Positions 1 through 64,000 of a stretch of 64,000 nt of DNA are shown here, in pieces. The notes below the pieces were generated by a model. The model was given only the letters and a program-made list of their open reading frames with translations, did not search any database and had not been told where the DNA came from. Every line of letters begins with the position of its first letter. Within the stretch, counting starts at the first letter, position 1. The position numbers and the translations under genes are program-made. Source of the stretch: Oceaniglobus trochenteri (GTDB lineage: Bacteria; Pseudomonadota; Alphaproteobacteria; Rhodobacterales; Rhodobacteraceae); the NCBI RefSeq assembly GCF_020529025.1, contig NZ_JACNMM010000004.1, positions 1-64,000 on the forward strand, given 5' to 3'.

Positions 1-1037
1 TGGATATCCGCCATTCCGGCGAGACGGTACTGGATAATTTCAACTGCGATGGGAACACGTCGGCGGGTCCGTTCCTTCTGCGCGACTGCGTGGCGACCAT
101 CAAGAACGCTGCCATTACCGATTGCGACTCGGGCGGCATCGGCCTTCAAGACTGCTACACCCAAGGGTTCGGGGTTCAGAATGTGGACTTCGACGGCATC
201 GCGGACGGTGTTGATGCCCTCGCGCCCTGCGTTCACTATTCACGCGGGACGCACGGCTACATCGAGGATTGCACATTTGGCGTGACGACCGCCTGCGACG
301 TGCATATCCAAGGATCGCGCGATTTCCGCATCCGTGCACGGGGCAACACCCACGGCAGTTTCAACCGTGCCATCTTCTACGGTTCCCATGCGCCGGGGAT
401 TTTCCAGTTTGACCCCGACGAACCAAACGACATTTCAAGCTGCGGGGCGACCAACGGCGATACGCCGCTGCTGCTTGTGCCGGGCGTTTACATGGATGGC
501 ATCTGGGAAGGCAGGCAGGGGGCGGGGCATCGCTACTACCCCCTCAACGACGATTCCACATGGCCCGTCACGCTGACCGGGACCACTCGCACCAACATGG
601 CCGCGACGAATGCTGAAATCATGCCGTTCAACATGCCGGGGCCGTGGCTGCTCTCTCCGAAAGCGTGGGGGCAGGTTGAATACGAGATTGACTGCCCGGT
701 TGCCGAAACCGTCACGATCCAGATTGCAGGCGACAGTTCCAGCACCAGCTATCTGTTGGGTGCAATCACGCTCAGCCCCACGGCGGCGACCATCTACAAG
801 GTCATTTTCAACGTCAGCGGGCCGTTGCCCGGAAACACTGTTGGCCGGTATTCCGCTACGGCCATCGGCAGTGATGGATCGTCCAAGGCCGAATTTGGCG
901 TGACGGGCAACGTGACCAACGCCGCCCTTTCCGGCCTGTCGATGGCGGCGAAAACCACTCGCCTCTACGTCACGCGGTCGGCTGGCACGGGGAACCTGCG
1001 GATATTGCGGATGCCGCAATCCGAGGTATCCGCATGA
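1..1037 (+). CDS. Phage tail-spike / parallel beta-helix protein, C-terminal part (5' truncated by window)
   Basis: The frame is open from base 3 with no start codon, so the gene begins before the window; about 345 residues are visible. The first ~130 residues are rich in short turns with D, N, G, C and I/V (for example DCDSGGIGL and CTFGVTTACDVHI), the look of a right-handed beta-helix as in pectate-lyase-fold tail spikes. The remainder looks like a beta-sandwich and ends in LRILRMPQSEVSA. Position immediately upstream of a lysis cassette fits a structural host-recognition protein that closes the late phage operon. Family assignment rests on sequence texture and context, not on a catalytic motif. 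Confidence 0.6.
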   Translation, partial: DIRHSGETVLDNFNCDGNTSAGPFLLRDCVATIKNAAITDCDSGGIGLQDCYTQGFGVQNVDFDGIADGVDALAPCVHYSRGTHGYIEDCTFGVTTACDVHIQGSRDFRIRARGNTHGSFNRAIFYGSHAPGIFQFDPDEPNDISSCGATNGDTPLLLVPGVYMDGIWEGRQGAGHRYYPLNDDSTWPVTLTGTTRTNMAATNAEIMPFNMPGPWLLSPKAWGQVEYEIDCPVAETVTIQIAGDSSSTSYLLGAITLSPTAATIYKVIFNVSGPLPGNTVGRYSATAIGSDGSSKAEFGVTGNVTNAALSGLSMAAKTTRLYVTRSAGTGNLRILRMPQSEVSA

Positions 1038-1074
1038 CCAGCGACGAATTCCCGAAAACATGGCGGGGCTGACC

Positions 1075-1404
1075 ATGGCGCAAGACCCTGGCCCATGGGC
1101 CGAAATCTTCAACCAGCGCGGCGCCCTGATCGCGTTCTTCGGCGGGCTTGGCGGTGCAGTTCGATCCGCCGCGCTGAAAACCACATGGCGCGAAAGCCTC
1201 CGGGTGGTGTTCGTCGGCAGCGCCACCAGTTTCGGCGTCGGCACCTTGGCCCCGTACCTTCTCAAGCCGTGGGTGGGCGACCTGCCCGAGGGCATCCACG
1301 GGGCGCTAGGCACGATCTGCGCCGCTGCATTTCTGACGGGCCTGATCGCCGTGACCATGATCGAGCGGTGGGTGGATGTGTCTGAAAAGGAGAAGGAGAA
1401 ATGA
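1075..1404 (+). CDS. Putative phage holin-like small membrane protein
   Basis: About 109 residues. Hydrophobic segments lie around residues 15-30 (GALIAFFGGLGGAV), 45-65 and 80-100 (ICAAAFLTGLIAVTMIERW), and the tail is highly charged (SEKEKEK). Small size, two or three membrane spans, charged C-terminus and position just before a membrane protein and an endolysin fit a holin, which forms the lesion through which the endolysin acts. An in-frame ATG at 1060 would add MAGLT; 1075 is preferred because GGCGGGG lies a few bases upstream. The stop overlaps the next start (ATGA at 1401). Confidence 0.5.
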   Translation: MAQDPGPWAEIFNQRGALIAFFGGLGGAVRSAALKTTWRESLRVVFVGSATSFGVGTLAPYLLKPWVGDLPEGIHGALGTICAAAFLTGLIAVTMIERWVDVSEKEKEK

Positions 1405-1880
1405 TCCGGGTTTCAAAAGGAACGCCGAACGAGAATGCGCTGCGAACGATGCTGGTGGGGGCCTTCCTGACCGTTGTTATCCTCGTCGGCATCGATCCGG
1501 CTGTGAGGGTCTATGATGAGCATCTTCGGGTGCGCCCATGGCTCCACGCCACAATCGAAATCATCCCCCAGCGCAACGACAGAAAGCCCGTCCTGCTGTA
1601 CCGCGTCAATGCCCCGGCGTTTGTCGAGGGGCGGTGGAAGGCATGGCCGGAACTGGAAAGCGGGCGGCGTCTGGCTGGCGGGGGCGGGAGCGGAACCTAC
1701 AGCACGAAATCGGTTGAACGCGCTTGGGATTGGGATGCCTTCTTTGAGGCTGATCGCCCGGTGCCGAATGAGCCATTCCGAATTTGCGTGAGCTACACGG
1801 TGCGCACGGCGCGCGGCGTTGCGGGTGACTTCGGCCCGTTTTGCTCTGACCTTTATGACCCGAGGATACCCAGTAAATGA
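1401..1880 (+). CDS. Hypothetical phage membrane-anchored protein
   Basis: 159 residues, not recognised. One N-terminal membrane segment (about residues 15-32, TMLVGAFLTVVILVGID) is followed by a ~120-residue soluble part with a Gly-rich turn (AGGGGSG) and several aromatics, probably periplasmic. It overlaps the holin-like gene by four bases and the endolysin gene by four bases (ATGA both times), so it is translationally coupled into the lysis operon. A role in lysis timing or a moron function is possible, but nothing in the sequence proves it. Confidence 0.5.
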   Translation: MIRVSKGTPNENALRTMLVGAFLTVVILVGIDPAVRVYDEHLRVRPWLHATIEIIPQRNDRKPVLLYRVNAPAFVEGRWKAWPELESGRRLAGGGGSGTYSTKSVERAWDWDAFFEADRPVPNEPFRICVSYTVRTARGVAGDFGPFCSDLYDPRIPSK

Positions 1881-2644
1881 GAGAGAACTTCGCCGAAAGC
1901 CTGCGGGCCGTCCTGATCCATGAAGGCGGTTATGTGAACCACCCGAAAGACCCCGGCGGCGCGACCAACAAGGGTATCACGCACCGGACCTACACCGCGT
2001 GGCTGCGCCAGCACAACCAGCCGGTGCGGTCAGTCAAGGAAATCACCGACGAGGAAGTGGCCGCGATTTACAAGGCGCAGTATTGGGACGCCGTGCGCGG
2101 CGATGATCTGCCGTCCGGTCTGGACTATGCCGTGTTCGACTTCGCAGTGAACAGCGGACCAGCCCGCGCGGCGCAGTTTGTCCAGAGGATCGTCGGCGTT
2201 GATGCTGACGGCGTGATCGGGGCGCAGACACTGGCGGCAATCGGGCGAACCAGCGCGAAACAGGTGGTCGCCGAACTGTGCGCGGCGCGGCTGACGTGGC
2301 TCAAGCGGCTCAAGACTTGGGCGACGTTCGGCAAGGGCTGGGCGCGGCGCGTGGCCGAGGTCCGGGCAAAGGCGATCCGACTGGCCGAGGCAAGCTATGT
2401 GCATGTCACCGGCCCGGAAGCGAGCGAACCCGCCCCCGGCAAAGCATCCGGCCCGGAGAGCACCACCGCTACCATCAAGGACGTGCTGAGCGACAAGGGA
2501 GCGGTGGGGGGCGTGGCGGGCGTTCTGGGCGCTGCTGGGACGCTGCTGGGCGGCAATGGCCCGGTGCAGTACGCCATCGCCGCTGTGCTGGTCATGGCGG
2601 CTCTGACGGGCATCTGGTGGCTTGTGCGAGGTCGGCAGGCATGA
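1877..2644 (+). CDS. Phage endolysin, GH108 N-acetylmuramidase with C-terminal membrane segments
   Basis: 255 residues. The N-terminus carries the GH108 signature IHEGGYVNHPKDPGGATNKG (residues 13-32), whose Glu is the expected catalytic acid for cleaving the MurNAc-GlcNAc bond of peptidoglycan. A peptidoglycan-binding-like region follows (about 90-125, FVQRIVGVDADGVIGAQT). After a low-complexity linker the last ~50 residues are hydrophobic (GAVGGVAGVLGAAGTLLGG, then QYAIAAVLVMAALTGIWWLV), giving one or two membrane spans. There is no N-terminal signal peptide, so the C-terminal anchor is notable. The start overlaps the preceding stop and the stop overlaps the next start. Confidence 0.85.
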   Translation: MRENFAESLRAVLIHEGGYVNHPKDPGGATNKGITHRTYTAWLRQHNQPVRSVKEITDEEVAAIYKAQYWDAVRGDDLPSGLDYAVFDFAVNSGPARAAQFVQRIVGVDADGVIGAQTLAAIGRTSAKQVVAELCAARLTWLKRLKTWATFGKGWARRVAEVRAKAIRLAEASYVHVTGPEASEPAPGKASGPESTTATIKDVLSDKGAVGGVAGVLGAAGTLLGGNGPVQYAIAAVLVMAALTGIWWLVRGRQA

Positions 2645-2853
2645 CCCGCCTTTACCTGCTGATCGGTGGCGCGGCGGTTGTCGCGTCACTGGCCGGGGCG
2701 CTGTGGTGGGCCATCCAGGACAACGCCAACCTGCGGGCCGAACGCGACGGGCTGGGCGAAACCATCAACAACGCGAGGGACTTCAATGAAGGCGCTGCTA
2801 ATCCTGACGATTGCAACTGGCTTGACCGCTTGCGTGAAACCTGCCCCGATTGA
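2641..2853 (+). CDS. Putative i-spanin (Rz-like) inner-membrane lysis protein
   Basis: 70 residues: an N-terminal membrane span (LYLLIGGAAVVASLAGALWW) followed by a short polar, helix-prone periplasmic part (NANLRAERDGLGETINNARD). This is the Rz layout but much shorter than the usual ~150 residues. The downstream lipoprotein gene starts inside it in another frame, the classical nested Rz/Rz1 arrangement. With the outer-membrane partner it would fuse the inner and outer membranes in the last step of lysis. Assignment rests on topology and gene nesting. Confidence 0.6.
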   Translation: MTRLYLLIGGAAVVASLAGALWWAIQDNANLRAERDGLGETINNARDFNEGAANPDDCNWLDRLRETCPD

Positions 2854-2989
2854 TGCCGTGCCGTGCATCGCCCTCAAGCCCCGTACAGACGCGTTGCGCG
2901 CCGCGCTGGTGAAGCACCCCGAGACGCCAGAAGCGGTGGGGCAGGCGGGCGCTGACGTGGTGCTAGGGGCCGAGGCGGTGTGCGGGTGA
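2786..2989 (+). CDS. Putative o-spanin (Rz1-like) outer-membrane lipoprotein
   Basis: 67 residues. MKALLILTIATGLTAC is a compact lipoprotein signal; GLTAC is the lipobox with Cys16 as the predicted lipidated residue. The rest is short, with a Pro-containing stretch (VKPAPIDAVPC) as in many Rz1 proteins. It starts inside the i-spanin gene in the +1 frame and runs 136 bases past its stop. The next start at 2989 overlaps the stop (TGATG). Outer-membrane location and partnership with the preceding protein are inferred from the family pattern. Confidence 0.6.
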   Translation: MKALLILTIATGLTACVKPAPIDAVPCIALKPRTDALRAALVKHPETPEAVGQAGADVVLGAEAVCG

Positions 2990-3189
2990 TGTTGCTCCTC
3001 ACCGCGACCATCTGCCTGCTGTCCGACCCGGTCACGGTCGATTGCCGAACCGAGGCCATGCGGATCGAAACGGACCCCCGCGAATGCCTGGCGCTGGTCG
3101 CACCGGTCGAGGCCATGCTGGCTGTCCGTCGATCAGAAGGCCATCCGTCGCCGGGTCGTCATTCAGGACATAGGAATATGTCCCGATAG
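2989..3189 (+). pseudogene. Small phage protein, apparently truncated at a recombination junction
   Basis: The frame starts at ATG 2989, overlapping the o-spanin stop; a GTG at 2980 is also possible. Residues 1-45 look like a genuine small exported protein: a short hydrophobic start (MLLLTATICLLSDPVTVDC) and a Cys-containing helix ending EAMLA. From residue 46 on (VRRSEGHPSPGRHSGHRNMSR) the composition changes to what is expected from reading the opposite-strand gene backwards. The switch is at about base 3121, exactly where the facing DUF262 gene also loses its conserved sequence. I read this as a gene that lost its 3' end. Confidence 0.5.
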
Positions 3190-3400
3190 GAATGCCGAGC
3201 CAAAGGCTTTCGATCAAGCGGACCATCTGTGCCTCCGTCCAGACAAGCGGGCGCTGCCAAGATGGCAAGCGAAACCCCATGACCTGACGATCTGGAAGGT
3301 GTGCGAATTGGGCGTTCTGCCAATTGAGTTCAGCGTGACTTACGGCAGAAGCCATGTGCTGCCCCAGTCGGTAGGGGGTCGGCATCTTCCGATCATTCAT
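3032..3400 (-). pseudogene. DUF262-type (GmrSD/ParB-like nuclease family) protein, N-terminal fragment
   Basis: The first ~90 residues carry the N-terminal DUF262 pattern: FRLPSWQRPLVWTEAQM, then LIESLWLGIPIG, then LLIDGQ. In intact members the last motif continues as IDGQQRL within a protein of several hundred residues. Here the residue after Gln is Pro and the following 30 residues (PAWPRPVRPAPGIRGG and on) are unrelated, ending at a stop at 3032. Genuine sequence therefore ends at about base 3121. DUF262 proteins are nucleases or NTP-driven modules found in defence systems and mobile elements. The start at 3400 overlaps the stop of the upstream minus-strand gene, so this was the last gene of a small operon. 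Confidence 0.65.
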
Positions 3401-3596
3401 CCTCTATCCCTTCGATCCGGCCCAGCGTCTCCGGGTCCATGAAAAACGTCTCGGCAATGCTCTGGAACCGCGAGACGGCATCCGCCATCTTCTGCGGGTG
3501 GCCCTCCTGCGCCGCATCCCACACGTCCTGCCAGCGTTGTTTCGCCTTGCGGATCGTCATGCGGCCCTTCGGGATGGTGGGGCGGGTCATGGGCAT
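3393..3596 (-). CDS. Hypothetical small prophage protein
   Basis: 67 residues, starting MPMTRPTIPKGRMTIRKAKQ and ending GRIEGIEDE; basic at the start and acidic at the end, with a helical centre (DVWDAAQEGHPQKMADAVSRF). I do not recognise a family. The ATG at 3596 was chosen because it overlaps the upstream stop (TGATG) while a longer frame would run back inside the upstream gene. It is the middle gene of a three-gene minus-strand operon facing the lysis cassette. Confidence 0.55.
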   Translation of the reverse strand: MPMTRPTIPKGRMTIRKAKQRWQDVWDAAQEGHPQKMADAVSRFQSIAETFFMDPETLGRIEGIEDE

Positions 3597-3994
3597 CAGT
3601 TGGAGGCCCTTTCGTCGTGGTCCCAGCACTGCATATCTTCGTCCACCATTTCCCAAGCCCCCGCGATGGTCCAATCCAAGTCATCCGACCCAAACGGCTC
3701 GCCAAAGCTGCGCAAGATTTCGATGGCATAATCGCGGGCATCCGCCATGTGGAAACCGCCGCGCGTTCTGGCAATTAGACGGCGAGCCATAAAGTCGATG
3801 AACATGGCCAGAGGCACATCGCCCGCCTGCGCGATTGGCGCCAAGATCACCATCTGACGGGCTGGTCTGCCGCTGGACTCTCTAGACAGTTCCATTACGT
3901 AACGGCGCGGCCTTTCGGGATGTTTGGAAAAGCATCGGGCGCATACCCAAATGCCATTCACTTCATCGCCAAGCCAGTGGGTACAGTCGGCCAT
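3596..3994 (-). CDS. Hypothetical prophage protein with possible zinc-binding N-terminus
   Basis: 132 residues from ATG 3994, with a purine-rich GGGGTG just upstream. The N-terminus MADCTHWLGDEVNGIWVCARC has Cys4, His6, Cys18 and Cys21, a spacing that could hold a zinc ion. The rest is alpha-helical (AMFIDFMARRLIARTRGGF, DYAIEILRSFG) with an acidic C-terminus. No family is recognised. It is the first gene of the minus-strand operon and reads away from tRNA-Cys. Confidence 0.55.
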   Translation of the reverse strand: MADCTHWLGDEVNGIWVCARCFSKHPERPRRYVMELSRESSGRPARQMVILAPIAQAGDVPLAMFIDFMARRLIARTRGGFHMADARDYAIEILRSFGEPFGSDDLDWTIAGAWEMVDEDMQCWDHDERASN

Positions 3995-4125
3995 CACGCG
4001 CACCCCGCGCGGGTCAGGCTGTCTCGGCCATGGCACGGAACATGAACGGAACGGGAATTGGTAGCATTTCCACGAAACCGGGTAGAACCGGGCGTGGGGT
4101 CAACTCGTAAGTCATTGAAAAGCAA

Positions 4126-4199
4126 TGGAGGCGAGTAGGAGAATCGAACTCCTGTACACGGATTTGCAATCCGCTGCGTAACCACTCCGCCAACTCGCC
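4126..4199 (-). tRNA. tRNA-Cys (anticodon GCA)
   Basis: Read on the minus strand the 74-base gene starts GGCGAGTTGGCGGAGTGG, has the anticodon stem-loop GGATTGCAAATCC with anticodon GCA, a T-loop GTTCGATTC, and ends with acceptor strand ACTCGCC, discriminator T and an encoded CCA. Acceptor GGCGAGT pairs fully with ACTCGCC, and U73 is the cysteine identity discriminator. Its 3' end points to the prophage at lower coordinates, which is the geometry expected when a phage has used the tRNA 3' end as its attachment site. Confidence 0.95.
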
Positions 4200-4219
4200 T
4201 AGCCCGTTGTGGTGCATGG

Positions 4220-4248
4220 CATTTACCCCGTCCGTCGGCTGGCCGCAA
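4220..4248 (-). promoter_or_regulatory. Predicted sigma-70 promoter of tRNA-Cys
   Basis: On the minus strand TTGCGG (4243-4248) and TAAATG (4220-4225) are separated by exactly 17 bases. Transcription would start about 14 bases before the tRNA 5' end, a normal leader length. The match to consensus is partial. Confidence 0.4.
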
Positions 4249-4294
4249 GTGGCGTCTCTGCACAATCTGTGCACATTCATTGCGCAGCCCCTGT

Positions 4295-4555
4295 TCATTC
4301 TGCCTCGACATACATGCGCGAACGGTCGATCCGTTCAGCCGGTCCATCCACGAGAAAGCGGACGAACCCGACGCCTTGCGCGGCCGCATCGGTGAAAGGG
4401 TTGCTCCGGCCTGGCCGTGCACCGATGTGCAGCCAGCGGCGCTGACCGCGACGCCACAGAACACGGGGCAGGGCGCGCTTTTGCCCATCCGCCTGTTGCC
4501 CAGCCCCGCAAATCGTGCCAAACCCGGTTTCAATGAAATGAACGGATGAGTTCAG
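4295..4555 (-). other. Coding-like open frame without a clear start, between tRNA-Cys and pcm
   Basis: The 360-base gap 4200-4558 is not empty: on the minus strand a frame is open from 4555 to a TGA at 4295. Its distal half reads like real protein: LWRRGQRRWLHIGARPGRSN followed by PFTDAAAQGVGFVRFLVDGP and ERIDRSRMYVEAE. There is no ATG, GTG or TTG at a sensible place; CTG or ATT would be needed. It could be a small conserved Rhodobacterales protein with a non-standard start, or the remnant of one. I cannot name it. Confidence 0.3.
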
Positions 4556-4558
4556 TCA

Positions 4559-5212
4559 ATGACCGACTTTGCCAAGCGCCGCATGATGATGGTGGACAAC
4601 CAGATCCGCCCGTCCGATGTGACCAAGTTTCCCATCATCGACGCCATGTTAAACGTGCCGCGCGAGATCTATGTTCCCGCGTCCCGCCGCGAGGCCGCCT
4701 ATGTGGGCGAGAACATCGAACTGGGCGGGGGGCGTTGCATCGTCGAGCCGCGCACACTGGCCAAGATGCTGGACGCGGCGGACGTGCAGCCGGGTGACCT
4801 GGTGCTGGATGTCGGTTGTGCGCTGGGATATTCCTCGGCGATCCTGGCCTGCATGGCCGAAGCCGTGGTTGCCGTCGAGGAAGACGCAGACATGGCGCGC
4901 GAGGCCGCCGATACGCTGAGCGATCAGGGCGTCGATAACGTCGCGGTCGTCGAAGCGCCGCTGACCGAGGGCGCGCCCAAACATGGCCCCTATGACGTGA
5001 TCATCGTCGAGGGGGCGGTGCAAGAGGTGCCGCAGGCCCTGCTGGATCAGCTCAACGAGGGCGGGCGCATTGCCTGCCTGTTCCAGGAAGGCACCCTTGG
5101 GGTGTGCCGGATCGGTTATCAGATCGACGGTCGGATCAGCTGGCGTTTCGCGTTCAATGCCTCGGCGCCGGTTCTTCCGGGGTTTGCCCGGCAACCGGCA
5201 TTCGTTTTTTAA
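4559..5212 (+). CDS. pcm: Protein-L-isoaspartate O-methyltransferase family protein
   Basis: 217 residues. The SAM-binding motif I is [13 protein letters not shown] (residues 81-93), with an acidic post-motif loop AVVAVEED. The N-terminus [20 protein letters not shown] matches the family's opening helix, and VPREIYVP precedes the substrate loop. Classical family members methylate damaged isoaspartyl residues for repair. This version is short at the C-terminus and sits directly upstream of tolC, a pairing common in alphaproteobacteria, so its true substrate is uncertain. The 39-base gap suggests co-transcription with tolC. Confidence 0.85.
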
Positions 5213-5251
5213 GGCCCGACGGTTTTCGGGAGTACATTGGGAGAGGCCAAG

Positions 5252-6631
5252 ATGTTGACCAACCGGATCGCTGCGGGGCTCTTGTCGGCCACACTTTTCG
5301 GGGCTTCGGCGCTGGCGCCCCTCGCCGCAAGTGCCGAGACCCTGGCCGATGCCATGGTCGGCGCCTACAAGCACAGCGGCCTTCTGGAGCAGAACCGCGC
5401 CACTCTGCGCGCCGCTGACGAGGATGTGGCACAGGCCGTGGCCACCCTGCGCCCGGTCATCAGCTATCTGGCCTCCACCACCTACAACTTCTCGCTTTCG
5501 GCCAGCGTCGACAACACCGACAGCAACCTCGCGATCACCCTTGAACAGCTGTTGTTCGATTTCGGCGGTGCGAAACTGGGCGTCGAGATCGCCAAGGAAA
5601 CCGTTCTGGCCACCCGCGAGGGGCTGATCGGGGTCGAGATGAACGTGCTTTTCGCCGCCGTCGATGCCTATCTTTCCGTGCGCAACGATTCTGCCCAGGT
5701 GAACCTGCGCCAAAGCAACATGCGCCTGATCGAACGCGAACTGCGCGCGGCCCGTGACCGGTTCGAGGTGGGCGAGGTGACGCGCACCGATGTGTCCTTC
5801 GCCGAATCGCGCCTGGCATCGGCCCGCGCGGGCCTGGCCGCGGCCCAGGGCGATCTGGCCCGTTCGCGCGAGGCTTACCGCCAGGCCGTGGGGCGTTATC
5901 CCGACACGCTCAGCCCGCCGCCGACGCCTCCGAAAACCGCGAATTCGCTTGAGGCCGCCCGCGAGGTCGCGCGCCGCACCCACCCCGATATCCGCCGGGC
6001 CATGCGCCAGGTGACGGTGGCCGAACTGGGCATCGCCCGCGCCGAGGCCGCGATGAAGCCCACGCTGCAACTGCGCGGCAGTGTCGGCGTGAACGAGGAT
6101 TTCGACAACGCCTCGTCGGTGGGGCTGCGCCTCAGCGGTCCGATTTACCAGGGCGGGCGGCTCAGCTCGGCCATGCGGCAGGCGCAGGCCCGCCGCGACG
6201 CCAGCCGCGCTTCGCTGCACAACACCCGGTTCCTGGTGGAACAGACGGTGGGCAATTCCTGGGCCTCGCTTGCCGTCGCGCAGGCCAGCCTTGCGGCCAG
6301 CGACGAACAGGTGCGCGCCGCCACTGTCGCCTTTCGCGGCGTGCAGGAGGAAGCGACCCTGGGCGCCCGCACCACGCTGGACGTGCTGAACGCCGAACAG
6401 GAACTGCTGGACGCCCGCGCCTCGCGCATCACCGCCGAAACCAACCGCATCACCGCGATCTACGGCCTTCTTGCGTCGATGGGTCTTTTGACGGTCGATC
6501 ATCTGGGGCTGGGCATCGTGACCTACGATCCGGCGGCCTATTACAACGCCGTGCGCGACGCGCCGACACGCTTTGTCAGCCCCCAGGGCGAAAAGCTGGA
6601 CCGTGTGTTGAAATCGCTGGGCAAGAAATAG
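5252..6631 (+). CDS. tolC: TolC family outer-membrane efflux/secretion channel
   Basis: 459 residues. The signal peptide is LTNRIAAGLLSATLFGASAL ending ASA before ETLADAMVGAYKHSG. Two OEP repeats follow, each rich in long Ala/Arg/Glu helices (for example RFEVGEVTRTDVSFAESRLA near residue 170 and ATLGARTTLDVLNAEQELLD near 370), the standard trimeric alpha-barrel pattern with LDVLNAEQELLDA as the family's conserved stretch. It forms the outer-membrane exit duct for RND, ABC or MFS pumps and type I secretion. The start at 5252 has GGGAGAGG nearby; an upstream TTG at 5237 in frame is less likely. A weak stem (TGCCGA/TCGGCA) follows the stop. Confidence 0.92.
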   Translation: MLTNRIAAGLLSATLFGASALAPLAASAETLADAMVGAYKHSGLLEQNRATLRAADEDVAQAVATLRPVISYLASTTYNFSLSASVDNTDSNLAITLEQLLFDFGGAKLGVEIAKETVLATREGLIGVEMNVLFAAVDAYLSVRNDSAQVNLRQSNMRLIERELRAARDRFEVGEVTRTDVSFAESRLASARAGLAAAQGDLARSREAYRQAVGRYPDTLSPPPTPPKTANSLEAAREVARRTHPDIRRAMRQVTVAELGIARAEAAMKPTLQLRGSVGVNEDFDNASSVGLRLSGPIYQGGRLSSAMRQAQARRDASRASLHNTRFLVEQTVGNSWASLAVAQASLAASDEQVRAATVAFRGVQEEATLGARTTLDVLNAEQELLDARASRITAETNRITAIYGLLASMGLLTVDHLGLGIVTYDPAAYYNAVRDAPTRFVSPQGEKLDRVLKSLGKK

Positions 6632-6739
6632 GCAAGTGCCGACAATCGGCATGAAACCGTCATGAACCTTTTGTCTCTATCAGTTGTGTGACACCGCAAC
6701 TGCGATTACACTTTCGGCGGAGCAGACAGAGGCACAATC

Positions 6740-7492
6740 ATGTCCGACCCGGTAACAAACGTTGAAATTGAAGATGTCCTGTCGTCGATCCGGCGCTTGG
6801 TCTCGGTCGATTCCGGCAGGCCGAAACCGGTGGATCCGGCACCGGACAGCAAGCTGATCCTCACGCAGGATTACCGCATCTCGCCCCCCGTCACCCCGCA
6901 GGAGAAGGCCGAATCCGTTCCGGCGGAGAAGACGGCGCGCCTGGCCGAGGATTACACCAAGACGCTGGAGCGGCGGATTGCCGAGCTTGAGGCGGCGGTC
7001 GGCGACCAGGCCGCCGAGTTCGAGCCCGACGGCAGCGAGGATACGACCCAGCACCGCCCCACGGCCGTGTTGTTCCCCGCGCGCCACCACGGCGCGGCGG
7101 AGGCGGCACAAGCCAAGGACAATGACGGCGCCGTCGATCTGGACGTTCTGATCAGTGAGCTTGAGGCCGAGAACCCCACGCCCGATCACGACGAACCAAA
7201 GGGCCAGCACAGCGCCGAAGACGATGCCCCCGGCACCCCCTCGGACCCGGAAGACCGGATCGAGGTTCTGGAAGCCGAATCGCACCGCAAGGATACCGCC
7301 GCGCGCCAGGGGCCCGAGTTCGATCTTTCGAACGACGACGCCATCATCGACGAAGAGATGCTGCGCGACATGGTGGCCGAAATCGTCCGGCAGGAACTTC
7401 AGGGTGCCTTGGGTGAACGGATCACGCGCAACGTGCGCAAGTTGGTGCGCCGCGAAATCATGCGCGCCATTTCGATCCGCGATTTCGAATAG
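6740..7492 (+). CDS. PopZ/DUF2497-like polar organising protein
   Basis: 250 residues in three parts. A short N-terminal helix IEDVLSSIRRLVSVDS (about 9-24) resembles the PopZ N-terminal helix. The acidic, Pro-rich disordered middle (about 30-195) has many Glu, Asp and Pro residues. The C-terminal helical block LRDMVAEIVRQELQGALGER then LVRREIMRAI (about 210-246) resembles the PopZ oligomerisation region. PopZ in Caulobacter forms polar condensates that anchor ParB-parS and recruit polarity factors. The tolC-popZ neighbourhood is shared with other alphaproteobacteria, where valS follows; here cobQ follows convergently. Homology is inferred from pattern and synteny. Confidence 0.6.
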   Translation: MSDPVTNVEIEDVLSSIRRLVSVDSGRPKPVDPAPDSKLILTQDYRISPPVTPQEKAESVPAEKTARLAEDYTKTLERRIAELEAAVGDQAAEFEPDGSEDTTQHRPTAVLFPARHHGAAEAAQAKDNDGAVDLDVLISELEAENPTPDHDEPKGQHSAEDDAPGTPSDPEDRIEVLEAESHRKDTAARQGPEFDLSNDDAIIDEEMLRDMVAEIVRQELQGALGERITRNVRKLVRREIMRAISIRDFE

Positions 7493-7495
7493 GGG

Positions 7496-8950
7496 TCAGC
7501 CCACGGGCCGGGCCAGATCAAGCAGCAAGTCGATGTCCATGTGCCGTTCCAGATGTTCGGCCAACTGGTCCAGTGTCTGTTCGACAATCGCATCATAGCC
7601 GATATCGGAGGGCGCCGCGCCCAGCCGTCGCAGATAGGCGTCGCGAAACCGGTCACCGGCGAACAATCCGTGCAGATAACAGCCCCGCACGCGCCCGTCG
7701 GGGGATGCCGCGCCTTCGGGGCGGCCGTCGATCTCAAGCCACGCCTGGGCGCAATCGCGGCCGGTGGTGCGGCCCAGGTGGATTTCATAGCCCTCCACAT
7801 CGGCCCCGCTCTCGCGATCGCGCGCATGGGTCAGCGACAGGCGCTTGGCCGGTTCCATCCGCGTGCTGACATCCAGCAACCCAAGTCCCGCCACCCGCCC
7901 GGGGCGGCCTTCGATACCCTCGGCGTCGATTATCTCGCGCCCCAGCATCTGGTAGCCGCCACAGATGCCCAGCACATGCCCGCCCCGCCTGTGGTGCGCC
8001 AGAATGTCGATGTCCCACCCCTGGGCGCGCAGATGGGCCATGTCGGCCATGGTGGCCTTGCTGCCGGGGATCAGCACAAGGTCGGCGTCGCCGGGCAGGG
8101 CGCGCCCGGATTCCACCACGTCGACGCTGACCTGCGGATCGGCCGACAGTGGGTCGAGATCGTCGAAATTGGCGATTCGCGACAGGCGCGGCACCACCAC
8201 GCGGAACGGGCCGCCTTTGCGGCTGGAGATGTCCATGACATCTTCGGCGGGCAGGCGCCAGGCCGCGTCGAACCAGGGCATCACCCCCAGCGAGGGCCAG
8301 CCGGTGCGCGATACGATCTCGGCGAGGCCGGCATCGAACAGCGTCACGTCGCCCCGGAACTTGTTGATCGCAAAGCCGACGATCCTGTCGCGGTCGGCCT
8401 CGGGCAGAACCGCGTGGGTGCCCACGCATTGTGCGATCACGCCGCCCCGGTCGATATCGCCCACCAGGATCACTGGCACATTGGCGGCGGCGGCAAAGCC
8501 CATGTTGGCGATGTCACCGGCCCGCAGGTTGATCTCGGCGGGGCTGCCGGCGCCTTCCACCAGGATCAGATCGGCGGTGGCGGCCAGGTTGCGGAAGCTC
8601 TCCAGAACGGCAGGCAGGAGTTCGTGTTTGCGCGCGCCATAGTCGCGGGCGCGCAGGGTGGCAAAGCGGTGGCCGCGCAGGATGATCTGCGCGCCGGTGT
8701 CGGTTTCGGGCTTCAGCAGGACGGGATTCATGTCGACCACGGGCGCCCGCCCCGCCGCGCGCGCCTGCAGGGCCTGGGCGCGGCCAATCTCGCCCCCGTC
8801 GATGGTGACGGCGGCGTTGTTGCTCATGTTCTGGGGTTTGAAGGGGGCGACGGACAGCCCGCGCCGCAGGCAGGCCCGTGCAAGGCCCGCCACGATCATG
8901 GATTTCCCCACGTTTGAGCCCGCGCCCTGTATCATGATCGCCTTGGCCAT
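7496..8950 (-). CDS. cobQ: Cobyric acid synthase (CobQ)
   Basis: 484 residues. The N-terminal P-loop-like [13 protein letters not shown] and the [11 protein letters not shown] motif are diagnostic of CobQ, which amidates side chains b, d, e and g of adenosylcobyrinic a,c-diamide with glutamine and ATP. The C-terminal glutamine amidotransferase domain holds [11 protein letters not shown] with the nucleophilic Cys, and the HG of [10 protein letters not shown] supplies the triad His. Length matches the family. ATG 8950 is chosen; GTG 8956 lies two codons upstream. No other cobalamin genes are in the window. It converges on the PopZ-like gene with a three-base gap. Confidence 0.95.
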
Positions 8951-9089
8951 GTTCACCCCATTCCGGATCGCAAGACTGTCCTAAGGGGCGGGGCGCCGGG
9001 GGAAAAGCCGAATGCGCGGCGGCGCTGTCATTGGTGCGGGATGGGTGCAATCCTCCAGCGCGCAACTGGGGTGCGCCGGGATCGTGCAA

Positions 9090-9116
9090 AAGAAAAACGC
9101 GCCGATTGGCGCGTTT
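9090..9116 (-). terminator. Rho-independent terminator of the 9141-9458 gene
   Basis: A perfect 9-bp stem AAACGCGCC/GGCGCGTTT (9095-9103 with 9108-9116) with a 4-base loop is followed on the minus strand by TTTTTCTTTT. It lies 25 bases beyond the stop of the minus-strand gene. Confidence 0.8.
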
Positions 9117-9140
9117 GTTCTTGCTGGCAGCAATCGGATA

Positions 9141-9458
9141 TCAGGCGGCTTCGGCCTGTGCGGCGTTGCGACGTTCGCTTTCCTCGCGCGACAGCGCCAC
9201 CGAGGTGCGGATGCCCTTGGAAACGAATTCCATCAGCCCCGAGACGACGCGTTCGTTGGGGTCGATCCCGGCGCAGGACAGAACCTCGCGTCCATCGCGC
9301 GACCGTGCCCAACGCGCGATCTGCTCGGGCCCGTTGCCGTATTTCTTGTCGTCTGCAATGGCGTCATCCAAAGCGGCCAGAACCACGGCGGCAAAGAGCT
9401 TGCGTGCCCGGTTGCCCTGTTCGTGGTTGAAAGCTGTTCCATCAACGAAATCTGACAT
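9141..9458 (-). CDS. Small conserved cytoplasmic protein (DUF6280-like, Rhodobacterales)
   Basis: 105 residues starting MSDFVDGTAFNHEQGNRAR. It is mostly helical and soluble, with a tract KLFAAVVLAALDDAIADDKK and a Cys in VLSCAGIDPNERVV. I recognise it only as a small protein widespread in Rhodobacteraceae; the DUF number is from memory and not verified. It is monocistronic: it has its own terminator and a divergent intergenic region shared with efp. Function unknown. Confidence 0.65.
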   Translation of the reverse strand: MSDFVDGTAFNHEQGNRARKLFAAVVLAALDDAIADDKKYGNGPEQIARWARSRDGREVLSCAGIDPNERVVSGLMEFVSKGIRTSVALSREESERRNAAQAEAA

Positions 9459-9671
9459 CTCGTCCTCTATTCTTGCTCTTGCGTTTTCGGCGTGAAGCCT
9501 CTTATGGACGCTAACAGACCGATTCTGTGTCTCTCATTTGGAATGCCACCTATGCGTCCTGCGCATGGCTGACCGACAGTGGCGCCCGGATAGAGTGCCT
9601 TGTCAGCCTTTCCTTGCCCAGATATAGGAGGCGCCAATCTTCAATCAACCTTTTGCCATGGTTTAGCCTCA

Positions 9672-10235
9672 ATGCCCAAGATCAACGGAAACGAAATTCG
9701 CCCCGGTAACGTTCTGGAGCATAACGGCGGCCTTTGGGCAGCCGTGAAGGTGGATCATGTGAAACCCGGGAAGGGCGGCGCCTTTGCACAGGTCGAACTT
9801 CGCAATCTTCGTAACGGCTCAAAGCTTAACGAACGGTTTCGTTCCGCCGACAAGGTTGAAAAAGTCCGGCTTGAGCAGAAGGATCAACAGTTCCTTTACG
9901 AAACCGATGGCATGCTGGTTTTCATGGATGCCGAAACCTACGAACAGATCGAACTGCCCGCCGAACTGCTGGGCGAACGCCGCCCCTTCCTTCAGGACGG
10001 CATGACCATCCTCGTCGAATTCTACGAGGAAGAGGCGCTGAACGCCACGCTGCCCCAGAAAGTGACCTGCAAGGTCGTCGAAACCGAACCCGTGGTGAAG
10101 GGGCAGACCGCCGCCAACAGCTTCAAGCCCGCGATCCTGGACAATGGCGTCAAGGTCATGGTGCCGCCCTTCGTCGGCCAGGACGAAGACATCATCGTGA
10201 ACACCGAAACCATGGAATACGCCGAACGCGCCTGA
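9672..10235 (+). CDS. efp: Elongation factor P
   Basis: 187 residues. It binds the ribosome between the P and E sites and relieves stalling at polyproline. The N-terminal KOW-like domain has [10 protein letters not shown] with Lys34 at the tip, the residue that is modified (beta-lysylated by EpmA/EpmB in enterobacteria) in lysine-type EF-P. Two OB domains follow, with the C-terminal signature in [20 protein letters not shown]. Length is typical. Start chosen at ATG 9672 because the domain begins [12 protein letters not shown]. No modification enzyme gene lies in this window. Confidence 0.97.
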
Positions 10236-10285
10236 GGGCTGCGAGGGGTGATCGCGCGCCTTGCCTTGCAGGGCGCGCATGACGG

Positions 10286-11029
10286 TCAGGGCATCGTGAC
10301 CCTGGCCGCTTCGGCCTCCATCGGGCCGGTCGCGCGGTCGAACCGCAGATAGGCGATGGCACGGTCTCCCGACTGGGTGAACAGGGTGCCGGCCGGCTTT
10401 CCATCGCGGGCGATGGGGGTGCCGACAGCGGCCGAGCCTTCAATCTTGACCGTGGTCAGGCCCTTCTTCAGCTCGGTCTTGTGCTTCATGCGGGCGTTGA
10501 TCTCTTGCCCCACGTAGCAGCCCTTGCGGAAATCCACACCGTTCAGACGCTCGAACCCAGCCTCCAGCAGGTAGGTTTCGTTCGGCACAAGTTCGACCCC
10601 CGCGGCGGGGATGCAATGGGCCACGCGGATCGCATCCCAATCGGTGGCGTCGCTGGCGAAGCCTTCGCCGTAGGCCCGCCAGCCAAGCGCCGGGTGGCGC
10701 GGATCGGGGAGGGCGCCGTCCGGCGTTGCGCCGGTGCCGCGCGCCACGGGCAGGGGCACTTCATCCAGCGTGACCTTGCGGCGCAGGCGGTACATGGTCA
10801 GGCGTTGCTTCAGATCGTCGAACAGATCGGCGGGCGCGTCCACCATCAGGGTATCGTCCTGCACGAACATGAAGAAATCGCAAAGATACTTGCCCTGCGG
10901 CGTCAGCAACGCGCCATAGCGCAGCACGCCGGGTGCCGAGGGCACATCGTTGCTGACCAGCCCCTGCAGGAAATCATGGGCCTCGGGGCCGCCCAGGGCC
11001 AGGATACGTCGCGGATCGGTCGTGTTCAT
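10286..11029 (-). CDS. ygfZ: YgfZ/GcvT-fold folate-binding protein (Fe-S cluster assembly factor)
   Basis: 247 residues. The YgfZ hallmark K-G-C-Y-x-G-Q-E is present as KGCYVGQE (169-176). The N-terminal GcvT-like part reads ALGGPEAHDFLQGLVSNDV, and the C-terminal barrel has TGPMEAEAARVTMP. The family uses tetrahydrofolate to support assembly or repair of iron-sulfur clusters. Shorter than E. coli YgfZ (326) but normal for alphaproteobacteria. ATG 11029 chosen; the upstream frame extension lacks family sequence. It diverges from the glycosyltransferase gene over 44 bases. Confidence 0.88.
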   Translation of the reverse strand: MNTTDPRRILALGGPEAHDFLQGLVSNDVPSAPGVLRYGALLTPQGKYLCDFFMFVQDDTLMVDAPADLFDDLKQRLTMYRLRRKVTLDEVPLPVARGTGATPDGALPDPRHPALGWRAYGEGFASDATDWDAIRVAHCIPAAGVELVPNETYLLEAGFERLNGVDFRKGCYVGQEINARMKHKTELKKGLTTVKIEGSAAVGTPIARDGKPAGTLFTQSGDRAIAYLRFDRATGPMEAEAARVTMP

Positions 11030-11073
11030 CTTTCGGCTCCCTTCGCGGCGATATATAGGTGGGCGACCCCGCA

Positions 11074-11772
11074 ATGACCATGGCCGCCATGCCCGCCCCC
11101 CTCACCATCGTGATCCCCACCCTGAACGCCGCCGAATCGCTGCCGGGCTGCGCGGCGGCGCTGATGCCCGGGTTGCAGGCGGGGCTGATCCGGCGGCTGG
11201 TGGTCAGCGACGGCGGATCGCAGGACGGCACGACAAGGATGGCCGAGTCGATGGGCGCCCAGCTGGTGCAGGGGCCGGCGGGGCGAGGCGCGCAGATCGC
11301 GCGGGGCGTGGCGGCGGCGGATTCGCCCTGGGTTCTGATCCTGCATGCCGACAGTTGGCCGGGCGACGGTTGGGTCGGCGCGGTGGAAACCCACCTGGCC
11401 CGTCATGGCGACAGCGCGGGGTGGTTCCGCCTGGCCTTTCGCGCGACGGGTGCCGCGCCGCGCTTCGTGGCGGGTTGGGCGAACCTGCGTTCGCGGCTGT
11501 TCAGCCTGCCCTATGGCGATCAGGGGCTGTTGATTTCGCGCGAACTTCTCGCGCAGGTGGGGGGTGTTCCCGATCTGCCGCTGATGGAGGATGTGGCCCT
11601 TGCCCGCGCCCTGCGCGGCCATCTGCGCCCGCTTGAGGGGGTGATCTACACCGGGGCGGGACGGTACCTGACGGGTGGCTGGCTGCGCCGGGGCGCGCGC
11701 AATCTGTGGACGCTGGCGCGGTACTTCGCGGGGGTTTCGCCTGAACGTCTGGCGCGCGATTACCGGCGTTAG
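11074..11772 (+). CDS. Family 2-type glycosyltransferase
   Basis: 232 residues starting MTMAAMPAPLTIVIPTLNAA. The GT-A fold shows IVIPTLNAAESLPG, then VVSDGGSQDGT (nucleotide-sugar region) and LILHADSWP as the DxD-like site (HAD). LPLMEDVALARALR holds the ED motif typical of inverting GT2 enzymes. It most resembles the small TIGR04283-type subgroup; acceptor and donor are unknown. Other ATGs at 11080 and 11089 and a GTG at 11059 are possible starts. It overlaps the convergent ABC exporter gene by four bases. Confidence 0.8.
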   Translation: MTMAAMPAPLTIVIPTLNAAESLPGCAAALMPGLQAGLIRRLVVSDGGSQDGTTRMAESMGAQLVQGPAGRGAQIARGVAAADSPWVLILHADSWPGDGWVGAVETHLARHGDSAGWFRLAFRATGAAPRFVAGWANLRSRLFSLPYGDQGLLISRELLAQVGGVPDLPLMEDVALARALRGHLRPLEGVIYTGAGRYLTGGWLRRGARNLWTLARYFAGVSPERLARDYRR

Positions 11773-13529
11773 GCGCCGTCCTTTTCGAACTGCAGGTGGT
11801 AGAGATCGGCGTAATGGCCGCCCTTCGCCAGAAGCGCATCGTGGCTGCCCTGTTCCACCACGCGCCCACGGTCCATGACCACGATCAGGTCGGCGTTGCG
11901 GATCGTGGCCAGACGGTGGGCGATCACCAGCGTCGTGCGCCCCGCGCTCAGCCGTTCCAGGGCCTTCTGGATGATGGTTTCCGACTGGGCATCCAGCGCC
12001 GATGTCGCCTCGTCCAGCAGCAGAATCGGGGTGTCGCGCAGCAGGGCGCGGGCGATGGCCACGCGCTGGCGCTGACCGCCAGACAGGTTCGATCCGCGCG
12101 GCCCGGCGTGGCTGTCCAGACCGCTGGGCAGGTTGGGCAGGAAGTCGGACACATGGGCGGCGTCCAGAACCTCGGTCAGGCGCGCCTCGCTCACGTCGGA
12201 GCGCCCCAGCAGGATGTTCTCGCGGATGGTTTCGTCGAACAGCAGAGCATCCTGCGTGACCGTGGAAAACAGCCCGCGCAGTTCGCCAAGCGGCAGCGCC
12301 GAAACCGGCACATCCCCCAGGGCGACCGTGCCCGACTGCGGTTCGACCAGGCGGGTCAGCACGTTGAACACGGTGCTTTTCCCCGCGCCCGAGGCCCCGA
12401 CCAGCGCGGTCGTCTTGCCGGCGGCGGCCGTCAGGGTCAGCCCGTTCAGAACCGCCGTGTCGCCATAGGCGAAATGCACATCGCACAGGGTGATGTCGGT
12501 CTGTCCCGCGGGCAGGGGGCGCGGGGTGGCGGGCGAAACGATGCCGGGGCGCAGATCGAAGATGCCATAAAGCCGCTCAAGCGAAGCGGCGGCCACCTGG
12601 AAGATGCCCGAGAGCGAGCCGAGCCTGCGCAGCGGCTGAAAGGCCAGCGCCATGGCGGTGAAGAACGACATGAACTGGCCCACGGTCTTTTCGCCTTCGA
12701 TGATCTCGCGTCCGCCCAGAACCAGCACGCCGAAAAAGCCGAGGCCCGTCATGATGTCGATCATCCCGGGCAGCATCGAGCGGCCTGCCTCGGTCTTGAC
12801 GTTGACGCTGACGATGCGGTTCACCACGGCGCGGAAGCGGCCAAGCTGGTAATCCTCCATCCGGTTCAGCTTGATCGGGTTGATGCCGTGGAAAATCTCG
12901 TCCAGCCGGGTTGAACGCTGGGTGGCGGCATCGCGCATCTGGCCGGTCTTGCGCCGTACATAGCGTTGCAGCGCCATTGACGGCAGCACAAGAAGCGGAA
13001 TCCCGATCAGCGCGGTCAGCGCCCAGACCCAATCGACGCTGAGCGCCACGATCGACAGCGACACCAGTGCCACGATATCGCGCCCCAGCCCCTGGATCAG
13101 CACCTGCCACACGCCCTGCACGGCCAGGGTATCGCCCTGCACCCGTTCGATCAGCGCGCCGGGAGAGTTCATCTGAAAATAGGTGGAATCCAGCGTCATC
13201 ATGTGGCCCAGCAGATCGACCTGCATGGCGGTGCTGCTTTCCTGGGCGACCCGCACCAGCAGAACCCGCTGCACCACGCCTGTCAGGGCGCGCACCACGA
13301 ACAGCATCAGGATGGCCAGCCCGACCCACCACATGGCATCGGCACTGCCGTTCACGAAGACCAGGTCGAACATCGGCTGCAACATGTAGCTGAGCAGGCC
13401 GACCGTCGATCCTTCGATCACCATCATCACGAAGGCCAGCGCGATCAGGCGCCAGTGCCGGGCGACATATTCACGCCACAGCCGCCCCATGAGGGCGCGC
13501 GAGGTGGGGGCAAGGGGGGCTTTGGGCAT
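11769..13529 (-). CDS. ABC exporter with fused membrane and ATPase domains (MsbA-like)
   Basis: 586 residues. The membrane domain spans about residues 20-320 with six predicted helices (for example LIALAFVMMVIEGSTVGLLS and MWWVGLAILMLFVVRALTG). The ATPase domain follows with Walker A VGASGAGKST, Q-loop VTQDALLF, signature NLSGGQRQRVAIARA, Walker B ILLLDEATSALD and H-loop IAHRL. This is the homodimeric half-exporter layout of MsbA (lipid A flippase) and multidrug exporters; the substrate is not decided by sequence. ATG 13529 is used because the frame upstream has no family sequence. Neighbours give no further clue. Confidence 0.88.
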   Translation of the reverse strand: MPKAPLAPTSRALMGRLWREYVARHWRLIALAFVMMVIEGSTVGLLSYMLQPMFDLVFVNGSADAMWWVGLAILMLFVVRALTGVVQRVLLVRVAQESSTAMQVDLLGHMMTLDSTYFQMNSPGALIERVQGDTLAVQGVWQVLIQGLGRDIVALVSLSIVALSVDWVWALTALIGIPLLVLPSMALQRYVRRKTGQMRDAATQRSTRLDEIFHGINPIKLNRMEDYQLGRFRAVVNRIVSVNVKTEAGRSMLPGMIDIMTGLGFFGVLVLGGREIIEGEKTVGQFMSFFTAMALAFQPLRRLGSLSGIFQVAAASLERLYGIFDLRPGIVSPATPRPLPAGQTDITLCDVHFAYGDTAVLNGLTLTAAAGKTTALVGASGAGKSTVFNVLTRLVEPQSGTVALGDVPVSALPLGELRGLFSTVTQDALLFDETIRENILLGRSDVSEARLTEVLDAAHVSDFLPNLPSGLDSHAGPRGSNLSGGQRQRVAIARALLRDTPILLLDEATSALDAQSETIIQKALERLSAGRTTLVIAHRLATIRNADLIVVMDRGRVVEQGSHDALLAKGGHYADLYHLQFEKDGA

Positions 13530-13685
13530 CGTCTGGCTCCGGTGGGTGGTGCTTGTGCTAACGGCTTGGGGGCGGATTGAAAAGCGCGCAACGCGGGCTG
13601 GGCGGCTTGCGGCGCGGGCGGTGCGCGATTGACGGCCCCGGCGGCGCGCAATACCAACGCCGGGCAGTATCCCGCGAGGTTCCCC

Positions 13686-14879
13686 ATGCTTTCCAACGGT
13701 CGTCATTATCTTGCCATTCCCGGCCCCTCGGTCATGCCCGACAGGGTGCTGAACGCGATGCACCGCGCGGCGCCCAACATCTATGCCGGGGAAATGCCCG
13801 CCATGATGCCCGGGGTCGTGGCCGACCTGAAGGCGGTGGCCCGGACGGCGGGAAAATGCGCCATCTACATCAGCAACGGCCACGGCGCCTGGGAGGCGGC
13901 CCTGGCCAATGTCCTGTCGCGCGGTGACAGGGTGCTGGTGCTGGCCACAGGGCGGTTCGCCCATGGCTGGGCCGAGGTGGCGCAGCGCATGGGGGCCGAT
14001 TGCGAAATCCTGGATCACGGCAAACGCGCGCCTGCCAACATGGACAGGCTGGCCCAGGCGCTGGCCGAGGATACCGAGCACCGGATCAAGGCGGTGATGG
14101 CGGTGCATGTCGATACCTCGACCAGCGTGCGCAACGACGTGCCCGGCATGCGCGCCGCCCTGGACGCGGCGAACCATCCGGCGCTTCTGATGGTCGATTG
14201 CATCGCCAGCCTGGCCTGCGACGATTTCCGCATGGACGAATGGGGCGTCGACGTGATGGTTTCGGCCTGCCAGAAGGGGCTGATGACGCCGCCGGGGCTG
14301 GGTTTCGTGTTCTACAACGAACGGGCCGAGGCGGTGCATGAAACCGCCGACCTGGCGACCCATTACTGGGATTGGAAGGTGCGCGGCGCGGCAGAGCAGC
14401 TTTGGCAGTATTTCGATGGCACCGCCCCCACGCATCACATCTATGGGCTGCGCGCCGCGCTGGACATGATCGCCGAAGAGGGGCTGGACAATGTCCACGC
14501 CCGCCATGCCACCCTGGCCCGTGCCGTCTGGGCCGCATTTGAGGCCTGGGGCAGCGAGGGCCCGATGGAGTTGAACATCGCCGACCCGGCCCTGCGCAGC
14601 CATGCCGTCACCTCGCTGAGGATCGGGGGCGATCATGGCGACCGCCTGCGCGACTGGACTATGGCCAATGCGGGCGTGACCCTGGGAATCGGCCTTGGCA
14701 TGGTTGCCCCCGATGACCGGGGCTCAGGGGGCTTCTTCCGTCTGGGACACATGGGCCATGTGAACGCGCATATGGTGCTGGGCGCCCTGGGGGCCATCGA
14801 TGCGGGGCTGAAGGCGCTGGACATTCCCCACGGCAAGGGCGCGCTGGAAGCGGCCAGCGCTGTCTGCGCGGGGCGTTGA
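13686..14879 (+). CDS. Class V PLP-dependent aminotransferase (serine/alanine--glyoxylate aminotransferase type)
   Basis: 397 residues. LAIPGPSVMPDRVLNAM is the family's N-terminal PGPxxxP motif; YISNGHGAWEAAL binds the PLP phosphate; VHVDTSTSVRNDV and LLMVDCIASLACDDF hold the PLP ring (Asp); VSACQKGLMTPPGLGF carries the Schiff-base Lys. C-terminal FFRLGHMGH matches the substrate Arg region. The enzyme would transfer an amino group from serine or alanine to glyoxylate. Which donor is used cannot be told from sequence. ATG 13686 is chosen because family homology begins there. Confidence 0.88.
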   Translation: MLSNGRHYLAIPGPSVMPDRVLNAMHRAAPNIYAGEMPAMMPGVVADLKAVARTAGKCAIYISNGHGAWEAALANVLSRGDRVLVLATGRFAHGWAEVAQRMGADCEILDHGKRAPANMDRLAQALAEDTEHRIKAVMAVHVDTSTSVRNDVPGMRAALDAANHPALLMVDCIASLACDDFRMDEWGVDVMVSACQKGLMTPPGLGFVFYNERAEAVHETADLATHYWDWKVRGAAEQLWQYFDGTAPTHHIYGLRAALDMIAEEGLDNVHARHATLARAVWAAFEAWGSEGPMELNIADPALRSHAVTSLRIGGDHGDRLRDWTMANAGVTLGIGLGMVAPDDRGSGGFFRLGHMGHVNAHMVLGALGAIDAGLKALDIPHGKGALEAASAVCAGR

Positions 14880-14882
14880 ACC

Positions 14883-15380
14883 TTAAAGGCTGGCGGGCGG
14901 TTCGGCCTCGGCCAGCAGGGCCAGAAGATCCAGGCGGCGGTTGACCATCGCCAGGTTGCCCTGTTCGTCGCGGGGCCAGTCTTCGGGCGCGCGGTCGCGG
15001 TAAAGTTCCACGCCGTTGCCGTCAGGATCGCGCAGGTACACCGCCTCGCTGACGCCGTGATCTGCGGCGCCCTCGATGGCGATGCCCGCGGCGATGACCC
15101 GTGCCAGTGCGGCGCCGAGGCTGGCGCGGTCGGGAAAGATGATGGCGGTGTGGAACAGCCCCGTGTGGCCCGGCGGTGGCGGCGTGCCGCCCGCGCTTTC
15201 CCAGGTGTTCAGCCCGATATGGTGGTGATAGCCACCCGCCGACAGAAAGGCGGCCTGGGTGCCGTACCTCTGGGTCACGTCGAACCCCAGCACACCGGAA
15301 TAGAAACAGATGGCGCGGTCCAGGTCGGCGACCTTCAGATGCAAATGGCCGATGCGTGTGGCGGGGGGCAGGGGGGACAT
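14883..15380 (-). CDS. VOC (glyoxalase/extradiol dioxygenase-like) protein
   Basis: 165 residues. The first beta-alpha-beta-beta-beta unit begins IGHLHLKVADLDRAICFYSGV with His as the first metal ligand, and the second half has HTGLFHTAII with a His ligand and DGNGVELYRD with the Glu ligand. This resembles small single-subunit ring-cleavage or CatE-like VOC enzymes. HHIGLNTWES is also typical of that group. Substrate unknown. It converges on the aminotransferase gene with a three-base gap. Confidence 0.75.
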   Translation of the reverse strand: MSPLPPATRIGHLHLKVADLDRAICFYSGVLGFDVTQRYGTQAAFLSAGGYHHHIGLNTWESAGGTPPPPGHTGLFHTAIIFPDRASLGAALARVIAAGIAIEGAADHGVSEAVYLRDPDGNGVELYRDRAPEDWPRDEQGNLAMVNRRLDLLALLAEAEPPASL

Positions 15381-15475
15381 GGTGGCGCTCCGTTTCGGGG
15401 TGCCACGGTTATAGCAGGGCGCGCGCCCTTGCCCATCGCGCAGCGCCACAGGCCAAGCGTGCGCCTGCGCGCAGG

Positions 15476-16219
15476 TCAGCCGGGCTGGCGGATGAAGGGG
15501 GAATGGGACGGCGCATCGGGGCGCAGCCGCCCGCTGGCGTCGAAATCGCTGTCGGCATTGAACGACAGGTTCGCCCGGTCGTTCCAGCCCGCGATCAGCC
15601 CGGCCTGTCGCGCAAGTGTATCGGACAGCCGCGCCTGAAGGGCCTCTTGCGCCGCGCCGGTGTGATAGCCGTGCACGCCATGCACCGCCACGGGCGCCTT
15701 CACCGTCGCGCCCAGATAGCGGAAGGTCTGCGCCAGGGGCCAGAGCAGCATCTGCCAATTCCCCTCGCGCCCGTCCGGCCCGCTTTCATTGGCCCGCGCG
15801 CCGGTGGTGACGCAGAACAGAACCTCAAGCCGCTTGAACCGCCCGGTGTCGAACCGGTTGTCCACGTCATGCAGGTGGCCATGGGCCAGAACCCGGTCGG
15901 TCCAGCCCTTGATCATGGCGGGCGGTGCGAACCACCACATGGGAAAATGCACGATCAGCCGGTCGGCGGCGCGCAGGCGCGCGGCCTCGCGGGCGACATC
16001 GGCAGGCAGGGTGCCCTCCTGCGCCTTCAGCGGATCGAAGGGGCTGGGCGGATCGGTGTAGTGGGCGGGCCCTTCGGCGGCGTCGAAACCTTCGTCGTGG
16101 GGCGCGCTGAACAGAACTTCGTGGCCCAGGTCGCGGGCGGCCCGGGCGCTGGCGTCGGCCCAGGCGCCGTTGAACGACCGCCGCTCGGGGTGGCCCAGCA
16201 GGACAAGCGTTGTCGCCAC
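15476..16219 (-). CDS. Flavodoxin-fold NAD(P)H:quinone oxidoreductase (NQO/MdaB-like)
   Basis: 247 residues. The flavodoxin-like start TTLVLLGHPERRSFNGAWAD includes the GHP motif that binds FMN/FAD phosphate in the NQO family. The hallmark FPMWWFAPPAMIKGWTDRV (about residues 92-110) is the FPLxWxxxPAxLKxWxDRV motif, and CVTTGARANESGPDG forms the cofactor-contacting loop. Two-electron reduction of quinones is the known family reaction. Its stop lies three bases from that of trpS on the same strand side, so the two may be co-transcribed. Confidence 0.85.
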   Translation of the reverse strand: MATTLVLLGHPERRSFNGAWADASARAARDLGHEVLFSAPHDEGFDAAEGPAHYTDPPSPFDPLKAQEGTLPADVAREAARLRAADRLIVHFPMWWFAPPAMIKGWTDRVLAHGHLHDVDNRFDTGRFKRLEVLFCVTTGARANESGPDGREGNWQMLLWPLAQTFRYLGATVKAPVAVHGVHGYHTGAAQEALQARLSDTLARQAGLIAGWNDRANLSFNADSDFDASGRLRPDAPSHSPFIRQPG

Positions 16220-16222
16220 GCC

Positions 16223-17254
16223 CTAGCGCACCATACCCACGATCTCGTAGACGTCGCGCAGGATCGGCGCCGAGATTTCGCGCGCCCGTTCGGCACCGCG
16301 GGACAGGATCGCGTCGATCTCGTCTGGCTGTTCCATCAACCGGGCCATTTCGGCCGAGATGGGCGAGAGTTTCGCCACCGCCAGATCGGCCAGCATCGGT
16401 TTGAACTGGCCGAACTGCTGACCGCCCACCTGGGCCATCGCGGCCTCGGCGGAAATGTCGGACAGGGCGGCGTAGATGTTGACCAGATTGCGCGCCTCGG
16501 GCCGGCCCTCCAGCCCTTCAAGCGTTTCGGGAAGCGGCTCGGGGTCGGTCTTGGCCTTGCGGATCTTCTTGGCGATCGTGTCGGCATCGTCGGTCATGTT
16601 GATGCGGCTGGCGTCCGAGGTGTCGGACTTGCTCATCTTCTTGGTGCCGTCGCGGAGCGACATGACACGGGTGGCCGCGCCTTCGATCACCGGTTCGGTC
16701 ATCGGAAAGAAGTCGACGCCGAAATCGTTGTTGAACTTGGCCGCGATGTCGCGCGTCAGTTCAAGATGCTGCTTCTGATCCTCGCCCACCGGCACATGGG
16801 TGGCGTGATAGATCAGGATGTCGGCCGCCATCAGCGCCGGATAGGCAAAAAGTCCCAGGCTGGAATTCTGGGTGTTCTTCCCGGCCTTGTCCTTCCACTG
16901 GGTCATCCGCTGCATCCAGCCCATGCGCGCCACGCAGTTGAAGATCCAGGCCAGTTGCGCGTGTTCGGGCACCTGGGACTGATTGATCAGCACCGATTTC
17001 TCGGGGTCGATGCCGCTGGCGATGAAGCCGGCGCACAACTCGCGTGTGTTGCGGCGCAGCGTGGCCGGGTCTTGCCAGACGGTGATGGCGTGCAGGTCGA
17101 CCATGCAATAGATCGTCTCGATCGGCTGACCGCTCAGCCCATCGTTCTGCATGTCGACGAAACGCTTGATCGCGCCAAGATAATTGCCCAGATGCAGACC
17201 GCCCGAGGGCTGGATGCCCGAAAAGACGCGCGGCGTGAAGGTTGGGGCCGTCAT
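16223..17254 (-). CDS. trpS: Tryptophanyl-tRNA synthetase
   Basis: 343 residues, class I synthetase. The HIGH-type motif is in [14 protein letters not shown] and the KMSKS loop is in [23 protein letters not shown] lies in the C-terminal anticodon-binding part. [15 protein letters not shown] is specific for TrpRS. ATG 17254 is chosen since the family starts at FSGIQPSG; a GTG three codons upstream is possible. It is followed by the quinone reductase gene at a three-base distance and diverges from the rhomboid-like gene. Confidence 0.96.
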
Positions 17255-17329
17255 GGTGGATACTCCGTCTGGATATTCCCGTCCCGCTCGCTTACCCATG
17301 GGGACAATCGCCGTCAAGGAAGGGCCCCC

Positions 17330-18016
17330 ATGCGCAGTGATCACAACGTTGCCCCGATCAACCCGCTGCCGCCGGTCGTCATCGCGCTGGCGGTGGTGCT
17401 GGTGGGGCTTGAACTGGTGTTCCAGGCGGGCGCACGCGGCTTTGCCGGTGGCCCCGACGGGGTGGGCTGGCGGATCGCGGCCTTCAACGGCTATGCCTTC
17501 CTGCCCGATCTGTTCGACAGGTCGGTGGCCACGGGCCAGTGGACGGCCCGCGACGCGCTGCGCATGGTCAGCTATGTCTTCCTGCACCAGGGGTTCGCGC
17601 ATCTGGCCTTTGTGCTGGTGTTCCTGCTGGCCATGGGCAAATTCGTGGGCGAATTGTTTCACCCCGCCGCCCTGCTGACCATTTTCTTCGGATCGGCCAT
17701 AGCGGGGGCTGCCTGTTACGGGGTTTTCCTGGATGACAGGGTGGCGCTGATCGGCGGGTATCCGGCGGTCTACGGGCTGATCGGGGCCTATACCTTCGTG
17801 ATGTGGACGGGCCTTGGCGCCATCCGCCAGAACCGCGCCCGCGCCTTCACCCTGATCGGGTTTCTCATGGCCTTCCAACTGCTGTTCGGGCTGCTGTTTG
17901 GCGGGGGCAATTACTGGGTCGCGGAACTGGGCGGGTTCTGCACCGGGTTCATCCTGTCATTCCTGGTCAGCCCCGGCGGCTGGGGCCGGGTGATGGACAA
18001 GCTGCGGCAGCGTTGA
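17330..18016 (+). CDS. Rhomboid-fold membrane protein lacking catalytic residues (pseudo-rhomboid)
   Basis: 228 residues with about six hydrophobic segments. The rhomboid landmarks are recognisable: [20 protein letters not shown] (helix 2), [15 protein letters not shown] (helix 4) and [14 protein letters not shown] (helix 6). In active rhomboid proteases the corresponding positions read HLxxNM, GxSG and HxGG. Here the oxyanion Asn is Val, the nucleophilic Ser position reads Pro-Ala (GYPAV), and the His is Glu. The protein therefore cannot be a Ser-His rhomboid protease; it may act as a membrane chaperone or binding protein like derlins and iRhoms. This is an inference. Confidence 0.75.
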
Positions 18017-18040
18017 GGCCGGAATTAGGGAGACGAGACG

Positions 18041-19249
18041 ATGAAACAGACATGGCGATGGTTCGGCCCGGCCGATACGGTCAGCACCGCCGAGATGCGG
18101 CAGGTGGGTGTGCAGGGCGTGGTGTCCGCGCTGCACCAGTTCAAGCCGGGGGTGCTCTGGCCCGCCGAAGAGATTGCGGCGCGCCAGAAGCTGATCGCGA
18201 CCCTGCCGGACGGCGGCGCGTCGGGGCTGACCTGGGACGTGGTGGAAAGCCTGCCCGTCAGCGAGGCGATCAAGACCAAGGCCGAAGGTTTTCGCGACCA
18301 TATCGCCACCTATATCGAAAGCATGGAGAACCTGGCCGCCGCCGGGATCGAGGTGATCTGCTATAACTTCATGCCGGTGCTGGACTGGACCCGCACCGTG
18401 CTGCGCGCGCCCATGCCCCACGGCGGCACGGCGATGCTGTTCGACCTGGTGGATTTCGCCGCCTTCGACCTGTTCATACTGGAGCGCGCGACCGCCTTCG
18501 ATGATTACCCCGAGGACTGCATCGAAGCGGCCCGCGAACGCATCGCGGCCATGGACGACGGCGCGCGGCTTGCCCTGCAGAACAACATCGTGGCCGGTCT
18601 GCCCGGGGCGAACGACACTTGGACGATTGAGGATATTCGCGGCCACCTTGGGCGGTATCGCGACATCGACGCGGAAACCCTGCGCCGGAACCTCGTGGAT
18701 TTCCTGGCCGAAGTCGTGCCGACGGCCGAGCGTCTGGGCCTGCGGCTGTGCTGTCACCCCGACGATCCGCCCTTCTCGATCATGGGGCTGCCGCGGATCA
18801 TGTCGTCGCTGGCCGATTACCGGGCGGTGATGGACGCGGTCGAAAGCCCGGCCAATGGCGCCACGCTGTGCACCGGTTCGCTGGGCGTTGATCCGGACTT
18901 TGACGCCGAGGCCTTCGTGAAGGCGCTGGGGCCGAAGATCCACTTCGTCCACCTGCGCAACACCAAGCGGATCGCGCCGGCCCACGGCGGGCGCAGCAGC
19001 TTTTTCGAGGCGGCGCATCTTGAGGGCGACACCGACATGGTGGCCACCCTGCGTGCCCTCCTGGCCGAAGAGGAGCGGCGGCGCGGCGAGGGGCGGGCCG
19101 ACTGGCAGATTCCCTTCCGCCCGGACCACGGCCAGGATCTTCTGAGCGATCTGGCGGTGCAGGGCATGCCCGGTTATCCGCTGATCGGGCGGATGCGCGG
19201 CCTGGCCGAACTGCGCGGCGTCATTGCCGGTCTGGGCGGCGCGGTCTGA
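18041..19249 (+). CDS. uxuA: Mannonate dehydratase
   Basis: 402 residues. It converts D-mannonate to 2-keto-3-deoxy-D-gluconate in hexuronate breakdown, using a TIM-barrel fold and Mn2+. The start MKQTWRWFGPADTVSTAEMR and the motif YNFMPVLDWTRT are typical of UxuA. Metal and substrate residues are visible in LCCHPDDPP, TGSLGVDP, IHFVHLRN and FRPDHGQDLLSD. The RBS GGGAG precedes the start. No other uronate enzyme is adjacent, but the ABC/oxidoreductase locus starts 2.7 kb downstream, so uxuA may serve the same pathway. Confidence 0.93.
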   Translation: MKQTWRWFGPADTVSTAEMRQVGVQGVVSALHQFKPGVLWPAEEIAARQKLIATLPDGGASGLTWDVVESLPVSEAIKTKAEGFRDHIATYIESMENLAAAGIEVICYNFMPVLDWTRTVLRAPMPHGGTAMLFDLVDFAAFDLFILERATAFDDYPEDCIEAARERIAAMDDGARLALQNNIVAGLPGANDTWTIEDIRGHLGRYRDIDAETLRRNLVDFLAEVVPTAERLGLRLCCHPDDPPFSIMGLPRIMSSLADYRAVMDAVESPANGATLCTGSLGVDPDFDAEAFVKALGPKIHFVHLRNTKRIAPAHGGRSSFFEAAHLEGDTDMVATLRALLAEEERRRGEGRADWQIPFRPDHGQDLLSDLAVQGMPGYPLIGRMRGLAELRGVIAGLGGAV

Positions 19250-19353
19250 TCCAAAGGCGGCGTGCTGCGCACGCCACGCCATTCCTTGCGGGCGCCCGTG
19301 GCGGGCCTATCCGACAATCGGCGAGCAGGCCCTCTTGCTGCGGCTGACGCGCC

Positions 19354-19388
19354 CCGGTGGGTTGAAAATGGGATTTTCAACCCACCGG
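19354..19388. terminator. Long perfect inverted repeat after uxuA
   Basis: CCGGTGGGTTGAAAAT (19354-19369) is repeated exactly as its reverse complement at 19373-19388, with a 3-base GGG loop: a 16-bp perfect stem. It lies between the convergent uxuA and 819-residue protein genes and is symmetrical, so it could stop transcription from both sides, although neither side has a long T-tract. Confidence 0.6.
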
Positions 19389-19392
19389 TCTT

Positions 19393-19418
19393 GGATATTT
19401 GAAGACCAAAGATGGGGG
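19393..19418 (+). repeat. Dispersed intergenic repeat, subtype B
   Basis: GGATATTTGAAGACCAAAG followed by ATGGGGG. The same block, reverse-complemented, occurs at 31127-31157 and 60666-60695 (CCCCATCTTTGGTCC followed by A-rich sequence and ATATCC). Only intergenic copies are seen. It directly follows the long inverted repeat. Confidence 0.7.
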
Positions 19419-19431
19419 CGGCCTGCGCCCC

Positions 19432-21891
19432 TCAATCGCCGCTCCAGGGTGCAAGCGGCGCGCCGTCGATCGAGACATGGGGCAGTGGCGAGAGCGGCGC
19501 GAAGTTGCAGGGTGTGCCGTTTTCCATGGCCGGGCCTGCGAAGGGCAGCCGGATCACCCCGCTTTCCGTTCGCGCTTCGACGGTCAGGGTTTCGGGGTCG
19601 AACCGGGTGTCCGGCAGCGCCCCGGGATCGAGCGTGACCACCCAGCCCATCCGATGGCCCTGCGCGCGCCAGAGCGCCTTGCGGTACTGGCCATGGGCAA
19701 CGGGGCGCAGGGGCGCGCTGCACCAGATCGCGATGCGGGCCGCGCCGCTGTGCAGCAGCAGCCAGTCGTCGGCCTGTTCGACCCTGTCAAAGGCCTCGGT
19801 GGGGGCGAAAAGCTGGGTGAAGGGGTGGGGCGTGTCGCCGGGCAGGTCGTAAACCATCAACGCCAGGGGGCCATGCTGGGCCACGCGCGGCAACTGCCCG
19901 TTGCCGGCCAGAAGCGAGGGGCGGCGTTCGCCCCATTCCTTGAGCTCTCCGGGGTGGTTGATCCAGGCGCGGGCCATGGGATGGGCGGCGCATTGCACGT
20001 CGATCACATGCTGTTGGTGGCCCGGCTGGCCAGTCTTGTGGTCGCTGACCGTCGACATCTGGGCATCGGCGGTCTTGTAGAGCGTGAGGCGGCCCATGTG
20101 GTCGGGGCCCTGGGTGTAGCGGGCGGTGATCACCTGGCCCTGTGGCGGGTGGGCGAAGGCGGCGGCGCTGGCGGGCGGTTCGTAATCGGAGAGGCAGAAC
20201 ATCACCGCCGCCCTGTCGAAGCCGGGCACGAAGGGGCCGCCGAAGGCGACGGCGGCGGTGCTGCCCAGCTCGGTGCCCGGCCCGGCCAGAAGCTCTTTCT
20301 CGTAGGCGCGGCCCTGGGAACCGGCGGGGGTGCCGCCGATGGTGTGCAGGCCGGTCATCACGAAGATCCGGTCGATCAGGGCGTTGGCGCGGCGGGCAAG
20401 GGCATCGTCCTGCCCCATGTCGCGGAGCGAGAACAGCGCCAGCAGGTCGATGGGGTAATAGGCGGCCGAGTTCCATTCGCCCAGGCCATGGGCATCGATC
20501 GAATCGAACCAGCGGTGGAGGCGCTGCGTGGCCTCTTGGCGCAGCTGCGCGCCGGACTTGCCGCTGTTGGGGAAGGTGGTGTCGGGGAACATTGCGCCTG
20601 CCACCAGCTGGCAGATGTGAAAACAGGCGACATGGTTTTCCGACCAGAACCACATCACGTCGTCGCCCGGTTCGTCCAGCCAGTAGCGAAAGCCGATCAC
20701 CGCCGCGCGCAGCCGTTCGACGGTTTCCCCCGGAAGCGGGGCGGCGTGGTCGCGCAGGATGCGCAGCAGTGGCAGGAGCGAGAAATCGCAGCAGTCGTGG
20801 CGCTGTTCGATGGTGGTCAGCGCCTGGTCGAGGATGGCGAGGGCGCGTGGCGTGGCCTGACCCCGGGCCAGCAGGGCAAGGGCGACCGTGGGGTCGAAGG
20901 CCGATTCGTCGCGGATGATCGCGAGAGCGGCGGCCTTGCGCGCGGCGAGGGTCGGCGGATCCAGCGGATATGTCCGCGCCAGGATGGTGGTGCCCAGGCG
21001 GCGGCTGATTTCACCGGCGCCGACCTTTGTGCGCAGGGTGAGGGTGACACAGCCCTGGGGCGCCGTCGCCGTATCAAGCACCGGGGCCGAGGGGGCATCG
21101 GCCGAGAGGGTGAAGGCGACGTCGGGCCAGCTTTGCGGGGGCTGGGACAGACCGCCGCGGGGAAAGGGCCCGATGTCGGTGAGACGCAGTGCCAGGGGCG
21201 CCTCGGGCGGTGCATCGCAGACCAGCGACACGGTTCCGTCGGCATAGAACACACGGTCGGTGCGCACCGCGTTCATCGCCCTGAGGATCGGGGCGAGGCC
21301 GGGTGTCTCCATGTCGGCGGGCAGACCGGCCTGTACCTCGCGCCCCTCGGCCAGGATCAGCGAAACGAAACAGGTGGTGTCGCGTTCGTGCAGATCCTCC
21401 AGTTCGACGGTCAGCGTGGCGCCCTCAGGGGACAGCGGCAGGGTGATTTCGCTGGCCTGCTTGCGGTTGCGCTGAAACGGCTGGAACCGCGCGACAAGGC
21501 GATCGTCGAGCCAGAGGCGGACCCCGCCGCAGGTGGACAGGCGGAACCGGGTGTCGCCTTGCCCTGAAAGCGTGCAGCGCAGCAGGTGGCGCACCAGCGT
21601 GGGGCGATGGCAGAACTGCGAGAAGTCGGCATCTGGGCTGTCGCCGGTCAGGTGAATATTGTCGAAGGTCGCCTCGGGCAGGGTATCGGGGCGGGTGTCG
21701 TTGGCGCCGCGGATGGCGTGAATCGCCTCGCGGCACGGCAGATCGCCGGTGTCGACCCAGCCGTTGACGAAGCGATAATCGATCCGGTCGGGCATGGGGC
21801 GCGCGGTGCCGGGGAAATGTTCGGCCTTGGGGGCGGCCATGGCCCAGCGTCGGATCGCGTCTCCGGGGGCCAGGGGGGTGGTGTTGCTCAT
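19432..21891 (-). CDS. Uncharacterised 819-residue protein, possible polysaccharide lyase/glycosidase-like fold
   Basis: 819 residues, no signal peptide, so probably cytoplasmic. I do not recognise a named family. Residues 1-300 look beta-rich, with a sugar-binding-like stretch VRLWLDDRLVARFQPFQ. Residues 310-580 are helical, with FWSENH (415-420), FPNSGKSG (440-447) and EWNSAAYYPID (472-482), motifs reminiscent of alpha/alpha-toroid enzymes such as polysaccharide lyases. The last 220 residues are again beta-rich, with HDC/HQQH-type histidines (HQQHVIDV). The genes around it are uxuA, an esterase-like hydrolase and a sugar importer, so it may cleave an imported oligosaccharide. It is transcribed away from the esterase gene. 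Confidence 0.6.
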   Translation of the reverse strand: MSNTTPLAPGDAIRRWAMAAPKAEHFPGTARPMPDRIDYRFVNGWVDTGDLPCREAIHAIRGANDTRPDTLPEATFDNIHLTGDSPDADFSQFCHRPTLVRHLLRCTLSGQGDTRFRLSTCGGVRLWLDDRLVARFQPFQRNRKQASEITLPLSPEGATLTVELEDLHERDTTCFVSLILAEGREVQAGLPADMETPGLAPILRAMNAVRTDRVFYADGTVSLVCDAPPEAPLALRLTDIGPFPRGGLSQPPQSWPDVAFTLSADAPSAPVLDTATAPQGCVTLTLRTKVGAGEISRRLGTTILARTYPLDPPTLAARKAAALAIIRDESAFDPTVALALLARGQATPRALAILDQALTTIEQRHDCCDFSLLPLLRILRDHAAPLPGETVERLRAAVIGFRYWLDEPGDDVMWFWSENHVACFHICQLVAGAMFPDTTFPNSGKSGAQLRQEATQRLHRWFDSIDAHGLGEWNSAAYYPIDLLALFSLRDMGQDDALARRANALIDRIFVMTGLHTIGGTPAGSQGRAYEKELLAGPGTELGSTAAVAFGGPFVPGFDRAAVMFCLSDYEPPASAAAFAHPPQGQVITARYTQGPDHMGRLTLYKTADAQMSTVSDHKTGQPGHQQHVIDVQCAAHPMARAWINHPGELKEWGERRPSLLAGNGQLPRVAQHGPLALMVYDLPGDTPHPFTQLFAPTEAFDRVEQADDWLLLHSGAARIAIWCSAPLRPVAHGQYRKALWRAQGHRMGWVVTLDPGALPDTRFDPETLTVEARTESGVIRLPFAGPAMENGTPCNFAPLSPLPHVSIDGAPLAPWSGD

Positions 21892-21975
21892 CGGGGTCTC
21901 CGTTTCGTTGACGCAGTGTTTGCGCGACCGGCCCCATGGTGCAAGGTGTTATCGGATGGCTGAAGGGGGCGGGCG

Positions 21976-22875
21976 ATGGCGATTGCAAGGCAGGATGTTC
22001 TGGCGCTGCTGGGCGACGAGGTGGGCAGGACAGGGTTCATGGAGTGTCAGGTCGTGGGGCAGGGGGCGGTGCAGCGGCTGCTTTTCACCACCGGCGCGGG
22101 GGAAGAGGTGCCCGCCCTCTACATCCCGCAGCCCGGCCCGGCGCCTGCGCTGCTCTACTGTCACGCCCATGGCGCGCGGTACGACATCGGCATGGCCGAA
22201 CTGACCGAGGGGCGCCCGGCGCTGACCGCGCCCTATGCTGATGCCCTGGCGCGGGCCGGGTTTGCCGTGCTCTGCCTTGAGATGCCCTGTTTCGGCGCGC
22301 GGGCGGCCACCGAGGAGAACGCCACCGCCAAGGCGCGGCTGTGGCAGGGCCGCACCCTGTTTGGCCAGATGCTGGCCGAGCAGGTGGCCGGGCTGGATTG
22401 GCTGACCGCGCAGGAGGGGGTGGATGCCGCGCGGATCGGGGCCATGGGCATTTCCATGGGCGGCACCCTGGCCTGGTGGCTGGCGGCCATCGACCCCCGG
22501 ATCGCCGCCAGCGTCTCCATGGTCTGTCTGGCCGATATGGGCGGGCTGATCGAAACCGGCGCGCATGACGTGCATGGCAACTACATGACGGTGCCCGGCC
22601 TGCTGAAGCTGGGGCGCACCGGACAGGTGGCGGCGCTGTCGGCGCCACGTCCGGCACTGCATTGTGTCGGGTTGCAGGATTGCGGCACGCCGCCCTCGGC
22701 CTTTGCAAGGGCGCGCGACGACCTGCTGGCGGGGTATCGCGCGGCGGGGGCCGAAGATGCGCTGGCCTTTCATGTCGAGGACGACCTGGGCCATGCCGAG
22801 ACCCCGGCCATGCGCGAAAGGGTGCTGGATTTCCTGCTGCAAACCCTGTTGGGGGCGCCGGGTGCGGAAAATTGA
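21976..22875 (+). CDS. Alpha/beta-hydrolase (dienelactone hydrolase / acetyl-esterase-like)
   Basis: 299 residues. The nucleophile elbow is GISMGGTLAWW (Ser in G-x-S-x-G), the oxyanion region is YCHAHGARYDIG, and the late DDLGHAETPAMRERV supplies the His. The fold start PALYIPQPGPAPALLYCHAHG matches DLH/AXE-type hydrolases that deacylate small substrates. No signal peptide, so it acts in the cytoplasm. It diverges from the 819-residue protein gene and precedes the importer operon; removal of acyl groups from an imported sugar is a reasonable inference. Confidence 0.75.
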   Translation: MAIARQDVLALLGDEVGRTGFMECQVVGQGAVQRLLFTTGAGEEVPALYIPQPGPAPALLYCHAHGARYDIGMAELTEGRPALTAPYADALARAGFAVLCLEMPCFGARAATEENATAKARLWQGRTLFGQMLAEQVAGLDWLTAQEGVDAARIGAMGISMGGTLAWWLAAIDPRIAASVSMVCLADMGGLIETGAHDVHGNYMTVPGLLKLGRTGQVAALSAPRPALHCVGLQDCGTPPSAFARARDDLLAGYRAAGAEDALAFHVEDDLGHAETPAMRERVLDFLLQTLLGAPGAEN

Positions 22876-22954
22876 TACTCGATTGATACAGTCTATTGAC
22901 GCATGGATTTTTGCTGCGCACTATCGGGGCCAATGCTGGGCAACACAGTATCAA
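22872..22954 (+). promoter_or_regulatory. Promoter with TTGATAC operator array upstream of the sugar ABC operon
   Basis: A sigma-70-like promoter TTGACG (22896-22901), 17-base spacer, CACTAT (22919-22924) precedes the binding-protein gene. TTGATAC occurs at 22872-22878 and again at 22883-22889, eleven bases apart (one helical turn), and an inverted copy GTATCAA lies at 22948-22954 downstream of the start point. This arrangement fits a repressor that bridges sites across the promoter. No regulator gene for this locus is present in the window. Confidence 0.55.
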
Positions 22955-22969
22955 CCCTAGGGAGGAACC

Positions 22970-24259
22970 ATGTCCTATACCAAGAAACTCGTCCGCCGTT
23001 CTGCGGCTCTCGGCACGGTCTCGGCCATTGCCATGTCGCTGGGAACCGCGGCCTACGCTGTCGATCTGAGCCTGATGTTGAACGAAAACGACAACGAGGC
23101 CGAGATCCTTCAGGGCTTCATCGACCGCTACAAGGAAATCGAGCCCGACGTTAACATCTCGCTGAACATCGTCGGCTATGACGTGGTGCGCGAACAGCTT
23201 CCCGTTCAGCTTGAGGCCGGGTCGGGCCCCGATCTGGCGCTTGTCACCAACCTTGGCGGCTTCAACCCCTATTACGTCGACCTGACCCCCTACGTCGATG
23301 CCGAGGCCTGGGAAGCGGCCTATGGCGCCGTTCTGCCCTGGTATCGTGCGGGCAAGCCCGACGGGATCTACGGCTTTCACACCGAAATGACGGTGACGGG
23401 CCCCTATGTCAACCTGACCATGTTCGAAGAGGCGGGCGTGGACGTGCCAGAACCCGGCGCAACCTGGGAAGACTGGGCCGATGCCACCCGTCAGGTGATG
23501 GAGGCCACCGGCGCCTATTCCGGCATGGTGATGGACCGGTCGGGTCACCGCATGGCCGGGCCTGCCATGTCCTACGGTGCCAAGTATTTCGACGAGGATG
23601 GCAAACTGATCGTCGACGAAGGGTTCAAGACCTTCGCGCAGATGATGCTGGACTGGCACGCCGAAGGCTTGATGCCCCCCGATGTCTGGCCGGCGGTGTC
23701 CGGTGGCAAATACGCCAACGGCAACGAGATGTTCTTCAACCAGGATGTGTCGTTCTACATGTCCGGGTCGTGGAACGTGGGCAACGTCGAGGCCAACGTC
23801 GGCGACAAGTTCGACTGGGCCGTGGTGCCCGTGCCCTGCGGTCCGGCGGGCTGTGGCGTGATGCCGGGCGGTGCCGGTCTGGTTGCCTTCTCGGGCGGCG
23901 CCGATGACGAGGCGGCGGCCAAGTTCGTGGCCTGGATGGGCGAAAAGGAACAGGCCAAGGAATACTATACCCAGACCTTCGCCATCCCCGCCCATGCCGA
24001 GCTTCAGAAGGAAGGGCTTGATTACCAGTCCGCCGGTGCCTCGGAAGCGGTGGCCGACGGCCTGAACAAGTTCGCCGCCATGGCGGTGGTAACGGCCGAG
24101 GAACTGCCCCAGGCCTATGACCTGCAAGGCAATCCCAACAACTTCGTCATCTTCAATGCCACGACCCAATACCTGGGCGCGGCGATGAACGGCGAAATCT
24201 CCCTGGACGAGGCGATGGCCAAGATCCAGGAGGAAACCGACAAGAACGCCAACAACTGA
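22970..24259 (+). CDS. Sugar ABC transporter periplasmic binding protein (family 1)
   Basis: 429 residues. The signal peptide YTKKLVRRSAALGTVSAIAM ends at AYA before VDLSLMLNENDNEAEIL. The body is a cluster B solute-binding fold: LQGFIDRYKEIEPDVNI, LEAGSGPDLALVTN, YMSGSWNVGN and VAFSGGADDEAAAKFVAWMG are typical. Aromatic and acidic residues (W, Y, D, E) are frequent, as expected for carbohydrate binding. A strong GGGAGGAACC sits before the ATG. It is the first gene of the operon with two permeases and an ATPase; a stable hairpin follows. Confidence 0.9.
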   Translation: MSYTKKLVRRSAALGTVSAIAMSLGTAAYAVDLSLMLNENDNEAEILQGFIDRYKEIEPDVNISLNIVGYDVVREQLPVQLEAGSGPDLALVTNLGGFNPYYVDLTPYVDAEAWEAAYGAVLPWYRAGKPDGIYGFHTEMTVTGPYVNLTMFEEAGVDVPEPGATWEDWADATRQVMEATGAYSGMVMDRSGHRMAGPAMSYGAKYFDEDGKLIVDEGFKTFAQMMLDWHAEGLMPPDVWPAVSGGKYANGNEMFFNQDVSFYMSGSWNVGNVEANVGDKFDWAVVPVPCGPAGCGVMPGGAGLVAFSGGADDEAAAKFVAWMGEKEQAKEYYTQTFAIPAHAELQKEGLDYQSAGASEAVADGLNKFAAMAVVTAEELPQAYDLQGNPNNFVIFNATTQYLGAAMNGEISLDEAMAKIQEETDKNANN

Positions 24260-24272
24260 TCCTGTCACCGGC

Positions 24273-24303
24273 GATGCGGGGCCGTTCCATGCGGCCCCGC
24301 ATC
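24273..24303 (+). promoter_or_regulatory. Intercistronic hairpin after the binding-protein gene
   Basis: GATGCGGGGCCG (24273-24284) pairs perfectly with CGGCCCCGCATC (24292-24303), loop of 7 bases. Between a binding-protein and its permease genes such stems protect the upstream mRNA or attenuate transcription, giving excess binding protein. There is no T-tract, so a leaky rather than full stop is expected. Confidence 0.6.
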
Positions 24304-24334
24304 TTCGATTTACGCCTGCCCAAGGATACCCCCC

Positions 24335-25765
24335 ATGAGCATCGCCGCCCTTGCCAGCCTGATCATCGGCATCCTGTGGATCGGAGGCGGCACATGGTGG
24401 CTGCTGGCCCGGCGCCAATACCGGCTGGCCCAGATCCCGAATTTCGCCATGGATCTCATCGGGTTTCCGGTGGAACTGGCGCAAAGCCTGTTCGGCAGGC
24501 GCGGGGTGCCCTATGCCCTGCTGCTGCCCAACATGCTTATCTTCGGGTTCTTCACCTTCCTGCCGATGATCCTGAACTTCTATGTCAGCTTCACCGGCGG
24601 ATCGTCGATTGCCCTGTTCGACCGGCCCTGGGTGGGGGGCGCGAACTATGGCGCGATCTTCGAATGCGAAAGCTATTTCGACCCGCGCACCTGTTCCAAC
24701 GAAGGCTTCAGTTTCTGGAAAGGGATGGGCAACACCCTGATTTTCGTGGCGGTGCAGGTGCCGATCCTCTGCGTTGCCGCCCTGGCCACGGCGCTGGTGG
24801 TCAACAAGAACATCGTGGGGCGCGGGTTCTGGCGGGCCATGTTCTTTTATCCGGTCATGCTGTCACCGGTGGTGATCGCGAACATCTGGAACTGGGTTCT
24901 GCACCGCAAGGGCATCCTGAACGAAACCCTTGGCAATGCCTCGGACGGGATCACCGCGCTGGCGGGAATGACCGGCTTTGACATTGCCGCGACCGTCACC
25001 TTCGGCATCCTGCTGATGCTGGCCAGCGAAAGGGCAATCCGCGCCAATGCCGATCCTTCGCTGCCCTGGACGGCGGTTTTCGCCGCGCTGTTCCTTGCCG
25101 TCTTCTCCTGGGCCAGCCCGCTGCGGATGGTGGGGTTCGAGGCGCTGTCGTCCTTCTGGCTGGGCCTTGTGCTGGTGGCGGGCCTGCTGTGGTTCGTGGC
25201 CACGGGCCACCCGAGGGCGCGCTGGGCGATCATCGGCTTCGGCATCCTGTCGATCGTGTTGCTGCTGTCGATCCAGTTCGACTCGGTCTTCGATTTCGGG
25301 CGCTTCCGCCCCATCAACTGGCTGGTGACGCCCAACACCAACTGGCCCTTCTTCTGGCTGGTCTTCGTCTTCTGCTGGTCGCACATGGGCTTTTACATGC
25401 TGATCCTGCTGGCCGGCCTTCAGGCGATCCCGCGCGATCTCTACGAAGCCGCCAAGATGGACGCCACCAAGCCGGCGCGCGCCTTCTATCGCATCACCCT
25501 GCCGCTGGTCATGCCGACGTTGACGGTGGTTCTGGTGCTGTCGCTGATCCGCAGCTTCCAGATCTTCGACGAGGTCTGGCTGCTGACCGGGGGCGGCCCG
25601 GGGCGCGAGACCTTCATGATCGTGCAGCATATCTATGAAACCGCCTTCACGGGCGACAACCCCGCCTATGGCGAGGCGGCGGCGGGGTCGGTCCTGATGG
25701 CGGTGGTGATTGCCATCTTCACCTTCTTCCAACTGTTCATCACCCGCCGCCAGTCGGAGCTGTAA
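24335..25765 (+). CDS. Sugar ABC transporter permease, MalF/UgpA type with large insertion
   Basis: 476 residues instead of the usual 290-320. An N-terminal extra membrane helix (5-24) and linker precede the standard start PYALLLPNMLIFGFFTFLPM. The core then runs to about residue 200, and again from about 327 (INWLVTPNTNW) to the end, with the EAA loop LYEAAKMDATKPARAFYRIT (369-388) that contacts the ATPase. Between them about 120 residues with four hydrophobic segments (215-232, 244-262, 271-290, 296-313) are inserted. Extra Cys-bounded periplasmic loop CESYFDPRTC (111-120). Its partner permease is also enlarged. Confidence 0.85.
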   Translation: MSIAALASLIIGILWIGGGTWWLLARRQYRLAQIPNFAMDLIGFPVELAQSLFGRRGVPYALLLPNMLIFGFFTFLPMILNFYVSFTGGSSIALFDRPWVGGANYGAIFECESYFDPRTCSNEGFSFWKGMGNTLIFVAVQVPILCVAALATALVVNKNIVGRGFWRAMFFYPVMLSPVVIANIWNWVLHRKGILNETLGNASDGITALAGMTGFDIAATVTFGILLMLASERAIRANADPSLPWTAVFAALFLAVFSWASPLRMVGFEALSSFWLGLVLVAGLLWFVATGHPRARWAIIGFGILSIVLLLSIQFDSVFDFGRFRPINWLVTPNTNWPFFWLVFVFCWSHMGFYMLILLAGLQAIPRDLYEAAKMDATKPARAFYRITLPLVMPTLTVVLVLSLIRSFQIFDEVWLLTGGGPGRETFMIVQHIYETAFTGDNPAYGEAAAGSVLMAVVIAIFTFFQLFITRRQSEL

Positions 25766-25768
25766 GTC

Positions 25769-26848
25769 ATGGGCATCGCAACATTCCTCACCCGCACCCG
25801 TGGCAGCGCCGACAAGGCCGAACGGATCGGCGCGGCCGATGTCATGGCCTATTGCTATCTTGCGCTGGGGGTCTTCATCATCCTTGTCCCCGTGCTCTGG
25901 ACCTTTTTCAGTTCGGTGAAACCCGAACGCGCGGTCGACAGTTTCGACACCCGTCTGCTGCCCTATGCCCAGGTCGAAACGGACGTGCCGGGCGAGGGCG
26001 ACAAGACCACCTGGATCTATACCGACGACAACGGCAATGAGACGGTGGTGTTCAAGGCCGGGCCGACGCGCAAGGAAACCGATGTCGCGCCGATCGACGA
26101 TCCGACCAACGTGTTCAAGGTGCCGCGCACCCAGCTTGCCCCGAACGAGGAGATCCGCATCGCCACGGAAAACTACCTCGACCCGATCCTGAAACGGAAC
26201 GGGCAGACCAATTTCACCTTCTTCACCTACCTGTTCAACAGCGTTTTCGTCACCGTGATGGCGACCCTGATCACCCTGCTGATCAACGCCATGGCGGCCT
26301 TCGCGCTCAGCAAATACCGGTTTCGCGGGCGGCTGACCTTCACCATCCTGATCGTGGCCACGCTGCTGATCCCGTCGTCGATCATCCTGGTGTCGCTGTT
26401 CTTCGTGGTCTGGTCCTTCGGCATCTTCGGCTCGCTCTGGGGGGTGATCATCCCGGCTGCGGCCACGCCCACGGGCGTGTTCCTGCTGCGCCAGTACATG
26501 CTGACCATCCCCGACGAACTGCTCGAGGCGGCGCGCATGGATGCCGCCAGCGAATGGCGCATCTTCTGGCGCATCGTCCTGCCGCTCAGCCTGCCGGCGC
26601 TGTCGGTGCTGGCGATCCTCAGCGTCATCTGGCGCTGGAACGATTTCCTCTGGCCGCTGATCGTGCTGATCTCCGACCCCTCGGCCCATACCCTGCAGAT
26701 CGGCCTGACCACCTTCAGCGGTGAATTCGACAGCGATTTCCACTACATCCTTGCGATGACGGTCGTATCGCTCATCCCCATCACGCTGGTGTTCGTGTGG
26801 CTGCAACGCTTCATCACCACCGGCATAGCCACATCGGGGCTCAAATGA
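25769..26848 (+). CDS. Sugar ABC transporter permease, MalG/UgpE type with periplasmic insertion
   Basis: 359 residues, about 80 more than usual. After the first membrane helix (28-48) and the normal SSVKPERAV, residues 56-145 form a hydrophilic periplasmic insert (YTDDNGNETVVFKAGPTRKE and DDPTNVFKVPRTQLAPNEE). The remaining core has five helices and the EAA loop LLEAARMDAASEWRIFWRIV. It starts four bases after the other permease gene. The insert probably packs against the enlarged partner or the binding protein. Confidence 0.87.
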   Translation: MGIATFLTRTRGSADKAERIGAADVMAYCYLALGVFIILVPVLWTFFSSVKPERAVDSFDTRLLPYAQVETDVPGEGDKTTWIYTDDNGNETVVFKAGPTRKETDVAPIDDPTNVFKVPRTQLAPNEEIRIATENYLDPILKRNGQTNFTFFTYLFNSVFVTVMATLITLLINAMAAFALSKYRFRGRLTFTILIVATLLIPSSIILVSLFFVVWSFGIFGSLWGVIIPAAATPTGVFLLRQYMLTIPDELLEAARMDAASEWRIFWRIVLPLSLPALSVLAILSVIWRWNDFLWPLIVLISDPSAHTLQIGLTTFSGEFDSDFHYILAMTVVSLIPITLVFVWLQRFITTGIATSGLK

Positions 26849-26870
26849 TCCTCACGACAGGTTTGACGTA

Positions 26871-27968
26871 ATGGCCACACATGCACTTGAACTGAAGCAC
26901 ATCAAGAAATCCTGGGGCGCGGTCCAGGTGATCCACGGCATCGACCTGGCCATCGAAGAGGGCGAATTCGTGGTCTTCGTCGGACCGTCGGGGTGTGGCA
27001 AATCCACCCTGCTGCGCCTGATCGCGGGGCTGGACGATCCGACCTCGGGCGACATCCTGTTGCAGGACAAGCGGGTGAACAACGTGCCCGCCTCGGAACG
27101 CGGGCTGTCGATGGTGTTTCAGTCCTACGCGCTTTATCCGCATATGTCGGTGCGTTCGAACCTGTCGTTCGGGCTGGAAAACCTTCGCATGGCAAAGGAA
27201 GAGATCGACCGGCGGGTCAACGACGCGGCCAAGCTCCTGCAGATCGAGATGCTGCTCGATCGTCGCCCCGGGCAGCTTTCGGGTGGGCAGCGGCAGCGGG
27301 TCGCCATCGGGCGGGCCATCGTGCGCGAGCCGCAGATCTTCCTCTTCGACGAACCGCTGTCGAACCTCGACGCCGAATTGCGCCTGCAGATGCGGGTCGA
27401 GATTGCCAATCTGCACGCCGAGCTTGGCAATACGATGATCTATGTCACCCATGACCAGGTCGAGGCGATGACCATGGCCAACCGCATCGTCGTGCTGCGC
27501 GGCGGGCGGATCGAACAGGTGGGCAAGCCGCTGGACCTCTACAACCGGCCGGTCAACAAGTTCGTCGCCGGTTTCCTGGGGGCGCCGCAGATGAATTTTC
27601 TTGCCGGCAAGATCGCGCCCGATGGCAAGCTGACCATGGATTGCGGGTTGCAGATGCCCGTCCAACTGGGCGAAACTCTGGTGGAAACAATGCCCTGTAC
27701 CCTTGGCCTGCGCCCCGAAACCATCGGGGTATCTCTGGAAGGGGCGGGCGATATGGTGGTGAAAGTGCAGAATTTCGAACAACTTGGCGCGGTGACCTAT
27801 ATCTACACCGCCTTCCCCAACGGTGAGACGCTGACCGTGCAACTGGCCCAGCAGATCCCCCTGAAGCGGGGCCAGGAAATCGGCGTGACGTTCGATCCGG
27901 AACGCTTCCACATCTTCGCCGGCGAAGGCGAAAGGGCGCTGGAACTGAAGGGGAGGGCGCTGGCATGA
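26871..27968 (+). CDS. Sugar ABC transporter ATPase (UgpC/MsmK/MalK type)
   Basis: 365 residues. Walker A GPSGCGKST, Q-loop VFQSYALYPHMSVRSN, signature QLSGGQRQRVAIGRAIV, Walker B IFLFDEPLSNLDAE and H-loop YVTHDQVEAMTMANR are all intact. The C-terminal regulatory TOBE-like domain (about 240-365) is present (GLRPETIGVS). It energises the two preceding permeases. Its stop overlaps the first oxidoreductase start (ATGA at 27965), so uptake and metabolism are translationally coupled. Confidence 0.95.
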   Translation: MATHALELKHIKKSWGAVQVIHGIDLAIEEGEFVVFVGPSGCGKSTLLRLIAGLDDPTSGDILLQDKRVNNVPASERGLSMVFQSYALYPHMSVRSNLSFGLENLRMAKEEIDRRVNDAAKLLQIEMLLDRRPGQLSGGQRQRVAIGRAIVREPQIFLFDEPLSNLDAELRLQMRVEIANLHAELGNTMIYVTHDQVEAMTMANRIVVLRGGRIEQVGKPLDLYNRPVNKFVAGFLGAPQMNFLAGKIAPDGKLTMDCGLQMPVQLGETLVETMPCTLGLRPETIGVSLEGAGDMVVKVQNFEQLGAVTYIYTAFPNGETLTVQLAQQIPLKRGQEIGVTFDPERFHIFAGEGERALELKGRALA

Positions 27969-28966
27969 AGGTTGCGCTGATCGGCCTTGGCATGGTCTCG
28001 GGCACCTATGTGGATGCCCTGTCGAAAACCGATATCACCCTTGCGGGGGTCTACTCCCGCTCCGAGGAAAGCCGGCAGGCCTTCCTGGCAAAGCACGGTT
28101 TGACGGCGCGCAGCTATGGCTCGGTCGCCGAGATTGCCGCAGACGACGTCGATTTCGTGATCGTCACCACGCCCCCAAATGCCCGCGCCGAGATCATCGG
28201 AGAACTGGCCGCGGCAGGTAAACCGATCCTGATGGAAAAGCCGGTCGAGCGGAACCTCGAGAACGCCACGGCCCTTGTCGAAACTTGCGAGGCGGCGGGC
28301 GTGCCGCTGGGCATCATGCTGCAATTCCGCGCGCGACCGGTGCTGGCCGATCTGCGCCGCATCCAGCCTGATCTGGGCGCCCTCGGCATGGTCGAGGTGC
28401 ATGTGCCCTGGTGGCGTCCCCAGTCCTATTACGATGAGCCGGGCCGCGGCACCTATGCGCGCGACGGCGGTGGGGTCCTGATCTCCCAGGCCATTCACAC
28501 GCTTGACCTGATGCTGTCCCTGACCGGCCCGGTGGTGGATGTCACCGCACTCACCGCGACCACGGCCTTTCACGACATGGAGGCCGAGGATTTCGTCTCG
28601 GCGGGGTTGAACTTTGCCAATGGCGCGGTCGGAACGCTTACCGCCACGACGGCCAGTTTCCCGGGGCGGGGCGAATCCATCACCCTGCATTTCGCCAAGG
28701 GCTCGGCCCGGTTTGAAACGAACCAGCTTTCGATCGATTGGCGCGACGGCAACAGCGAAACCTTCGGGGCCGCAACGGCCAGCGGCGGCGGGGCCGATCC
28801 GATGGCATTCACCTCGGACTGGCATCGCGCGGTGATCTGTGATTTTGCTGACGCGATCCGCGAGGGGCGTGCGCCCATGGTGCCCGGCCGTGCGGCGCTT
28901 GAGGTGCATCGCCTGATTGCGGCCATTGAAACATCGGGGCGCAGGGGTGCCCGCACGGAGGTTTAG
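27965..28966 (+). CDS. Gfo/Idh/MocA family oxidoreductase 1
   Basis: 333 residues. The Rossmann motif is ALIGLGMVSGTYV; the conserved EKP is in LMEKPVERN; the catalytic region is DGGGVLISQAIHTLDLML with the His (and Asp) expected for proton transfer. Such enzymes oxidise or reduce a sugar hydroxyl with NAD(P). It overlaps the ATPase gene by four bases and the next gene begins directly after its stop. Three paralogs in a row suggest successive or alternative redox steps on the imported sugar. Confidence 0.88.
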   Translation: MKVALIGLGMVSGTYVDALSKTDITLAGVYSRSEESRQAFLAKHGLTARSYGSVAEIAADDVDFVIVTTPPNARAEIIGELAAAGKPILMEKPVERNLENATALVETCEAAGVPLGIMLQFRARPVLADLRRIQPDLGALGMVEVHVPWWRPQSYYDEPGRGTYARDGGGVLISQAIHTLDLMLSLTGPVVDVTALTATTAFHDMEAEDFVSAGLNFANGAVGTLTATTASFPGRGESITLHFAKGSARFETNQLSIDWRDGNSETFGAATASGGGADPMAFTSDWHRAVICDFADAIREGRAPMVPGRAALEVHRLIAAIETSGRRGARTEV

Positions 28967-29965
28967 ATGCCGTTCAAGATTGCCGTCATGGGCATAGATC
29001 ATGGTCACATCTTCGGAATGCTGTCCAACATGCTGGCGCAGGGATGCAGCTGTACCCAGTGGTGGACGGGCGGCCCGGCCGTGACCGAGAACAAGTTCCG
29101 CGAGGTCTTTCCCCAGCTTGAGAAGGTGGCGGATTACCGCACCATTCTTGACGACCCCGAGGTGAAGATGGTCCTGATTTCCGCCATTCCCTGCGACCGC
29201 GCCGACCTGGCGATCGCGGCGATGGAGGCGGGCAAGGACGTGATGGTCGACAAGCCGGGCTGCACCACGCTTGAGCAACTGGACGCGATCAAGGAGTGCC
29301 AGGCGCGCACCGGCCGCATCTGGACGGTCAACTTTTCCGAACGGTTCGAGGTGGCGGCAGTGGCCAAGGCCGAGGAACTGGTGAACGCCGGGGCCATCGG
29401 GCGGGTGGTGCAGACCGTGGGCCTTGGCCCGCACAAGCAGAACCTGAAAACGCGGCCCGACTGGTTCTTCGACACGCAGAAGTTCGGTGGCATTCTCTGT
29501 GACATCGGTTCGCATCAGATCGATCAGTTCCTTCATTTCACCGGCTCGGACATGGCCGATATCGTTCACGCCCACGTCGAGAACACGACGATGCCCGATC
29601 ATCCCGGCTTCCAGGATTTCGGCGAGATGGTGCTCCGCTCGCCCAGCGGGCACGGCTATGTGCGCGTCGACTGGTTCACCCCGAACGGGATGCCCACCTG
29701 GGGCGACGGGCGCCTGTTCTTGCAGGGCACCGAAGGCCAGATCGAGTTGCGCAAATATACCGAGATCGGTCAGGCGCACCGGTTGGGCAATCTCTACCTC
29801 GTGAATGGTGAAGAAAACGTTCACATCGACTGTTCCGAAATGGCACTGCCCTATTTCCCGAGGCTCTGCGCCGATGTTCAGGATCGCACGGAAACCGCCG
29901 TTGGACAGCGCCACACCTTCACGACCATGGAACTGGCCATCCGTGCACAGGCCGCCGCAGCATGA
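28967..29965 (+). CDS. Gfo/Idh/MocA family oxidoreductase 2 (atypical nucleotide-binding motif)
   Basis: 332 residues. The first strand-turn reads VMGIDHGHIFGM instead of G-x-G-x-x-G, and the EKP motif is replaced by DKPG (VMVDKPGCTTL). The C-terminal domain keeps FGGILCDIGSHQIDQFLHF with the conserved His. The N-terminal HGH could bind a metal or alter cofactor choice. The gene follows oxidoreductase 1 with no gap and overlaps oxidoreductase 3. Function on a sugar derivative is inferred from the operon; the missing glycines make a non-redox role possible. Confidence 0.82.
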   Translation: MPFKIAVMGIDHGHIFGMLSNMLAQGCSCTQWWTGGPAVTENKFREVFPQLEKVADYRTILDDPEVKMVLISAIPCDRADLAIAAMEAGKDVMVDKPGCTTLEQLDAIKECQARTGRIWTVNFSERFEVAAVAKAEELVNAGAIGRVVQTVGLGPHKQNLKTRPDWFFDTQKFGGILCDIGSHQIDQFLHFTGSDMADIVHAHVENTTMPDHPGFQDFGEMVLRSPSGHGYVRVDWFTPNGMPTWGDGRLFLQGTEGQIELRKYTEIGQAHRLGNLYLVNGEENVHIDCSEMALPYFPRLCADVQDRTETAVGQRHTFTTMELAIRAQAAAA

Positions 29966-31026
29966 CCAGAACCGTGTCTGTCATTGGCGCGGGGATCGGC
30001 GCACAGCATCTGACCGGCTATGCGGCCTTGCCCGACGACTATCGAATTCACAGCATTTGCGACCTTGACGCCGAACGTGGCCAAGCGGCGGCAGATGCCC
30101 ATGATGGCTGCCGGTATATCCAGGATTTCAAGGACGTACTGGCCGATCCTGATGTCGATATCGTCGATATCTGCCTTCCGCCGCACTTGCACTTTTCTGC
30201 CATCATGGAAGCCCTGGACGCGGGCAAGATCGTTGTCTGCGAAAAACCCCTGGTCGCCTCGCTGGCCGAGGTCGATCAACTGGCCGAGAAGGTCGCCCAG
30301 ACCGATGGCATCGTCGCGCCGGTGTTCCAGTATCGCTATGGCCTGGGAACGGCGCAGCTCCTCGCGCTGATCGAGGCCGGACTGGCCGGAAAATGCTATG
30401 CCGGGACGCTGGAAACCCACTGGGACCGCGACGCCGCCTATTACGCGATTCCCTGGCGCGGTACATGGAAGGGCGAGAGGGGCGGTGCCCTTCTGGGCCA
30501 TGCGATCCACATCCACGATCTGCTGCCCTGGCTGCTTGCCCCCGTGGCGCAGGTCTTTGCCGATACGGCGACGCGGGTGAACGACATCGAGGTCGAGGAT
30601 TGCGCCGCTCTGTCGCTGCGCATGGGCGATGGTGCCCTGATCACCAGCTCGGTCACCCTGGGCAGCGCCGGAAACACCAGTAGGATGCGCCTGAACTTCG
30701 AGGGGTTCACCGTCGAATCCGACCATGCGCCCTATTCGCTGGCCGCCAAGCCCTGGCACTTCACCGCCCGCGCACCGACGACCCAGGCGCAGATCGACGA
30801 TGTGCTGGCCGATGTGACCGAGGCGAAGACGGGTTTCGTGGGCATGTTCGAAGCGCTGGCAGATGCCCTGGACGGCAACGGCGGGCGCGAGGTGACGCTG
30901 GAAGACGGCCGACGCTCGCTGGAATTCGTGACCGCGGTCTATGCCTCGGCGAAGGCAAACGCCCCGGTCACGCTGCCTTTGGGGCGCGATCACCCGATGT
31001 ATGGCGGCTGGGTCCCCGAGGGGTGA
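29962..31026 (+). CDS. Gfo/Idh/MocA family oxidoreductase 3
   Basis: 354 residues. The Rossmann motif is VIGAGIGAQHLTGY; EKP is intact in VVCEKPLVASL; the catalytic region reads RGGALLGHAIHIHDLLPWLL. Substrate-side residues include ETHWDRDAAYYAIPWRGTW, an unusual aromatic stretch. It overlaps oxidoreductase 2 by four bases and ends the operon; repeat copies of subtypes A and B follow. A role in oxidising or isomerising the sugar taken up by the ABC transporter is likely. Confidence 0.88.
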   Translation: MTRTVSVIGAGIGAQHLTGYAALPDDYRIHSICDLDAERGQAAADAHDGCRYIQDFKDVLADPDVDIVDICLPPHLHFSAIMEALDAGKIVVCEKPLVASLAEVDQLAEKVAQTDGIVAPVFQYRYGLGTAQLLALIEAGLAGKCYAGTLETHWDRDAAYYAIPWRGTWKGERGGALLGHAIHIHDLLPWLLAPVAQVFADTATRVNDIEVEDCAALSLRMGDGALITSSVTLGSAGNTSRMRLNFEGFTVESDHAPYSLAAKPWHFTARAPTTQAQIDDVLADVTEAKTGFVGMFEALADALDGNGGREVTLEDGRRSLEFVTAVYASAKANAPVTLPLGRDHPMYGGWVPEG

Positions 31027-31043
31027 CCCCGCGGCGGCGGGAC

Positions 31044-31080
31044 GCCTCCGGCGGGAGTATTTTAAGCAAGAAAGTAGGGG
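31044..31080 (+). repeat. Dispersed intergenic repeat, subtype A
   Basis: GCCTCCGGCGGGAGTATTTT then AAGCAAGAAAGTAGGGG, 18 bases after the last oxidoreductase gene. The short CTCC/GGAG stem and the T-run would work as a weak terminator here. The nearest relative is 54631-54666 on the other strand, identical over GACGCCTCCGGCGGGAG. Confidence 0.7.
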
Positions 31081-31126
31081 CCTCGCCGCCCGGTCCCGGC
31101 CCGTCTCTGGGCAAATGGGTGCACCT

Positions 31127-31157
31127 TCCCCATCTTTGGTCCTGAAATATCCCGGGG
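31127..31157 (-). repeat. Dispersed intergenic repeat, subtype B, with adjacent hairpin
   Basis: TCCCCATCTTTGGTCC then TGAAATATCCCGGGG; matches 60666-60695 closely. A perfect stem CTGGGGC/GCCCCAG (31159-31165 and 31169-31175) follows at once. Confidence 0.65.
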
Positions 31158-31304
31158 TCTGGGGCAGCGCCCCAGTCCGCCTGTCCCAACAAATGGGCCG
31201 TTCGAGACAAGTATCGCTGAAGGCCCTGTCGCCGCCTTTTCGTTTGCGCTCCAACGATGGGGCGCCATTATGGGGCCGATTTCAGACAGCGACGCGGATT
31301 GCCC

Positions 31305-33122
31305 ATGTCCCCCTCCGACACGCCCACCAGCGACGACCGTTTCGCCCCCTGTACCGGGGCCGCGATCCAGGCCCTGCGCCGCACACCGCCTTTCGCCGAA
31401 CTCTCTGATGAACAGGCCGCGCGGGTTCTGGGCGTGGCGGAACGGCGGCAGGTGGCGCGGGCCACGCGGCTGATCCGGGCGGGTGACCCCGCCGACTTTC
31501 TTTTCCTGGTGTTGCGCGGCCGCTTTACTGTCATGGCGGGCGGTCAGGCGATCGCGGATATTGGCGCCGGAGAGCCGATCGGTGAAATCGGCTTTTTCGC
31601 GGGGGGCGCAAGATCGGCCGATGTGGTGGCCGCGCGCGGCAGCGAGGTTCTGATGCTGGGGCGCGAGGCCTGGAACGCTGTCGCGCAAGAGGTGCCCGGG
31701 ATCGCGCAGGCGATCATGGCCAGCCTTGCCCGTCGCCTGGCCACGACAAGCCGGGGAGCGAGGGCGCTGCGCCCGAGAGCGGCGCGCTGTGTCGCGCTTT
31801 GCGGCGAGGTGCCCCCCAGGGTAATCGCGGCCCTGCGGGCGGGTCTGCCCGACTGGGGCGTGATCGAGGCCGGTGCCGCCGACCCCCGCGCCCGCCAGCA
31901 GCAGATCGAGGCGGAGGGGCGGAAAGTTCTCTTCGTGGCGCCATCCGCCGGGATGCTGACCGAGGTGGACGAGGTCTTCGACTTTGCGCCCCTTGCCAGT
32001 TCCGGCGCCCGCAACCGCGCGCCCTTGCCGCCGGGCACGATGGCGCAACTGGTGCTTTGGCGTGATCGGGCGGACCAGCCGATTGGCGGCACGGCAGCCC
32101 TGCGTCAGGCCCGGCAGGTCGCGCAGCATCACCATGTTGCGCTGGACCAGCCTGCCGATCTGGACCGGCTGGTGCGTTTCGTCGATGGCCGGGCGCTCGG
32201 CCTCGTGCTCAGCGGGGGAGGGGCGCAGGGGACGGCGCATCTTGGCGCGCTGAAGGCCCTCGGTGAACACGGGATGACCTTCGACATGATCGGTGGTACC
32301 AGTGCGGGTGCGGCCATGGGCGCGGCCCTGGCCCTAGGGCGCGATCCCGACATGGTCATGGATCTGTGCGAGGAGATCTTCCTGCGCAGCAAGGCCATGG
32401 GGCGGTATGCCCTGCCCAAGTACAGCATCCTTGATCCCGCCCTGTACGATGCCGCCCTTCGCGAACATTTCGGTCTTTGGGACATCGAAGATCTGGCGCT
32501 GCCCTTCTTTGCCGTGGCAACGAACCTTTCGGCAAACGACGTGGCGATCCTCGACTCGGGTCCCCTGTGGCAGGCGCTGCGGGCCAGTACCTCGATCCCT
32601 GTCGTGTTTCCGCCATGGATCGACGGCGCCGGGAATGTCCTGGTGGACGGTGCGATGATCGACAATGCGCCGATCCTGGCCATGCGGGCGCGCAAGCCGG
32701 GGCCGGCGATCCTGCTGAACATGCTGCGCGATACGGATTGGCGCAGCGCTAGGGGCTATGAGTCCCTTCCGACCCGCGCCGGCACGGCATGGGAGGTTCT
32801 GTCCACCCCCTGGCGTCGCGGCTCGGGCGAGGGCGGCTTTCCCACCGCGATCTCGGTCTTGTCACGGGTCTTCAACGTGAACGCCCAGCGGCGGTTGCGC
32901 GGGGTCGATGCGCCCGGTGACGTGATGATCGATATCGAGCCTCTGGCGGGCATGGCCTATCTCGACTGGACGAAATCCCGCGCCCAGTTCGACGCCAGCT
33001 ATCGCGCCTTTTCCCGCGCCCTTGAACAGGCGAGCGCGGCGGGGGAAAGCCCGGCCGACCCGGTCGCGATGATGCGGGCCACGAAAGCCGCTTTGCCCTG
33101 GGCCGGTCCAAAGGGGGGCTGA
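31305..33122 (+). CDS. Cyclic-nucleotide-binding domain / patatin-like phospholipase fusion
   Basis: 605 residues. Residues 22-140 form a cNMP-binding-like beta-roll (FLFLVLRGRFTVMAGGQAIA, GEPIGEIGFFAGG). Residues 295-500 are a patatin domain with oxyanion loop LSGGGAQGT (302-310), nucleophile GGTSAGA (330-336, Ser333) and catalytic Asp in VDGAMIDN. The domain order is that of neuropathy-target-esterase-type proteins (NTE/RssA), which deacylate phospholipids. No membrane anchor is visible, unlike eukaryotic NTE. The start at 31305 is supported by the family alignment. It stands alone and converges with rplY. Confidence 0.88.
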   Translation: MSPSDTPTSDDRFAPCTGAAIQALRRTPPFAELSDEQAARVLGVAERRQVARATRLIRAGDPADFLFLVLRGRFTVMAGGQAIADIGAGEPIGEIGFFAGGARSADVVAARGSEVLMLGREAWNAVAQEVPGIAQAIMASLARRLATTSRGARALRPRAARCVALCGEVPPRVIAALRAGLPDWGVIEAGAADPRARQQQIEAEGRKVLFVAPSAGMLTEVDEVFDFAPLASSGARNRAPLPPGTMAQLVLWRDRADQPIGGTAALRQARQVAQHHHVALDQPADLDRLVRFVDGRALGLVLSGGGAQGTAHLGALKALGEHGMTFDMIGGTSAGAAMGAALALGRDPDMVMDLCEEIFLRSKAMGRYALPKYSILDPALYDAALREHFGLWDIEDLALPFFAVATNLSANDVAILDSGPLWQALRASTSIPVVFPPWIDGAGNVLVDGAMIDNAPILAMRARKPGPAILLNMLRDTDWRSARGYESLPTRAGTAWEVLSTPWRRGSGEGGFPTAISVLSRVFNVNAQRRLRGVDAPGDVMIDIEPLAGMAYLDWTKSRAQFDASYRAFSRALEQASAAGESPADPVAMMRATKAALPWAGPKGG

Positions 33123-33142
33123 GGCCGGCCCGGAAACGAAAA

Positions 33143-33170
33143 ATGCCGCCAGCGAGGGGGCTGGCGGCAT
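33143..33170 (-). terminator. Terminator of rplY
   Basis: An 11-bp perfect stem ATGCCGCCAGC/GCTGGCGGCAT (33143-33153 with 33160-33170) is followed on the minus strand by TTTTTCGTTT, 43 bases after the rplY stop. It also lies 20 bases beyond the stop of the convergent patatin gene and could serve both. Confidence 0.8.
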
Positions 33171-33213
33171 TCCATGGACCTGTGCAACGCCCGAAAAGGG
33201 CGGGGCAGACGGA

Positions 33214-33864
33214 TTATTCGTCGGTGTCCACGTTGATGGCTTCGACTTCGTCTGCTTCGACTTCGCCGTCTTCCTCTTCGCCCGCCGAAACCAGGCCAGC
33301 CGGAGCCGAGAGGTTGGCGATCACGAAGTCGCGGTCGATGGTCGGGCGCGTGCCCTGGGGCAGGTCGACCGAGGAGATGGTGACGGTGTCACCGATTTCC
33401 AGCCCGGCGATCGAGATGGTGATCTTCTCGGGGATGTCGCCGGCGGTGCAGCGCAGTTCGACTTCGGGGCGCACCATGGTCAGCACGCCGCCCTTGCGCA
33501 GGCCGGGGCAGTCTTCCTCGCCCTCGACTTCGACAGGGATGAACAGCGAAACGCGGCTGGTGCGCTTAAGGCGCATGAAATCCACGTGGGTCGGCAGATC
33601 CTTGACCACGTGGCGCTGAACGCCGCGGCAGATCACGCGCACGTCTTCCTGGCCTTCCATCTTCAGGTTGAAGAGGGTCGACAAGAAGCGCCCGGCCTTG
33701 AGCTTCTTGATCAGCTCGTTGTAAGGCAGGTTCAGCGGCAGGGGATCGGCACCCCCGCCATAGACGACACCGGGGACAAATCCTTCGCGGCGGGCGGAAC
33801 GGGCGGCCCCCTTGCCTGTCCCCGTTCTCGGCAGCGCCTGGATGTCTGGGATTTTACCAGCCAT
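33214..33864 (-). CDS. rplY: 50S ribosomal protein L25/Ctc
   Basis: 216 residues. The N-terminal L25 domain (about 1-95) begins [22 protein letters not shown] and contains [11 protein letters not shown]; the C-terminal TL5/Ctc domain follows ([18 protein letters not shown] to [13 protein letters not shown]). It binds 5S rRNA at the central protuberance. The tail is strongly acidic ([21 protein letters not shown] is mostly Glu and Asp). ATG 33864 is preferred because AGGAGAACTGCA-like sequence and family homology begin there. Terminator at 33143-33170. Confidence 0.95.
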
Positions 33865-33990
33865 TGCAGTTCTCCATTTGATTCGATGTTGGGGGCGGCC
33901 TCCAAGGGTGTCCGCCCATGAGCGCGTGGCTATAGGCGATGTTGGCGCGGTTGGAAAGCCTTGTCGGCGTCGCGCGGGCGGAAAATGCGG

Positions 33991-34070
33991 GAGCCTCCGG
34001 CGGGAGAATTTGTCACAAAGAAGAAACCGCAATCGCACCTGATGCTTCTTCTTTGTCATAAATACTCAAA
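33991..34070. repeat. Two inverted copies of the dispersed repeat, subtype A
   Basis: Copy 1 (33991-34030, plus strand): GAGCCTCCGGCGGGAGAATT then TGTCACAAAGAAGAAACC. Copy 2 (34041-34070, minus strand): GAGTATTTATGACAAAGAAG. Together they form a large imperfect inverted repeat between the divergent rplY and MFS genes, that is, in a promoter region, so they cannot both be gene terminators. Confidence 0.65.
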
Positions 34071-34146
34071 GAGCGGCCTTTCGACAGGCGCGGCGGTGGA
34101 TGATTTGGCACTTGCCGTGCAAACCGGTTGCTGGCAACAGGCGGGC

Positions 34147-35316
34147 ATGACTGTACGATCTGCCCTTCGCCTGTCCCGTTCGCCCGCCCTGGCCTTTGCC
34201 GGCATGGGGGCGATGTGGGGATCCTTTGCCGCTTTCGTACCCGTGCTGAAGGCCGGACTTGGGGCGGGGGATGGCCTGTTCGGGCTGGCGCTGCTGTGTT
34301 CGGCCATCGGACTGGTGATGTCGATGTGGCTGGCGCCGCTGGCCGATGCGCGTCTGGGGCGTTGGGCGATGCCCATTGCCTCGGCTCTCTTGTCGGTGTC
34401 CTTCCTGCTGCCCGGCACGGCCGACACGGTTCTGGCCTTCGCGCTGTCCATGGCCTGTGTTGGCATGGCCTCGGGGCTGACCGATGTGGTGATGAACGCC
34501 CGGGTGAGCGAGCTTGAGGCGCGCCATGACCGGTCGCTGATGAACCTGAACCATTCGATGTTCTCGTTCGCCTATGCCGCCAGCGCCGTTGTCACCGGCA
34601 TTGCGCGCGAAGCGGGGCTGGCGCCGGTGACGGTCTTTGCCGGAATCGGTGCCATCGCCCTGATCGGCACCCTTTGGATGCGCATGGATGTCGAGATCGT
34701 GCCCGAAGAGGATGAGCATTCGCGCCGCGCCTTCCCGACCTCGATCGTAGTCTGGGGCGGTGGTATCGTCCTGATTGCCTTCCTGGCCGAGAATGCCGCC
34801 GAGGGCTGGTCGGCCCTGCATATCGAACGCACCCTGGGTGGCGGCGCGGCCGAGGGGGCCTTTGGCCCGGCCATGTTGGGCCTGACCATGGGGATTGGCC
34901 GGTTCTCGGGACAGTTGATCGCCGACCGGCTGCGGGAATCCACCGTCATCCGCTGGTCGGCGGTGCTTTCGGCCCTGGGCGGTTTCCTTGCGGCGGGGGC
35001 GGTGAACCTGCCCATGGCCTACCTCGGGTTCGCCCTTTACGGGCTGGGGGTTTCGGTGCTGGCGCCCATGGGGCTGGCGCTGGTGGGGCGGCGGGTGTCG
35101 CCCGCGCATCGCACCAAGGCGATCTCGCGCACGGCGGTTGTCGGCTTTCTGGGCTTCTTCGTCGGGCCGCCTGTCATGGGCCTTCTGTCCGAGGCCTTCA
35201 GCCTGCGGGTGTCCTTTGCCATCGTGTCGCTGCTGCTGATTGCGATCCTGGCGATGCTTCTGCCCCTGCGGCGCAGCGAAGGTCAGGTGGCGGGCAACAG
35301 CCAGACCCGCCCGTAG
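34147..35316 (+). CDS. MFS transporter (sugar/efflux type)
   Basis: 389 residues with about twelve hydrophobic segments. LSVSFLLPGTADTVLAFALS and TDVVMNARVSELEARHDRSL follow the MFS pattern (the cytoplasmic loop after helix 4 keeps MNARVSELE). The second half begins AFPTSIVVWGGGIVLIAFLA. It resembles YbjJ-like MFS members of unknown substrate. ATG 34147 chosen; the frame upstream has no family sequence and contains the dispersed repeat. The end overlaps the amylosucrase-like gene by 34 bases on the opposite strand. Confidence 0.85.
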   Translation: MTVRSALRLSRSPALAFAGMGAMWGSFAAFVPVLKAGLGAGDGLFGLALLCSAIGLVMSMWLAPLADARLGRWAMPIASALLSVSFLLPGTADTVLAFALSMACVGMASGLTDVVMNARVSELEARHDRSLMNLNHSMFSFAYAASAVVTGIAREAGLAPVTVFAGIGAIALIGTLWMRMDVEIVPEEDEHSRRAFPTSIVVWGGGIVLIAFLAENAAEGWSALHIERTLGGGAAEGAFGPAMLGLTMGIGRFSGQLIADRLRESTVIRWSAVLSALGGFLAAGAVNLPMAYLGFALYGLGVSVLAPMGLALVGRRVSPAHRTKAISRTAVVGFLGFFVGPPVMGLLSEAFSLRVSFAIVSLLLIAILAMLLPLRRSEGQVAGNSQTRP

Positions 35317-37178
35317 GGCGGCAGGTCTAGCCTGTCCTGCCCCTGCAACAGGGGCCGTTTCGTCAGCGCGTCGATGTACCACTGCCCCTCTTGCAGGCCC
35401 AGATTTATCCCGTCGATGGCCTGCCGGTGTTCGGTGAAGTTGAACACCGCCGTCAGCGTGGCATCGTCGCCCGGCCGCTGCACCGCGAAAAGCGCGGGGT
35501 GGCCGGTTTGCAGGATGCGCGTGGGAACCGAGCCGGCCAGTTGCGGCAGGGCCTTGCGCCGGGCCAGGATGTGCCGGGTGCCGCGCCAGATCCAGCCTGC
35601 CGGGCCTTCGGCGGTTTCGCCGCCCGTTGCTGCCACCCAGTCCATCGCCGGGCGCTGCATCCAGCGGCCATCCTCGGCCAGGTCGGGATCGCGGGCATAG
35701 GAATGATCGTTGGTCAGCCCGATCTCGTCGCCCATGTAGATCAGGGGCATGCCGCCGAAAGACGCGATCAGGGCGTGGCCCATAAGGATGCGGTTTACCG
35801 CCAGGTCAACCTGGCCCGGATCGCCCGCCGCAAGGGCGGCCTCCAGCCCGGCGAGCGAGGCAAAGGTGCCATTGGTGCGCTTGTCGCCGGTTTCCTCGTT
35901 CACCTGGAAATCGGCCCCGCGGGCAAAGCTGCCGGGAAAGCGGCCGGCATAGAAATCGGCCAGGAAGCGGCGGTGTCCCGGCCCTGTGATCGGGGCAAAC
36001 CGCGCGGCATCGCCATCGTCGATGGCCCAGCCGATATCGTCGTGGCAGCGGATATAGGTGGCCCAGCCGGCGCGGCGGAAATTCTCGGGGAAATGGCGCG
36101 CCAGCACATCCGCCATCATCCGCGTGTCGCGCGCGGCAAGCGATGACCAGAACTGCACCATCAGGTTGTTGTGATAGGCGAACTGGCTGACCCGCCCGGC
36201 GTGGCGCCCCTGACCGAGATAGGGCACCAGATCGCGCGGGCCGACGATGGCTTCGGCCTTGTGCACGACGCCGGGGGCGGCGATGCGGGTGGCCTGTACG
36301 ATGGCCTGAAGCAGGTCGTGCACCTCGGGGAGGTTCTGGCAATTGGTGCCCATGCGCTTCCACATGAAGGCGACGGCGTCCAGGCGCATCACCTCGGCGC
36401 CGTTGTTGGCGAGGTCCAGAATCACGGCGAGGATCGCCAGGAAAACCTCGGGGTTTTCCCAGTTCAGATCCCACTGGTATTCGTTGAACGTGGTCCAGAC
36501 CCACTTGTCCATGTCGGGATAGAAGGTGAAATTTCCCGGCGCCTGGTTCGGAAAGACTTCGACCAGGGATTGTTCGTACTGGCGGGGCAGGGTGGCATCG
36601 TCGAAGATGCGATAGAAGGCGCGGTAGTGCGGATCGCCGGCGCGGGCCTTTTCGGCCCATTCGTGTTCTTTCGCGGTGTGGTTCAGCACCATGTCGATGC
36701 AGGTGGAAATGCCCGCCGCGCGCATCTGCTTTGTCACCCGGCGGAAATCGGCCATGGTGCCGAGCGCGGGATTGATCGCGCCGTAATCCATCACCGCATA
36801 GCCGCCGTCGCTGTCGCCCGGGCGCGGTTTCAGGCAGGGCATGAAATGGGCATAGGTGACACCCAGCTTTTGCAGGTAGGGGATGTGTTTGGGCACATCC
36901 TTCAGCCGCCCGGCGAAACGGTCGATGTAGAAGACGTAGCCCACCATCTGTTGCGACAGGAACCAGTCGGGCATCACGTCGCGCGCCAGGTCCAGCGCGC
37001 GCAGGTCGCGCGGGCGGGCCTGCCATTTTTCCAGCAGGAGGGCGCGCAGGCGGGCAGTGAGCCTGTCGATATCGCAATTTTCGCCGTAGACCCGCGCAAG
37101 CGCGGCGGTCATGTCGGGGGCGCTGCGTTGCCAGCGCAGGTCGAACAGGGTGTCGGTGATGGGTCTTGTGTCTGCCAT
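35283..37178 (-). CDS. GH13 alpha-amylase family enzyme, amylosucrase-like
   Basis: 631 residues. The amylosucrase layout is clear: a helical N-terminal domain (ALARVYGENCDIDRLTARLR), barrel start GYVFYIDRFAGRLKDVPKHI, region I DMVLNH, region II EVMRLDAVAF (nucleophile Asp), region III VHKAEAIVG (acid/base Glu), region IV CHDDIGW (Asp). The B-prime region GNFTFYPDMDKWVWTTFNEY is typical of GH13 subfamily 4. Known members split sucrose, adding glucose to alpha-1,4-glucan and releasing fructose, or hydrolyse it. No signal peptide, so cytoplasmic. No sucrose transporter or fructokinase adjoins it. Confidence 0.85.
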   Translation of the reverse strand: MADTRPITDTLFDLRWQRSAPDMTAALARVYGENCDIDRLTARLRALLLEKWQARPRDLRALDLARDVMPDWFLSQQMVGYVFYIDRFAGRLKDVPKHIPYLQKLGVTYAHFMPCLKPRPGDSDGGYAVMDYGAINPALGTMADFRRVTKQMRAAGISTCIDMVLNHTAKEHEWAEKARAGDPHYRAFYRIFDDATLPRQYEQSLVEVFPNQAPGNFTFYPDMDKWVWTTFNEYQWDLNWENPEVFLAILAVILDLANNGAEVMRLDAVAFMWKRMGTNCQNLPEVHDLLQAIVQATRIAAPGVVHKAEAIVGPRDLVPYLGQGRHAGRVSQFAYHNNLMVQFWSSLAARDTRMMADVLARHFPENFRRAGWATYIRCHDDIGWAIDDGDAARFAPITGPGHRRFLADFYAGRFPGSFARGADFQVNEETGDKRTNGTFASLAGLEAALAAGDPGQVDLAVNRILMGHALIASFGGMPLIYMGDEIGLTNDHSYARDPDLAEDGRWMQRPAMDWVAATGGETAEGPAGWIWRGTRHILARRKALPQLAGSVPTRILQTGHPALFAVQRPGDDATLTAVFNFTEHRQAIDGINLGLQEGQWYIDALTKRPLLQGQDRLDLPPYGRVWLLPAT

Positions 37179-37237
37179 GAAGGCATCAATGCAGATGCGG
37201 CGCGATTGTCAATTCAACCGCGCCGCCCCGTGGCGGA

Positions 37238-38407
37238 TCAGCCCTTGCGCCGCCAGCGGTAGAAATCGTCGTCGATCAGCAGGATGTCGCGGTCGACATC
37301 CTGGATGTTCTTGCGCCCGCAAAGGGCCATTGTGGTGTCCAGCTCCTTGCGGATCACCTCGAGCGCGGTTTCCACACCCTTCTGCCCCATGGCGCCCAGG
37401 CCATAGATGAACGACCGCCCGATAAAGGTGCCCTTGGCGCCCAGGGCCACGGCCTTGAGCACGTCCTGCCCCGAGCGGATACCGCTGTCCATGTGCACCT
37501 CGATCTGGTCGCCCACCGCCTCGACGATCTCGGGCAGGGCGCGGATCGAGGAGATGGCCCCGTCGAGTTGCCGCCCACCGTGGTTGGAAACGACGATGGC
37601 GTCGGCCCCCACGTCGACGGCGCGCCGGGCGTCCTCGGCATCGAGAATGCCCTTCAGGATCACCTTGCCGCCCCACATCCGCTTGAACTCGGCAATGCGC
37701 GCCCAGTCGAGCGAGGGGTCGAAGGCCTCGGCCGTCCAGGACGACAGCGACGACGGGTCGCTGACGCCTTTGGCATGGCCGACGACATTGCCGAAGGACC
37801 GCCGCTTGGTGCCCAGCATCTCAAGCCCCCATGGCACCTTGGTCATCATGTTGGCGATGGATTTCGGGGTCAGCTTGGGCGGGGCGGAAAGGCCGTTCTT
37901 GATGTCCTTGTGGCGCTGGCCCTGCACCTGAAGATCCAGAGTGATGACGATGGCCGAACAGCCCGCGGTGCGCGCCCGCTCGAACAGCCGCTCCATGAAA
38001 TCGGTGTCCTTCAGGGTGTAGACCTGGAACCAGAACGGCTTGGTGGTGTTTGCCGCCACATCCTCGATCGAGCAGATCGAGAGCGTCGAGAGGGTGAAGG
38101 GGACGCCAGCCTTTTCGGCGGCCTTGGCGGCGAGGATTTCGCCATCGGCGTGCTGCATGCCCGTCAGCCCCACGGGGGCCAGGGCAACCGGCATTGCCAC
38201 GTCTTCGCCGATCATCTGTGTTGCGGTGCTGCGCCCGGCCATGTCGACGGCCACCCTCTGGCGCAGGCGCAGCAGATCGAAATCGGTCGAGTTGTCGCGG
38301 AAGGTCTGCTCGCTCCAGGCGCCGGATTCGCAATAGTCGTAGAACATCCGCGGCACGCGCCGCCTGTAGATGCGTTTGAGGTCTTCGATCTCGGTTATAT
38401 GGGGCAT
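37238..38407 (-). CDS. lldD: FMN-dependent L-lactate dehydrogenase
   Basis: 389 residues. The barrel has APVGLTGMQHADGE and STLSICSIEDVA (FMN contacts), and the active site SNHGGRQLDGA with the catalytic His and the Arg that holds the carboxylate. HMDSGIRSGQDVLKA and GAKGTFIGRSFIYGLG form the phosphate-binding end. It oxidises L-lactate (or another 2-hydroxy acid) to the keto acid and passes electrons to quinone. ATG 38407 chosen (MPHITEIEDLK); a 20-residue longer frame to 38467 lacks homology. An inverted repeat 20 bases upstream may be its operator. Confidence 0.9.
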   Translation of the reverse strand: MPHITEIEDLKRIYRRRVPRMFYDYCESGAWSEQTFRDNSTDFDLLRLRQRVAVDMAGRSTATQMIGEDVAMPVALAPVGLTGMQHADGEILAAKAAEKAGVPFTLSTLSICSIEDVAANTTKPFWFQVYTLKDTDFMERLFERARTAGCSAIVITLDLQVQGQRHKDIKNGLSAPPKLTPKSIANMMTKVPWGLEMLGTKRRSFGNVVGHAKGVSDPSSLSSWTAEAFDPSLDWARIAEFKRMWGGKVILKGILDAEDARRAVDVGADAIVVSNHGGRQLDGAISSIRALPEIVEAVGDQIEVHMDSGIRSGQDVLKAVALGAKGTFIGRSFIYGLGAMGQKGVETALEVIRKELDTTMALCGRKNIQDVDRDILLIDDDFYRWRRKG

Positions 38408-38426
38408 GGGCTGGCCTTCGGGGTGA

Positions 38427-38449
38427 ATTGGTAAGGAAGATTTACCAAT
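38427..38449 (-). promoter_or_regulatory. Inverted repeat upstream of lldD, possible operator
   Basis: ATTGGTAA (38427-38434) and TTACCAAT (38442-38449) are perfectly inverted, separated by 7 bases, centred 31 bases before the lldD start. The TTGGT/ACCAA core recalls GntR-type operators such as those of lactate regulators, though the spacer is longer than usual. No regulator gene is adjacent. Confidence 0.45.
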
Positions 38450-38580
38450 CGGTGCGTCTGACGGCAAGGCTGCTTTGCCCCCGTCGCGAAGGGTGTTCGG
38501 AGAATGGCGAAAACAGGGATTGCGCCGCCTTCGGCGTCGCCCGGGCGCGCGCTCGAAACCTGCGGTTTCTCGCGCGCCAT

Positions 38581-38606
38581 GAGTATTTTTGGCAAGAAAG
38601 AGAGGC
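38581..38606 (+). repeat. Dispersed intergenic repeat, subtype A
   Basis: GAGTATTTTTGGCAAGAAAG followed by AGAGG, preceded by an inverted structure GAAACC/GGTTTC within GCGCGC arms (about 38546-38578). It lies between two minus-strand genes, reading the opposite way. Confidence 0.65.
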
Positions 38607-38628
38607 GGGCGTGCGGGCCCGGTCGGGG

Positions 38629-38943
38629 TCAGCGTGCTGCGCGAAGGGTTGGTTCGCGGCGTTTGCTGCCCGGGGGAGAACCGGCCGGTGTGTCGGAACG
38701 GGGCGCGCCGTGCTGAAGCGTCTTGTGGATGGCGCCGAGGCGATCGCTGATCTGGAACAGCACAGCGGTGAACCCGGCCGAGGCCAGAAGCGCGAAGCCG
38801 ACCAAGAAGGGTGCGACGCCTTGCCAGCCGCTGGACGGCGCGGCGTTTTGCATGCCGACGGCGGCGACGACAAGAACGACGATTGCCAGTGCCGCCTGCA
38901 GCACCAGAAGCAACCGCGCCAGACCTGCCAGAACGTTGACCAT
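38629..38943 (-). CDS. Small membrane protein, unknown function
   Basis: 104 residues with two hydrophobic helices (LARLLLVLQAALAIVVLVVA, about 8-30; GVAPFLVGFALLASAGFTAV, about 42-62) and a basic, Pro-rich cytoplasmic tail (TPAGSPPGSKRREPTLRAAR). Not recognised. It begins 25 bases after the trpA stop on the same strand and could be co-transcribed with it. Confidence 0.6.
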   Translation of the reverse strand: MVNVLAGLARLLLVLQAALAIVVLVVAAVGMQNAAPSSGWQGVAPFLVGFALLASAGFTAVLFQISDRLGAIHKTLQHGAPRSDTPAGSPPGSKRREPTLRAAR

Positions 38944-38968
38944 TGCCGTTTCCCTGCCCGCCCGGCCG

Positions 38969-39760
38969 TCAGGCGCGGTGGGCGCCCTCGGCCAGCGAAC
39001 GGACGAAGGCGAGCACCTGGTCCACCGGCTTGCCTTCGGCCAGTTCGGCGACGATGGCCGAACCGACGACGCAGCCGTCGGCGATGGCGGCGATGGATTG
39101 CGCGGCCTCGGGGGTGCGGATGCCGAAGCCGACGATCACGGGCAGGTCGGTCTGGGCCTTGATGCGGGCCACCTCGGGCGCGACATCGGCGGGTTCGGGG
39201 GCGGCGGCACCGGTGATCCCGGTGATCGAGACGTAGTAGACGAAGCCGCTGGTGTTCTGCATCACCTTGGGCAGGCGGGCGTCATCGGTGGTGGGGGTGG
39301 CCAGGCGGATGAAGTTCAGCCCCGCCGCCTGGGCGGGAATGCAGAGCTCGGCGTCCTCTTCGGGGGGGAGATCGACGATGATCAGCCCGTCTATGCCTGC
39401 CTCTTTCGCCTGTTCCAGAAACCGGTCAACGCCCCGCGAGCTGATCGGGTTGTAATAGCCCATCATCACGATCGGCGTGCTGTCGTCGCCCTGGCGGAAG
39501 GCGCGCACGAGGTCGAGCGTGCGGTCAAGCGTCATGCCACCCTCCAGCGCGCGCTGGCCGGCCAGCTGGATCGTGGCGCCGTCGGCCATGGGATCGGTGA
39601 AGGGCAGGCCCAGTTCGATCACGTCGACCCCGGCCCCGGGCAGGCCCCGGACCAGCGCCAGCGAGGTGTCGAAATCGGGGTCGCCCGCCATGACGTAAGA
39701 CACGAAGGCCTTCTTGCCCGCGCGGCGCAGCTCAGCGAATTTGGCGTCGATCCGTGTCAT
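38969..39760 (-). CDS. trpA: Tryptophan synthase alpha subunit
   Basis: 263 residues. It cleaves indole-3-glycerol phosphate to indole, passed by a tunnel to TrpB. Signature [20 protein letters not shown] carries the catalytic Glu and [11 protein letters not shown] the catalytic Asp; [12 protein letters not shown] and [13 protein letters not shown] form the phosphate site. Length typical. trpB and other trp genes are not in the window; the gene is followed by a small membrane protein. Confidence 0.96.
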
Positions 39761-39860
39761 TCCGTCTTCTCCCTCGGGTCCCTGTCAGGGGTTTGCGCGA
39801 ATTGCGCGGCAAGATCAATGGCCGCTTGAAACCTTCGGCGGCGAACCCATATGACCCCTC

Positions 39861-40052
39861 ATGAATTATGTCCTTGCCCTTTTCCTGCCGCCGCTCTCGA
39901 TCCTTCTGACGGGTCGGGTGTTCCTGTCCATCCTGGTCTTCGTGATCTGGCTGCCGGCCATCATCTTTTCGGGCGGGCTGGGTCATCCGATCTTCATCCT
40001 GCTGGCCTGGGTGCTGATTTACCAGACCCATGCCGACGGGCGCCTGCGATAA
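39861..40052 (+). CDS. YqaE/Pmp3-type small membrane protein
   Basis: 63 residues with two membrane spans: VLALFLPPLSILLTGRVFLS and LGHPIFILLAWVLIY. The LPPL turn and overall length match the Pmp3/YqaE proteolipid family, members of which affect membrane potential and stress tolerance. It precedes ychF by 63 bases on the same strand. Confidence 0.65.
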   Translation: MNYVLALFLPPLSILLTGRVFLSILVFVIWLPAIIFSGGLGHPIFILLAWVLIYQTHADGRLR

Positions 40053-40114
40053 CCTTGCACCCGGGCGCCTGCCGCCATAGAAGCGCGCGAAACCACTAGC
40101 AGGGAGAGCGCGTC

Positions 40115-41212
40115 ATGGGGTTCAAGATGGGTATCGTCGGGCTGCCGAACGTGGGCAAATCCACCCTGTTCAACGCGCTGACCCGCACCGCCGCCGCGCA
40201 GGCCGCGAACTTTCCGTTCTGTACGATCGAGCCCAACGTGGGCGAGGTGGCCGTGCCCGACGCCCGGCTGGACAAGCTGGCCGCCATTGCGAAAAGCAAG
40301 CAGATCATCCCGACGCGGATGACCTTTGTCGACATCGCTGGCCTTGTGAAGGGCGCAAGCCGGGGCGAGGGGCTGGGCAACCAGTTTCTGGCCAATATCC
40401 GCGAATGCGATGCCATCGCCCATGTGCTGCGCTGTTTCGAGGACGGCGACGTGACCCATGTGGAGGATCGCGTCGATCCTGTGGCCGATGCCGAAACCAT
40501 CGAGACCGAACTGATGCTGGCCGACCTGGATTCGGTCGAACGCCGCCTGGCGGGCCTGTCGCGCAAGGTGCGCGGCGGCGACAAGGAGGCAGTGCAGCAG
40601 GAGCGGCTGTTGAAGGATGCGCAGGCCGCCCTTGAGAACGGCAAGCCGGCCCGCACCGTCGAGGTGGCCGAGGATGACCGGCGCGCCTGGAAGCTTCTGC
40701 AACTGCTGACCAGCAAGCCGATCCTTTTCGTCTGCAACGTCGGCGAAGAGGATGCCGCGACCGGCAACGCCCAATCCGAGCGTGTGGCCGCCATGGCCGC
40801 CGAACAGGGCGCGGGGATCGTGGTGATTTCCGCGAAGATCGAGGAAGAGATCAGCCAGCTTGAGCCCGACGAGGCCGAGATGTTCCTGGGCGAACTGGGG
40901 CTGGAGCAGGCGGGTCTGGACCGTCTGATCGTTGCGGGATACGAGCTTTTGGGCTTGCAGACCTATTTCACCGTCGGCCCGAAAGAGGCCCGCGCCTGGA
41001 CGATCCCCACCGCCACCCCAGCCCCTCAGGCGGCGGGTGTCATTCACGGTGATTTCGAAAAGGGCTTCATCCGCGCCGAAACCATCGCCTATGACGATTT
41101 CGTCACCCTGGGCGGCGAGGCGGCAGTGAAGGATGCGGGCAAGATGCGGATCGAGGGCAAGAGCTATATCGTCAAGGATGGCGATGTGCTGCACTTCCTG
41201 TTCAACACCTGA
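40115..41212 (+). CDS. ychF: Redox-regulated ribosome-binding ATPase YchF
   Basis: 365 residues. Obg-like P-loop GIVGLPNVGKSTLFN (G1), switch region FPFCTIEPNVG, FVDIAGLVKGASRGEGLGN (G3) and a C-terminal TGS-like domain (AYDDFVTLGGEAAVKDAGK, SYIVKDGDVLHFLFNT). The family hydrolyses ATP rather than GTP and binds the ribosome. AGGGAG precedes the ATG. It converges on the P1 peptidase gene with a three-base gap. Confidence 0.95.
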   Translation: MGFKMGIVGLPNVGKSTLFNALTRTAAAQAANFPFCTIEPNVGEVAVPDARLDKLAAIAKSKQIIPTRMTFVDIAGLVKGASRGEGLGNQFLANIRECDAIAHVLRCFEDGDVTHVEDRVDPVADAETIETELMLADLDSVERRLAGLSRKVRGGDKEAVQQERLLKDAQAALENGKPARTVEVAEDDRRAWKLLQLLTSKPILFVCNVGEEDAATGNAQSERVAAMAAEQGAGIVVISAKIEEEISQLEPDEAEMFLGELGLEQAGLDRLIVAGYELLGLQTYFTVGPKEARAWTIPTATPAPQAAGVIHGDFEKGFIRAETIAYDDFVTLGGEAAVKDAGKMRIEGKSYIVKDGDVLHFLFNT

Positions 41213-41215
41213 TCG

Positions 41216-42232
41216 TCACGGCTCCTGCTCCGAGGATACGGGCAGGCGCAGGGCCGGTATATGCGATGCCTTTTGCGAGGCGGCGTCGAACCCCTCCATC
41301 GGCACGGCCATGAGCATCGAGTTCAGGATCGCCTCTTCGGTGGCCTCGATCGCGGCCTCGAACAGGGGCGACAGGGCGCCGTTGCGCAGGGGTGCCGAGG
41401 GCGCAAGGCAGGTGGAAAAGGCCAGCGCGTAATCGCCCGACCCGTGGGAAAGCGCCGCACCCGTGCGGGCCAGGCCGCCGAAACACCGCTGGGCCAGCCG
41501 TTCCAGCGACCTTCCGTCAAGCGGCGCATCCGTGGCCAGGATGATCACGATGGACCCATCGGCATCTGCGGGGGGCAGGGCATGGTTCAGGGGGCGGCCG
41601 TCGATCCGCAGGCTGCCGCCGAAGTTCGACTGCACCAGCACCCCCAACGTGACGCCATCCACGACGCGCGAGGCGGTGCCGATGCCCCCCTTCATCCCGA
41701 AAGCGACGGTTCCGGTGCCCGCGCCCACGGCGCCCTCGTCCACCACGCCGCCCCGGGCAGTCTCCAGCGCCCGGCGCATTTCCGCCACGGTGGGGCGGGG
41801 GGCGCGGATGTCGTTCAGGCGCGAATCGTTGGTTTCGCCCACCACCGGGTTGATCGACACGACGTTGCCGTTGTCCGGATGGGCCAGGGTATGGGCGATC
41901 AGCGCCTCGATGGCGCGGCCGGTGGCGAGGGTATTGGTCAGCAGGATCGGCGTTTCGATCTGGTTCAACTCGTCGATCTGGGTGGCTCCGGTGAACTTGC
42001 CGAACCCGTTCAGCACCGCCAACCCGGCGGGCACCTTGCGCGCAAACAGGTTGCCGCCGTGGGGCAGGATCGCCGTTACCCCGGTGCGCGTGCGGTCGCC
42101 TTCGATCAGGGTCACATGGCCCACCGCCACCCCTTCGACATCGGTGATTGCATTCAGCGGGCCGGGGGTGTGCTGGCCGATGGTGATGCCCTGGGCGCGG
42201 GCGCGGCGGGGCGGTTGGGCGTCTTGCGGCAT
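41216..42232 (-). CDS. P1 family peptidase (DmpA/L-aminopeptidase-D-esterase type)
   Basis: 338 residues. The N-terminal Ntn-type fold begins NAITDVEGVAVGHVTLIEGD; VVGETNDSRLNDIR and GAVGAGTGTVAFGMKGGIG are family motifs; GVLVQSNFGGS is the autoprocessing region whose Ser becomes the N-terminal nucleophile of the beta chain after self-cleavage. Cleaves N-terminal amino acids from peptides, amides or esters. No signal peptide. Confidence 0.88.
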   Translation of the reverse strand: MPQDAQPPRRARAQGITIGQHTPGPLNAITDVEGVAVGHVTLIEGDRTRTGVTAILPHGGNLFARKVPAGLAVLNGFGKFTGATQIDELNQIETPILLTNTLATGRAIEALIAHTLAHPDNGNVVSINPVVGETNDSRLNDIRAPRPTVAEMRRALETARGGVVDEGAVGAGTGTVAFGMKGGIGTASRVVDGVTLGVLVQSNFGGSLRIDGRPLNHALPPADADGSIVIILATDAPLDGRSLERLAQRCFGGLARTGAALSHGSGDYALAFSTCLAPSAPLRNGALSPLFEAAIEATEEAILNSMLMAVPMEGFDAASQKASHIPALRLPVSSEQEP

Positions 42233-42353
42233 GGCGTGACCTGTCCTTTGGCGGGCGGATGCCCTGTTTCTGATCGGCTTTGCCAGTAGGGGCAAGGGGA
42301 TGGCGCCGGGGGCGATCCTGCGCTTTAAACGCGGCAAGGCAGGAGGGCAGACG

Positions 42354-43748
42354 ATGGACTGGGACGAATTTTCCGACTGGGGCGCGCGTGTGTCGCAATG
42401 GGCGGCCGCGTATCACCGAACGCTGCGTGACCGTCCGGTGCGTGCGCAGACCGCACCGGGCGAGATTGCGGCGCAACTGCCCGCCGCGCCGCCCGAGGGG
42501 GCCGAGGCCATGGAGGCCATCATGGCGGATTTCGAACGCGTGGTGATGCCGGGCATCACCCATTGGCAGCATCCGCGTTTCTTTGCCTATTTCCCGGCCA
42601 ATGCCGCACCACCTTCGATGCTGGCCGAAATGCTGGTCAGTACCATCGCGGCCCAATGCATGTTGTGGCAAACCTCGCCCGCCGCGACCGAGATGGAAAC
42701 CGTGATGCTGGACTGGCTGCGCCAGGCCATCGGCCTTCCTGTCGGGTTTGCGGGCGTGATCCAGGACAGCGCATCCTCGGCCACCCTGGCGGCGGTGCTG
42801 ACCATGCGCGAAAGGGCGCTGAACTGGCAGGGCAACGCGCGGGGGCTGTCGGGGCAGGGGCGGCTGCGCATCTATTGTTCGGCCGAGGTGCATACATCGG
42901 TCGACCGCGCGATCTGGATTGCGGGGATCGGGCAGGACAATCTGGTGCGCATCCCCGTCACCGGCCCCCTGCGCGGCATGGACCCAGGCGCCTTGCAGGC
43001 CGCCATCACCGATGACATCGCGGCGGGGCATCTCCCGGCGGGCGTGGTGGCCTGCACCGGGGGCACGGGCACCGGCGCCTGCGATGACCTGTCGGCGGTG
43101 ATCGCGGTGGCCAAGGACCACGGCCTTTACACCCATGTCGATGCCGCATGGGCCGGGGCGGCGATGATCTGCCCCGAGTTCCGCACGCTTTGGGCCGGGG
43201 TCGAGGGCGCGGATTCGGTCGTCTTCAATCCACATAAATGGCTGGGGGCGCAGTTCGACTGTTCGGCGCATTTCCTGCGCGATCCGGCCGATCTGGTCAG
43301 AACCCTGGCGATCCAGCCCGAGTATCTGAAGACCCACGGCCACGACGGGCTGATCAACTATTCCGAATGGTCGGTGCCGCTGGGCCGGCGGTTCCGGGCG
43401 CTGAAGCTGTGGTTCCTGATCCGCGCCTATGGCCTGGATGGCCTGCGCGAAAGGCTGCGCAACCATGTTGCCTGGTCCCGGGCGCTTTGCGCCGACCTGG
43501 GGCGCGACCCACGGTTTGAAATCGTCACCGCGCCGGTTTTGTCGCTGTTCACCTTCCGCCTGCGCGATGGTGATGACGCGGCGCAGATCGACCTCGTGAA
43601 CCGGATCAACGACGATGGCCGCATCTACCTGACCCAGACACGGGTGGACGGGCGCATGGCGATCCGGTTCCAGGTGGGGCAGTTCGATGCCACCCGCGCC
43701 GATGTGGAAATGGCACGCCGCGTGATTGTCGAACTTTCGGGCGGCTGA
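42354..43748 (+). CDS. PLP-dependent aromatic-L-amino-acid-type decarboxylase
   Basis: 464 residues, group II decarboxylase. WQHPRFFAYFPANAAPPSML is the substrate-entry motif; CSAEVHTSVDRA has the PLP-stacking His; VVACTGGTGTGACDDL and VDAAWAGAAMICPEFR (Asp) bind the cofactor; FNPHKWLGAQFDCS carries the Schiff-base Lys. In animal enzymes the sequence after the Lys is a trigger for aromatic substrates, but this bacterial group includes tyrosine, tryptophan and other decarboxylases, so the substrate is open. The ATG at 42354 has AGGAGGGCAG before it. Confidence 0.88.
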   Translation: MDWDEFSDWGARVSQWAAAYHRTLRDRPVRAQTAPGEIAAQLPAAPPEGAEAMEAIMADFERVVMPGITHWQHPRFFAYFPANAAPPSMLAEMLVSTIAAQCMLWQTSPAATEMETVMLDWLRQAIGLPVGFAGVIQDSASSATLAAVLTMRERALNWQGNARGLSGQGRLRIYCSAEVHTSVDRAIWIAGIGQDNLVRIPVTGPLRGMDPGALQAAITDDIAAGHLPAGVVACTGGTGTGACDDLSAVIAVAKDHGLYTHVDAAWAGAAMICPEFRTLWAGVEGADSVVFNPHKWLGAQFDCSAHFLRDPADLVRTLAIQPEYLKTHGHDGLINYSEWSVPLGRRFRALKLWFLIRAYGLDGLRERLRNHVAWSRALCADLGRDPRFEIVTAPVLSLFTFRLRDGDDAAQIDLVNRINDDGRIYLTQTRVDGRMAIRFQVGQFDATRADVEMARRVIVELSGG

Positions 43749-43832
43749 CCCCCTGTCATTTTCACGGGAATGCCCCATTATGGGCGCGGTTTCGTGTTTT
43801 CCTTGGGCTGAACCAACGGGAAGGACGGGCCG

Positions 43833-44681
43833 ATGAATGCACTTACCCCGATCGGGCGCAGTCAGGGGCGCAAGATGAAGACAGTCGTGATGATCCCCGC
43901 GCGTTTCGCCTCGACCCGGTTTCCCGGCAAGCCGCTGGCGCATCTGGCAGTGCCCGGCGGCGGCAGCAAGAGCCTGATCCACCTGACCTGGGAGGCGGCG
44001 ATGCAGGTGCGCGGCGTCGATGCCGTGCATGTCGTCACCGACGATGCCCGCATCCGCGACGCGGCGCAGGACTTCGGCGCATCGGTGCTGATGACATCGC
44101 CGGACTGCGCAAACGGCACCGCCCGCTGTGCCGATGCCCTGGCGCGCCATGACATCACCGCTGACCTGGTGGTGAACGTGCAGGGCGATGCGCCGCTGAC
44201 CCCACCCTGGTTCGTCGAAGACCTGATCGCCGCCATGGCCGAGGATGAGGCGGCCCAGGTCGCGACGCCGGTGGTGCAGTGCGATCCGCAGAGTTACGGG
44301 CATTTCATGGCCGACCGGCAGGCGGGGCGCGTGGGGGCCACGACAGCGGTCTTCGATGCCCGCCAGCATGCACTGTATTTCAGCAAGGAAGTTCTGCCCT
44401 ATATCGATCCGAAAAAGACATTCGCCCGTGATGTGCCTGTCTATCACCACGTCGGGGTCTATGCCTATCGCCCCTCGGCGCTGGCGGCCTATGTCGGCTG
44501 GCCGGTGGGGCGGCTGGAAAAGCTGGAGGCGCTGGAGCAATTGCGGTTTCTTGAAAACGGTCACGCGGTGCGCTGTGTGGTGGTCGATGGCCGGGGCCGC
44601 GTGTTCTGGGAGGTGAACAACCCCGAGGATGTGGGCCGCGTCGAACAGGTGCTGCAGGAGCTGTCGTGCCCGGTCGGATGA
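43833..44681 (+). CDS. kdsB: 3-deoxy-manno-octulosonate cytidylyltransferase
   Basis: 282 residues if started at ATG 43833 (preceded by GGGAAGGA); an ATG at 43875 (MKTVVMIPARF) would be the minimal start. It activates KDO with CTP. The nucleotide loop is VMIPARFASTRFPGKPLAHL; VTDDARIRDAA and MTSPDCANGTARCADAL follow; VVNVQGDAPLTPP corresponds to the usual NVQGDEP, with Ala in place of the acidic residue. There are also about 15 extra residues (PGGGSKSLIHL) near the N-terminus. Its stop overlaps kdsA (ATGA). Confidence 0.88.
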   Translation: MNALTPIGRSQGRKMKTVVMIPARFASTRFPGKPLAHLAVPGGGSKSLIHLTWEAAMQVRGVDAVHVVTDDARIRDAAQDFGASVLMTSPDCANGTARCADALARHDITADLVVNVQGDAPLTPPWFVEDLIAAMAEDEAAQVATPVVQCDPQSYGHFMADRQAGRVGATTAVFDARQHALYFSKEVLPYIDPKKTFARDVPVYHHVGVYAYRPSALAAYVGWPVGRLEKLEALEQLRFLENGHAVRCVVVDGRGRVFWEVNNPEDVGRVEQVLQELSCPVG

Positions 44682-45499
44682 TCCGCATCGGCCCTGTCGA
44701 TCTTGGCGGCGCCTTGCCCTTCGCGCTGATCGCGGGGCCCTGCCAGTTGGAAACCCGCGATCACGCGCTGTTCATGGCCGAAGGGATCGCGCGGGCCAAC
44801 GGGGGCCGGCCGTTCATCTTCAAGGCCAGTTTCGACAAGGCCAACCGTTCCTCCCTGGGCTCGACCCGTGGTGTCGGCATGGACGAAGGATTGCACATCC
44901 TGCAAGAGGTACGCGATGCCCATGGCTGCCCTGTCCTGTCGGATGTGCATGACGTGGAGCAGGCGCGCGTGGCGGGTGGTGTTCTGGACGTGGTGCAGAT
45001 TCCGGCCTTCCTGTGCCGCCAGACCGACCTTTTGCTGGCGGCAGGCGAATCCGGGGCGGCGGTGAACATCAAGAAGGGCCAGTTCCTCGCGCCCTGGGAC
45101 ATGGCGCATGTGGCCGAAAAGGTGGCTAGCACCGGCAACGAACGGATCATGCTGTGCGACCGCGGCACCAGCTTTGGCTATAACACCTTGGTCAGCGATT
45201 TTCGTGGCCTGCCGGTGATGGCGCGCACGGGCTATCCGGTGGTCTTCGATGCCACCCATTCGGTGCAGCAGCCCGGCGGGCAGGGCGCCACCAGCGGCGG
45301 CCAGCGCGAATTTGCACCGGTGCTGGCGCGGGCCGCCTGTGCCGTGGGCATATCGGCGCTGTTCATCGAAACCCACCAAGCGCCCGATACTGCCCCCAGC
45401 GACGGGCCGAACATGATTCCGCTTGCCGAGATGGCGGCGCTGCTGGCCGATCTGCGCCGCTATGACGCCCTGCGCAAATCGGACATGGATCAGGCGTAG
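44678..45499 (+). CDS. kdsA: 3-deoxy-8-phosphooctulonate synthase
   Basis: 273 residues. It condenses PEP with arabinose 5-phosphate to KDO 8-phosphate. LIAGPCQLETRDH carries Cys at the position that is Asn in E. coli, the mark of the metal-dependent class; the other metal ligands are in DATHSVQQPGGQ, ETHQAPDTAPSDGP. NIKKGQFLAPWDM and FKASFDKANRSS bind PEP. It is coupled to kdsB by a four-base overlap and overlaps the convergent phosphohexomutase gene by ten bases. Confidence 0.95.
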   Translation: MIRIGPVDLGGALPFALIAGPCQLETRDHALFMAEGIARANGGRPFIFKASFDKANRSSLGSTRGVGMDEGLHILQEVRDAHGCPVLSDVHDVEQARVAGGVLDVVQIPAFLCRQTDLLLAAGESGAAVNIKKGQFLAPWDMAHVAEKVASTGNERIMLCDRGTSFGYNTLVSDFRGLPVMARTGYPVVFDATHSVQQPGGQGATSGGQREFAPVLARAACAVGISALFIETHQAPDTAPSDGPNMIPLAEMAALLADLRRYDALRKSDMDQA

Positions 45500-46878
45500 C
45501 GGCGGTTCACCTCGTCCAAGGTGGTGCGCACGATCGCGCGGGCGCGGTCTTCGGTTGTCGCTTCGCCATAGCAGCGCAGTTCGGGCGCGTTGCCCGAGGG
45601 GCGCAGGTGCACCACTTCGCCCGAGGCAAAGGTGATGCGCAGCCCGTCCGTCTGGTTCAGGTGGGTTTCTTCTCCAAGGGCGGCGAAAAGCTCGGCCCTG
45701 AGAGCGCGGTTCTGGCGCAGCGACGCGATCAGCCGGGCCGAGGTTTCGCTGGGCAGTCCCACCAGCCGGTCGGCGGCGGTGCGGCGCGCGGGCAGGGCGG
45801 CCACCTGATCGGCCAGCGCACCGTTCCGGACAATCCCGGCAAGGGTGCAGAGGATCGGCAGGAAGGCATCGCGCGTCAGCAGCGGCGCAAGCGTGCCGCC
45901 CGGCCCCTCGACGGGAAAGCCGGTCAGGAAGCCGCCGTTCGCCTCGTACCCGACGACGCGGGCCTTCGCGCTGTCGCCCAGGGCGGTTTCGATCTCGGCG
46001 ATCACGAAGGGCGAACCGATGCGCGTGCGCAGGATCGCGTCAAAGCCCATGCTGTCGATCATCGTGTTCGACGACACCGGCGTCACGATAATGCGCGCGC
46101 CCAGAAATTGCGCCGTCAGTGCCCCGATCACATCGCCCGGAACGACCCGGCCCGTGGCATCGGTGATCAGCGGGCGGTCGGAATCGCCGTCCATCGAAAC
46201 GATGGCGTCCAGCTGGTGTTCCCCTGCCCAGCCGTGCAGGCGGGCGCGGGTGTCATCATCCACCGCCTCGGTATCGACGGGGATGAAGTGGTCGGACCGC
46301 CCAAGGGGCACCACCTTGGCCCCCAGTGCCTTCAGCACCTGGCCCAACAGATCGCGCCCCACGGCGGAATGTTCGTAAAGCCCCACGCGCAGCCCACCCA
46401 GCGCGTCGGCGGCGAAAAAACCGGTATAGCGTTCGGCATAGCGGGCGGCGACACCGGCGTCGGTCGGCGGATCGGTCAGGTCAAGCGGACCGTTCCAGTC
46501 GCGCAGGGCGGCGTTGATCGCGGCCTCGTCGCCCTTGGTGATCTCTCCGTTGCGACGATAGAACTTCAGCCCGTTGCGGTCGGCGGGAATGTGGCTGCCG
46601 GTGACCATGACGGCCGGCGCGCGGCGGTGTTGCGCCTCAAGCGCAAGGGCCGGTGTGGGCAGGGTGCCGCAATCCACCACCTCAAGCCCTGCCGCCCGCG
46701 CCCCGGCGGCCACGGCGCGCAGATGCGCCCGCGACGAGGGCCGCAGATCGGCGCCGACCAGCAGCACACCATCGTGACGGGCGCGGTTCAGAAAGGCGCG
46801 GGTATAGTTGGCGCAGAGTGTATCGGTCAGTTCGCTGACCAATCCGCGCAGGCCGCTGGTTCCGAATTTGGGTGCCAT
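45490..46878 (-). CDS. Alpha-D-phosphohexomutase (phosphomannomutase-like)
   Basis: 462 residues in four domains. The phosphoserine loop reads VMVTGSHIPADRNG (Ser within TGSHIP), the Mg site SMDGDSDRPLI, the sugar loop YEANGGFLTGF, and the C-terminal phosphate loop RPSGNAPELRCYGEA. It would interconvert mannose 6- and 1-phosphate or the glucose equivalents for nucleotide-sugar synthesis. It overlaps kdsA by 10 bases tail to tail. The start is at ATG 46878 because the family begins PKFGTSGLRG. Confidence 0.88.
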   Translation of the reverse strand: MAPKFGTSGLRGLVSELTDTLCANYTRAFLNRARHDGVLLVGADLRPSSRAHLRAVAAGARAAGLEVVDCGTLPTPALALEAQHRRAPAVMVTGSHIPADRNGLKFYRRNGEITKGDEAAINAALRDWNGPLDLTDPPTDAGVAARYAERYTGFFAADALGGLRVGLYEHSAVGRDLLGQVLKALGAKVVPLGRSDHFIPVDTEAVDDDTRARLHGWAGEHQLDAIVSMDGDSDRPLITDATGRVVPGDVIGALTAQFLGARIIVTPVSSNTMIDSMGFDAILRTRIGSPFVIAEIETALGDSAKARVVGYEANGGFLTGFPVEGPGGTLAPLLTRDAFLPILCTLAGIVRNGALADQVAALPARRTAADRLVGLPSETSARLIASLRQNRALRAELFAALGEETHLNQTDGLRITFASGEVVHLRPSGNAPELRCYGEATTEDRARAIVRTTLDEVNRRYA

Positions 46879-46942
46879 GAAATCCTGTTCCTGCGATGAT
46901 GTCCGGCTGTCATAGCATGGTGCGCGGGCAAGGTGCCATATC

Positions 46943-47815
46943 TCAGGCGGCGGGCGCGCGGCGCCGCCTTGCGCCATAGCTGACGCTGAGTGCCGCGCCG
47001 ACCACCAGCACCGCACCAAGGGCGAAGGCAGGCGTCGGCACCTCGTCGAAGACGAAATACCCCACGAGGCCGGAAAAGATCAGCGACAGATAGCCGAGAA
47101 CCGAAAGGAACCCCGCCTCGCCGTGAAACTGGGCGCGCAGGAAACAGGCCTGGGCGCATTGGGCGAAGACCCCGATCGACAGCAGCGGCACAAGGTGCTC
47201 AGGCGGGATCGGCACCCATGACAGGGCGGCGATGGGGCCGGTCACAAGGGCAAGGCCGGCGGTATAGAATGTCATCAAAACCAGCGTCGGCGCGGCCCGC
47301 AGGCGGCGTGTCGCGATCACGGCGGCCGACCCGGCGCAGATCGCCAGGAACAGCACCGGCAGCCCGTTGCCCGGCGGCAGGGCCGAGGGTTCGACCGCGA
47401 TGACGACCCCGATCAACGCAACACCCGCCGCCACCCACCGCGCCAGCCCGATGGTTTCGCGCAGCACCAGCGCCGCCAGAACCATCGTCACGACCGGACG
47501 GGTGAAATTCAGCGCGGTGAAGGTGGCGAAGGGCAGGCGGGCGATGGCAAAGAAGCTGGCCGTCAGCGTGACGATGGACAGGCCGACGCGCAGGGCGTGG
47601 ATCGACAGATCGCCCACCCCGACAAAGACGCGCCGCCCGCGCCAGACCCAGGGCGCGATCAGGATAAGCCCTATCACCGCCCGCAGGAACACCAGTTGCG
47701 CCGGCGGAAAGCCCAGGCCAAGCGCCTTGACGATGCTGAGCGCCCAGATGTTCAGCGCCATGTCGGCCAGCATCCAGGCGCCGCCACGCAGATTGTCGCG
47801 GGGCGGCAATGTCAT
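46943..47815 (-). CDS. EamA/DMT-family transporter
   Basis: 290 residues with ten hydrophobic helices in two EamA repeats (PPAQLVFLRAVIGLILIAPW; then RFATFT-like LPFATFTALNFTRPVVTMVL; second repeat from PVLFLAICAGSAAVIATRR). Such proteins export or import small metabolites. The start lies two bases after the stop of the PIG-L gene, so the two form a unit: it could export the product of that enzyme, but this is a guess. Confidence 0.85.
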   Translation of the reverse strand: MTLPPRDNLRGGAWMLADMALNIWALSIVKALGLGFPPAQLVFLRAVIGLILIAPWVWRGRRVFVGVGDLSIHALRVGLSIVTLTASFFAIARLPFATFTALNFTRPVVTMVLAALVLRETIGLARWVAAGVALIGVVIAVEPSALPPGNGLPVLFLAICAGSAAVIATRRLRAAPTLVLMTFYTAGLALVTGPIAALSWVPIPPEHLVPLLSIGVFAQCAQACFLRAQFHGEAGFLSVLGYLSLIFSGLVGYFVFDEVPTPAFALGAVLVVGAALSVSYGARRRRAPAA

Positions 47816-47817
47816 GG

Positions 47818-50184
47818 TCAGCCCCGTTTGGACAGGAGGTTGGCGAAAAGCGCGAAGGCGCCGGGGGTCAGCCGCTCCATCTGGTGATGCAGGATCAGCG
47901 AGGTGTGGATATGCCGCCCCTTGCCGATATCGGCTGTCAGAAGCGCGCCCTGCATCGGGTCTTCCTCGGGGTCGGCCATTTCCAGAAGCGGCTGATAGGC
48001 TTCGTCCCAGGACTTGGCGAAATAGAGGCCCCGTTCCTTGTGCCACCCGGCCCAGGTTTCGGCGTCGATGGTGTTGGGGGTGTTCAGCAGGGGGTGGTCA
48101 GGTTGCAGATGCGTGACCTCTGCCGTCTCGTCGGTGATCCGCCAGCGCAGCGAAGGCTGGCCAATCTCAAGGCGGCGGGGCGGGATCGTGTCGGGGTTCC
48201 AGCCGTCCCAGGGGCGATGGTAGAGCGTGATCAGCGTGCCGCCCCGTTCGATCCAGTCGTGCAGGCGCGGCATCAGTTCGGCCAGCCCCTCGCGGAAGCG
48301 CATGGCGAAGATCCCGATGACGATGGTGTCCAGCTTGTCGAGGTCGGCGTCGCTGACACGGGTGGGTTCGGGCCGCGCCACCCCCAGCCCCAGTTGTTGC
48401 AGCCAGTGGCCCACCCTGTCGTTGCCGCCACCGATATAGCCGACATGCACATCGGGCAGCGCCACGTCGACCACCCGCACCTGAAGGCGGGCGGGAACCG
48501 TGCGCGCCGTGGGGGCGATATGGGGGTGGCTGATGCTGCGGGCCGAAAAGGCGGGTTCGCCGTCCAGCGTCAGCGCGATGTCGTAAAGCCCCGGCGCCAC
48601 ATCGCCGGGCGCGGTCAGCAGGATGCCCGAGGCCGAGGGTTCGGCCGACCAGCCCTCGGGCAGGGTCAGCGCCGGTTCGGCCTTCGGGGGAAAGATCGCG
48701 TTGATGGCCACGGGGATGTCACGCCGCTTGCCCTGGCGGTTCAGAAGGGCGGCGTGGGGTTCAAGATCGGCGGCGCGGGCAGGCAGAACCACCGGCGGCA
48801 ACAGCAGCGGCAGGCGGGTTTCGCTGTCGATGCCCTCCACCGTGGTGGTGACGCGCAGGGAGGGCAGATCGGGCATGTCCGCCAGCCAGGTATCGCGGTA
48901 CCCGTCATGGGGCGCGGCATCGGCGGCCACGGTCAGCCGGTCGCCCTCCATCCGCCAGCCGTCGGGCAGCATCCACTCGACGCGCAGCCCGTCGGCTGTG
49001 CCGTCACAACGTTCGACGGTGGTGCGCAGGCTTTCGCCCGGCCGCACCATGGCCCGTTCGAGATAGCCCTCGACGGTGACACCGGCGGCGATGCGGATGG
49101 CGCGCGACAGTTGCTGTTCCTTGCGGGCCAGGCGGTGCTGCACCTCGGTCGCGGCGTGATCGGGGCAGGCGACGCGAGCGGCGCGCACATGCTCGAGCGC
49201 GCGCGACAGGCGGGCGGCCAGGTCGGGCGCCAGCAGGGCCGAAAGGCAGGCGTCGATCTCGTCCTGGGCGGCGGTCAGATGTTGCGCGATCTCGGGCGCG
49301 TGCGCAAAGCCGGCCAGCGCGGCCAGGCCATCGGGCAGGCCCGCGCCCACGTCATCGCCATCGGCGACGATCCTGCAATCGGCCAGGTGGAGGGGCCAGT
49401 CGCGTTCTTCGCCCGGGGCAACCCAGCGGCCCATGGCCTGGGTGGCGTGGAAGACGCGGGATTGCTGCCCGATCTGTTCAAAGCTGTGCCCGGTGACGGG
49501 ATCGCCCCCCTTGGCGGCGACGATGGTGGTGGCGGGGGGCGGGGGCAGGTCGTCGTCATAGGCCTGACCGGCGCCCGACCAGGCGGGCAGGAACAGTTTC
49601 TTCACCTGCCAGGGGGCAAGGTTGCTGCCGGTGAAGGCCGGATCGGCGGCCAGGTCCATGACCAGGTGCGCCGCTTCGGTCATGGCGCGGTGGTGGCCGT
49701 GCTGGCCGGGGATGTCGAGGAAGGTGGGGCAGATGATGTCGGGGCGTTCGCGGCGCAGGATATGGACGAAGCGCGCCAGCGTGCGTTCGCGGCCCCACTT
49801 GGCCAGGGTTTCGACCCCGCTCTTGGAAAAGCCGAAATCGGTGATCGGGTCATCGGCCGTTTCCCCCAGCCAGTAAAGCCGCAGCGACAGGGCCTCGGCC
49901 GCGCGCTCCATCTCGGCGGTGCGCAGGGCGCCCAGGTCGGCGCCGGTGCAGGTGCCGATATCGTTCTGCCCGCCTTCGCCCCGGGTGGAACAGGCATAGG
50001 ACAGGTCGAATCCCCGGTGGCGCAGGGCCGCCAGCATGGCCGATGTTTCGTCATCGGGATGGGCGCCGGTGTTCATGAAGCTGACGCAGGATTGCAGCGG
50101 CAACAGCGCCTGCCAAAGATCGACGATACGGGCCGTCTGACCATGGATGCGAAGGGCGTCGGGCAGTTGGGCGGTGAGGGGCAT
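47818..50184 (-). CDS. Large PIG-L family deacetylase with C-terminal glutamine-amidotransferase-like region
   Basis: 788 residues. The PIG-L zinc site is intact: TGAHPDDETSAML (HPDDE, 42-46) and PGQHGHHRAMTEA (HGHH, 163-166). Family members deacetylate GlcNAc-linked substrates, as in mycothiol, GPI and antibiotic synthesis. Residues ~350-560 are beta-rich and unknown (VRPGESLRTTV, LPEGWSAEPSASGILL). Residues ~580-788 look like a class I GATase fold without an obvious catalytic Cys (VHVGYIGGGNDRVGHWLQQL, IVIGIFAMRFREGLAEL, LYHRPWDGWN). No signal peptide. It sits between a ROK repressor gene and an EamA transporter. Confidence 0.8.
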   Translation of the reverse strand: MPLTAQLPDALRIHGQTARIVDLWQALLPLQSCVSFMNTGAHPDDETSAMLAALRHRGFDLSYACSTRGEGGQNDIGTCTGADLGALRTAEMERAAEALSLRLYWLGETADDPITDFGFSKSGVETLAKWGRERTLARFVHILRRERPDIICPTFLDIPGQHGHHRAMTEAAHLVMDLAADPAFTGSNLAPWQVKKLFLPAWSGAGQAYDDDLPPPPATTIVAAKGGDPVTGHSFEQIGQQSRVFHATQAMGRWVAPGEERDWPLHLADCRIVADGDDVGAGLPDGLAALAGFAHAPEIAQHLTAAQDEIDACLSALLAPDLAARLSRALEHVRAARVACPDHAATEVQHRLARKEQQLSRAIRIAAGVTVEGYLERAMVRPGESLRTTVERCDGTADGLRVEWMLPDGWRMEGDRLTVAADAAPHDGYRDTWLADMPDLPSLRVTTTVEGIDSETRLPLLLPPVVLPARAADLEPHAALLNRQGKRRDIPVAINAIFPPKAEPALTLPEGWSAEPSASGILLTAPGDVAPGLYDIALTLDGEPAFSARSISHPHIAPTARTVPARLQVRVVDVALPDVHVGYIGGGNDRVGHWLQQLGLGVARPEPTRVSDADLDKLDTIVIGIFAMRFREGLAELMPRLHDWIERGGTLITLYHRPWDGWNPDTIPPRRLEIGQPSLRWRITDETAEVTHLQPDHPLLNTPNTIDAETWAGWHKERGLYFAKSWDEAYQPLLEMADPEEDPMQGALLTADIGKGRHIHTSLILHHQMERLTPGAFALFANLLSKRG

Positions 50185-50201
50185 GGCAGGTTCTTCCGGC
50201 G

Positions 50202-51377
50202 TTAGACGGCAACGGCAAGTTGCGGTGTGAAGGTTCGGTTTACGATCAGCGAGGCCGCGCCTAGGGCGGCGGTCATCCGACCGGATGCGCCTCGCAACAG
50301 GCGCGGCGTCGTGCGGTCGGGGCGGTTGGCGACCGAGCGTTCGTCAAGCGGCATCGCGGCGATCAGGTGGTCGATCAGGGTATCGGGCAGCGCACCGCCC
50401 AGGATGACGGCCTGCGGATCGAAAAGATTCTCGACCAGCGAAACCGCATGGGCCAGGGGCAGGGCGGCCTGGTCCAGCCAGTCGATCAGCGCCGGGCAGC
50501 CCTGGTCGTAAAGCTGGGCCAGGCTGGCGCTGTCGGGGGCGTCGATGCCATGGCCGGCCAGATGGCGGGCGATCGACAGGCGGCTGACCGCCTGTTCCAG
50601 CACCACACCGCCGCTGGCGGTGGGCATGGTGACATGGCCGATCTCGCCCGCGTTGCCGAAGGCCCCGCGCACCAGCCGGCCCTCGGACACCAGGCCAAGG
50701 CCCAGGCCGGTGCCGAAATAAAGGAAGGCATAATGGCTCAGCTCGCGCGCGGCACCCGAGACATGCTCGGCCATGGCGGCGGCGTTGGCGTCATTTTCGA
50801 CATGGGCGGGCAGGCCGAAGGCCCGGGTAAACCAGGCCGACATGTCGATCTGCGCCCAGCCGGGCAGTTCCGTCGCCTCGTCCTTCAGGCTTGTCGTGCC
50901 GAAGGGCCCGGGCACTACCACCCCGGCGCCCAGGATGCGGTCGGCGGGCACGCCGGTCTGGCTCAGCGCCAGATCGCGCAGCGCCAGGACCTTGGCCGTC
51001 ACCGCGTCGGGCAGGGCCGAGGACAGGGTGCAGCGATGGCTGAACACGGTATTGCCCAAGAGGTCGAGCATCACGGCGAAGACGGCACCGGGGCGAATCT
51101 CGATCCCGAAGGCAAAGCCGCCCCGGGGGTTGACTGCATACTGGATCGCGGGCATCCCCCGGGCACCCTGCAACCGGCCCTGTTCCACCAGCAGCCCCTC
51201 GCGTTCAAGATCGGCGATGATGTTGGAAACGGCCTGTGTGCTCAGCCCCGAGGCGCGGGCGATCTCTGCCCGGCCCACCTGTCCGGCGCGGCGCACATGG
51301 CCCAGGACAAGCTGCCGGTTATGGCTGCGCGAACGCTCGGCATTGGCACCGACAATCTGATCGAGTCTGACAACCAT
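50202..51377 (-). CDS. ROK family transcriptional repressor (NagC/XylR type)
   Basis: 391 residues. A winged helix-turn-helix is at about 16-65 (VRRAGQVGRAEIARASGLST then VSNIIADLEREGLLVEQGR), followed by a ROK domain with sugar site ENDANAAAMAEHV and GTGLGLGLVSEGRLVRG. The Cys-rich zinc motif of most ROK proteins (C-x-C-G-x-x-G-C) is absent; the region reads MPTASGGVVLEQA. It is divergent from the ABC operon and ~125 bases from it, with an operator-like repeat between; it likely controls both sides in response to a sugar. Confidence 0.88.
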   Translation of the reverse strand: MVVRLDQIVGANAERSRSHNRQLVLGHVRRAGQVGRAEIARASGLSTQAVSNIIADLEREGLLVEQGRLQGARGMPAIQYAVNPRGGFAFGIEIRPGAVFAVMLDLLGNTVFSHRCTLSSALPDAVTAKVLALRDLALSQTGVPADRILGAGVVVPGPFGTTSLKDEATELPGWAQIDMSAWFTRAFGLPAHVENDANAAAMAEHVSGAARELSHYAFLYFGTGLGLGLVSEGRLVRGAFGNAGEIGHVTMPTASGGVVLEQAVSRLSIARHLAGHGIDAPDSASLAQLYDQGCPALIDWLDQAALPLAHAVSLVENLFDPQAVILGGALPDTLIDHLIAAMPLDERSVANRPDRTTPRLLRGASGRMTAALGAASLIVNRTFTPQLAVAV

Positions 51378-51385
51378 TCCGCGGC

Positions 51386-51427
51386 ATTAACTCAAACCGC
51401 TTGTTAATTCAACTGGATTGAGTTAAT
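51386..51427. promoter_or_regulatory. Operator array between the ROK repressor and the ABC operon
   Basis: ATTAACTCAA (51386-51395) and TTGAGTTAAT (51418-51427) are a perfect 10-bp inverted repeat; TTAATTCAA (51404-51412) is a third half-site pairing with TTGAGTTAA over a 5-base spacer. Three TTAAYTCAA half-sites in 42 bases just upstream of the ROK gene are a strong candidate for its binding site. Confidence 0.65.
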
Positions 51428-51500
51428 CACGGAACAGGCGGGCGCAGACCCCCAATCTCATACCAAGGGCACCCATGGGTGTCGAACCGGGAGAACAGAC

Positions 51501-52763
51501 ATGACATTTGGAGCAATCCGGGGGCTGGCCCTTGCCAGCGTGACAGGGATCGCGGGCCTTCTGGGCAGCGCGGCCCATGCCGTGGAAATCGAATACTGGC
51601 AGTATTTCTACGACGCCCGCGTCGAGGCGATGAACCAGCTGATCGAGAAGTTCCAGGCCGCCAACCCCGACATCACCGTCAAGATGTCGCATTTCCCCTA
51701 TGCCGATTACCGCACCAAGGTGGCCTCGGCCATTCCCGCGGGCGAGGGGCCGGACGTGGTGCAGCTGTTCTACGGCTGGTTGAACGACTACAAAGAGGCG
51801 CAGCTGATCCAGCCGCTGCCCGCCGACACCTTCCCGGCCGACAAGATCGATTCCGAGTTCTTCCCGATGGTCAGCGCCATGCGCGATGGCGATCAGTATT
51901 GGGCGCTGCCCACGGCGGTCCGCTCGCTTGCCCTGTTCTACAATGAACGCCTGTTCGACGAGGCCGGCATCGAAAGCCCGCCCGAAACCCTGGACGAGCT
52001 GATCGAGGTCGCCCGCAAGCTGACCAAGAAGGACGGCGCCGGGAACCTGACCCAGGTGGGCATCACGGCCGGCATGACGGCGCAGGATCACCACTGGTGG
52101 CGCGAGGGCCTCGTGCGGCAGTTCGGCGGCGACCCCTACAAGGACGACTACCAGACGGTGAACTATGACACCGAGGCAGGCCTTGCCGCGCTGAACTATT
52201 ACACCAGCCTGTTCATGGGTGACGACGCCGTGACGGCCACCACCTTCATGGACGAGCCCCAGGCCGCCTTCAAGGCCGGTCGCGCGGGCATGCACATCGA
52301 CGGGTCGTTCCGCATCGGTTCGCTTGCCGATATCCGCGGGCTGAAGTGGGGTGTCACCGAACTGCCCGCAGGGCCGGACGGCACGCGTTCGAACTACTCC
52401 TCGTACTGGGTGAACGCGATCACCACCAAGGCCGAAGGCGAGAAATACGACGCCGCCGTCAAGTTCATGGAATACCTCACCTCGGACGAGGCGATGCAGC
52501 TGTGGCTTGAGGTCGTGGGCGAACTGCCCGCCAAGCCCTCGGTGGGCATGACCGACAAGAACGCCAACGATCCGGTCTTCGGCCCCTTCATCCGCGGCCT
52601 GGAATACGCCCACACCACCAAGTTCGCCGACGAAAGCGGTCAGCGCCAGGTGCTGGTCGAAATGGTCGAGCGCATGCAGCTGCAGGGTGTGTCGGCCGAG
52701 GAAAGCCTGGCCACCGCGGCCAAGGCCGAACAGAAGCTGCTTGACGATTACTACGGCAAGTAA
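51501..52763 (+). CDS. Sugar ABC transporter periplasmic binding protein (family 1)
   Basis: 420 residues. Signal peptide TFGAIRGLALASVTGIAGLL ends HAVEIEYWQYFYDARVEAM. Typical cluster B motifs: LIEKFQAANPDITVKMSHF, EGPDVVQLFYGWLNDYKEAQ, FKAGRAGMHIDGSFRIG and SDEAMQLWLEVVGELPAKP. The many Trp, Tyr and Phe residues fit a sugar or glycoside. It is the first gene of an operon with two permeases, a lyase-like enzyme, an ATPase and a kinase, and is controlled by the divergent ROK protein. Confidence 0.9.
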   Translation: MTFGAIRGLALASVTGIAGLLGSAAHAVEIEYWQYFYDARVEAMNQLIEKFQAANPDITVKMSHFPYADYRTKVASAIPAGEGPDVVQLFYGWLNDYKEAQLIQPLPADTFPADKIDSEFFPMVSAMRDGDQYWALPTAVRSLALFYNERLFDEAGIESPPETLDELIEVARKLTKKDGAGNLTQVGITAGMTAQDHHWWREGLVRQFGGDPYKDDYQTVNYDTEAGLAALNYYTSLFMGDDAVTATTFMDEPQAAFKAGRAGMHIDGSFRIGSLADIRGLKWGVTELPAGPDGTRSNYSSYWVNAITTKAEGEKYDAAVKFMEYLTSDEAMQLWLEVVGELPAKPSVGMTDKNANDPVFGPFIRGLEYAHTTKFADESGQRQVLVEMVERMQLQGVSAEESLATAAKAEQKLLDDYYGK

Positions 52764-52792
52764 GACGCAAGGGGGTGGTCTGACCACCCTGC

Positions 52793-52825
52793 GCCCACCC
52801 TGTCACGGGGTGGGCGATCCTTTTT
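52793..52825 (+). terminator. Attenuator-like hairpin between binding-protein and permease genes
   Basis: GCCCACCC (52793-52800) pairs with GGGTGGGC (52808-52815), followed by GATCC and TTTTT (52821-52825); a smaller stem GGGTGGT/ACCACCC (52773-52779, 52783-52789) precedes it. This is a partial terminator in the same place as the hairpin of the other sugar operon at 24273-24303. Confidence 0.65.
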
Positions 52826-52841
52826 GGCGGATGGGGCAACC

Positions 52842-53729
52842 ATGTATCGCAACCTGACCATCAAGCAGAAACAGATCGTCTGGGCCTGGGCCTTTCTGGC
52901 GATCCCGGTCGTGTTCTACAGCGTGATCCGCTTCTATCCCACGGGCAACGCGATCCTCATCTCGTTCCAGAACTGGAACCTTCTGGGCGACCGCACCTGG
53001 GCCGGGCTGGACAATTACATCAAGCTGTTCAACGATCCGGTCTTCTGGAAGGTCTTTGCCAATACCTTCATCTACCTGTTGCTGGGCACGCCCATCAGCC
53101 TCGTGATCTCCTTCGTCATCGCCTATCACCTGGATCAGCTGCGCTTCATGCACGGCTTCTTGCGGATGCTCTATTTCCTGCCCTTCATGACCAGCGCCGT
53201 CGCCATGGCCTGGGTCTGGCGGTGGTTCTATCAACCGGTGCCGACCGGGCTGTTCAACAACATGCTGGCCAACCTCGGGATCGGGCAGATCGAATTCCTG
53301 AACTCCACCACCAATGCGCTGCCGGCCGTCTTGGCGCCGGCGGTCTGGGCGGGGCTGGGGTTCCAGATCATCATCTTCATGGCCGGCCTGCGCGCCATCC
53401 CCAAATCCTATTACGAAGCGGCCCGCATCGACGGCGTGGGCTGGTGGACGATCCTCTGGGAAATCACCCTGCCGCTGCTGAAACCCACCATCGTCTTCAT
53501 CGTGGTCTTCTCGTCCATCGGGTTCCTGCGGATCTTCGATCACGTCTTCAACATGACCACCAACAACCCCGGCGGCCCGCTGAACGCGACGAAACCGCTG
53601 GTGCTGATGATCTATGAATCCGCCTTCACCAAGTTCGACATGGGCTATGCCGCCGCGCAGACGGTCGTCCTGTTCCTGGTGCTGCTGGTGGTGTCGCTGC
53701 TGCAACTGCGCATCCTGAGGGACAAGTAA
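52842..53729 (+). CDS. Sugar ABC transporter permease (MalF/UgpA type)
   Basis: 295 residues with six hydrophobic helices. EAA loop YYEAARIDGVGWWTILWEIT is intact. The start is at ATG 52842 (MYRNLTIKQKQ); six residues upstream in frame are possible. Normal length, in contrast to the enlarged permease of the other operon. It overlaps the next permease gene by one base (TAATG). Confidence 0.92.
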   Translation: MYRNLTIKQKQIVWAWAFLAIPVVFYSVIRFYPTGNAILISFQNWNLLGDRTWAGLDNYIKLFNDPVFWKVFANTFIYLLLGTPISLVISFVIAYHLDQLRFMHGFLRMLYFLPFMTSAVAMAWVWRWFYQPVPTGLFNNMLANLGIGQIEFLNSTTNALPAVLAPAVWAGLGFQIIIFMAGLRAIPKSYYEAARIDGVGWWTILWEITLPLLKPTIVFIVVFSSIGFLRIFDHVFNMTTNNPGGPLNATKPLVLMIYESAFTKFDMGYAAAQTVVLFLVLLVVSLLQLRILRDK

Positions 53730-54607
53730 TGGCCGTCGTCGAGGAAATCCGCCCCACCTCCGAAGCGCTGCTGGGCACCAAGCCGCCCAGGAAGCCCGCG
53801 AACATGGGTCAGATCATCCGCTGGCTGCTGCTGTTCATCGGCGGGATCGTGATGGTCATGCCCATCGCCTACATGATCTCGACCTCGCTGAAATGGCCGC
53901 ACGAGGTATACAACGTCAACCTGATCCCCGAAGAGCCGACGATCGAGAACTACACCTATGTTCTCGAGGACGGCCGCTTCTACGCCTGGTTCCTGAACTC
54001 CATCGTCATCGCCACGGTGACCACGATTTGCAACATCCTGTTCGACAGTCTCGTGGGCTATACCCTGTGCAAGTTCCGCTTTCCCGGGCGCTACATCATC
54101 TTCATCGCCATCCTGTCGACCCTGATGATCCCCACCGAAATGCTGGTGATCCCCTGGTACCTGATGAGCCAGCAGTTCGGCTGGCTGGATACCTACTGGG
54201 GCATCATGTTCCCCGGCCTGATGACGGCCTTCGGCACCTTCCTGATGAAGCAGTTCTTCGAAACCGTCCCCGACGATTTCATCGAGGCGGCCCGCATCGA
54301 CGGTTTGAACGAACTTCAGATCTGGTGGACCGTGGCCATGCCCCTGGTGAAACCGGCGCTGGCGGCCCTGGCGATCTTCGTCTTCCTCGGGAACTGGACG
54401 GCCTTCATCTGGCCGCTGATCGTCACCAACTCGGTCGAGATGTACACGCTGCCCGTGGGCCTGTCGTCCTTCGGGGATGAGGCCGATGTCGCATGGGAAC
54501 TGATCATGACCGGCGCCGCGATCTCGACCATCCCGACGCTGGTGGTCTTCCTGATCTTCCAGAGGTTCATCATCCGTGGCGTCGTGATGGCGGGGCTGAA
54601 AGGATGA
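53729..54607 (+). CDS. Sugar ABC transporter permease (MalG/UgpE type)
   Basis: 292 residues, six hydrophobic helices. The EAA loop is FIEAARIDGLNELQIWWTVA. N-terminal cytoplasmic stretch (AVVEEIRPTSEALLGTKPPR) before the first helix. The stop is followed by 90 bases containing an inverted copy of the dispersed repeat and then the lyase-like gene. Confidence 0.92.
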   Translation: MAVVEEIRPTSEALLGTKPPRKPANMGQIIRWLLLFIGGIVMVMPIAYMISTSLKWPHEVYNVNLIPEEPTIENYTYVLEDGRFYAWFLNSIVIATVTTICNILFDSLVGYTLCKFRFPGRYIIFIAILSTLMIPTEMLVIPWYLMSQQFGWLDTYWGIMFPGLMTAFGTFLMKQFFETVPDDFIEAARIDGLNELQIWWTVAMPLVKPALAALAIFVFLGNWTAFIWPLIVTNSVEMYTLPVGLSSFGDEADVAWELIMTGAAISTIPTLVVFLIFQRFIIRGVVMAGLKG

Positions 54608-54630
54608 ACGGCGAAAGGAAAACCCCGTGG

Positions 54631-54666
54631 TTTCTTTCTTGCAAAAATACTCCCGCCGGAGGCGTC
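54631..54666 (-). repeat. Dispersed intergenic repeat, subtype A, inside the ABC operon
   Basis: TTTCTTTCTTGCAAAAATAC then TCCCGCCGGAGGCGTC, the reverse complement of the 31044 copy. It sits in the only gap of the operon between the permease and lyase-like genes and could reduce expression of the downstream half. Confidence 0.7.
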
Positions 54667-54697
54667 CGCGCCTTCGGGTCACGCAGGCCCCGATAAC

Positions 54698-56185
54698 ATG
54701 AACGACACGTCTAAATTCCCCGATCCTACCTACCGCGACACGGTGCTTGCCCCGCTGTTCGAAGGGGTGAAAACCCACTATGCGGCGCATATGGGGGCGA
54801 TCAACCGCGCGCACCTGGTGATGCTGCACGACACCGGCATCCTGAAGCGCGACGATGCCCGCGCCATCGCCCGCGCCCTGCGCGACATCGAGGCCGAAAC
54901 CGACATCGCCGCGCTCACCTATACAGGCGAGCATGAGGATTACTTCTTCCTGGTGGAATCCGAACTCAAGCGCCGCCTGGGCGATCTGGGCGGGGCGCTG
55001 CACACGGCCCGCTCGCGCAACGACATGGATCACACCCTGTTCAAGCTGGCCCTGCTGGACCGGGGCAGCGCGATGCAGCACCGGCTGGGCGCGCTGATCG
55101 ATGCGCTGATCCAGACGGCAAAGCGGGAAAGCGAAACACTGATCGTGGCCTATACCCATGGTCAGCCGGCCCAGCCGACAACCTTCGGCCATTACCTTTC
55201 GGCCATCGTCGAGGTTCTGCTGCGCGATGCAAGGCGCCTGGCCGATGCGCTGGACACCGTCGACAAATCCCCCATGGGCGCGGCTGCGATCACCACCAGC
55301 GGCTTTCCCATCGACCGCGCCCGCATGGCCGACCTGCTGGGGTTCGGCGCCGTTTCGCTGAACTCCTACGGCTGCATCGCCTCGGTCGATTACATCACCG
55401 GGCTCTATTCTGCGATCAAGCTGGTGTTTTTGCACCTCGGCCGCCTGATCCAGGACATGGCCTTCTGGAGCGCATTCGAGGTCGGGCAGCTCTATGTGCC
55501 CAACAGCCTCGTGCAGATTTCCAGCATCATGCCGCAAAAGCGCAACCCGGTGCCCATCGAACACCTGCGCCACCTGTCCAGCGTGACGGTGGGGCGGTGC
55601 GACATGATCGTGAACACGATGCACAACACTCCCTTCACCGACATGAACGACAGCGAGGGCGAGGTGCAGCAGGCCGGCTATGCCGCCTTCGATTCGGGGG
55701 GGCGGGTCCTCGATCTGCTGACCGCCTTCATCCCCGCCTGTTCGATCAACGCCGACAGGGTGCGTGCCAATACCGATGCCGCCTGCATCACCATCACCGA
55801 ACTGGCTGATACCCTGGTGCGCGACGAAGGGCTCAGCTTTCGCCAGGCGCATGAGGTCGCGGCGGCAACGGCCCGGGCCGTGATTGCCGAGGGCCAGCCC
55901 CTCAGCGAAGGCCACGCCGCCTTCACGCGCGCCTTCGAAAGCGAAGAGGGACGCGCCCCGCGGACCGATGAGCGGGCCTTCCGCACCGCCGTGGCCCCCG
56001 AAACCTTCGTGGCGCGGCGCGACCGTCCGGGCGGCCCCGCACCCGCGGCCCTGACCCATGCCTTTGCCAGCTATTCCAGCGTGCTGCAGGACGATCTGCT
56101 GCCCCGCGCATCGGTGCGCGACAACCGGCGCAGCACTGCCGCCGCCACCCTTGAAACCGCATTTGCCGACCTTCTGGAGGATTGA
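54698..56185 (+). CDS. Argininosuccinate lyase-like enzyme in a sugar-transport operon
   Basis: 495 residues, slightly longer than ArgH (~460). The fumarase/ASL fold motifs are all present: TARSRNDMDHT, YTHGQPAQPTTFGH (His), and the signature SSIMPQKRNPVPIEH with the catalytic Ser loop. It should perform a C-N or C-O beta-elimination giving fumarate or another unsaturated product. Its position between sugar permeases and ATPase argues against a role in arginine synthesis; the substrate may be an amino-sugar or N-linked glycoconjugate derivative (inference). GGCCCCGATAAC precedes the ATG and no strong RBS is seen. Confidence 0.8.
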   Translation: MNDTSKFPDPTYRDTVLAPLFEGVKTHYAAHMGAINRAHLVMLHDTGILKRDDARAIARALRDIEAETDIAALTYTGEHEDYFFLVESELKRRLGDLGGALHTARSRNDMDHTLFKLALLDRGSAMQHRLGALIDALIQTAKRESETLIVAYTHGQPAQPTTFGHYLSAIVEVLLRDARRLADALDTVDKSPMGAAAITTSGFPIDRARMADLLGFGAVSLNSYGCIASVDYITGLYSAIKLVFLHLGRLIQDMAFWSAFEVGQLYVPNSLVQISSIMPQKRNPVPIEHLRHLSSVTVGRCDMIVNTMHNTPFTDMNDSEGEVQQAGYAAFDSGGRVLDLLTAFIPACSINADRVRANTDAACITITELADTLVRDEGLSFRQAHEVAAATARAVIAEGQPLSEGHAAFTRAFESEEGRAPRTDERAFRTAVAPETFVARRDRPGGPAPAALTHAFASYSSVLQDDLLPRASVRDNRRSTAAATLETAFADLLED

Positions 56186-56188
56186 TCC

Positions 56189-57241
56189 TTGGCCACCCTT
56201 GCCCTGCGCGATCTGGTGAAAACCTACGACAAGACCGAGGTGTTGCACGGCATCAACCTTGATGTGGCGGATGGCGAATTCGTCGTCTTCGTCGGCCCCT
56301 CGGGCTGTGGCAAATCCACCACCCTGCGGATGATCGCCGGGCTGGAAGAGGTGACAGGCGGCAGCATCGAGATCGGCGGGCGGCAGGTGAACAACCTCGA
56401 ACCCAAGGATCGCGACATCGCCATGGTGTTCCAGAACTATGCGATCTACCCGCACATGTCGGTGCGCAAGAACATCGGTTTCGGGCTGCGCACCGCGAAG
56501 ATGAGCAAGCCCGACAAAGAGGCCCGCATCGACGAGGTGGCAGCCATCCTCGACATGACCGACCTTCTGGATCGCAAGCCCAACCAGCTTTCGGGCGGTC
56601 AGCGTCAACGGGTCGCCATTGGCCGCGCCATGGTGCGCGACCCGGCGGTGTTTCTTTTCGATGAACCGCTCTCGAACCTCGATGCGCAGCTGCGCACCCA
56701 GATGCGTCTGGAGATCAAGAAGCTGCACCAGCGGGTGGGCAATACCATCGTCTTCGTCACCCACGACCAGGTCGAGGCGATGACCATGGCCGACCGGATC
56801 GTCATCATGAAGGACGGCCACATCCAGCAGGTCGGCACCCCGGCCGAGGTTTACCACAGCCCGGCCAATACCTTCGTGGCCAGATTCATCGGTGCGCCAT
56901 CGATGAACATGCTGCCAGCCACCGCCAGCGGCGGTGTGCTGCGGCTTGATACCGGCAGCACCGTCGATCTGCCGGCCCGCGCCGACGGGCCGGTGACGCT
57001 GGGCGTGCGCCCCGACGACCTGGGCCTTGGCGAAGGCGTCGCGCTGGTCCGGGGCAAGGTCACCGTGCGCGAACCGCTGGGCCCTGAAACCCTGATCTAT
57101 GTCGACACCGGCGCAGGGGGCGAGGTGATTGCCAAGGCCGATGGCCGCACCCCCCCCGAGGTGGGCGCCGAGGTGACGCTGAACGCCAAGCCCGAAAACC
57201 TGCACTTCTTCGACGCCAACACCGGACAGGCCCTGACGTGA
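56189..57241 (+). CDS. Sugar ABC transporter ATPase (UgpC type), TTG start
   Basis: 350 residues. Walker A GPSGCGKST, Q-loop VFQNYAIYPHMSVRKN, signature QLSGGQRQRVAIGRAMV, Walker B VFLFDEPLSNLDA, H-loop FVTHDQVEAMTMADR; C-terminal TOBE-like region with GVRPDDLGLG. The start is TTG 56189: GGAGG lies at 56176-56180, eight bases upstream, and the encoded MATLALRDLVKTYDKTEVLH is the normal family N-terminus. It overlaps the kinase gene by four bases (GTGA). Confidence 0.93.
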   Translation: MATLALRDLVKTYDKTEVLHGINLDVADGEFVVFVGPSGCGKSTTLRMIAGLEEVTGGSIEIGGRQVNNLEPKDRDIAMVFQNYAIYPHMSVRKNIGFGLRTAKMSKPDKEARIDEVAAILDMTDLLDRKPNQLSGGQRQRVAIGRAMVRDPAVFLFDEPLSNLDAQLRTQMRLEIKKLHQRVGNTIVFVTHDQVEAMTMADRIVIMKDGHIQQVGTPAEVYHSPANTFVARFIGAPSMNMLPATASGGVLRLDTGSTVDLPARADGPVTLGVRPDDLGLGEGVALVRGKVTVREPLGPETLIYVDTGAGGEVIAKADGRTPPEVGAEVTLNAKPENLHFFDANTGQALT

Positions 57242-58113
57242 GCGACCCGTCCCGCCCTCCGGGGGTGCTGTGCGTCGGGCGCCTCTATTGCGACCTGGTG
57301 TTTTCCGATCTGCCGCGCATGCCCACCCTGGGGCACGAGGTTTACGCCGGGGCGCTGGCCCTGCGGGCCGGGGGCGGTGCGGTGATCACCGCCGCGCATC
57401 TTGCACAACTGGGCCGCCCCGCCCACCTGGCCGCCTTCTGGCCCGGCCCGCCGTTTCAGGACCAGGTGATGGGCGATGTCGCCGCGGTGGGAGTCGGGCA
57501 CGATCTGTGCCTGCCCGCAGCACCCGGCGATCCGCAGATCACCGTTGCGATGTCGGGCGCGCAGGATCGCGCCTTCCTGACCCGCAGGGTGGGGCGCGCG
57601 GTGCCCGATCTGGCGACCGCCGATCTTGAAAGGCTGAAGGTCGGTCACCTTCACATCGGAGAACTGGCCACCCTGGCCGAGGCGCCCGGGCTGATCGACA
57701 TTGCCCGCGCCGCCGGGTTGAGCATTTCGCTCGATTGCAGCTGGGACGACGACACCAGCGCCGATCACCTGGCCCTGATTGCCCGGGTCGACGTGTTCTT
57801 CCCGAACGAGGAAGAGGTGGCGCAACTGGCCCGTCTCGGCGTCAATCCACCCTATGCGCCCCTGACCGTGACCAAGCGTGGCGCGCGCGGCGCCCTGGGC
57901 GAAAGCGAAAGCGAAACGGCGGAAGCGCCCGGCCTTTCGGTGCCGGTGGTCGATACCACTGGGGCGGGCGATGCCTTCAACAGCGGTTTCCTTGATGGAT
58001 GGCTTGCGGGGGCGCCCCTTGCGGCCTGCCTTGCGGCCGGCAACGCGCGGGGCGCCGTCGCGGTGCAGCAGCGCGGCGGATTCACCACGGAAGGTGCCGC
58101 CGCAACCACCTGA
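57238..58113 (+). CDS. PfkB (ribokinase) family sugar kinase
   Basis: 291 residues, GTG start overlapping the ATPase stop. N-terminal PPGVLCVGRLYCDLVFSDLP, Gly-rich RAGGGAVITAAHLAQLGRPA, and the second PfkB signature VVDTTGAGDAFNSGFLDGWL with the catalytic Asp. It probably phosphorylates the sugar or sugar acid delivered by the transporter. The C-terminus abuts the convergent alcohol dehydrogenase gene with no gap between stops. Confidence 0.88.
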   Translation: MSDPSRPPGVLCVGRLYCDLVFSDLPRMPTLGHEVYAGALALRAGGGAVITAAHLAQLGRPAHLAAFWPGPPFQDQVMGDVAAVGVGHDLCLPAAPGDPQITVAMSGAQDRAFLTRRVGRAVPDLATADLERLKVGHLHIGELATLAEAPGLIDIARAAGLSISLDCSWDDDTSADHLALIARVDVFFPNEEEVAQLARLGVNPPYAPLTVTKRGARGALGESESETAEAPGLSVPVVDTTGAGDAFNSGFLDGWLAGAPLAACLAAGNARGAVAVQQRGGFTTEGAAATT

Positions 58114-59259
58114 TCAGAAACAGCTTTCCAGCAGGGGGCGGGTGTTTTCCGCCGTCATCTGAACCGGGTTCCCCCCGCAGGAGGGATCGGCCAGCGCCGA
58201 GGCCGTGATGCGGTCCATGTCCGGATCGCGTACCCCCAGTTCGGTCAGGTTCGCCGGGATGCCAAGATCGGCATTCAGCTGGCCGACGAAATCATAGAAC
58301 CCGTCAAAACCGCCCGAAACCCCGAGGTAGGCAGCGGCGCGCGCCAACCTGTCCTCAACCGCCGGGCGGTTGAAGCGCAGCACCGGCAGCATCACCACGG
58401 CATTGGTCGTGCCGTGGTGGGTGTGGTGCATCGCGCCGATCGGATGGCTGATGGCATGGATGGCGCCCAGCCCCTTCTGAAAGGCCGTGGCCCCCATCAT
58501 CGCCGCCGACATCATCTCGGCCCGTGCCGTCAGGTTGGTCGGCGCGTCATAGGCGGTGCGCAGGTTCTCGGCCACCAGGCGCAGCCCCTCCAGCGCGATG
58601 CCCTGTGACATCGGGTGGTAGTGGGGCGAACAATAGGCCTCAAGGCAGTGGGCGAAGGCGTCCATGCCGGTGCCTGCCGTGATGGAGCGCGGCATGCCCA
58701 CGGTCAGTTCAGGGTCGCAGATCACCACCGAAGGCAGGATCCGGGGGTGGAAGATGATCTTCTTTTCCGCCGTTTCGCTGTTGGTGATCACGCTGGCGCG
58801 GCCCACTTCGCTACCCGTGCCGGCCGTTGTGGGAACGGCGACGATGGGGTGGATGGCGGCCGCATCGGCCCGCGTCCACCAGTCGCCGATGTCCTCGAAA
58901 TCCCACAGCGGGCGGGTCTGCCCGGCCATGAAGGCCAGGACCTTGCCCAGGTCCAGCCCCGAACCGCCACCAAAGGCCACCACGCCGTCATGGCCGCCGT
59001 CGCGATAGACCTGAAGGCCGGCGGCGACGTTGCGCTCGTTCGGGTTCGGATCGACCTCGGCGAAAAGCGCGGCGCCCAGTCCGCCCTCGTTCAGCAGGTC
59101 AAGGGTGCGGGTCGTGATCTCCATGCCCGCAAGGCCACGGTCGGTCACGAGAAGCGGGCGGCTGATGCCCGCGGCGCGGCAGGCCTCGGCAATCTCGGCG
59201 ATGCGCCCGGCGCCGAACCGGATTGCGGTGGGGTAAGACCAGTTTGCGGTCATGCTCAT
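58114..59259 (-). CDS. Iron-containing (group III) alcohol dehydrogenase
   Basis: 381 residues. NAD site FGGGSGLDLGKVLAFMAGQ, VPTTAGTGSEVGRASVITN; metal ligands in GTGMDAFAHCLEAYCS (Asp, His) and HAISHPIGAMHHTHHGTTNA (His, His). Oxidises a primary alcohol or reduces an aldehyde. Starts ATG 59259 (another at 59253) three bases after the aldehyde dehydrogenase stop, so the pair is co-translated; alcohol to aldehyde to acid is the likely route. Confidence 0.92.
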   Translation of the reverse strand: MSMTANWSYPTAIRFGAGRIAEIAEACRAAGISRPLLVTDRGLAGMEITTRTLDLLNEGGLGAALFAEVDPNPNERNVAAGLQVYRDGGHDGVVAFGGGSGLDLGKVLAFMAGQTRPLWDFEDIGDWWTRADAAAIHPIVAVPTTAGTGSEVGRASVITNSETAEKKIIFHPRILPSVVICDPELTVGMPRSITAGTGMDAFAHCLEAYCSPHYHPMSQGIALEGLRLVAENLRTAYDAPTNLTARAEMMSAAMMGATAFQKGLGAIHAISHPIGAMHHTHHGTTNAVVMLPVLRFNRPAVEDRLARAAAYLGVSGGFDGFYDFVGQLNADLGIPANLTELGVRDPDMDRITASALADPSCGGNPVQMTAENTRPLLESCF

Positions 59260-59262
59260 GTC

Positions 59263-60642
59263 TCAGGCTTTCTTCAGGTGATAGGATTTCGGCCGGGTCA
59301 GCGCCCCATAGGCCAGTTCCGAAAGGCCGACGCCGCGCCCGGTGTCCTTGCACCCGGTCCAGCACAGCGCCGGGTCAAGGTAATCGCAGCGGTTGGCGAA
59401 AACGGTGCCGGTCTCGATCTGCGCGCCGATGGCATTGGCCCGGTCGATGTCGGCGGTCCAGAGCGATGCCGTCAGCCCGAACTGGCTGTCGTTCATCAGG
59501 GCCACGGCCTCGTCGTCGCCCGAAACCTTCATGATGCCCACCGCGGGGCCGAAGGTTTCATCGCGCATGATCCGCATTTCGTGGGTCACATCGGTCAGGA
59601 TCTGCGGCGCGACATAGGCGCCCTCGGCCGGGCCGAAACGCCTGGCGTCGATCATCGGTTTCGCGCCATCGGCGATGGCCTCGCTCACCTGGGCGCGCAC
59701 TTCCTCGGCAAAGCGGCGGTGTGCCATGGGGCCGATGGTGGTGTCCTGCTCCAGCGGATTGCCCAGCCGATAGCCTTCGACGATGGCCACCGCACGATCG
59801 ACAAAGTCGGTATAGTGCTTTTCGTGGACATAGATGCGCTCGATTCCGCAACAGCATTGTCCGGAATTGAACATCGCACCGTCGATCAGCGTATCGACGG
59901 CCGCCTCCAGGTTGGCATCCTCCATGACATAGCCCGGGTCCTTGCCGCCCAGTTCCGTCGATACGGCGGTAAAGGTGCCGGCCGCGGCCTGTTCCATTGC
60001 CTTGCCGCCGGCAACCGAACCGGTGAAGTTCACGAAACCGAAGGCGCGTCCGGCGATCAGGCCGCTTGTCACCTCGTGATCCAGGAACACCGCCTGGAAC
60101 ACCTCTTCGGGCACGCCCGCCGAATGGAAGGCCCGCGCCATCCGCTCGCCCACCAGAAGGGTCTGGGTGGCATGTTTCAGCAGAACGGTATTGCCCGCGA
60201 TCAGGGCAGGGGCGATGGTGTTGATCGCCGTCATGTAGGGATAGTTCCAGGGCGCCACCACCAGGACAACGCCATGGGGGCGATGCTCGATCCGGCGCGA
60301 GAACTGCGTAGACTCCTCGATCACCAGCGGCGCCAATGCGCTTTCCGCGATCCCCGACATGTAGGTGGCCCGTTCCTCGAAACCGCCGAATTCCCCGCCG
60401 TACCGCACCGGGCGGCCCATCTGCCAGGCCAGTTCGGGAACGATCTCGTCGTTCATGGCGCCCACGGCGGCCACTCCGGCCATCACCAGCGATATCCGCT
60501 CGGACAGGGGGCGCGCCGCCCAGTCCCGCTGCGCTTCGCGGGCGCGGGCCACGGCCACGGCGGCGCTGTTGAAATCCAGCGCCGGACGTTCGGCATAGAC
60601 CGACCCGTCGATCGGCGAAACACATTGCAGCATCTTGCTCAT
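59263..60642 (-). CDS. NAD-dependent aldehyde dehydrogenase
   Basis: 459 residues. VVAPWNYPYMTAINTIAPAL is the NAD-binding entry; NFTGSVAGGKAME the Rossmann; STELGGKDPGYV holds the Glu; FNSGQCCCGIERIYV carries the catalytic Cys. C-terminal ARRFGPAEGAYVAPQILTDV and DETFGPAVGIM are typical. Oxidises an aldehyde to its acid. Co-transcribed with the alcohol dehydrogenase and, after a 99-base gap holding a repeat, with the ligase gene upstream. Confidence 0.93.
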   Translation of the reverse strand: MSKMLQCVSPIDGSVYAERPALDFNSAAVAVARAREAQRDWAARPLSERISLVMAGVAAVGAMNDEIVPELAWQMGRPVRYGGEFGGFEERATYMSGIAESALAPLVIEESTQFSRRIEHRPHGVVLVVAPWNYPYMTAINTIAPALIAGNTVLLKHATQTLLVGERMARAFHSAGVPEEVFQAVFLDHEVTSGLIAGRAFGFVNFTGSVAGGKAMEQAAAGTFTAVSTELGGKDPGYVMEDANLEAAVDTLIDGAMFNSGQCCCGIERIYVHEKHYTDFVDRAVAIVEGYRLGNPLEQDTTIGPMAHRRFAEEVRAQVSEAIADGAKPMIDARRFGPAEGAYVAPQILTDVTHEMRIMRDETFGPAVGIMKVSGDDEAVALMNDSQFGLTASLWTADIDRANAIGAQIETGTVFANRCDYLDPALCWTGCKDTGRGVGLSELAYGALTRPKSYHLKKA

Positions 60643-60665
60643 CTCAGCCTCATTTCCGGGGCTTG

Positions 60666-60695
60666 CCCCATCTTTGGTCCAAAATATCCTCGGGG
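60666..60695 (-). repeat. Dispersed intergenic repeat, subtype B
   Basis: CCCCATCTTTGGTCC then AAAATATCCTCGGGG; followed by a perfect stem GTCGCC/GGCGAC (60699-60704, 60708-60713). In minus-strand direction it lies downstream of the ligase gene and upstream of the aldehyde dehydrogenase. Confidence 0.65.
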
Positions 60696-60741
60696 GGAGT
60701 CGCCGCAGGCGACGGGGGGCAGACAGCCCCCCTCCTGCGGG

Positions 60742-62100
60742 TCAGGCCCGCTCGAATCCCCGGGCGATTTCATAGTCGGTCACGGCGCTGTCGAAGTCTT
60801 CCTGCTCGACCTCGGCACAGCGGACATAGTGGTCGATCACCGCATCGCCCATGGCTTTGCGCAACATTTCCGAGTCGCGCAAGGTGGCCGTCGCGTCGCG
60901 CAGGGTGCGGGGAATTTCCGGCACCTCGGCATTGTAGACATCGCCCCGGATCGGATCGCCCAGGGCCAGCCCGGCCTCGATCCCGGCGATGCCGCTGGCG
61001 ATCTGGGCGGCGCAGGCCAGGTAGGGGTTGATGTCGGAACCGGGAATGCGGCATTCGACGCGCACACCCTTGGTGCTCTCGCCCACGAGACGGAAGCCGG
61101 CGGTGCGGTTGTCGACGCTCCAGACGGTTTTCGTGGGGGCGAAGGTGCCCGCGACGAAGCGTTTGTAGCTGTTCACATAGGGCGCCATGAACACGGTGGT
61201 TTCGGGCGCATGGGCGATCAGCCCGGCCATGTAGCTGCGCATCGTGGCCGACATGCCCATGTCTGCCTCGGGGTCGTGAAAGGCGTTCTTGCCGTCCGTC
61301 CAGAGGCTCTGGTGGATATGCGCGGCCGACCCCACCTTGTCGCGGTGCCATTTCGGAATGAAACTGGCCGAAACCCCCTGTTGCCAGGCAATGTCCTTCA
61401 CCCCCTGCTTGGCGATGGTGTGATAATCGCAGCACAAGAGCGCGTCGTCGTAGCGGATGTTCAGCTCTTCCTGCCCGGTTTCGGCCTCGCCCTTGCTGTT
61501 CTCGATGGGGATTCCGGCCGCATGGAGGTGGTTGCGGATCGGGCGCATGATGTTCTCGATCCGGGTGGTGTGCTGGATGTTGTAATCGTCGTTGTAGCCC
61601 GAAATCGGCCGCAGGCTGCGAAAGCCTCCGGCGCGGATCGTGTCATAGCTGTCGGCAAACAGGAAAAACTCCAGCTCGGTCGCCATCTTGGCCGTGAACC
61701 CGAGCTTTTCCAGCCTGGCAAGCTGAGCCTTCAGCACCTGGCGCGGCGCGTGGGGCACCGGTTCATGGCTGTGATGATCCAGCACGTCGCAGATCACCAT
61801 GACCGTGCCCTCAAGCCAGGGCAGGGGGCGCAGGGTGGAAAGGTCGGGCTTCATCACATAGTCGCCATAGCCGTGGCGCCAGGAGGTGGCGGCATAGCCT
61901 TCGGGCGTTGCCATCTCAAGGTCGGTGGCCAGCAGGTAGTTGCAGGCATGGGTTTCGGCGTGGCTGCTTTCAAGGAAGTTGCGCACATGGAACCGCTTGC
62001 CCATCAGGCGGCCCTGCATGTCGACAAGGCAGGCCAGAACGGTGTCGATCTCGCCGCGGTCGGCCAGTTGGGCGAGGGTGTCTAGGGTCATCCGGGGCAT
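60742..62100 (-). CDS. Glutamine-synthetase-like ligase (gamma-glutamyl-amine synthetase type)
   Basis: 452 residues. The GS catalytic fold is clear: metal residues in TELEFFLF, ENSKGEAETGQEELNIRYDD, and the ATP/glutamate region KVGSAAHIHQSLW, VECRIPGSDINPYLACAAQI. The N-terminal beta-grasp contains LVDMQGRLMGKRFHV. Gln synthetases proper have a Tyr adenylylation site near the end that is not obvious here. Position with aldehyde and alcohol dehydrogenases resembles PuuA-type gamma-glutamylation of amines before oxidation; amine identity unknown. Confidence 0.85.
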   Translation of the reverse strand: MPRMTLDTLAQLADRGEIDTVLACLVDMQGRLMGKRFHVRNFLESSHAETHACNYLLATDLEMATPEGYAATSWRHGYGDYVMKPDLSTLRPLPWLEGTVMVICDVLDHHSHEPVPHAPRQVLKAQLARLEKLGFTAKMATELEFFLFADSYDTIRAGGFRSLRPISGYNDDYNIQHTTRIENIMRPIRNHLHAAGIPIENSKGEAETGQEELNIRYDDALLCCDYHTIAKQGVKDIAWQQGVSASFIPKWHRDKVGSAAHIHQSLWTDGKNAFHDPEADMGMSATMRSYMAGLIAHAPETTVFMAPYVNSYKRFVAGTFAPTKTVWSVDNRTAGFRLVGESTKGVRVECRIPGSDINPYLACAAQIASGIAGIEAGLALGDPIRGDVYNAEVPEIPRTLRDATATLRDSEMLRKAMGDAVIDHYVRCAEVEQEDFDSAVTDYEIARGFERA

Positions 62101-62170
62101 GGTCGCATCCTTAAATGGGGGCGCGCGGTTATCCCGCGCGCCATCGTCTTATTGTTCGAAAAGGTCAAGT

Positions 62171-63199
62171 TCAGCCATAACGATAGGGGCGTCCGGCCTT
62201 TCGCATGTCGGCATTGTACTTTTTGAAGATCTCGACAACCTTTGCCTTTGTCGGGCTTTCGGCGGCGATTTCATCCCAGAAGACCTCGGCCGCGTCCTCG
62301 ACCTTCTGCCATTCGTCATCGGGGATGCTGGTCAGTTCCATCTTCGGCCCGTTGACGCGCAGCGCGGCCTCACCGCCCCAGTACCACCACTGGCGATAAT
62401 AGTGGCTTTGGTCACAGCAGACGCGGAACAGTTCCTGCAGGTGGGGGGGCAGTTCGTTCCAGCGGTCCTGGTTGGCAAAGAACGATCCGGCCCAGGCGCC
62501 CGAGATGTTGTTGGTGAGGAAATAGTTGGTCACATCCGCCCAGCCGACCGTGTAATCCTCGGTGATGCCCGACCAGGCGATGCCGTCCAACTCGCCGGTT
62601 TGCACGGCCACTTCGATGTCTTCCCAGGGCAGGGTGACGGGCACAACGCCGAATTGCTCGAGGAAGCGCCCGGCGGTGGGGAAGGTGAAGACGCGCTTGC
62701 CCTTCAGGTCTTCCAAGCTGCGGATGGGGTCTTTCGTGGCGAAATGGCACGGATCCCAGGCGCCGGCGCTGATGTGTTTCACGCCGACCTTGGAATATTC
62801 CTCGTCCCAGATCTCGTTCAGTCCGTACTGGTTGAACAGCACCGGCACATCGAGGCTATAGCGCGAGGCGAAGGGAAAATAGCCGCCGAACACGGTGACT
62901 TCGGTGGGCGATGCCATGCTGTCGTCGTCCGACTGCACCGCGTCGATGGTGCCACGCTGCAGGGCGCGGAACAGCTCTCCGGTGGGCACCAGCTGGTCGG
63001 CATAGAACAGCTCGATCTCCATCTGGTCGCCGGCGATGGCGTTGAAGCTCTTGATCGCGGGGTCGATGACGTGTGCGGCCAGGGCCGGGCCGGCATAGGT
63101 TTGCATCCGCCACGTGATCTTGCCCTGGGCGATGGCCGGCGTGGCCAGCGCGGCGGGGGCAACCGCGGCCCCGGCGATGAACTTGCGTCTGGTGGTCAT
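62171..63199 (-). CDS. TRAP transporter periplasmic binding protein (DctP family)
   Basis: 342 residues. The N-terminus MTTRRKFIAGAAVAPAALAT has twin Arg, so Tat export is likely, with cleavage near ATPAIAQG. Body motifs: WRMQTYAGPALAAHVIDPAI, ALQRGTIDAVQSDDDSM, LDVPVLFNQYGLNEIWDEEY, KGKRVFTFPTAGRFLEQFG (substrate-carboxylate Arg in this region). ATG 63199 has GGAGAGAAGAC before it. It pairs with the downstream-oriented DctM gene at 63246. Confidence 0.92.
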   Translation of the reverse strand: MTTRRKFIAGAAVAPAALATPAIAQGKITWRMQTYAGPALAAHVIDPAIKSFNAIAGDQMEIELFYADQLVPTGELFRALQRGTIDAVQSDDDSMASPTEVTVFGGYFPFASRYSLDVPVLFNQYGLNEIWDEEYSKVGVKHISAGAWDPCHFATKDPIRSLEDLKGKRVFTFPTAGRFLEQFGVVPVTLPWEDIEVAVQTGELDGIAWSGITEDYTVGWADVTNYFLTNNISGAWAGSFFANQDRWNELPPHLQELFRVCCDQSHYYRQWWYWGGEAALRVNGPKMELTSIPDDEWQKVEDAAEVFWDEIAAESPTKAKVVEIFKKYNADMRKAGRPYRYG

Positions 63200-63245
63200 G
63201 TCTTCTCTCCTTGCTGGTGGGATGCCCCGTTCGGGGTCATTTTCG

Positions 63246-64000
63246 TTATTTTCCATAGACATAATCGGGCAGCCACAGGGCGATCTGCGGAAAGACCATG
63301 ATCACCGCCAGCGCCAGGACCATCACCGCCACGAAGGGCACGATCGAACGGTAGATGTCGCCCAGCGACACCTCGTCCGGGGCCATGGCACGCATCAGGA
63401 AAAGGTTATAGCCGAAGGGCGGCGTCATGTACGCGATCTGGGTGGTGATGGTGTAAAGCACCCCGTACCAGATCAGATCGAAGCCCAGGGCATCGACCAG
63501 CGGAATATAGAGCGGCGCGACGATCACCAGCATGGCGGTGTCGTCAAGGAACGTCCCCATGAGGATGAAGGACAGTTGCATCAGGATCAGGATCGTCCAG
63601 GGCGACAGGCCAAGTTGCGCGGTGAACAGATCCTCGATGGCCTTCACGGCGCCAAGTCCGTCGAAGACCGCGCCAAAGCCAAGGGCGGCCAGGATGATCC
63701 ACATGAACATGCAGGAAATGCCCAGGGTGTTGCGCACCGAGTTCTCGAAGACCTCACGCGTCATGCGGCCTTTCAGGACGGCGGCCAGGAAGGCGGTGAT
63801 CGCCCCGATGGCCGAGGATTCGACCAGCGATGTCCAGCCGTTGACGAAGGGCACCATCATCGCGGCGAAGATGAACAGCGGCAGAAGGCCCGCGCGCAAC
63901 AGGCGGCGCTTTTCGGCAGGCGTGATCGCTGCCAGTTCCCCGGGCGGGATCACCGGGCCTAGGGCGGGGTTGGCGCGGCACCGGATCACGATATAGGCGA
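63246..64000 (-). CDS. TRAP transporter large permease (DctM), 5' truncated by window
   Basis: About 251 residues are seen; the frame is still open at base 64000 so the N-terminal half (usual length ~430) lies outside. Visible hydrophobic helices include LLRAGLLPLFIFAAMMVPFV, WTILILMQLSFILMGTFLDD and LYTITTQIAYMTPPFGYNLF; the latter carries the DctM motif TPPFGxNLF. It moves substrate by sodium gradient. 47 bases separate it from the binding-protein gene; the small DctQ subunit is presumably upstream. Confidence 0.92.
   Translation of the reverse strand, partial: AYIVIRCRANPALGPVIPPGELAAITPAEKRRLLRAGLLPLFIFAAMMVPFVNGWTSLVESSAIGAITAFLAAVLKGRMTREVFENSVRNTLGISCMFMWIILAALGFGAVFDGLGAVKAIEDLFTAQLGLSPWTILILMQLSFILMGTFLDDTAMLVIVAPLYIPLVDALGFDLIWYGVLYTITTQIAYMTPPFGYNLFLMRAMAPDEVSLGDIYRSIVPFVAVMVLALAVIMVFPQIALWLPDYVYGK

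Follow-up and report, generated by a model that had tools for sequence, protein, structure and literature searches.

Why would a gene resembling argininosuccinate lyase lie within a sugar-uptake operon, and on what would its product act? The question is raised by a locus in a 64,000-nucleotide stretch of the Oceaniglobus trochenteri genome (the window), where the initial annotation had placed eight genes around a shared operator. All eight are there, at the positions and on the strands given, according to the open reading frame list and the profile search (Table 1); the locus proves genuine, its genes are under common control and it is conserved. The ROK protein scores under every NCBIfam equivalog cut-off listed in that search, and the nearest solved structures to the solute-binding protein are GacH and maltodextrin binders. 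A relative of the EamA/DMT transporter is found in 53 of the 77 loci with enough left flank, which makes it a frequent associate. The Fe-ADH, aldehyde dehydrogenase and glutamine synthetase-like genes at 58114-62100 were rejected as part of the pathway since relatives occur in only 5, 5 and 3 of 92 loci, counts that take in duplicates and weak dehydrogenase relatives.

Table 1. Features of the locus with their coordinates in the window
Feature	Coordinates	Strand	Evidence
EamA/DMT transporter adjoining deacetylase	46943..47815	-	ORF; start counted on translation; family from annotated relatives
PIG-L (LmbE) deacetylase, large, 788 aa	47818..50184	-	Pfam PF02585 2.6e-18
ROK-family repressor, winged helix, NagC/Mlc-like	50202..51377	-	PF00480 2.5e-33 + MarR_2-type HTH
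Palindromic operator, single, between divergent units	51387..51426	.	genome scan + shuffles + orthologous gaps
Periplasmic sugar-binding protein, CUT1 type	51501..52763	+	PF01547 1.6e-40
ABC permease 1	52824..53729	+	PF00528 4.9e-13
ABC permease 2	53729..54607	+	PF00528 1.2e-19
ArgH-superfamily lyase, proposed fumarate-releasing glucosaminyl-conjugate lyase	54698..56185	+	PF00206 1.1e-39
ABC transporter ATPase, MalK/UgpC type	56189..57241	+	NF008653 491.1 bits (cut-off 432)
PfkB-family sugar kinase, proposed glucosamine kinase	57238..58113	+	PF00294 4.9e-29

The operator, a palindrome of 40 bp with the sequence TTAACTCAA-N5-TTG-N5-TCAA-N5-TTGAGTTAA, is the sole site in the genome at three mismatches or fewer (both strands match, being palindromic), and 100 shuffled versions of the window hold no match. 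Against a consensus drawn by eye from 25 of the orthologous gaps, 72 of 77 gaps score 19 or more out of 26 and the remaining five 14-17; the 733 control segments from these loci reach 16 at most, kinship between loci being uncorrected. The shared operator claimed at the outset is real, unique and common to both divergent units; the co-regulation claimed with it stands, and nothing was found that speaks against it. With one site genome-wide, there is no wider regulon of this operator, to which the ROK protein presumably binds.

As the initial annotation had advised, the locus was sought in other genomes. There are 92 syntenic loci, or 88 non-redundant ones (mostly from Rhodobacteraceae) once four duplicates are set aside, and apart from some losses they share the gene order PIG-L–ROK / SBP–permease–permease–lyase–ATPase–PfkB. 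Of the 81 loci whose left flank is long enough, 80 carry PIG-L, and the downstream PfkB gene was not found in 18 of the 88, at least two of which (L064 and L109) stop at contig edges. Plasmids of Aminobacter and Rhizobium (Rhizobiales) and of Thalassospira also carry the full set, while loci of Bosea and Shinella hold importer and lyase without annotated PIG-L or kinase. Much the same set, in rearranged order, is borne by Deinococcus plasmids: ROK, lyase, large PIG-L, binding protein, permeases, small PIG-L and kinase in D. wulumuqiensis and D. actinosclerus, the same in D. ficus (where the large PIG-L homologue is listed as "NEW3"), and a D. deserti locus without large PIG-L. The window binding protein shares 43-46% identity with seven Deinococcus counterparts, against 26-29% for the kinase (three counterparts) and about 27% for the ROK protein (two), a difference that fits a shared ligand across phyla. 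Among 398 genomes sampled across the phylum, six possess the lyase (E <= 1e-70), the window genome included. An argininosuccinate lyase-type enzyme in a sugar operon, regarded at first as very unusual, is instead a conserved design found in two phyla.

The lyase scores over the TIGR00838 (ArgH) cut-off (297.8 vs 279.5 bits) and carries an argH label in many plasmid records. The initial annotation had considered that it might be a functional ArgH with no canonical argH elsewhere; such a gene, with the ArgH loop, lies elsewhere in the window genome (G000:C32:50360), and the 13 genomes with the lyase, among the 61 searched, each hold a second, ArgH-like match (32-35% identity). In the phylogeny the lyases cluster with those of Deinococcus, separate from ArgH (support 1.0), and other ASL-like genes at about 30% identity (Cereibacter, Haladaptatus, Thioclava, Haloarcula, Geminicoccaceae, Agrobacterium) stand in different contexts outside this clade. 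Motifs were counted in 98 main-group and seven Deinococcus lyases (105 in total) against seven ArgH and six other ASL-like proteins. One ArgH set used here did not include L024, whose ArgH lies where its contig stops. The residues of the fumarate half (SRND, TH-Q, SSxMPQKxNP) are present in the lyase family: the SSxMPQKxNP catalytic loop, like the fold common to ArgH, in 98/98 and 7/7, SRND in 97/98 (the remaining sequence is incomplete) and 7/7, with T153 replaced by Ser in one of the seven Deinococcus proteins. The arginine-side loop PLAYxKDxQED, found in all seven canonical ArgH, is absent from all 98 main-group and all seven Deinococcus lyases, which carry instead QKRNPVxxEH (98/98 and 7/7) and NxPFxDxND (96/98 and 7/7), both missing from the seven ArgH and the six other ASL-like proteins. 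A longer form of the second motif, starting with His (HNxPFxDxND), was abandoned because it matches only 77 of the 98, and the signature residues D315, H289 and N310 taken singly each occur in two of the six other ASL-like proteins. Judged by these residues, the ArgH site survives in the lyase only in its fumarate-binding half, the arginine side being replaced by the signature; a canonical ArgH is rejected on the active-site residues and on the separate argH.

The structure model of the lyase is closest to the EDDS lyase of Chelativorans sp. BNC1 (6g3d; Z 38.1, rmsd 2.8, 463 aligned residues, 26% identity), likewise a fumarate-linked lyase, and reaches Z 35.8 with delta-crystallin/ASL. We know of no sugar genes associated with EDDS lyase, and the leaving-group side differs: the Asp shared by ArgH and EDDS lyase (D290) corresponds to V285 and the ArgH Tyr to D315, both in 105/105, while in the differing loop around EDDS Y320 this residue aligns with M316, adjoining D315, offset by one residue through a gap. 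The elimination anticipated in the initial annotation, across a C-N or C-O bond, is supported in outline, and with the leaving-group residues replaced, an ether to malate (C-O) would be no less likely than a linkage to aspartate (C-N).

The large PIG-L protein (model pLDDT 90.3) comprises a PIG-L domain at about 32-286, a beta-rich middle and, as its description as a deacetylase with a GATase-like tail had foreseen, a GATase1/ThuA-like domain at about 577-788 (2gk3, Z 17.3; 3rht, Z 16.2; ThuA-like 1t0b, Z 15.7). The nearest fold to the PIG-L domain is MshB (Z 21.7), and B. subtilis BshB, level with diacetylchitobiose deacetylases at Z 19.0, and GalB (5cgz, Z 18.7) are also close; as GalB is a hydratase, deacetylation is not certain. 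H42, D44, D45, R88, H162 and H165 are invariant in 45/45 large PIG-L proteins, and the HxDD + H metal motif described for the LmbE/PIG-L superfamily (PMC4101496) is present with the conserved Arg and His. By motif position, BshB Arg109, which contacts GlcNAc-Mal in the description given there (PMC4101496), corresponds to Q161, before H162 (Gln in 42 of the 45 and Thr in the other three), so that malate recognition would differ from that of BshB. The protein falls under the BshB cut-offs (TIGR04000/TIGR04001; BshB2 21.9 of 195.25 bits, BshB1 without a match at E 0.001) and far under the equivalog cut-offs for MshB (24.7 of 224 bits) and Mca (29.6 of 277 bits). For the small Deinococcus PIG-L the best-scoring family is MshB, at 145-161 bits and under the 224 cut-off. 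Mycothiol contains inositol and would need no fumarate lyase.

Further indications come from neighbouring genes. A co-directional NagB-II-like gene lies 3' of PfkB in 11 of the 88 loci, and three plasmid loci (L125, L138 and L139) also adjoin a glucosamine-6-phosphate (GlcN-6-P) deaminase gene: two NagB genes exceed the TIGR00502 cut-off of 236.9 bits, one beside PIG-L in Loktanella (250.9) and one that follows a ROK protein in Paroceanicella (242.1), and NagB-II adjoins a ROK kinase in Roseomonas. The NagB-II matches are under the curated family cut-off (173.7 and 313.4 of 430). On the lyase tree the linkage takes 10 parsimony changes for 13 positives, or 7 for 10 when only the 65 loci whose right flank is complete are counted, and so arose or was lost several times. 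No nagB adjoins the window locus; the over-cut-off nagB of that genome lies on another contig (C30). Two other candidates in the window genome were discarded: a PF01182 match on the lyase contig (C27:383561), which is 6-phosphogluconolactonase between zwf and pgi, and the best NagB-II match (124.1 of 430 bits, in a long frame), probably GlmS. The deaminase genes after the kinase and beside the plasmid loci make it very probable that GlcN-6-P is the product.

The adjacent deaminases, taken with the substrate range of PIG-L/LmbE proteins as described in PMC4101496, point to a glucosamine core, and on sequence grounds we are confident that the substrate would be a glucosamine conjugate from which fumarate is released. 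We propose that the ROK-repressed operon takes up and catabolises an N-acetylglucosaminyl-succinyl conjugate: the CUT1 ABC importer would carry it into the cell, the large PIG-L would strip the N-acyl group to give glucosaminyl-malate (GlcN-Mal), the ArgH-like lyase would take the proton beside the distal carboxylate and beta-eliminate fumarate to leave glucosamine, the PfkB kinase would convert glucosamine to GlcN-6-P, and NagB or NagB-II would yield fructose-6-P and ammonia. We infer the order of deacetylation and lysis, the kinase specificity and the identity of the substrate. The earlier outline of import, deacetylation, elimination, phosphorylation and co-regulation is supported, and its broad "N-acylated amino-sugar conjugate" or glycosyl-amino acid can be narrowed in this way. 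The most likely conjugate would be N-acetyl-alpha-D-glucosaminyl-L-malate (GlcNAc-Mal) or relatives from bacillithiol turnover, an assignment that we favour modestly. GlcNAc-Mal, the bacillithiol backbone, fits every proposed step, and GlcNAc-Mal and GlcN-Mal are bacillithiol precursors. Bacillithiol-type thiols are described from Polaribacter and Deinococcus-Thermus (PMC6282198). Deinococcus lineages make bacillithiol themselves, so that their synthesis would face competition from a GlcN-Mal lyase unless the lyase were repressed. Polaribacter is marine. BshC was found in none of the 61 genomes searched, the window genome included, which argues for salvage and not biosynthesis.

It is conceivable, if unlikely, that the substrate instead carries succinate on the nitrogen of glucosamine, as an aspartyl sugar (for example a Heyns or Amadori-type conjugate), and is cleaved by an EDDS-like C-N lyase, with PIG-L trimming an extra acyl group. 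EDDS lyase, the closest solved fold, joins amines to fumarate to form N-substituted aspartates (PMC12363623), and the Roseomonas, Bosea and Shinella loci are without annotated PIG-L; however, the replacement of D290 and of the ArgH Tyr in all 105 lyases weighs against such chemistry, and the near-constant PIG-L in testable loci suggests an N-acylated core. Less probable again is another GlcNAc glycoside or ether with a 1,2-dicarboxyethyl (malyl) group, derived for example from polysaccharide or lipid, which would be degraded by the same enzymology and be unrelated to bacillithiol. The oligosaccharide ligands of the binding protein's nearest solved relatives are in keeping with it, as is the lack of anything bacillithiol-specific beside the loci (no bsh genes among the annotated neighbours of the annotated plasmid loci), but no glycosidase is among the recurring gene clusters, as far as these were identified, and such a linkage is known to us from no other common natural compound. 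Were the enzyme a redundant additional argininosuccinate lyase that had ended up among sugar genes, the TIGR00838 score and the argH labels would be explained, yet this is highly improbable given the further ArgH-like match in 13/13 lyase-bearing genomes, the arginine-side loop missing in 105/105 and a gene that accompanies the transporter in two phyla.

With glucosaminyl-malate as the preferred substrate, the locus would share GlcNAc-Mal, GlcN-Mal, the LmbE/PIG-L fold and the metal motif with bacillithiol biosynthesis (BshA, BshB, BshC) and bacillithiol-conjugate amidase, but would run in the catabolic direction and adds importer, fumarate-releasing lyase, kinase and deaminase. GlcNAc catabolism (NagK/NagA/NagB) has in common with it the ROK regulator, the GlcN-6-P node and the final NagB or NagB-II, whereas here the proposed PIG-L deacetylation precedes phosphorylation (NagA acts after it), a lyase step is added and the kinase is of the PfkB family.

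We found no description of this locus among the open-access journal papers that our literature searches listed. It seems an even call whether it represents an undescribed catabolism of the bacillithiol backbone, in which an aspartase/fumarase-superfamily enzyme that bears the argH label in public records would cleave the sugar-malate ether and allow marine and soil bacteria that make no bacillithiol to scavenge it, one operon design being conserved in two phyla. The recurrent argH annotation would be wrong, recognisably so by QKRNPVxxEH and NxPFxDxND, with consequences for arginine-pathway models. The ArgH-like branch of the fumarase superfamily is known for C-N cleavage, and if GlcN-malate is the substrate, the superfamily would gain a sugar-ether C-O substrate. 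This would also be, as far as the literature searched goes, the first described breakdown route of the bacillithiol backbone, and thiol turnover between bacillithiol producers (e.g., Bacteroidetes) and Rhodobacteraceae would become directly testable.

Our phylogeny of 44 sequences (24 main-group lyases, seven from Deinococcus, seven canonical ArgH and six other ASL-like proteins; midpoint rooted) splits the main-group and Deinococcus lyases from ArgH and the other ASL-like proteins with a local support of 1.0. The main group has 98 members, one from the window and the others from 88 loci and nine plasmid records, all alphaproteobacterial save a few Granulosicoccaceae. The residues serving the fumarate half are unaltered in the lyase. 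On the leaving-group side, V285, H289, N310 and D315 are fixed in the whole main group and in all seven Deinococcus proteins, as are F313 and N317 but for one main-group sequence each (97/98); ArgH (7/7) has D, L, G, Y, L and K, respectively, where the lyase has V285, H289, N310, D315, F313 and N317. The motifs QKRNPVxxEH (98/98) and NxPFxDxND (96/98) recur in the seven Deinococcus lyases and are absent from the seven ArgH and six other ASL-like proteins, although D315, H289 and N310 are individually present in two of these six. The separate clade, the replaced leaving-group residues and this signature make it very unlikely that the lyase is an ArgH. Its model (pLDDT 86.0) has EDDS lyase (Z 38.1) as best structural match, followed by argininosuccinate lyase/delta-crystallin (Z 35.8). 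EDDS lyase differs in having D290, the Asp common to ArgH, at the place of V285, and its Y320 falls beside D315, an alignment gap shifting it by one residue; in EDDS lyase D290 and Y320 each lie 4-6 angstroms from the substrate (PMC12363623). We infer that the lyase releases fumarate from a leaving group other than arginine, a sugar hydroxyl being considered the likeliest.

All eight genes described in the initial annotation are present, with coordinates and reading unchanged, and the shared operator that it claimed is a single palindrome within the 123 bases separating the two divergent units. At up to three mismatches the operator pattern of the window occurs at a single place in the 4.59 Mb genome, matched on both strands since it is palindromic, and nowhere in 100 shuffles of the window. 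A consensus, drawn by eye from 25 of 77 extractable orthologous gaps, specifies 26 bases; at least 19 of these are found in 72 of the 77 gaps and 14-17 in the remaining five, the maximum among control segments from the same loci (n=733) being 16. Such uniqueness and recurrence give good sequence support to the prediction, also made earlier, that the deacetylase/regulator and importer/lyase/kinase units are controlled together, and the ROK protein presumably binds the operator.

Features in the window and in related loci
Feature	Position	Strand
Large PIG-L deacetylase	window 47818-50184	-
Palindromic operator	window 51387-51426	
Lyase	window 54698-56185	+
KdsA-like synthase and phosphohexomutase-like gene just past the EamA gene (translations, by eye only)	window 44666-47019	
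Separate cluster of Fe-ADH, aldehyde dehydrogenase and glutamine synthetase-like gene	window 58114-62100	-
HpcH/HpaI-like aldolase gene after the ATPase gene, at the usual PfkB place (Granulosicoccaceae)	L113:10887-11687	
Importer-lyase unit, then weakly NtrR-like protein and nadA, L-aspartate oxidase and nadC genes (Terrarubrum)	L127:14736-19119	

Searching genome contigs for the lyase returned at least 80 loci; carriers number 13 of the 61 genomes searched and six of 398 drawn across the phylum, the window genome counted in both. Gene order is almost invariant across the 92 loci examined for synteny (88 non-redundant): PIG-L is present in 80/81 loci and an EamA-related gene in 53/77 with sufficient left flank, and PfkB lies downstream in 70/88, contig ends not being allowed for. 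Titles of the listed loci name Rhodobacteraceae, Roseibium/Labrenzia, Cohaesibacter, Ahrensia, Rhizobiaceae and Granulosicoccaceae. The complete set also occurs in plasmid records of Aminobacter, Rhizobium and Thalassospira, and a Roseomonas plasmid record holds a ROK regulator, importer, lyase, ROK kinase and NagB-II.

The separate reverse-strand cluster of the window, whose Fe-ADH has 4-hydroxybutyrate dehydrogenase as nearest model, seldom adjoins the locus in other genomes. Eight loci that yielded no PfkB (L062, L077, L078, L083, L089, L099, L103 and L108; several titled Marivita) all carry, about 25 bases past the ATPase gene, a gene resembling glutathione-dependent disulfide-bond oxidoreductases (in L062, 199.6 of 332 bits for NF010579). 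Its presence would be consistent with uptake of an oxidised thiol but, as genes of this kind are common, may be fortuitous.

Seven Deinococcus plasmids carry the lyase at 33-36% identity to that of the window. D. wulumuqiensis and D. actinosclerus share the order ROK, lyase, large PIG-L, binding protein, two permeases, small PIG-L and kinase, as does D. ficus, where the large PIG-L homologue is listed as a NEW3 protein; the D. deserti cluster is without large PIG-L, only lyase and importer genes are annotated together in D. aetherius, D. psychrotolerans and Deinococcus sp. KNUC1210, and no ABC ATPase gene is annotated inside the seven clusters. Compared with the window, kinases (26-29% identity, three compared) and ROK proteins (about 27%, two compared) have drifted between phyla, whereas binding proteins stayed similar (43-46%, seven compared). 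That much the same functions recur, in another order, in another phylum argues strongly that the lyase, the deacetylase, the sugar importer and the kinase act in concert. By eye, the large PIG-L of two Deinococcus loci (L150, L145) bears an apparent N-terminal signal peptide, which the large PIG-L of the window lacks, and may thus act outside the cytoplasm there.

In 11 of 88 loci PfkB has a NagB-II-like gene, a putative GlcN-6-P deaminase, downstream of it on the same strand, the match beginning no more than about 170 bases from where the kinase ends in nine and about 530 bases from it in L054 and L069; that of L087 is interrupted by the contig end. NagB-II lies nearby on the opposite strand in L042, L044 and L098, and NagB near PIG-L in L037; a NagB of another family, above its curated cut-off, adjoins PIG-L in L138 (Loktanella, close to L037) and follows a ROK protein in L139 (Paroceanicella). 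On the lyase tree the linkage label (13 positives) takes 10 changes against a shuffled mean of 12.3 (minimum 8), and seven against 9.5 (minimum 7) for the 65 loci with complete right flank, so that the linkage was gained or lost several times. In the window genome no nagB adjoins the locus, and one above cut-off lies on contig C30, the window being positions 1-64000 of contig C27.

The need for deacylation, fumarate elimination, a GlcN kinase and a GlcN-6-P deaminase points to GlcNAc joined to a 1,2-dicarboxyethyl group, which would undergo these steps in that order, beginning with N-deacylation of the GlcNAc core. One known compound of this kind is GlcNAc-L-malate: in bacillithiol synthesis BshA forms it, BshB deacetylates it to GlcN-malate and BshC adds cysteine. 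Polaribacter is a marine genus. According to PMC6282198, bacillithiol-type thiols are made by Polaribacter and by Deinococcus-Thermus, among others. PMC4101496 reviews LmbE enzymes, which have N-acyl-glucosamine cores as substrates there; the PIG-L/LmbE fold also takes in GalB, a hydratase. Against the proposal, the substrate-contacting arginine of BshB is not conserved in the large PIG-L, NagB-II scores fall under that family's cut-off, importer-lyase plasmid records of Bosea and Shinella have no annotated PIG-L or kinase, no bsh gene was seen among annotated neighbours, and Deinococcus, a bacillithiol-producing lineage, would have to hold the lyase off. A glucosamine conjugate, cleaved with fumarate release, is highly probable, and GlcN-malate itself has a little better than an even chance of being the substrate. 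As BshC is missing from all 61 genomes searched, window genome included, the locus would serve salvage rather than synthesis.
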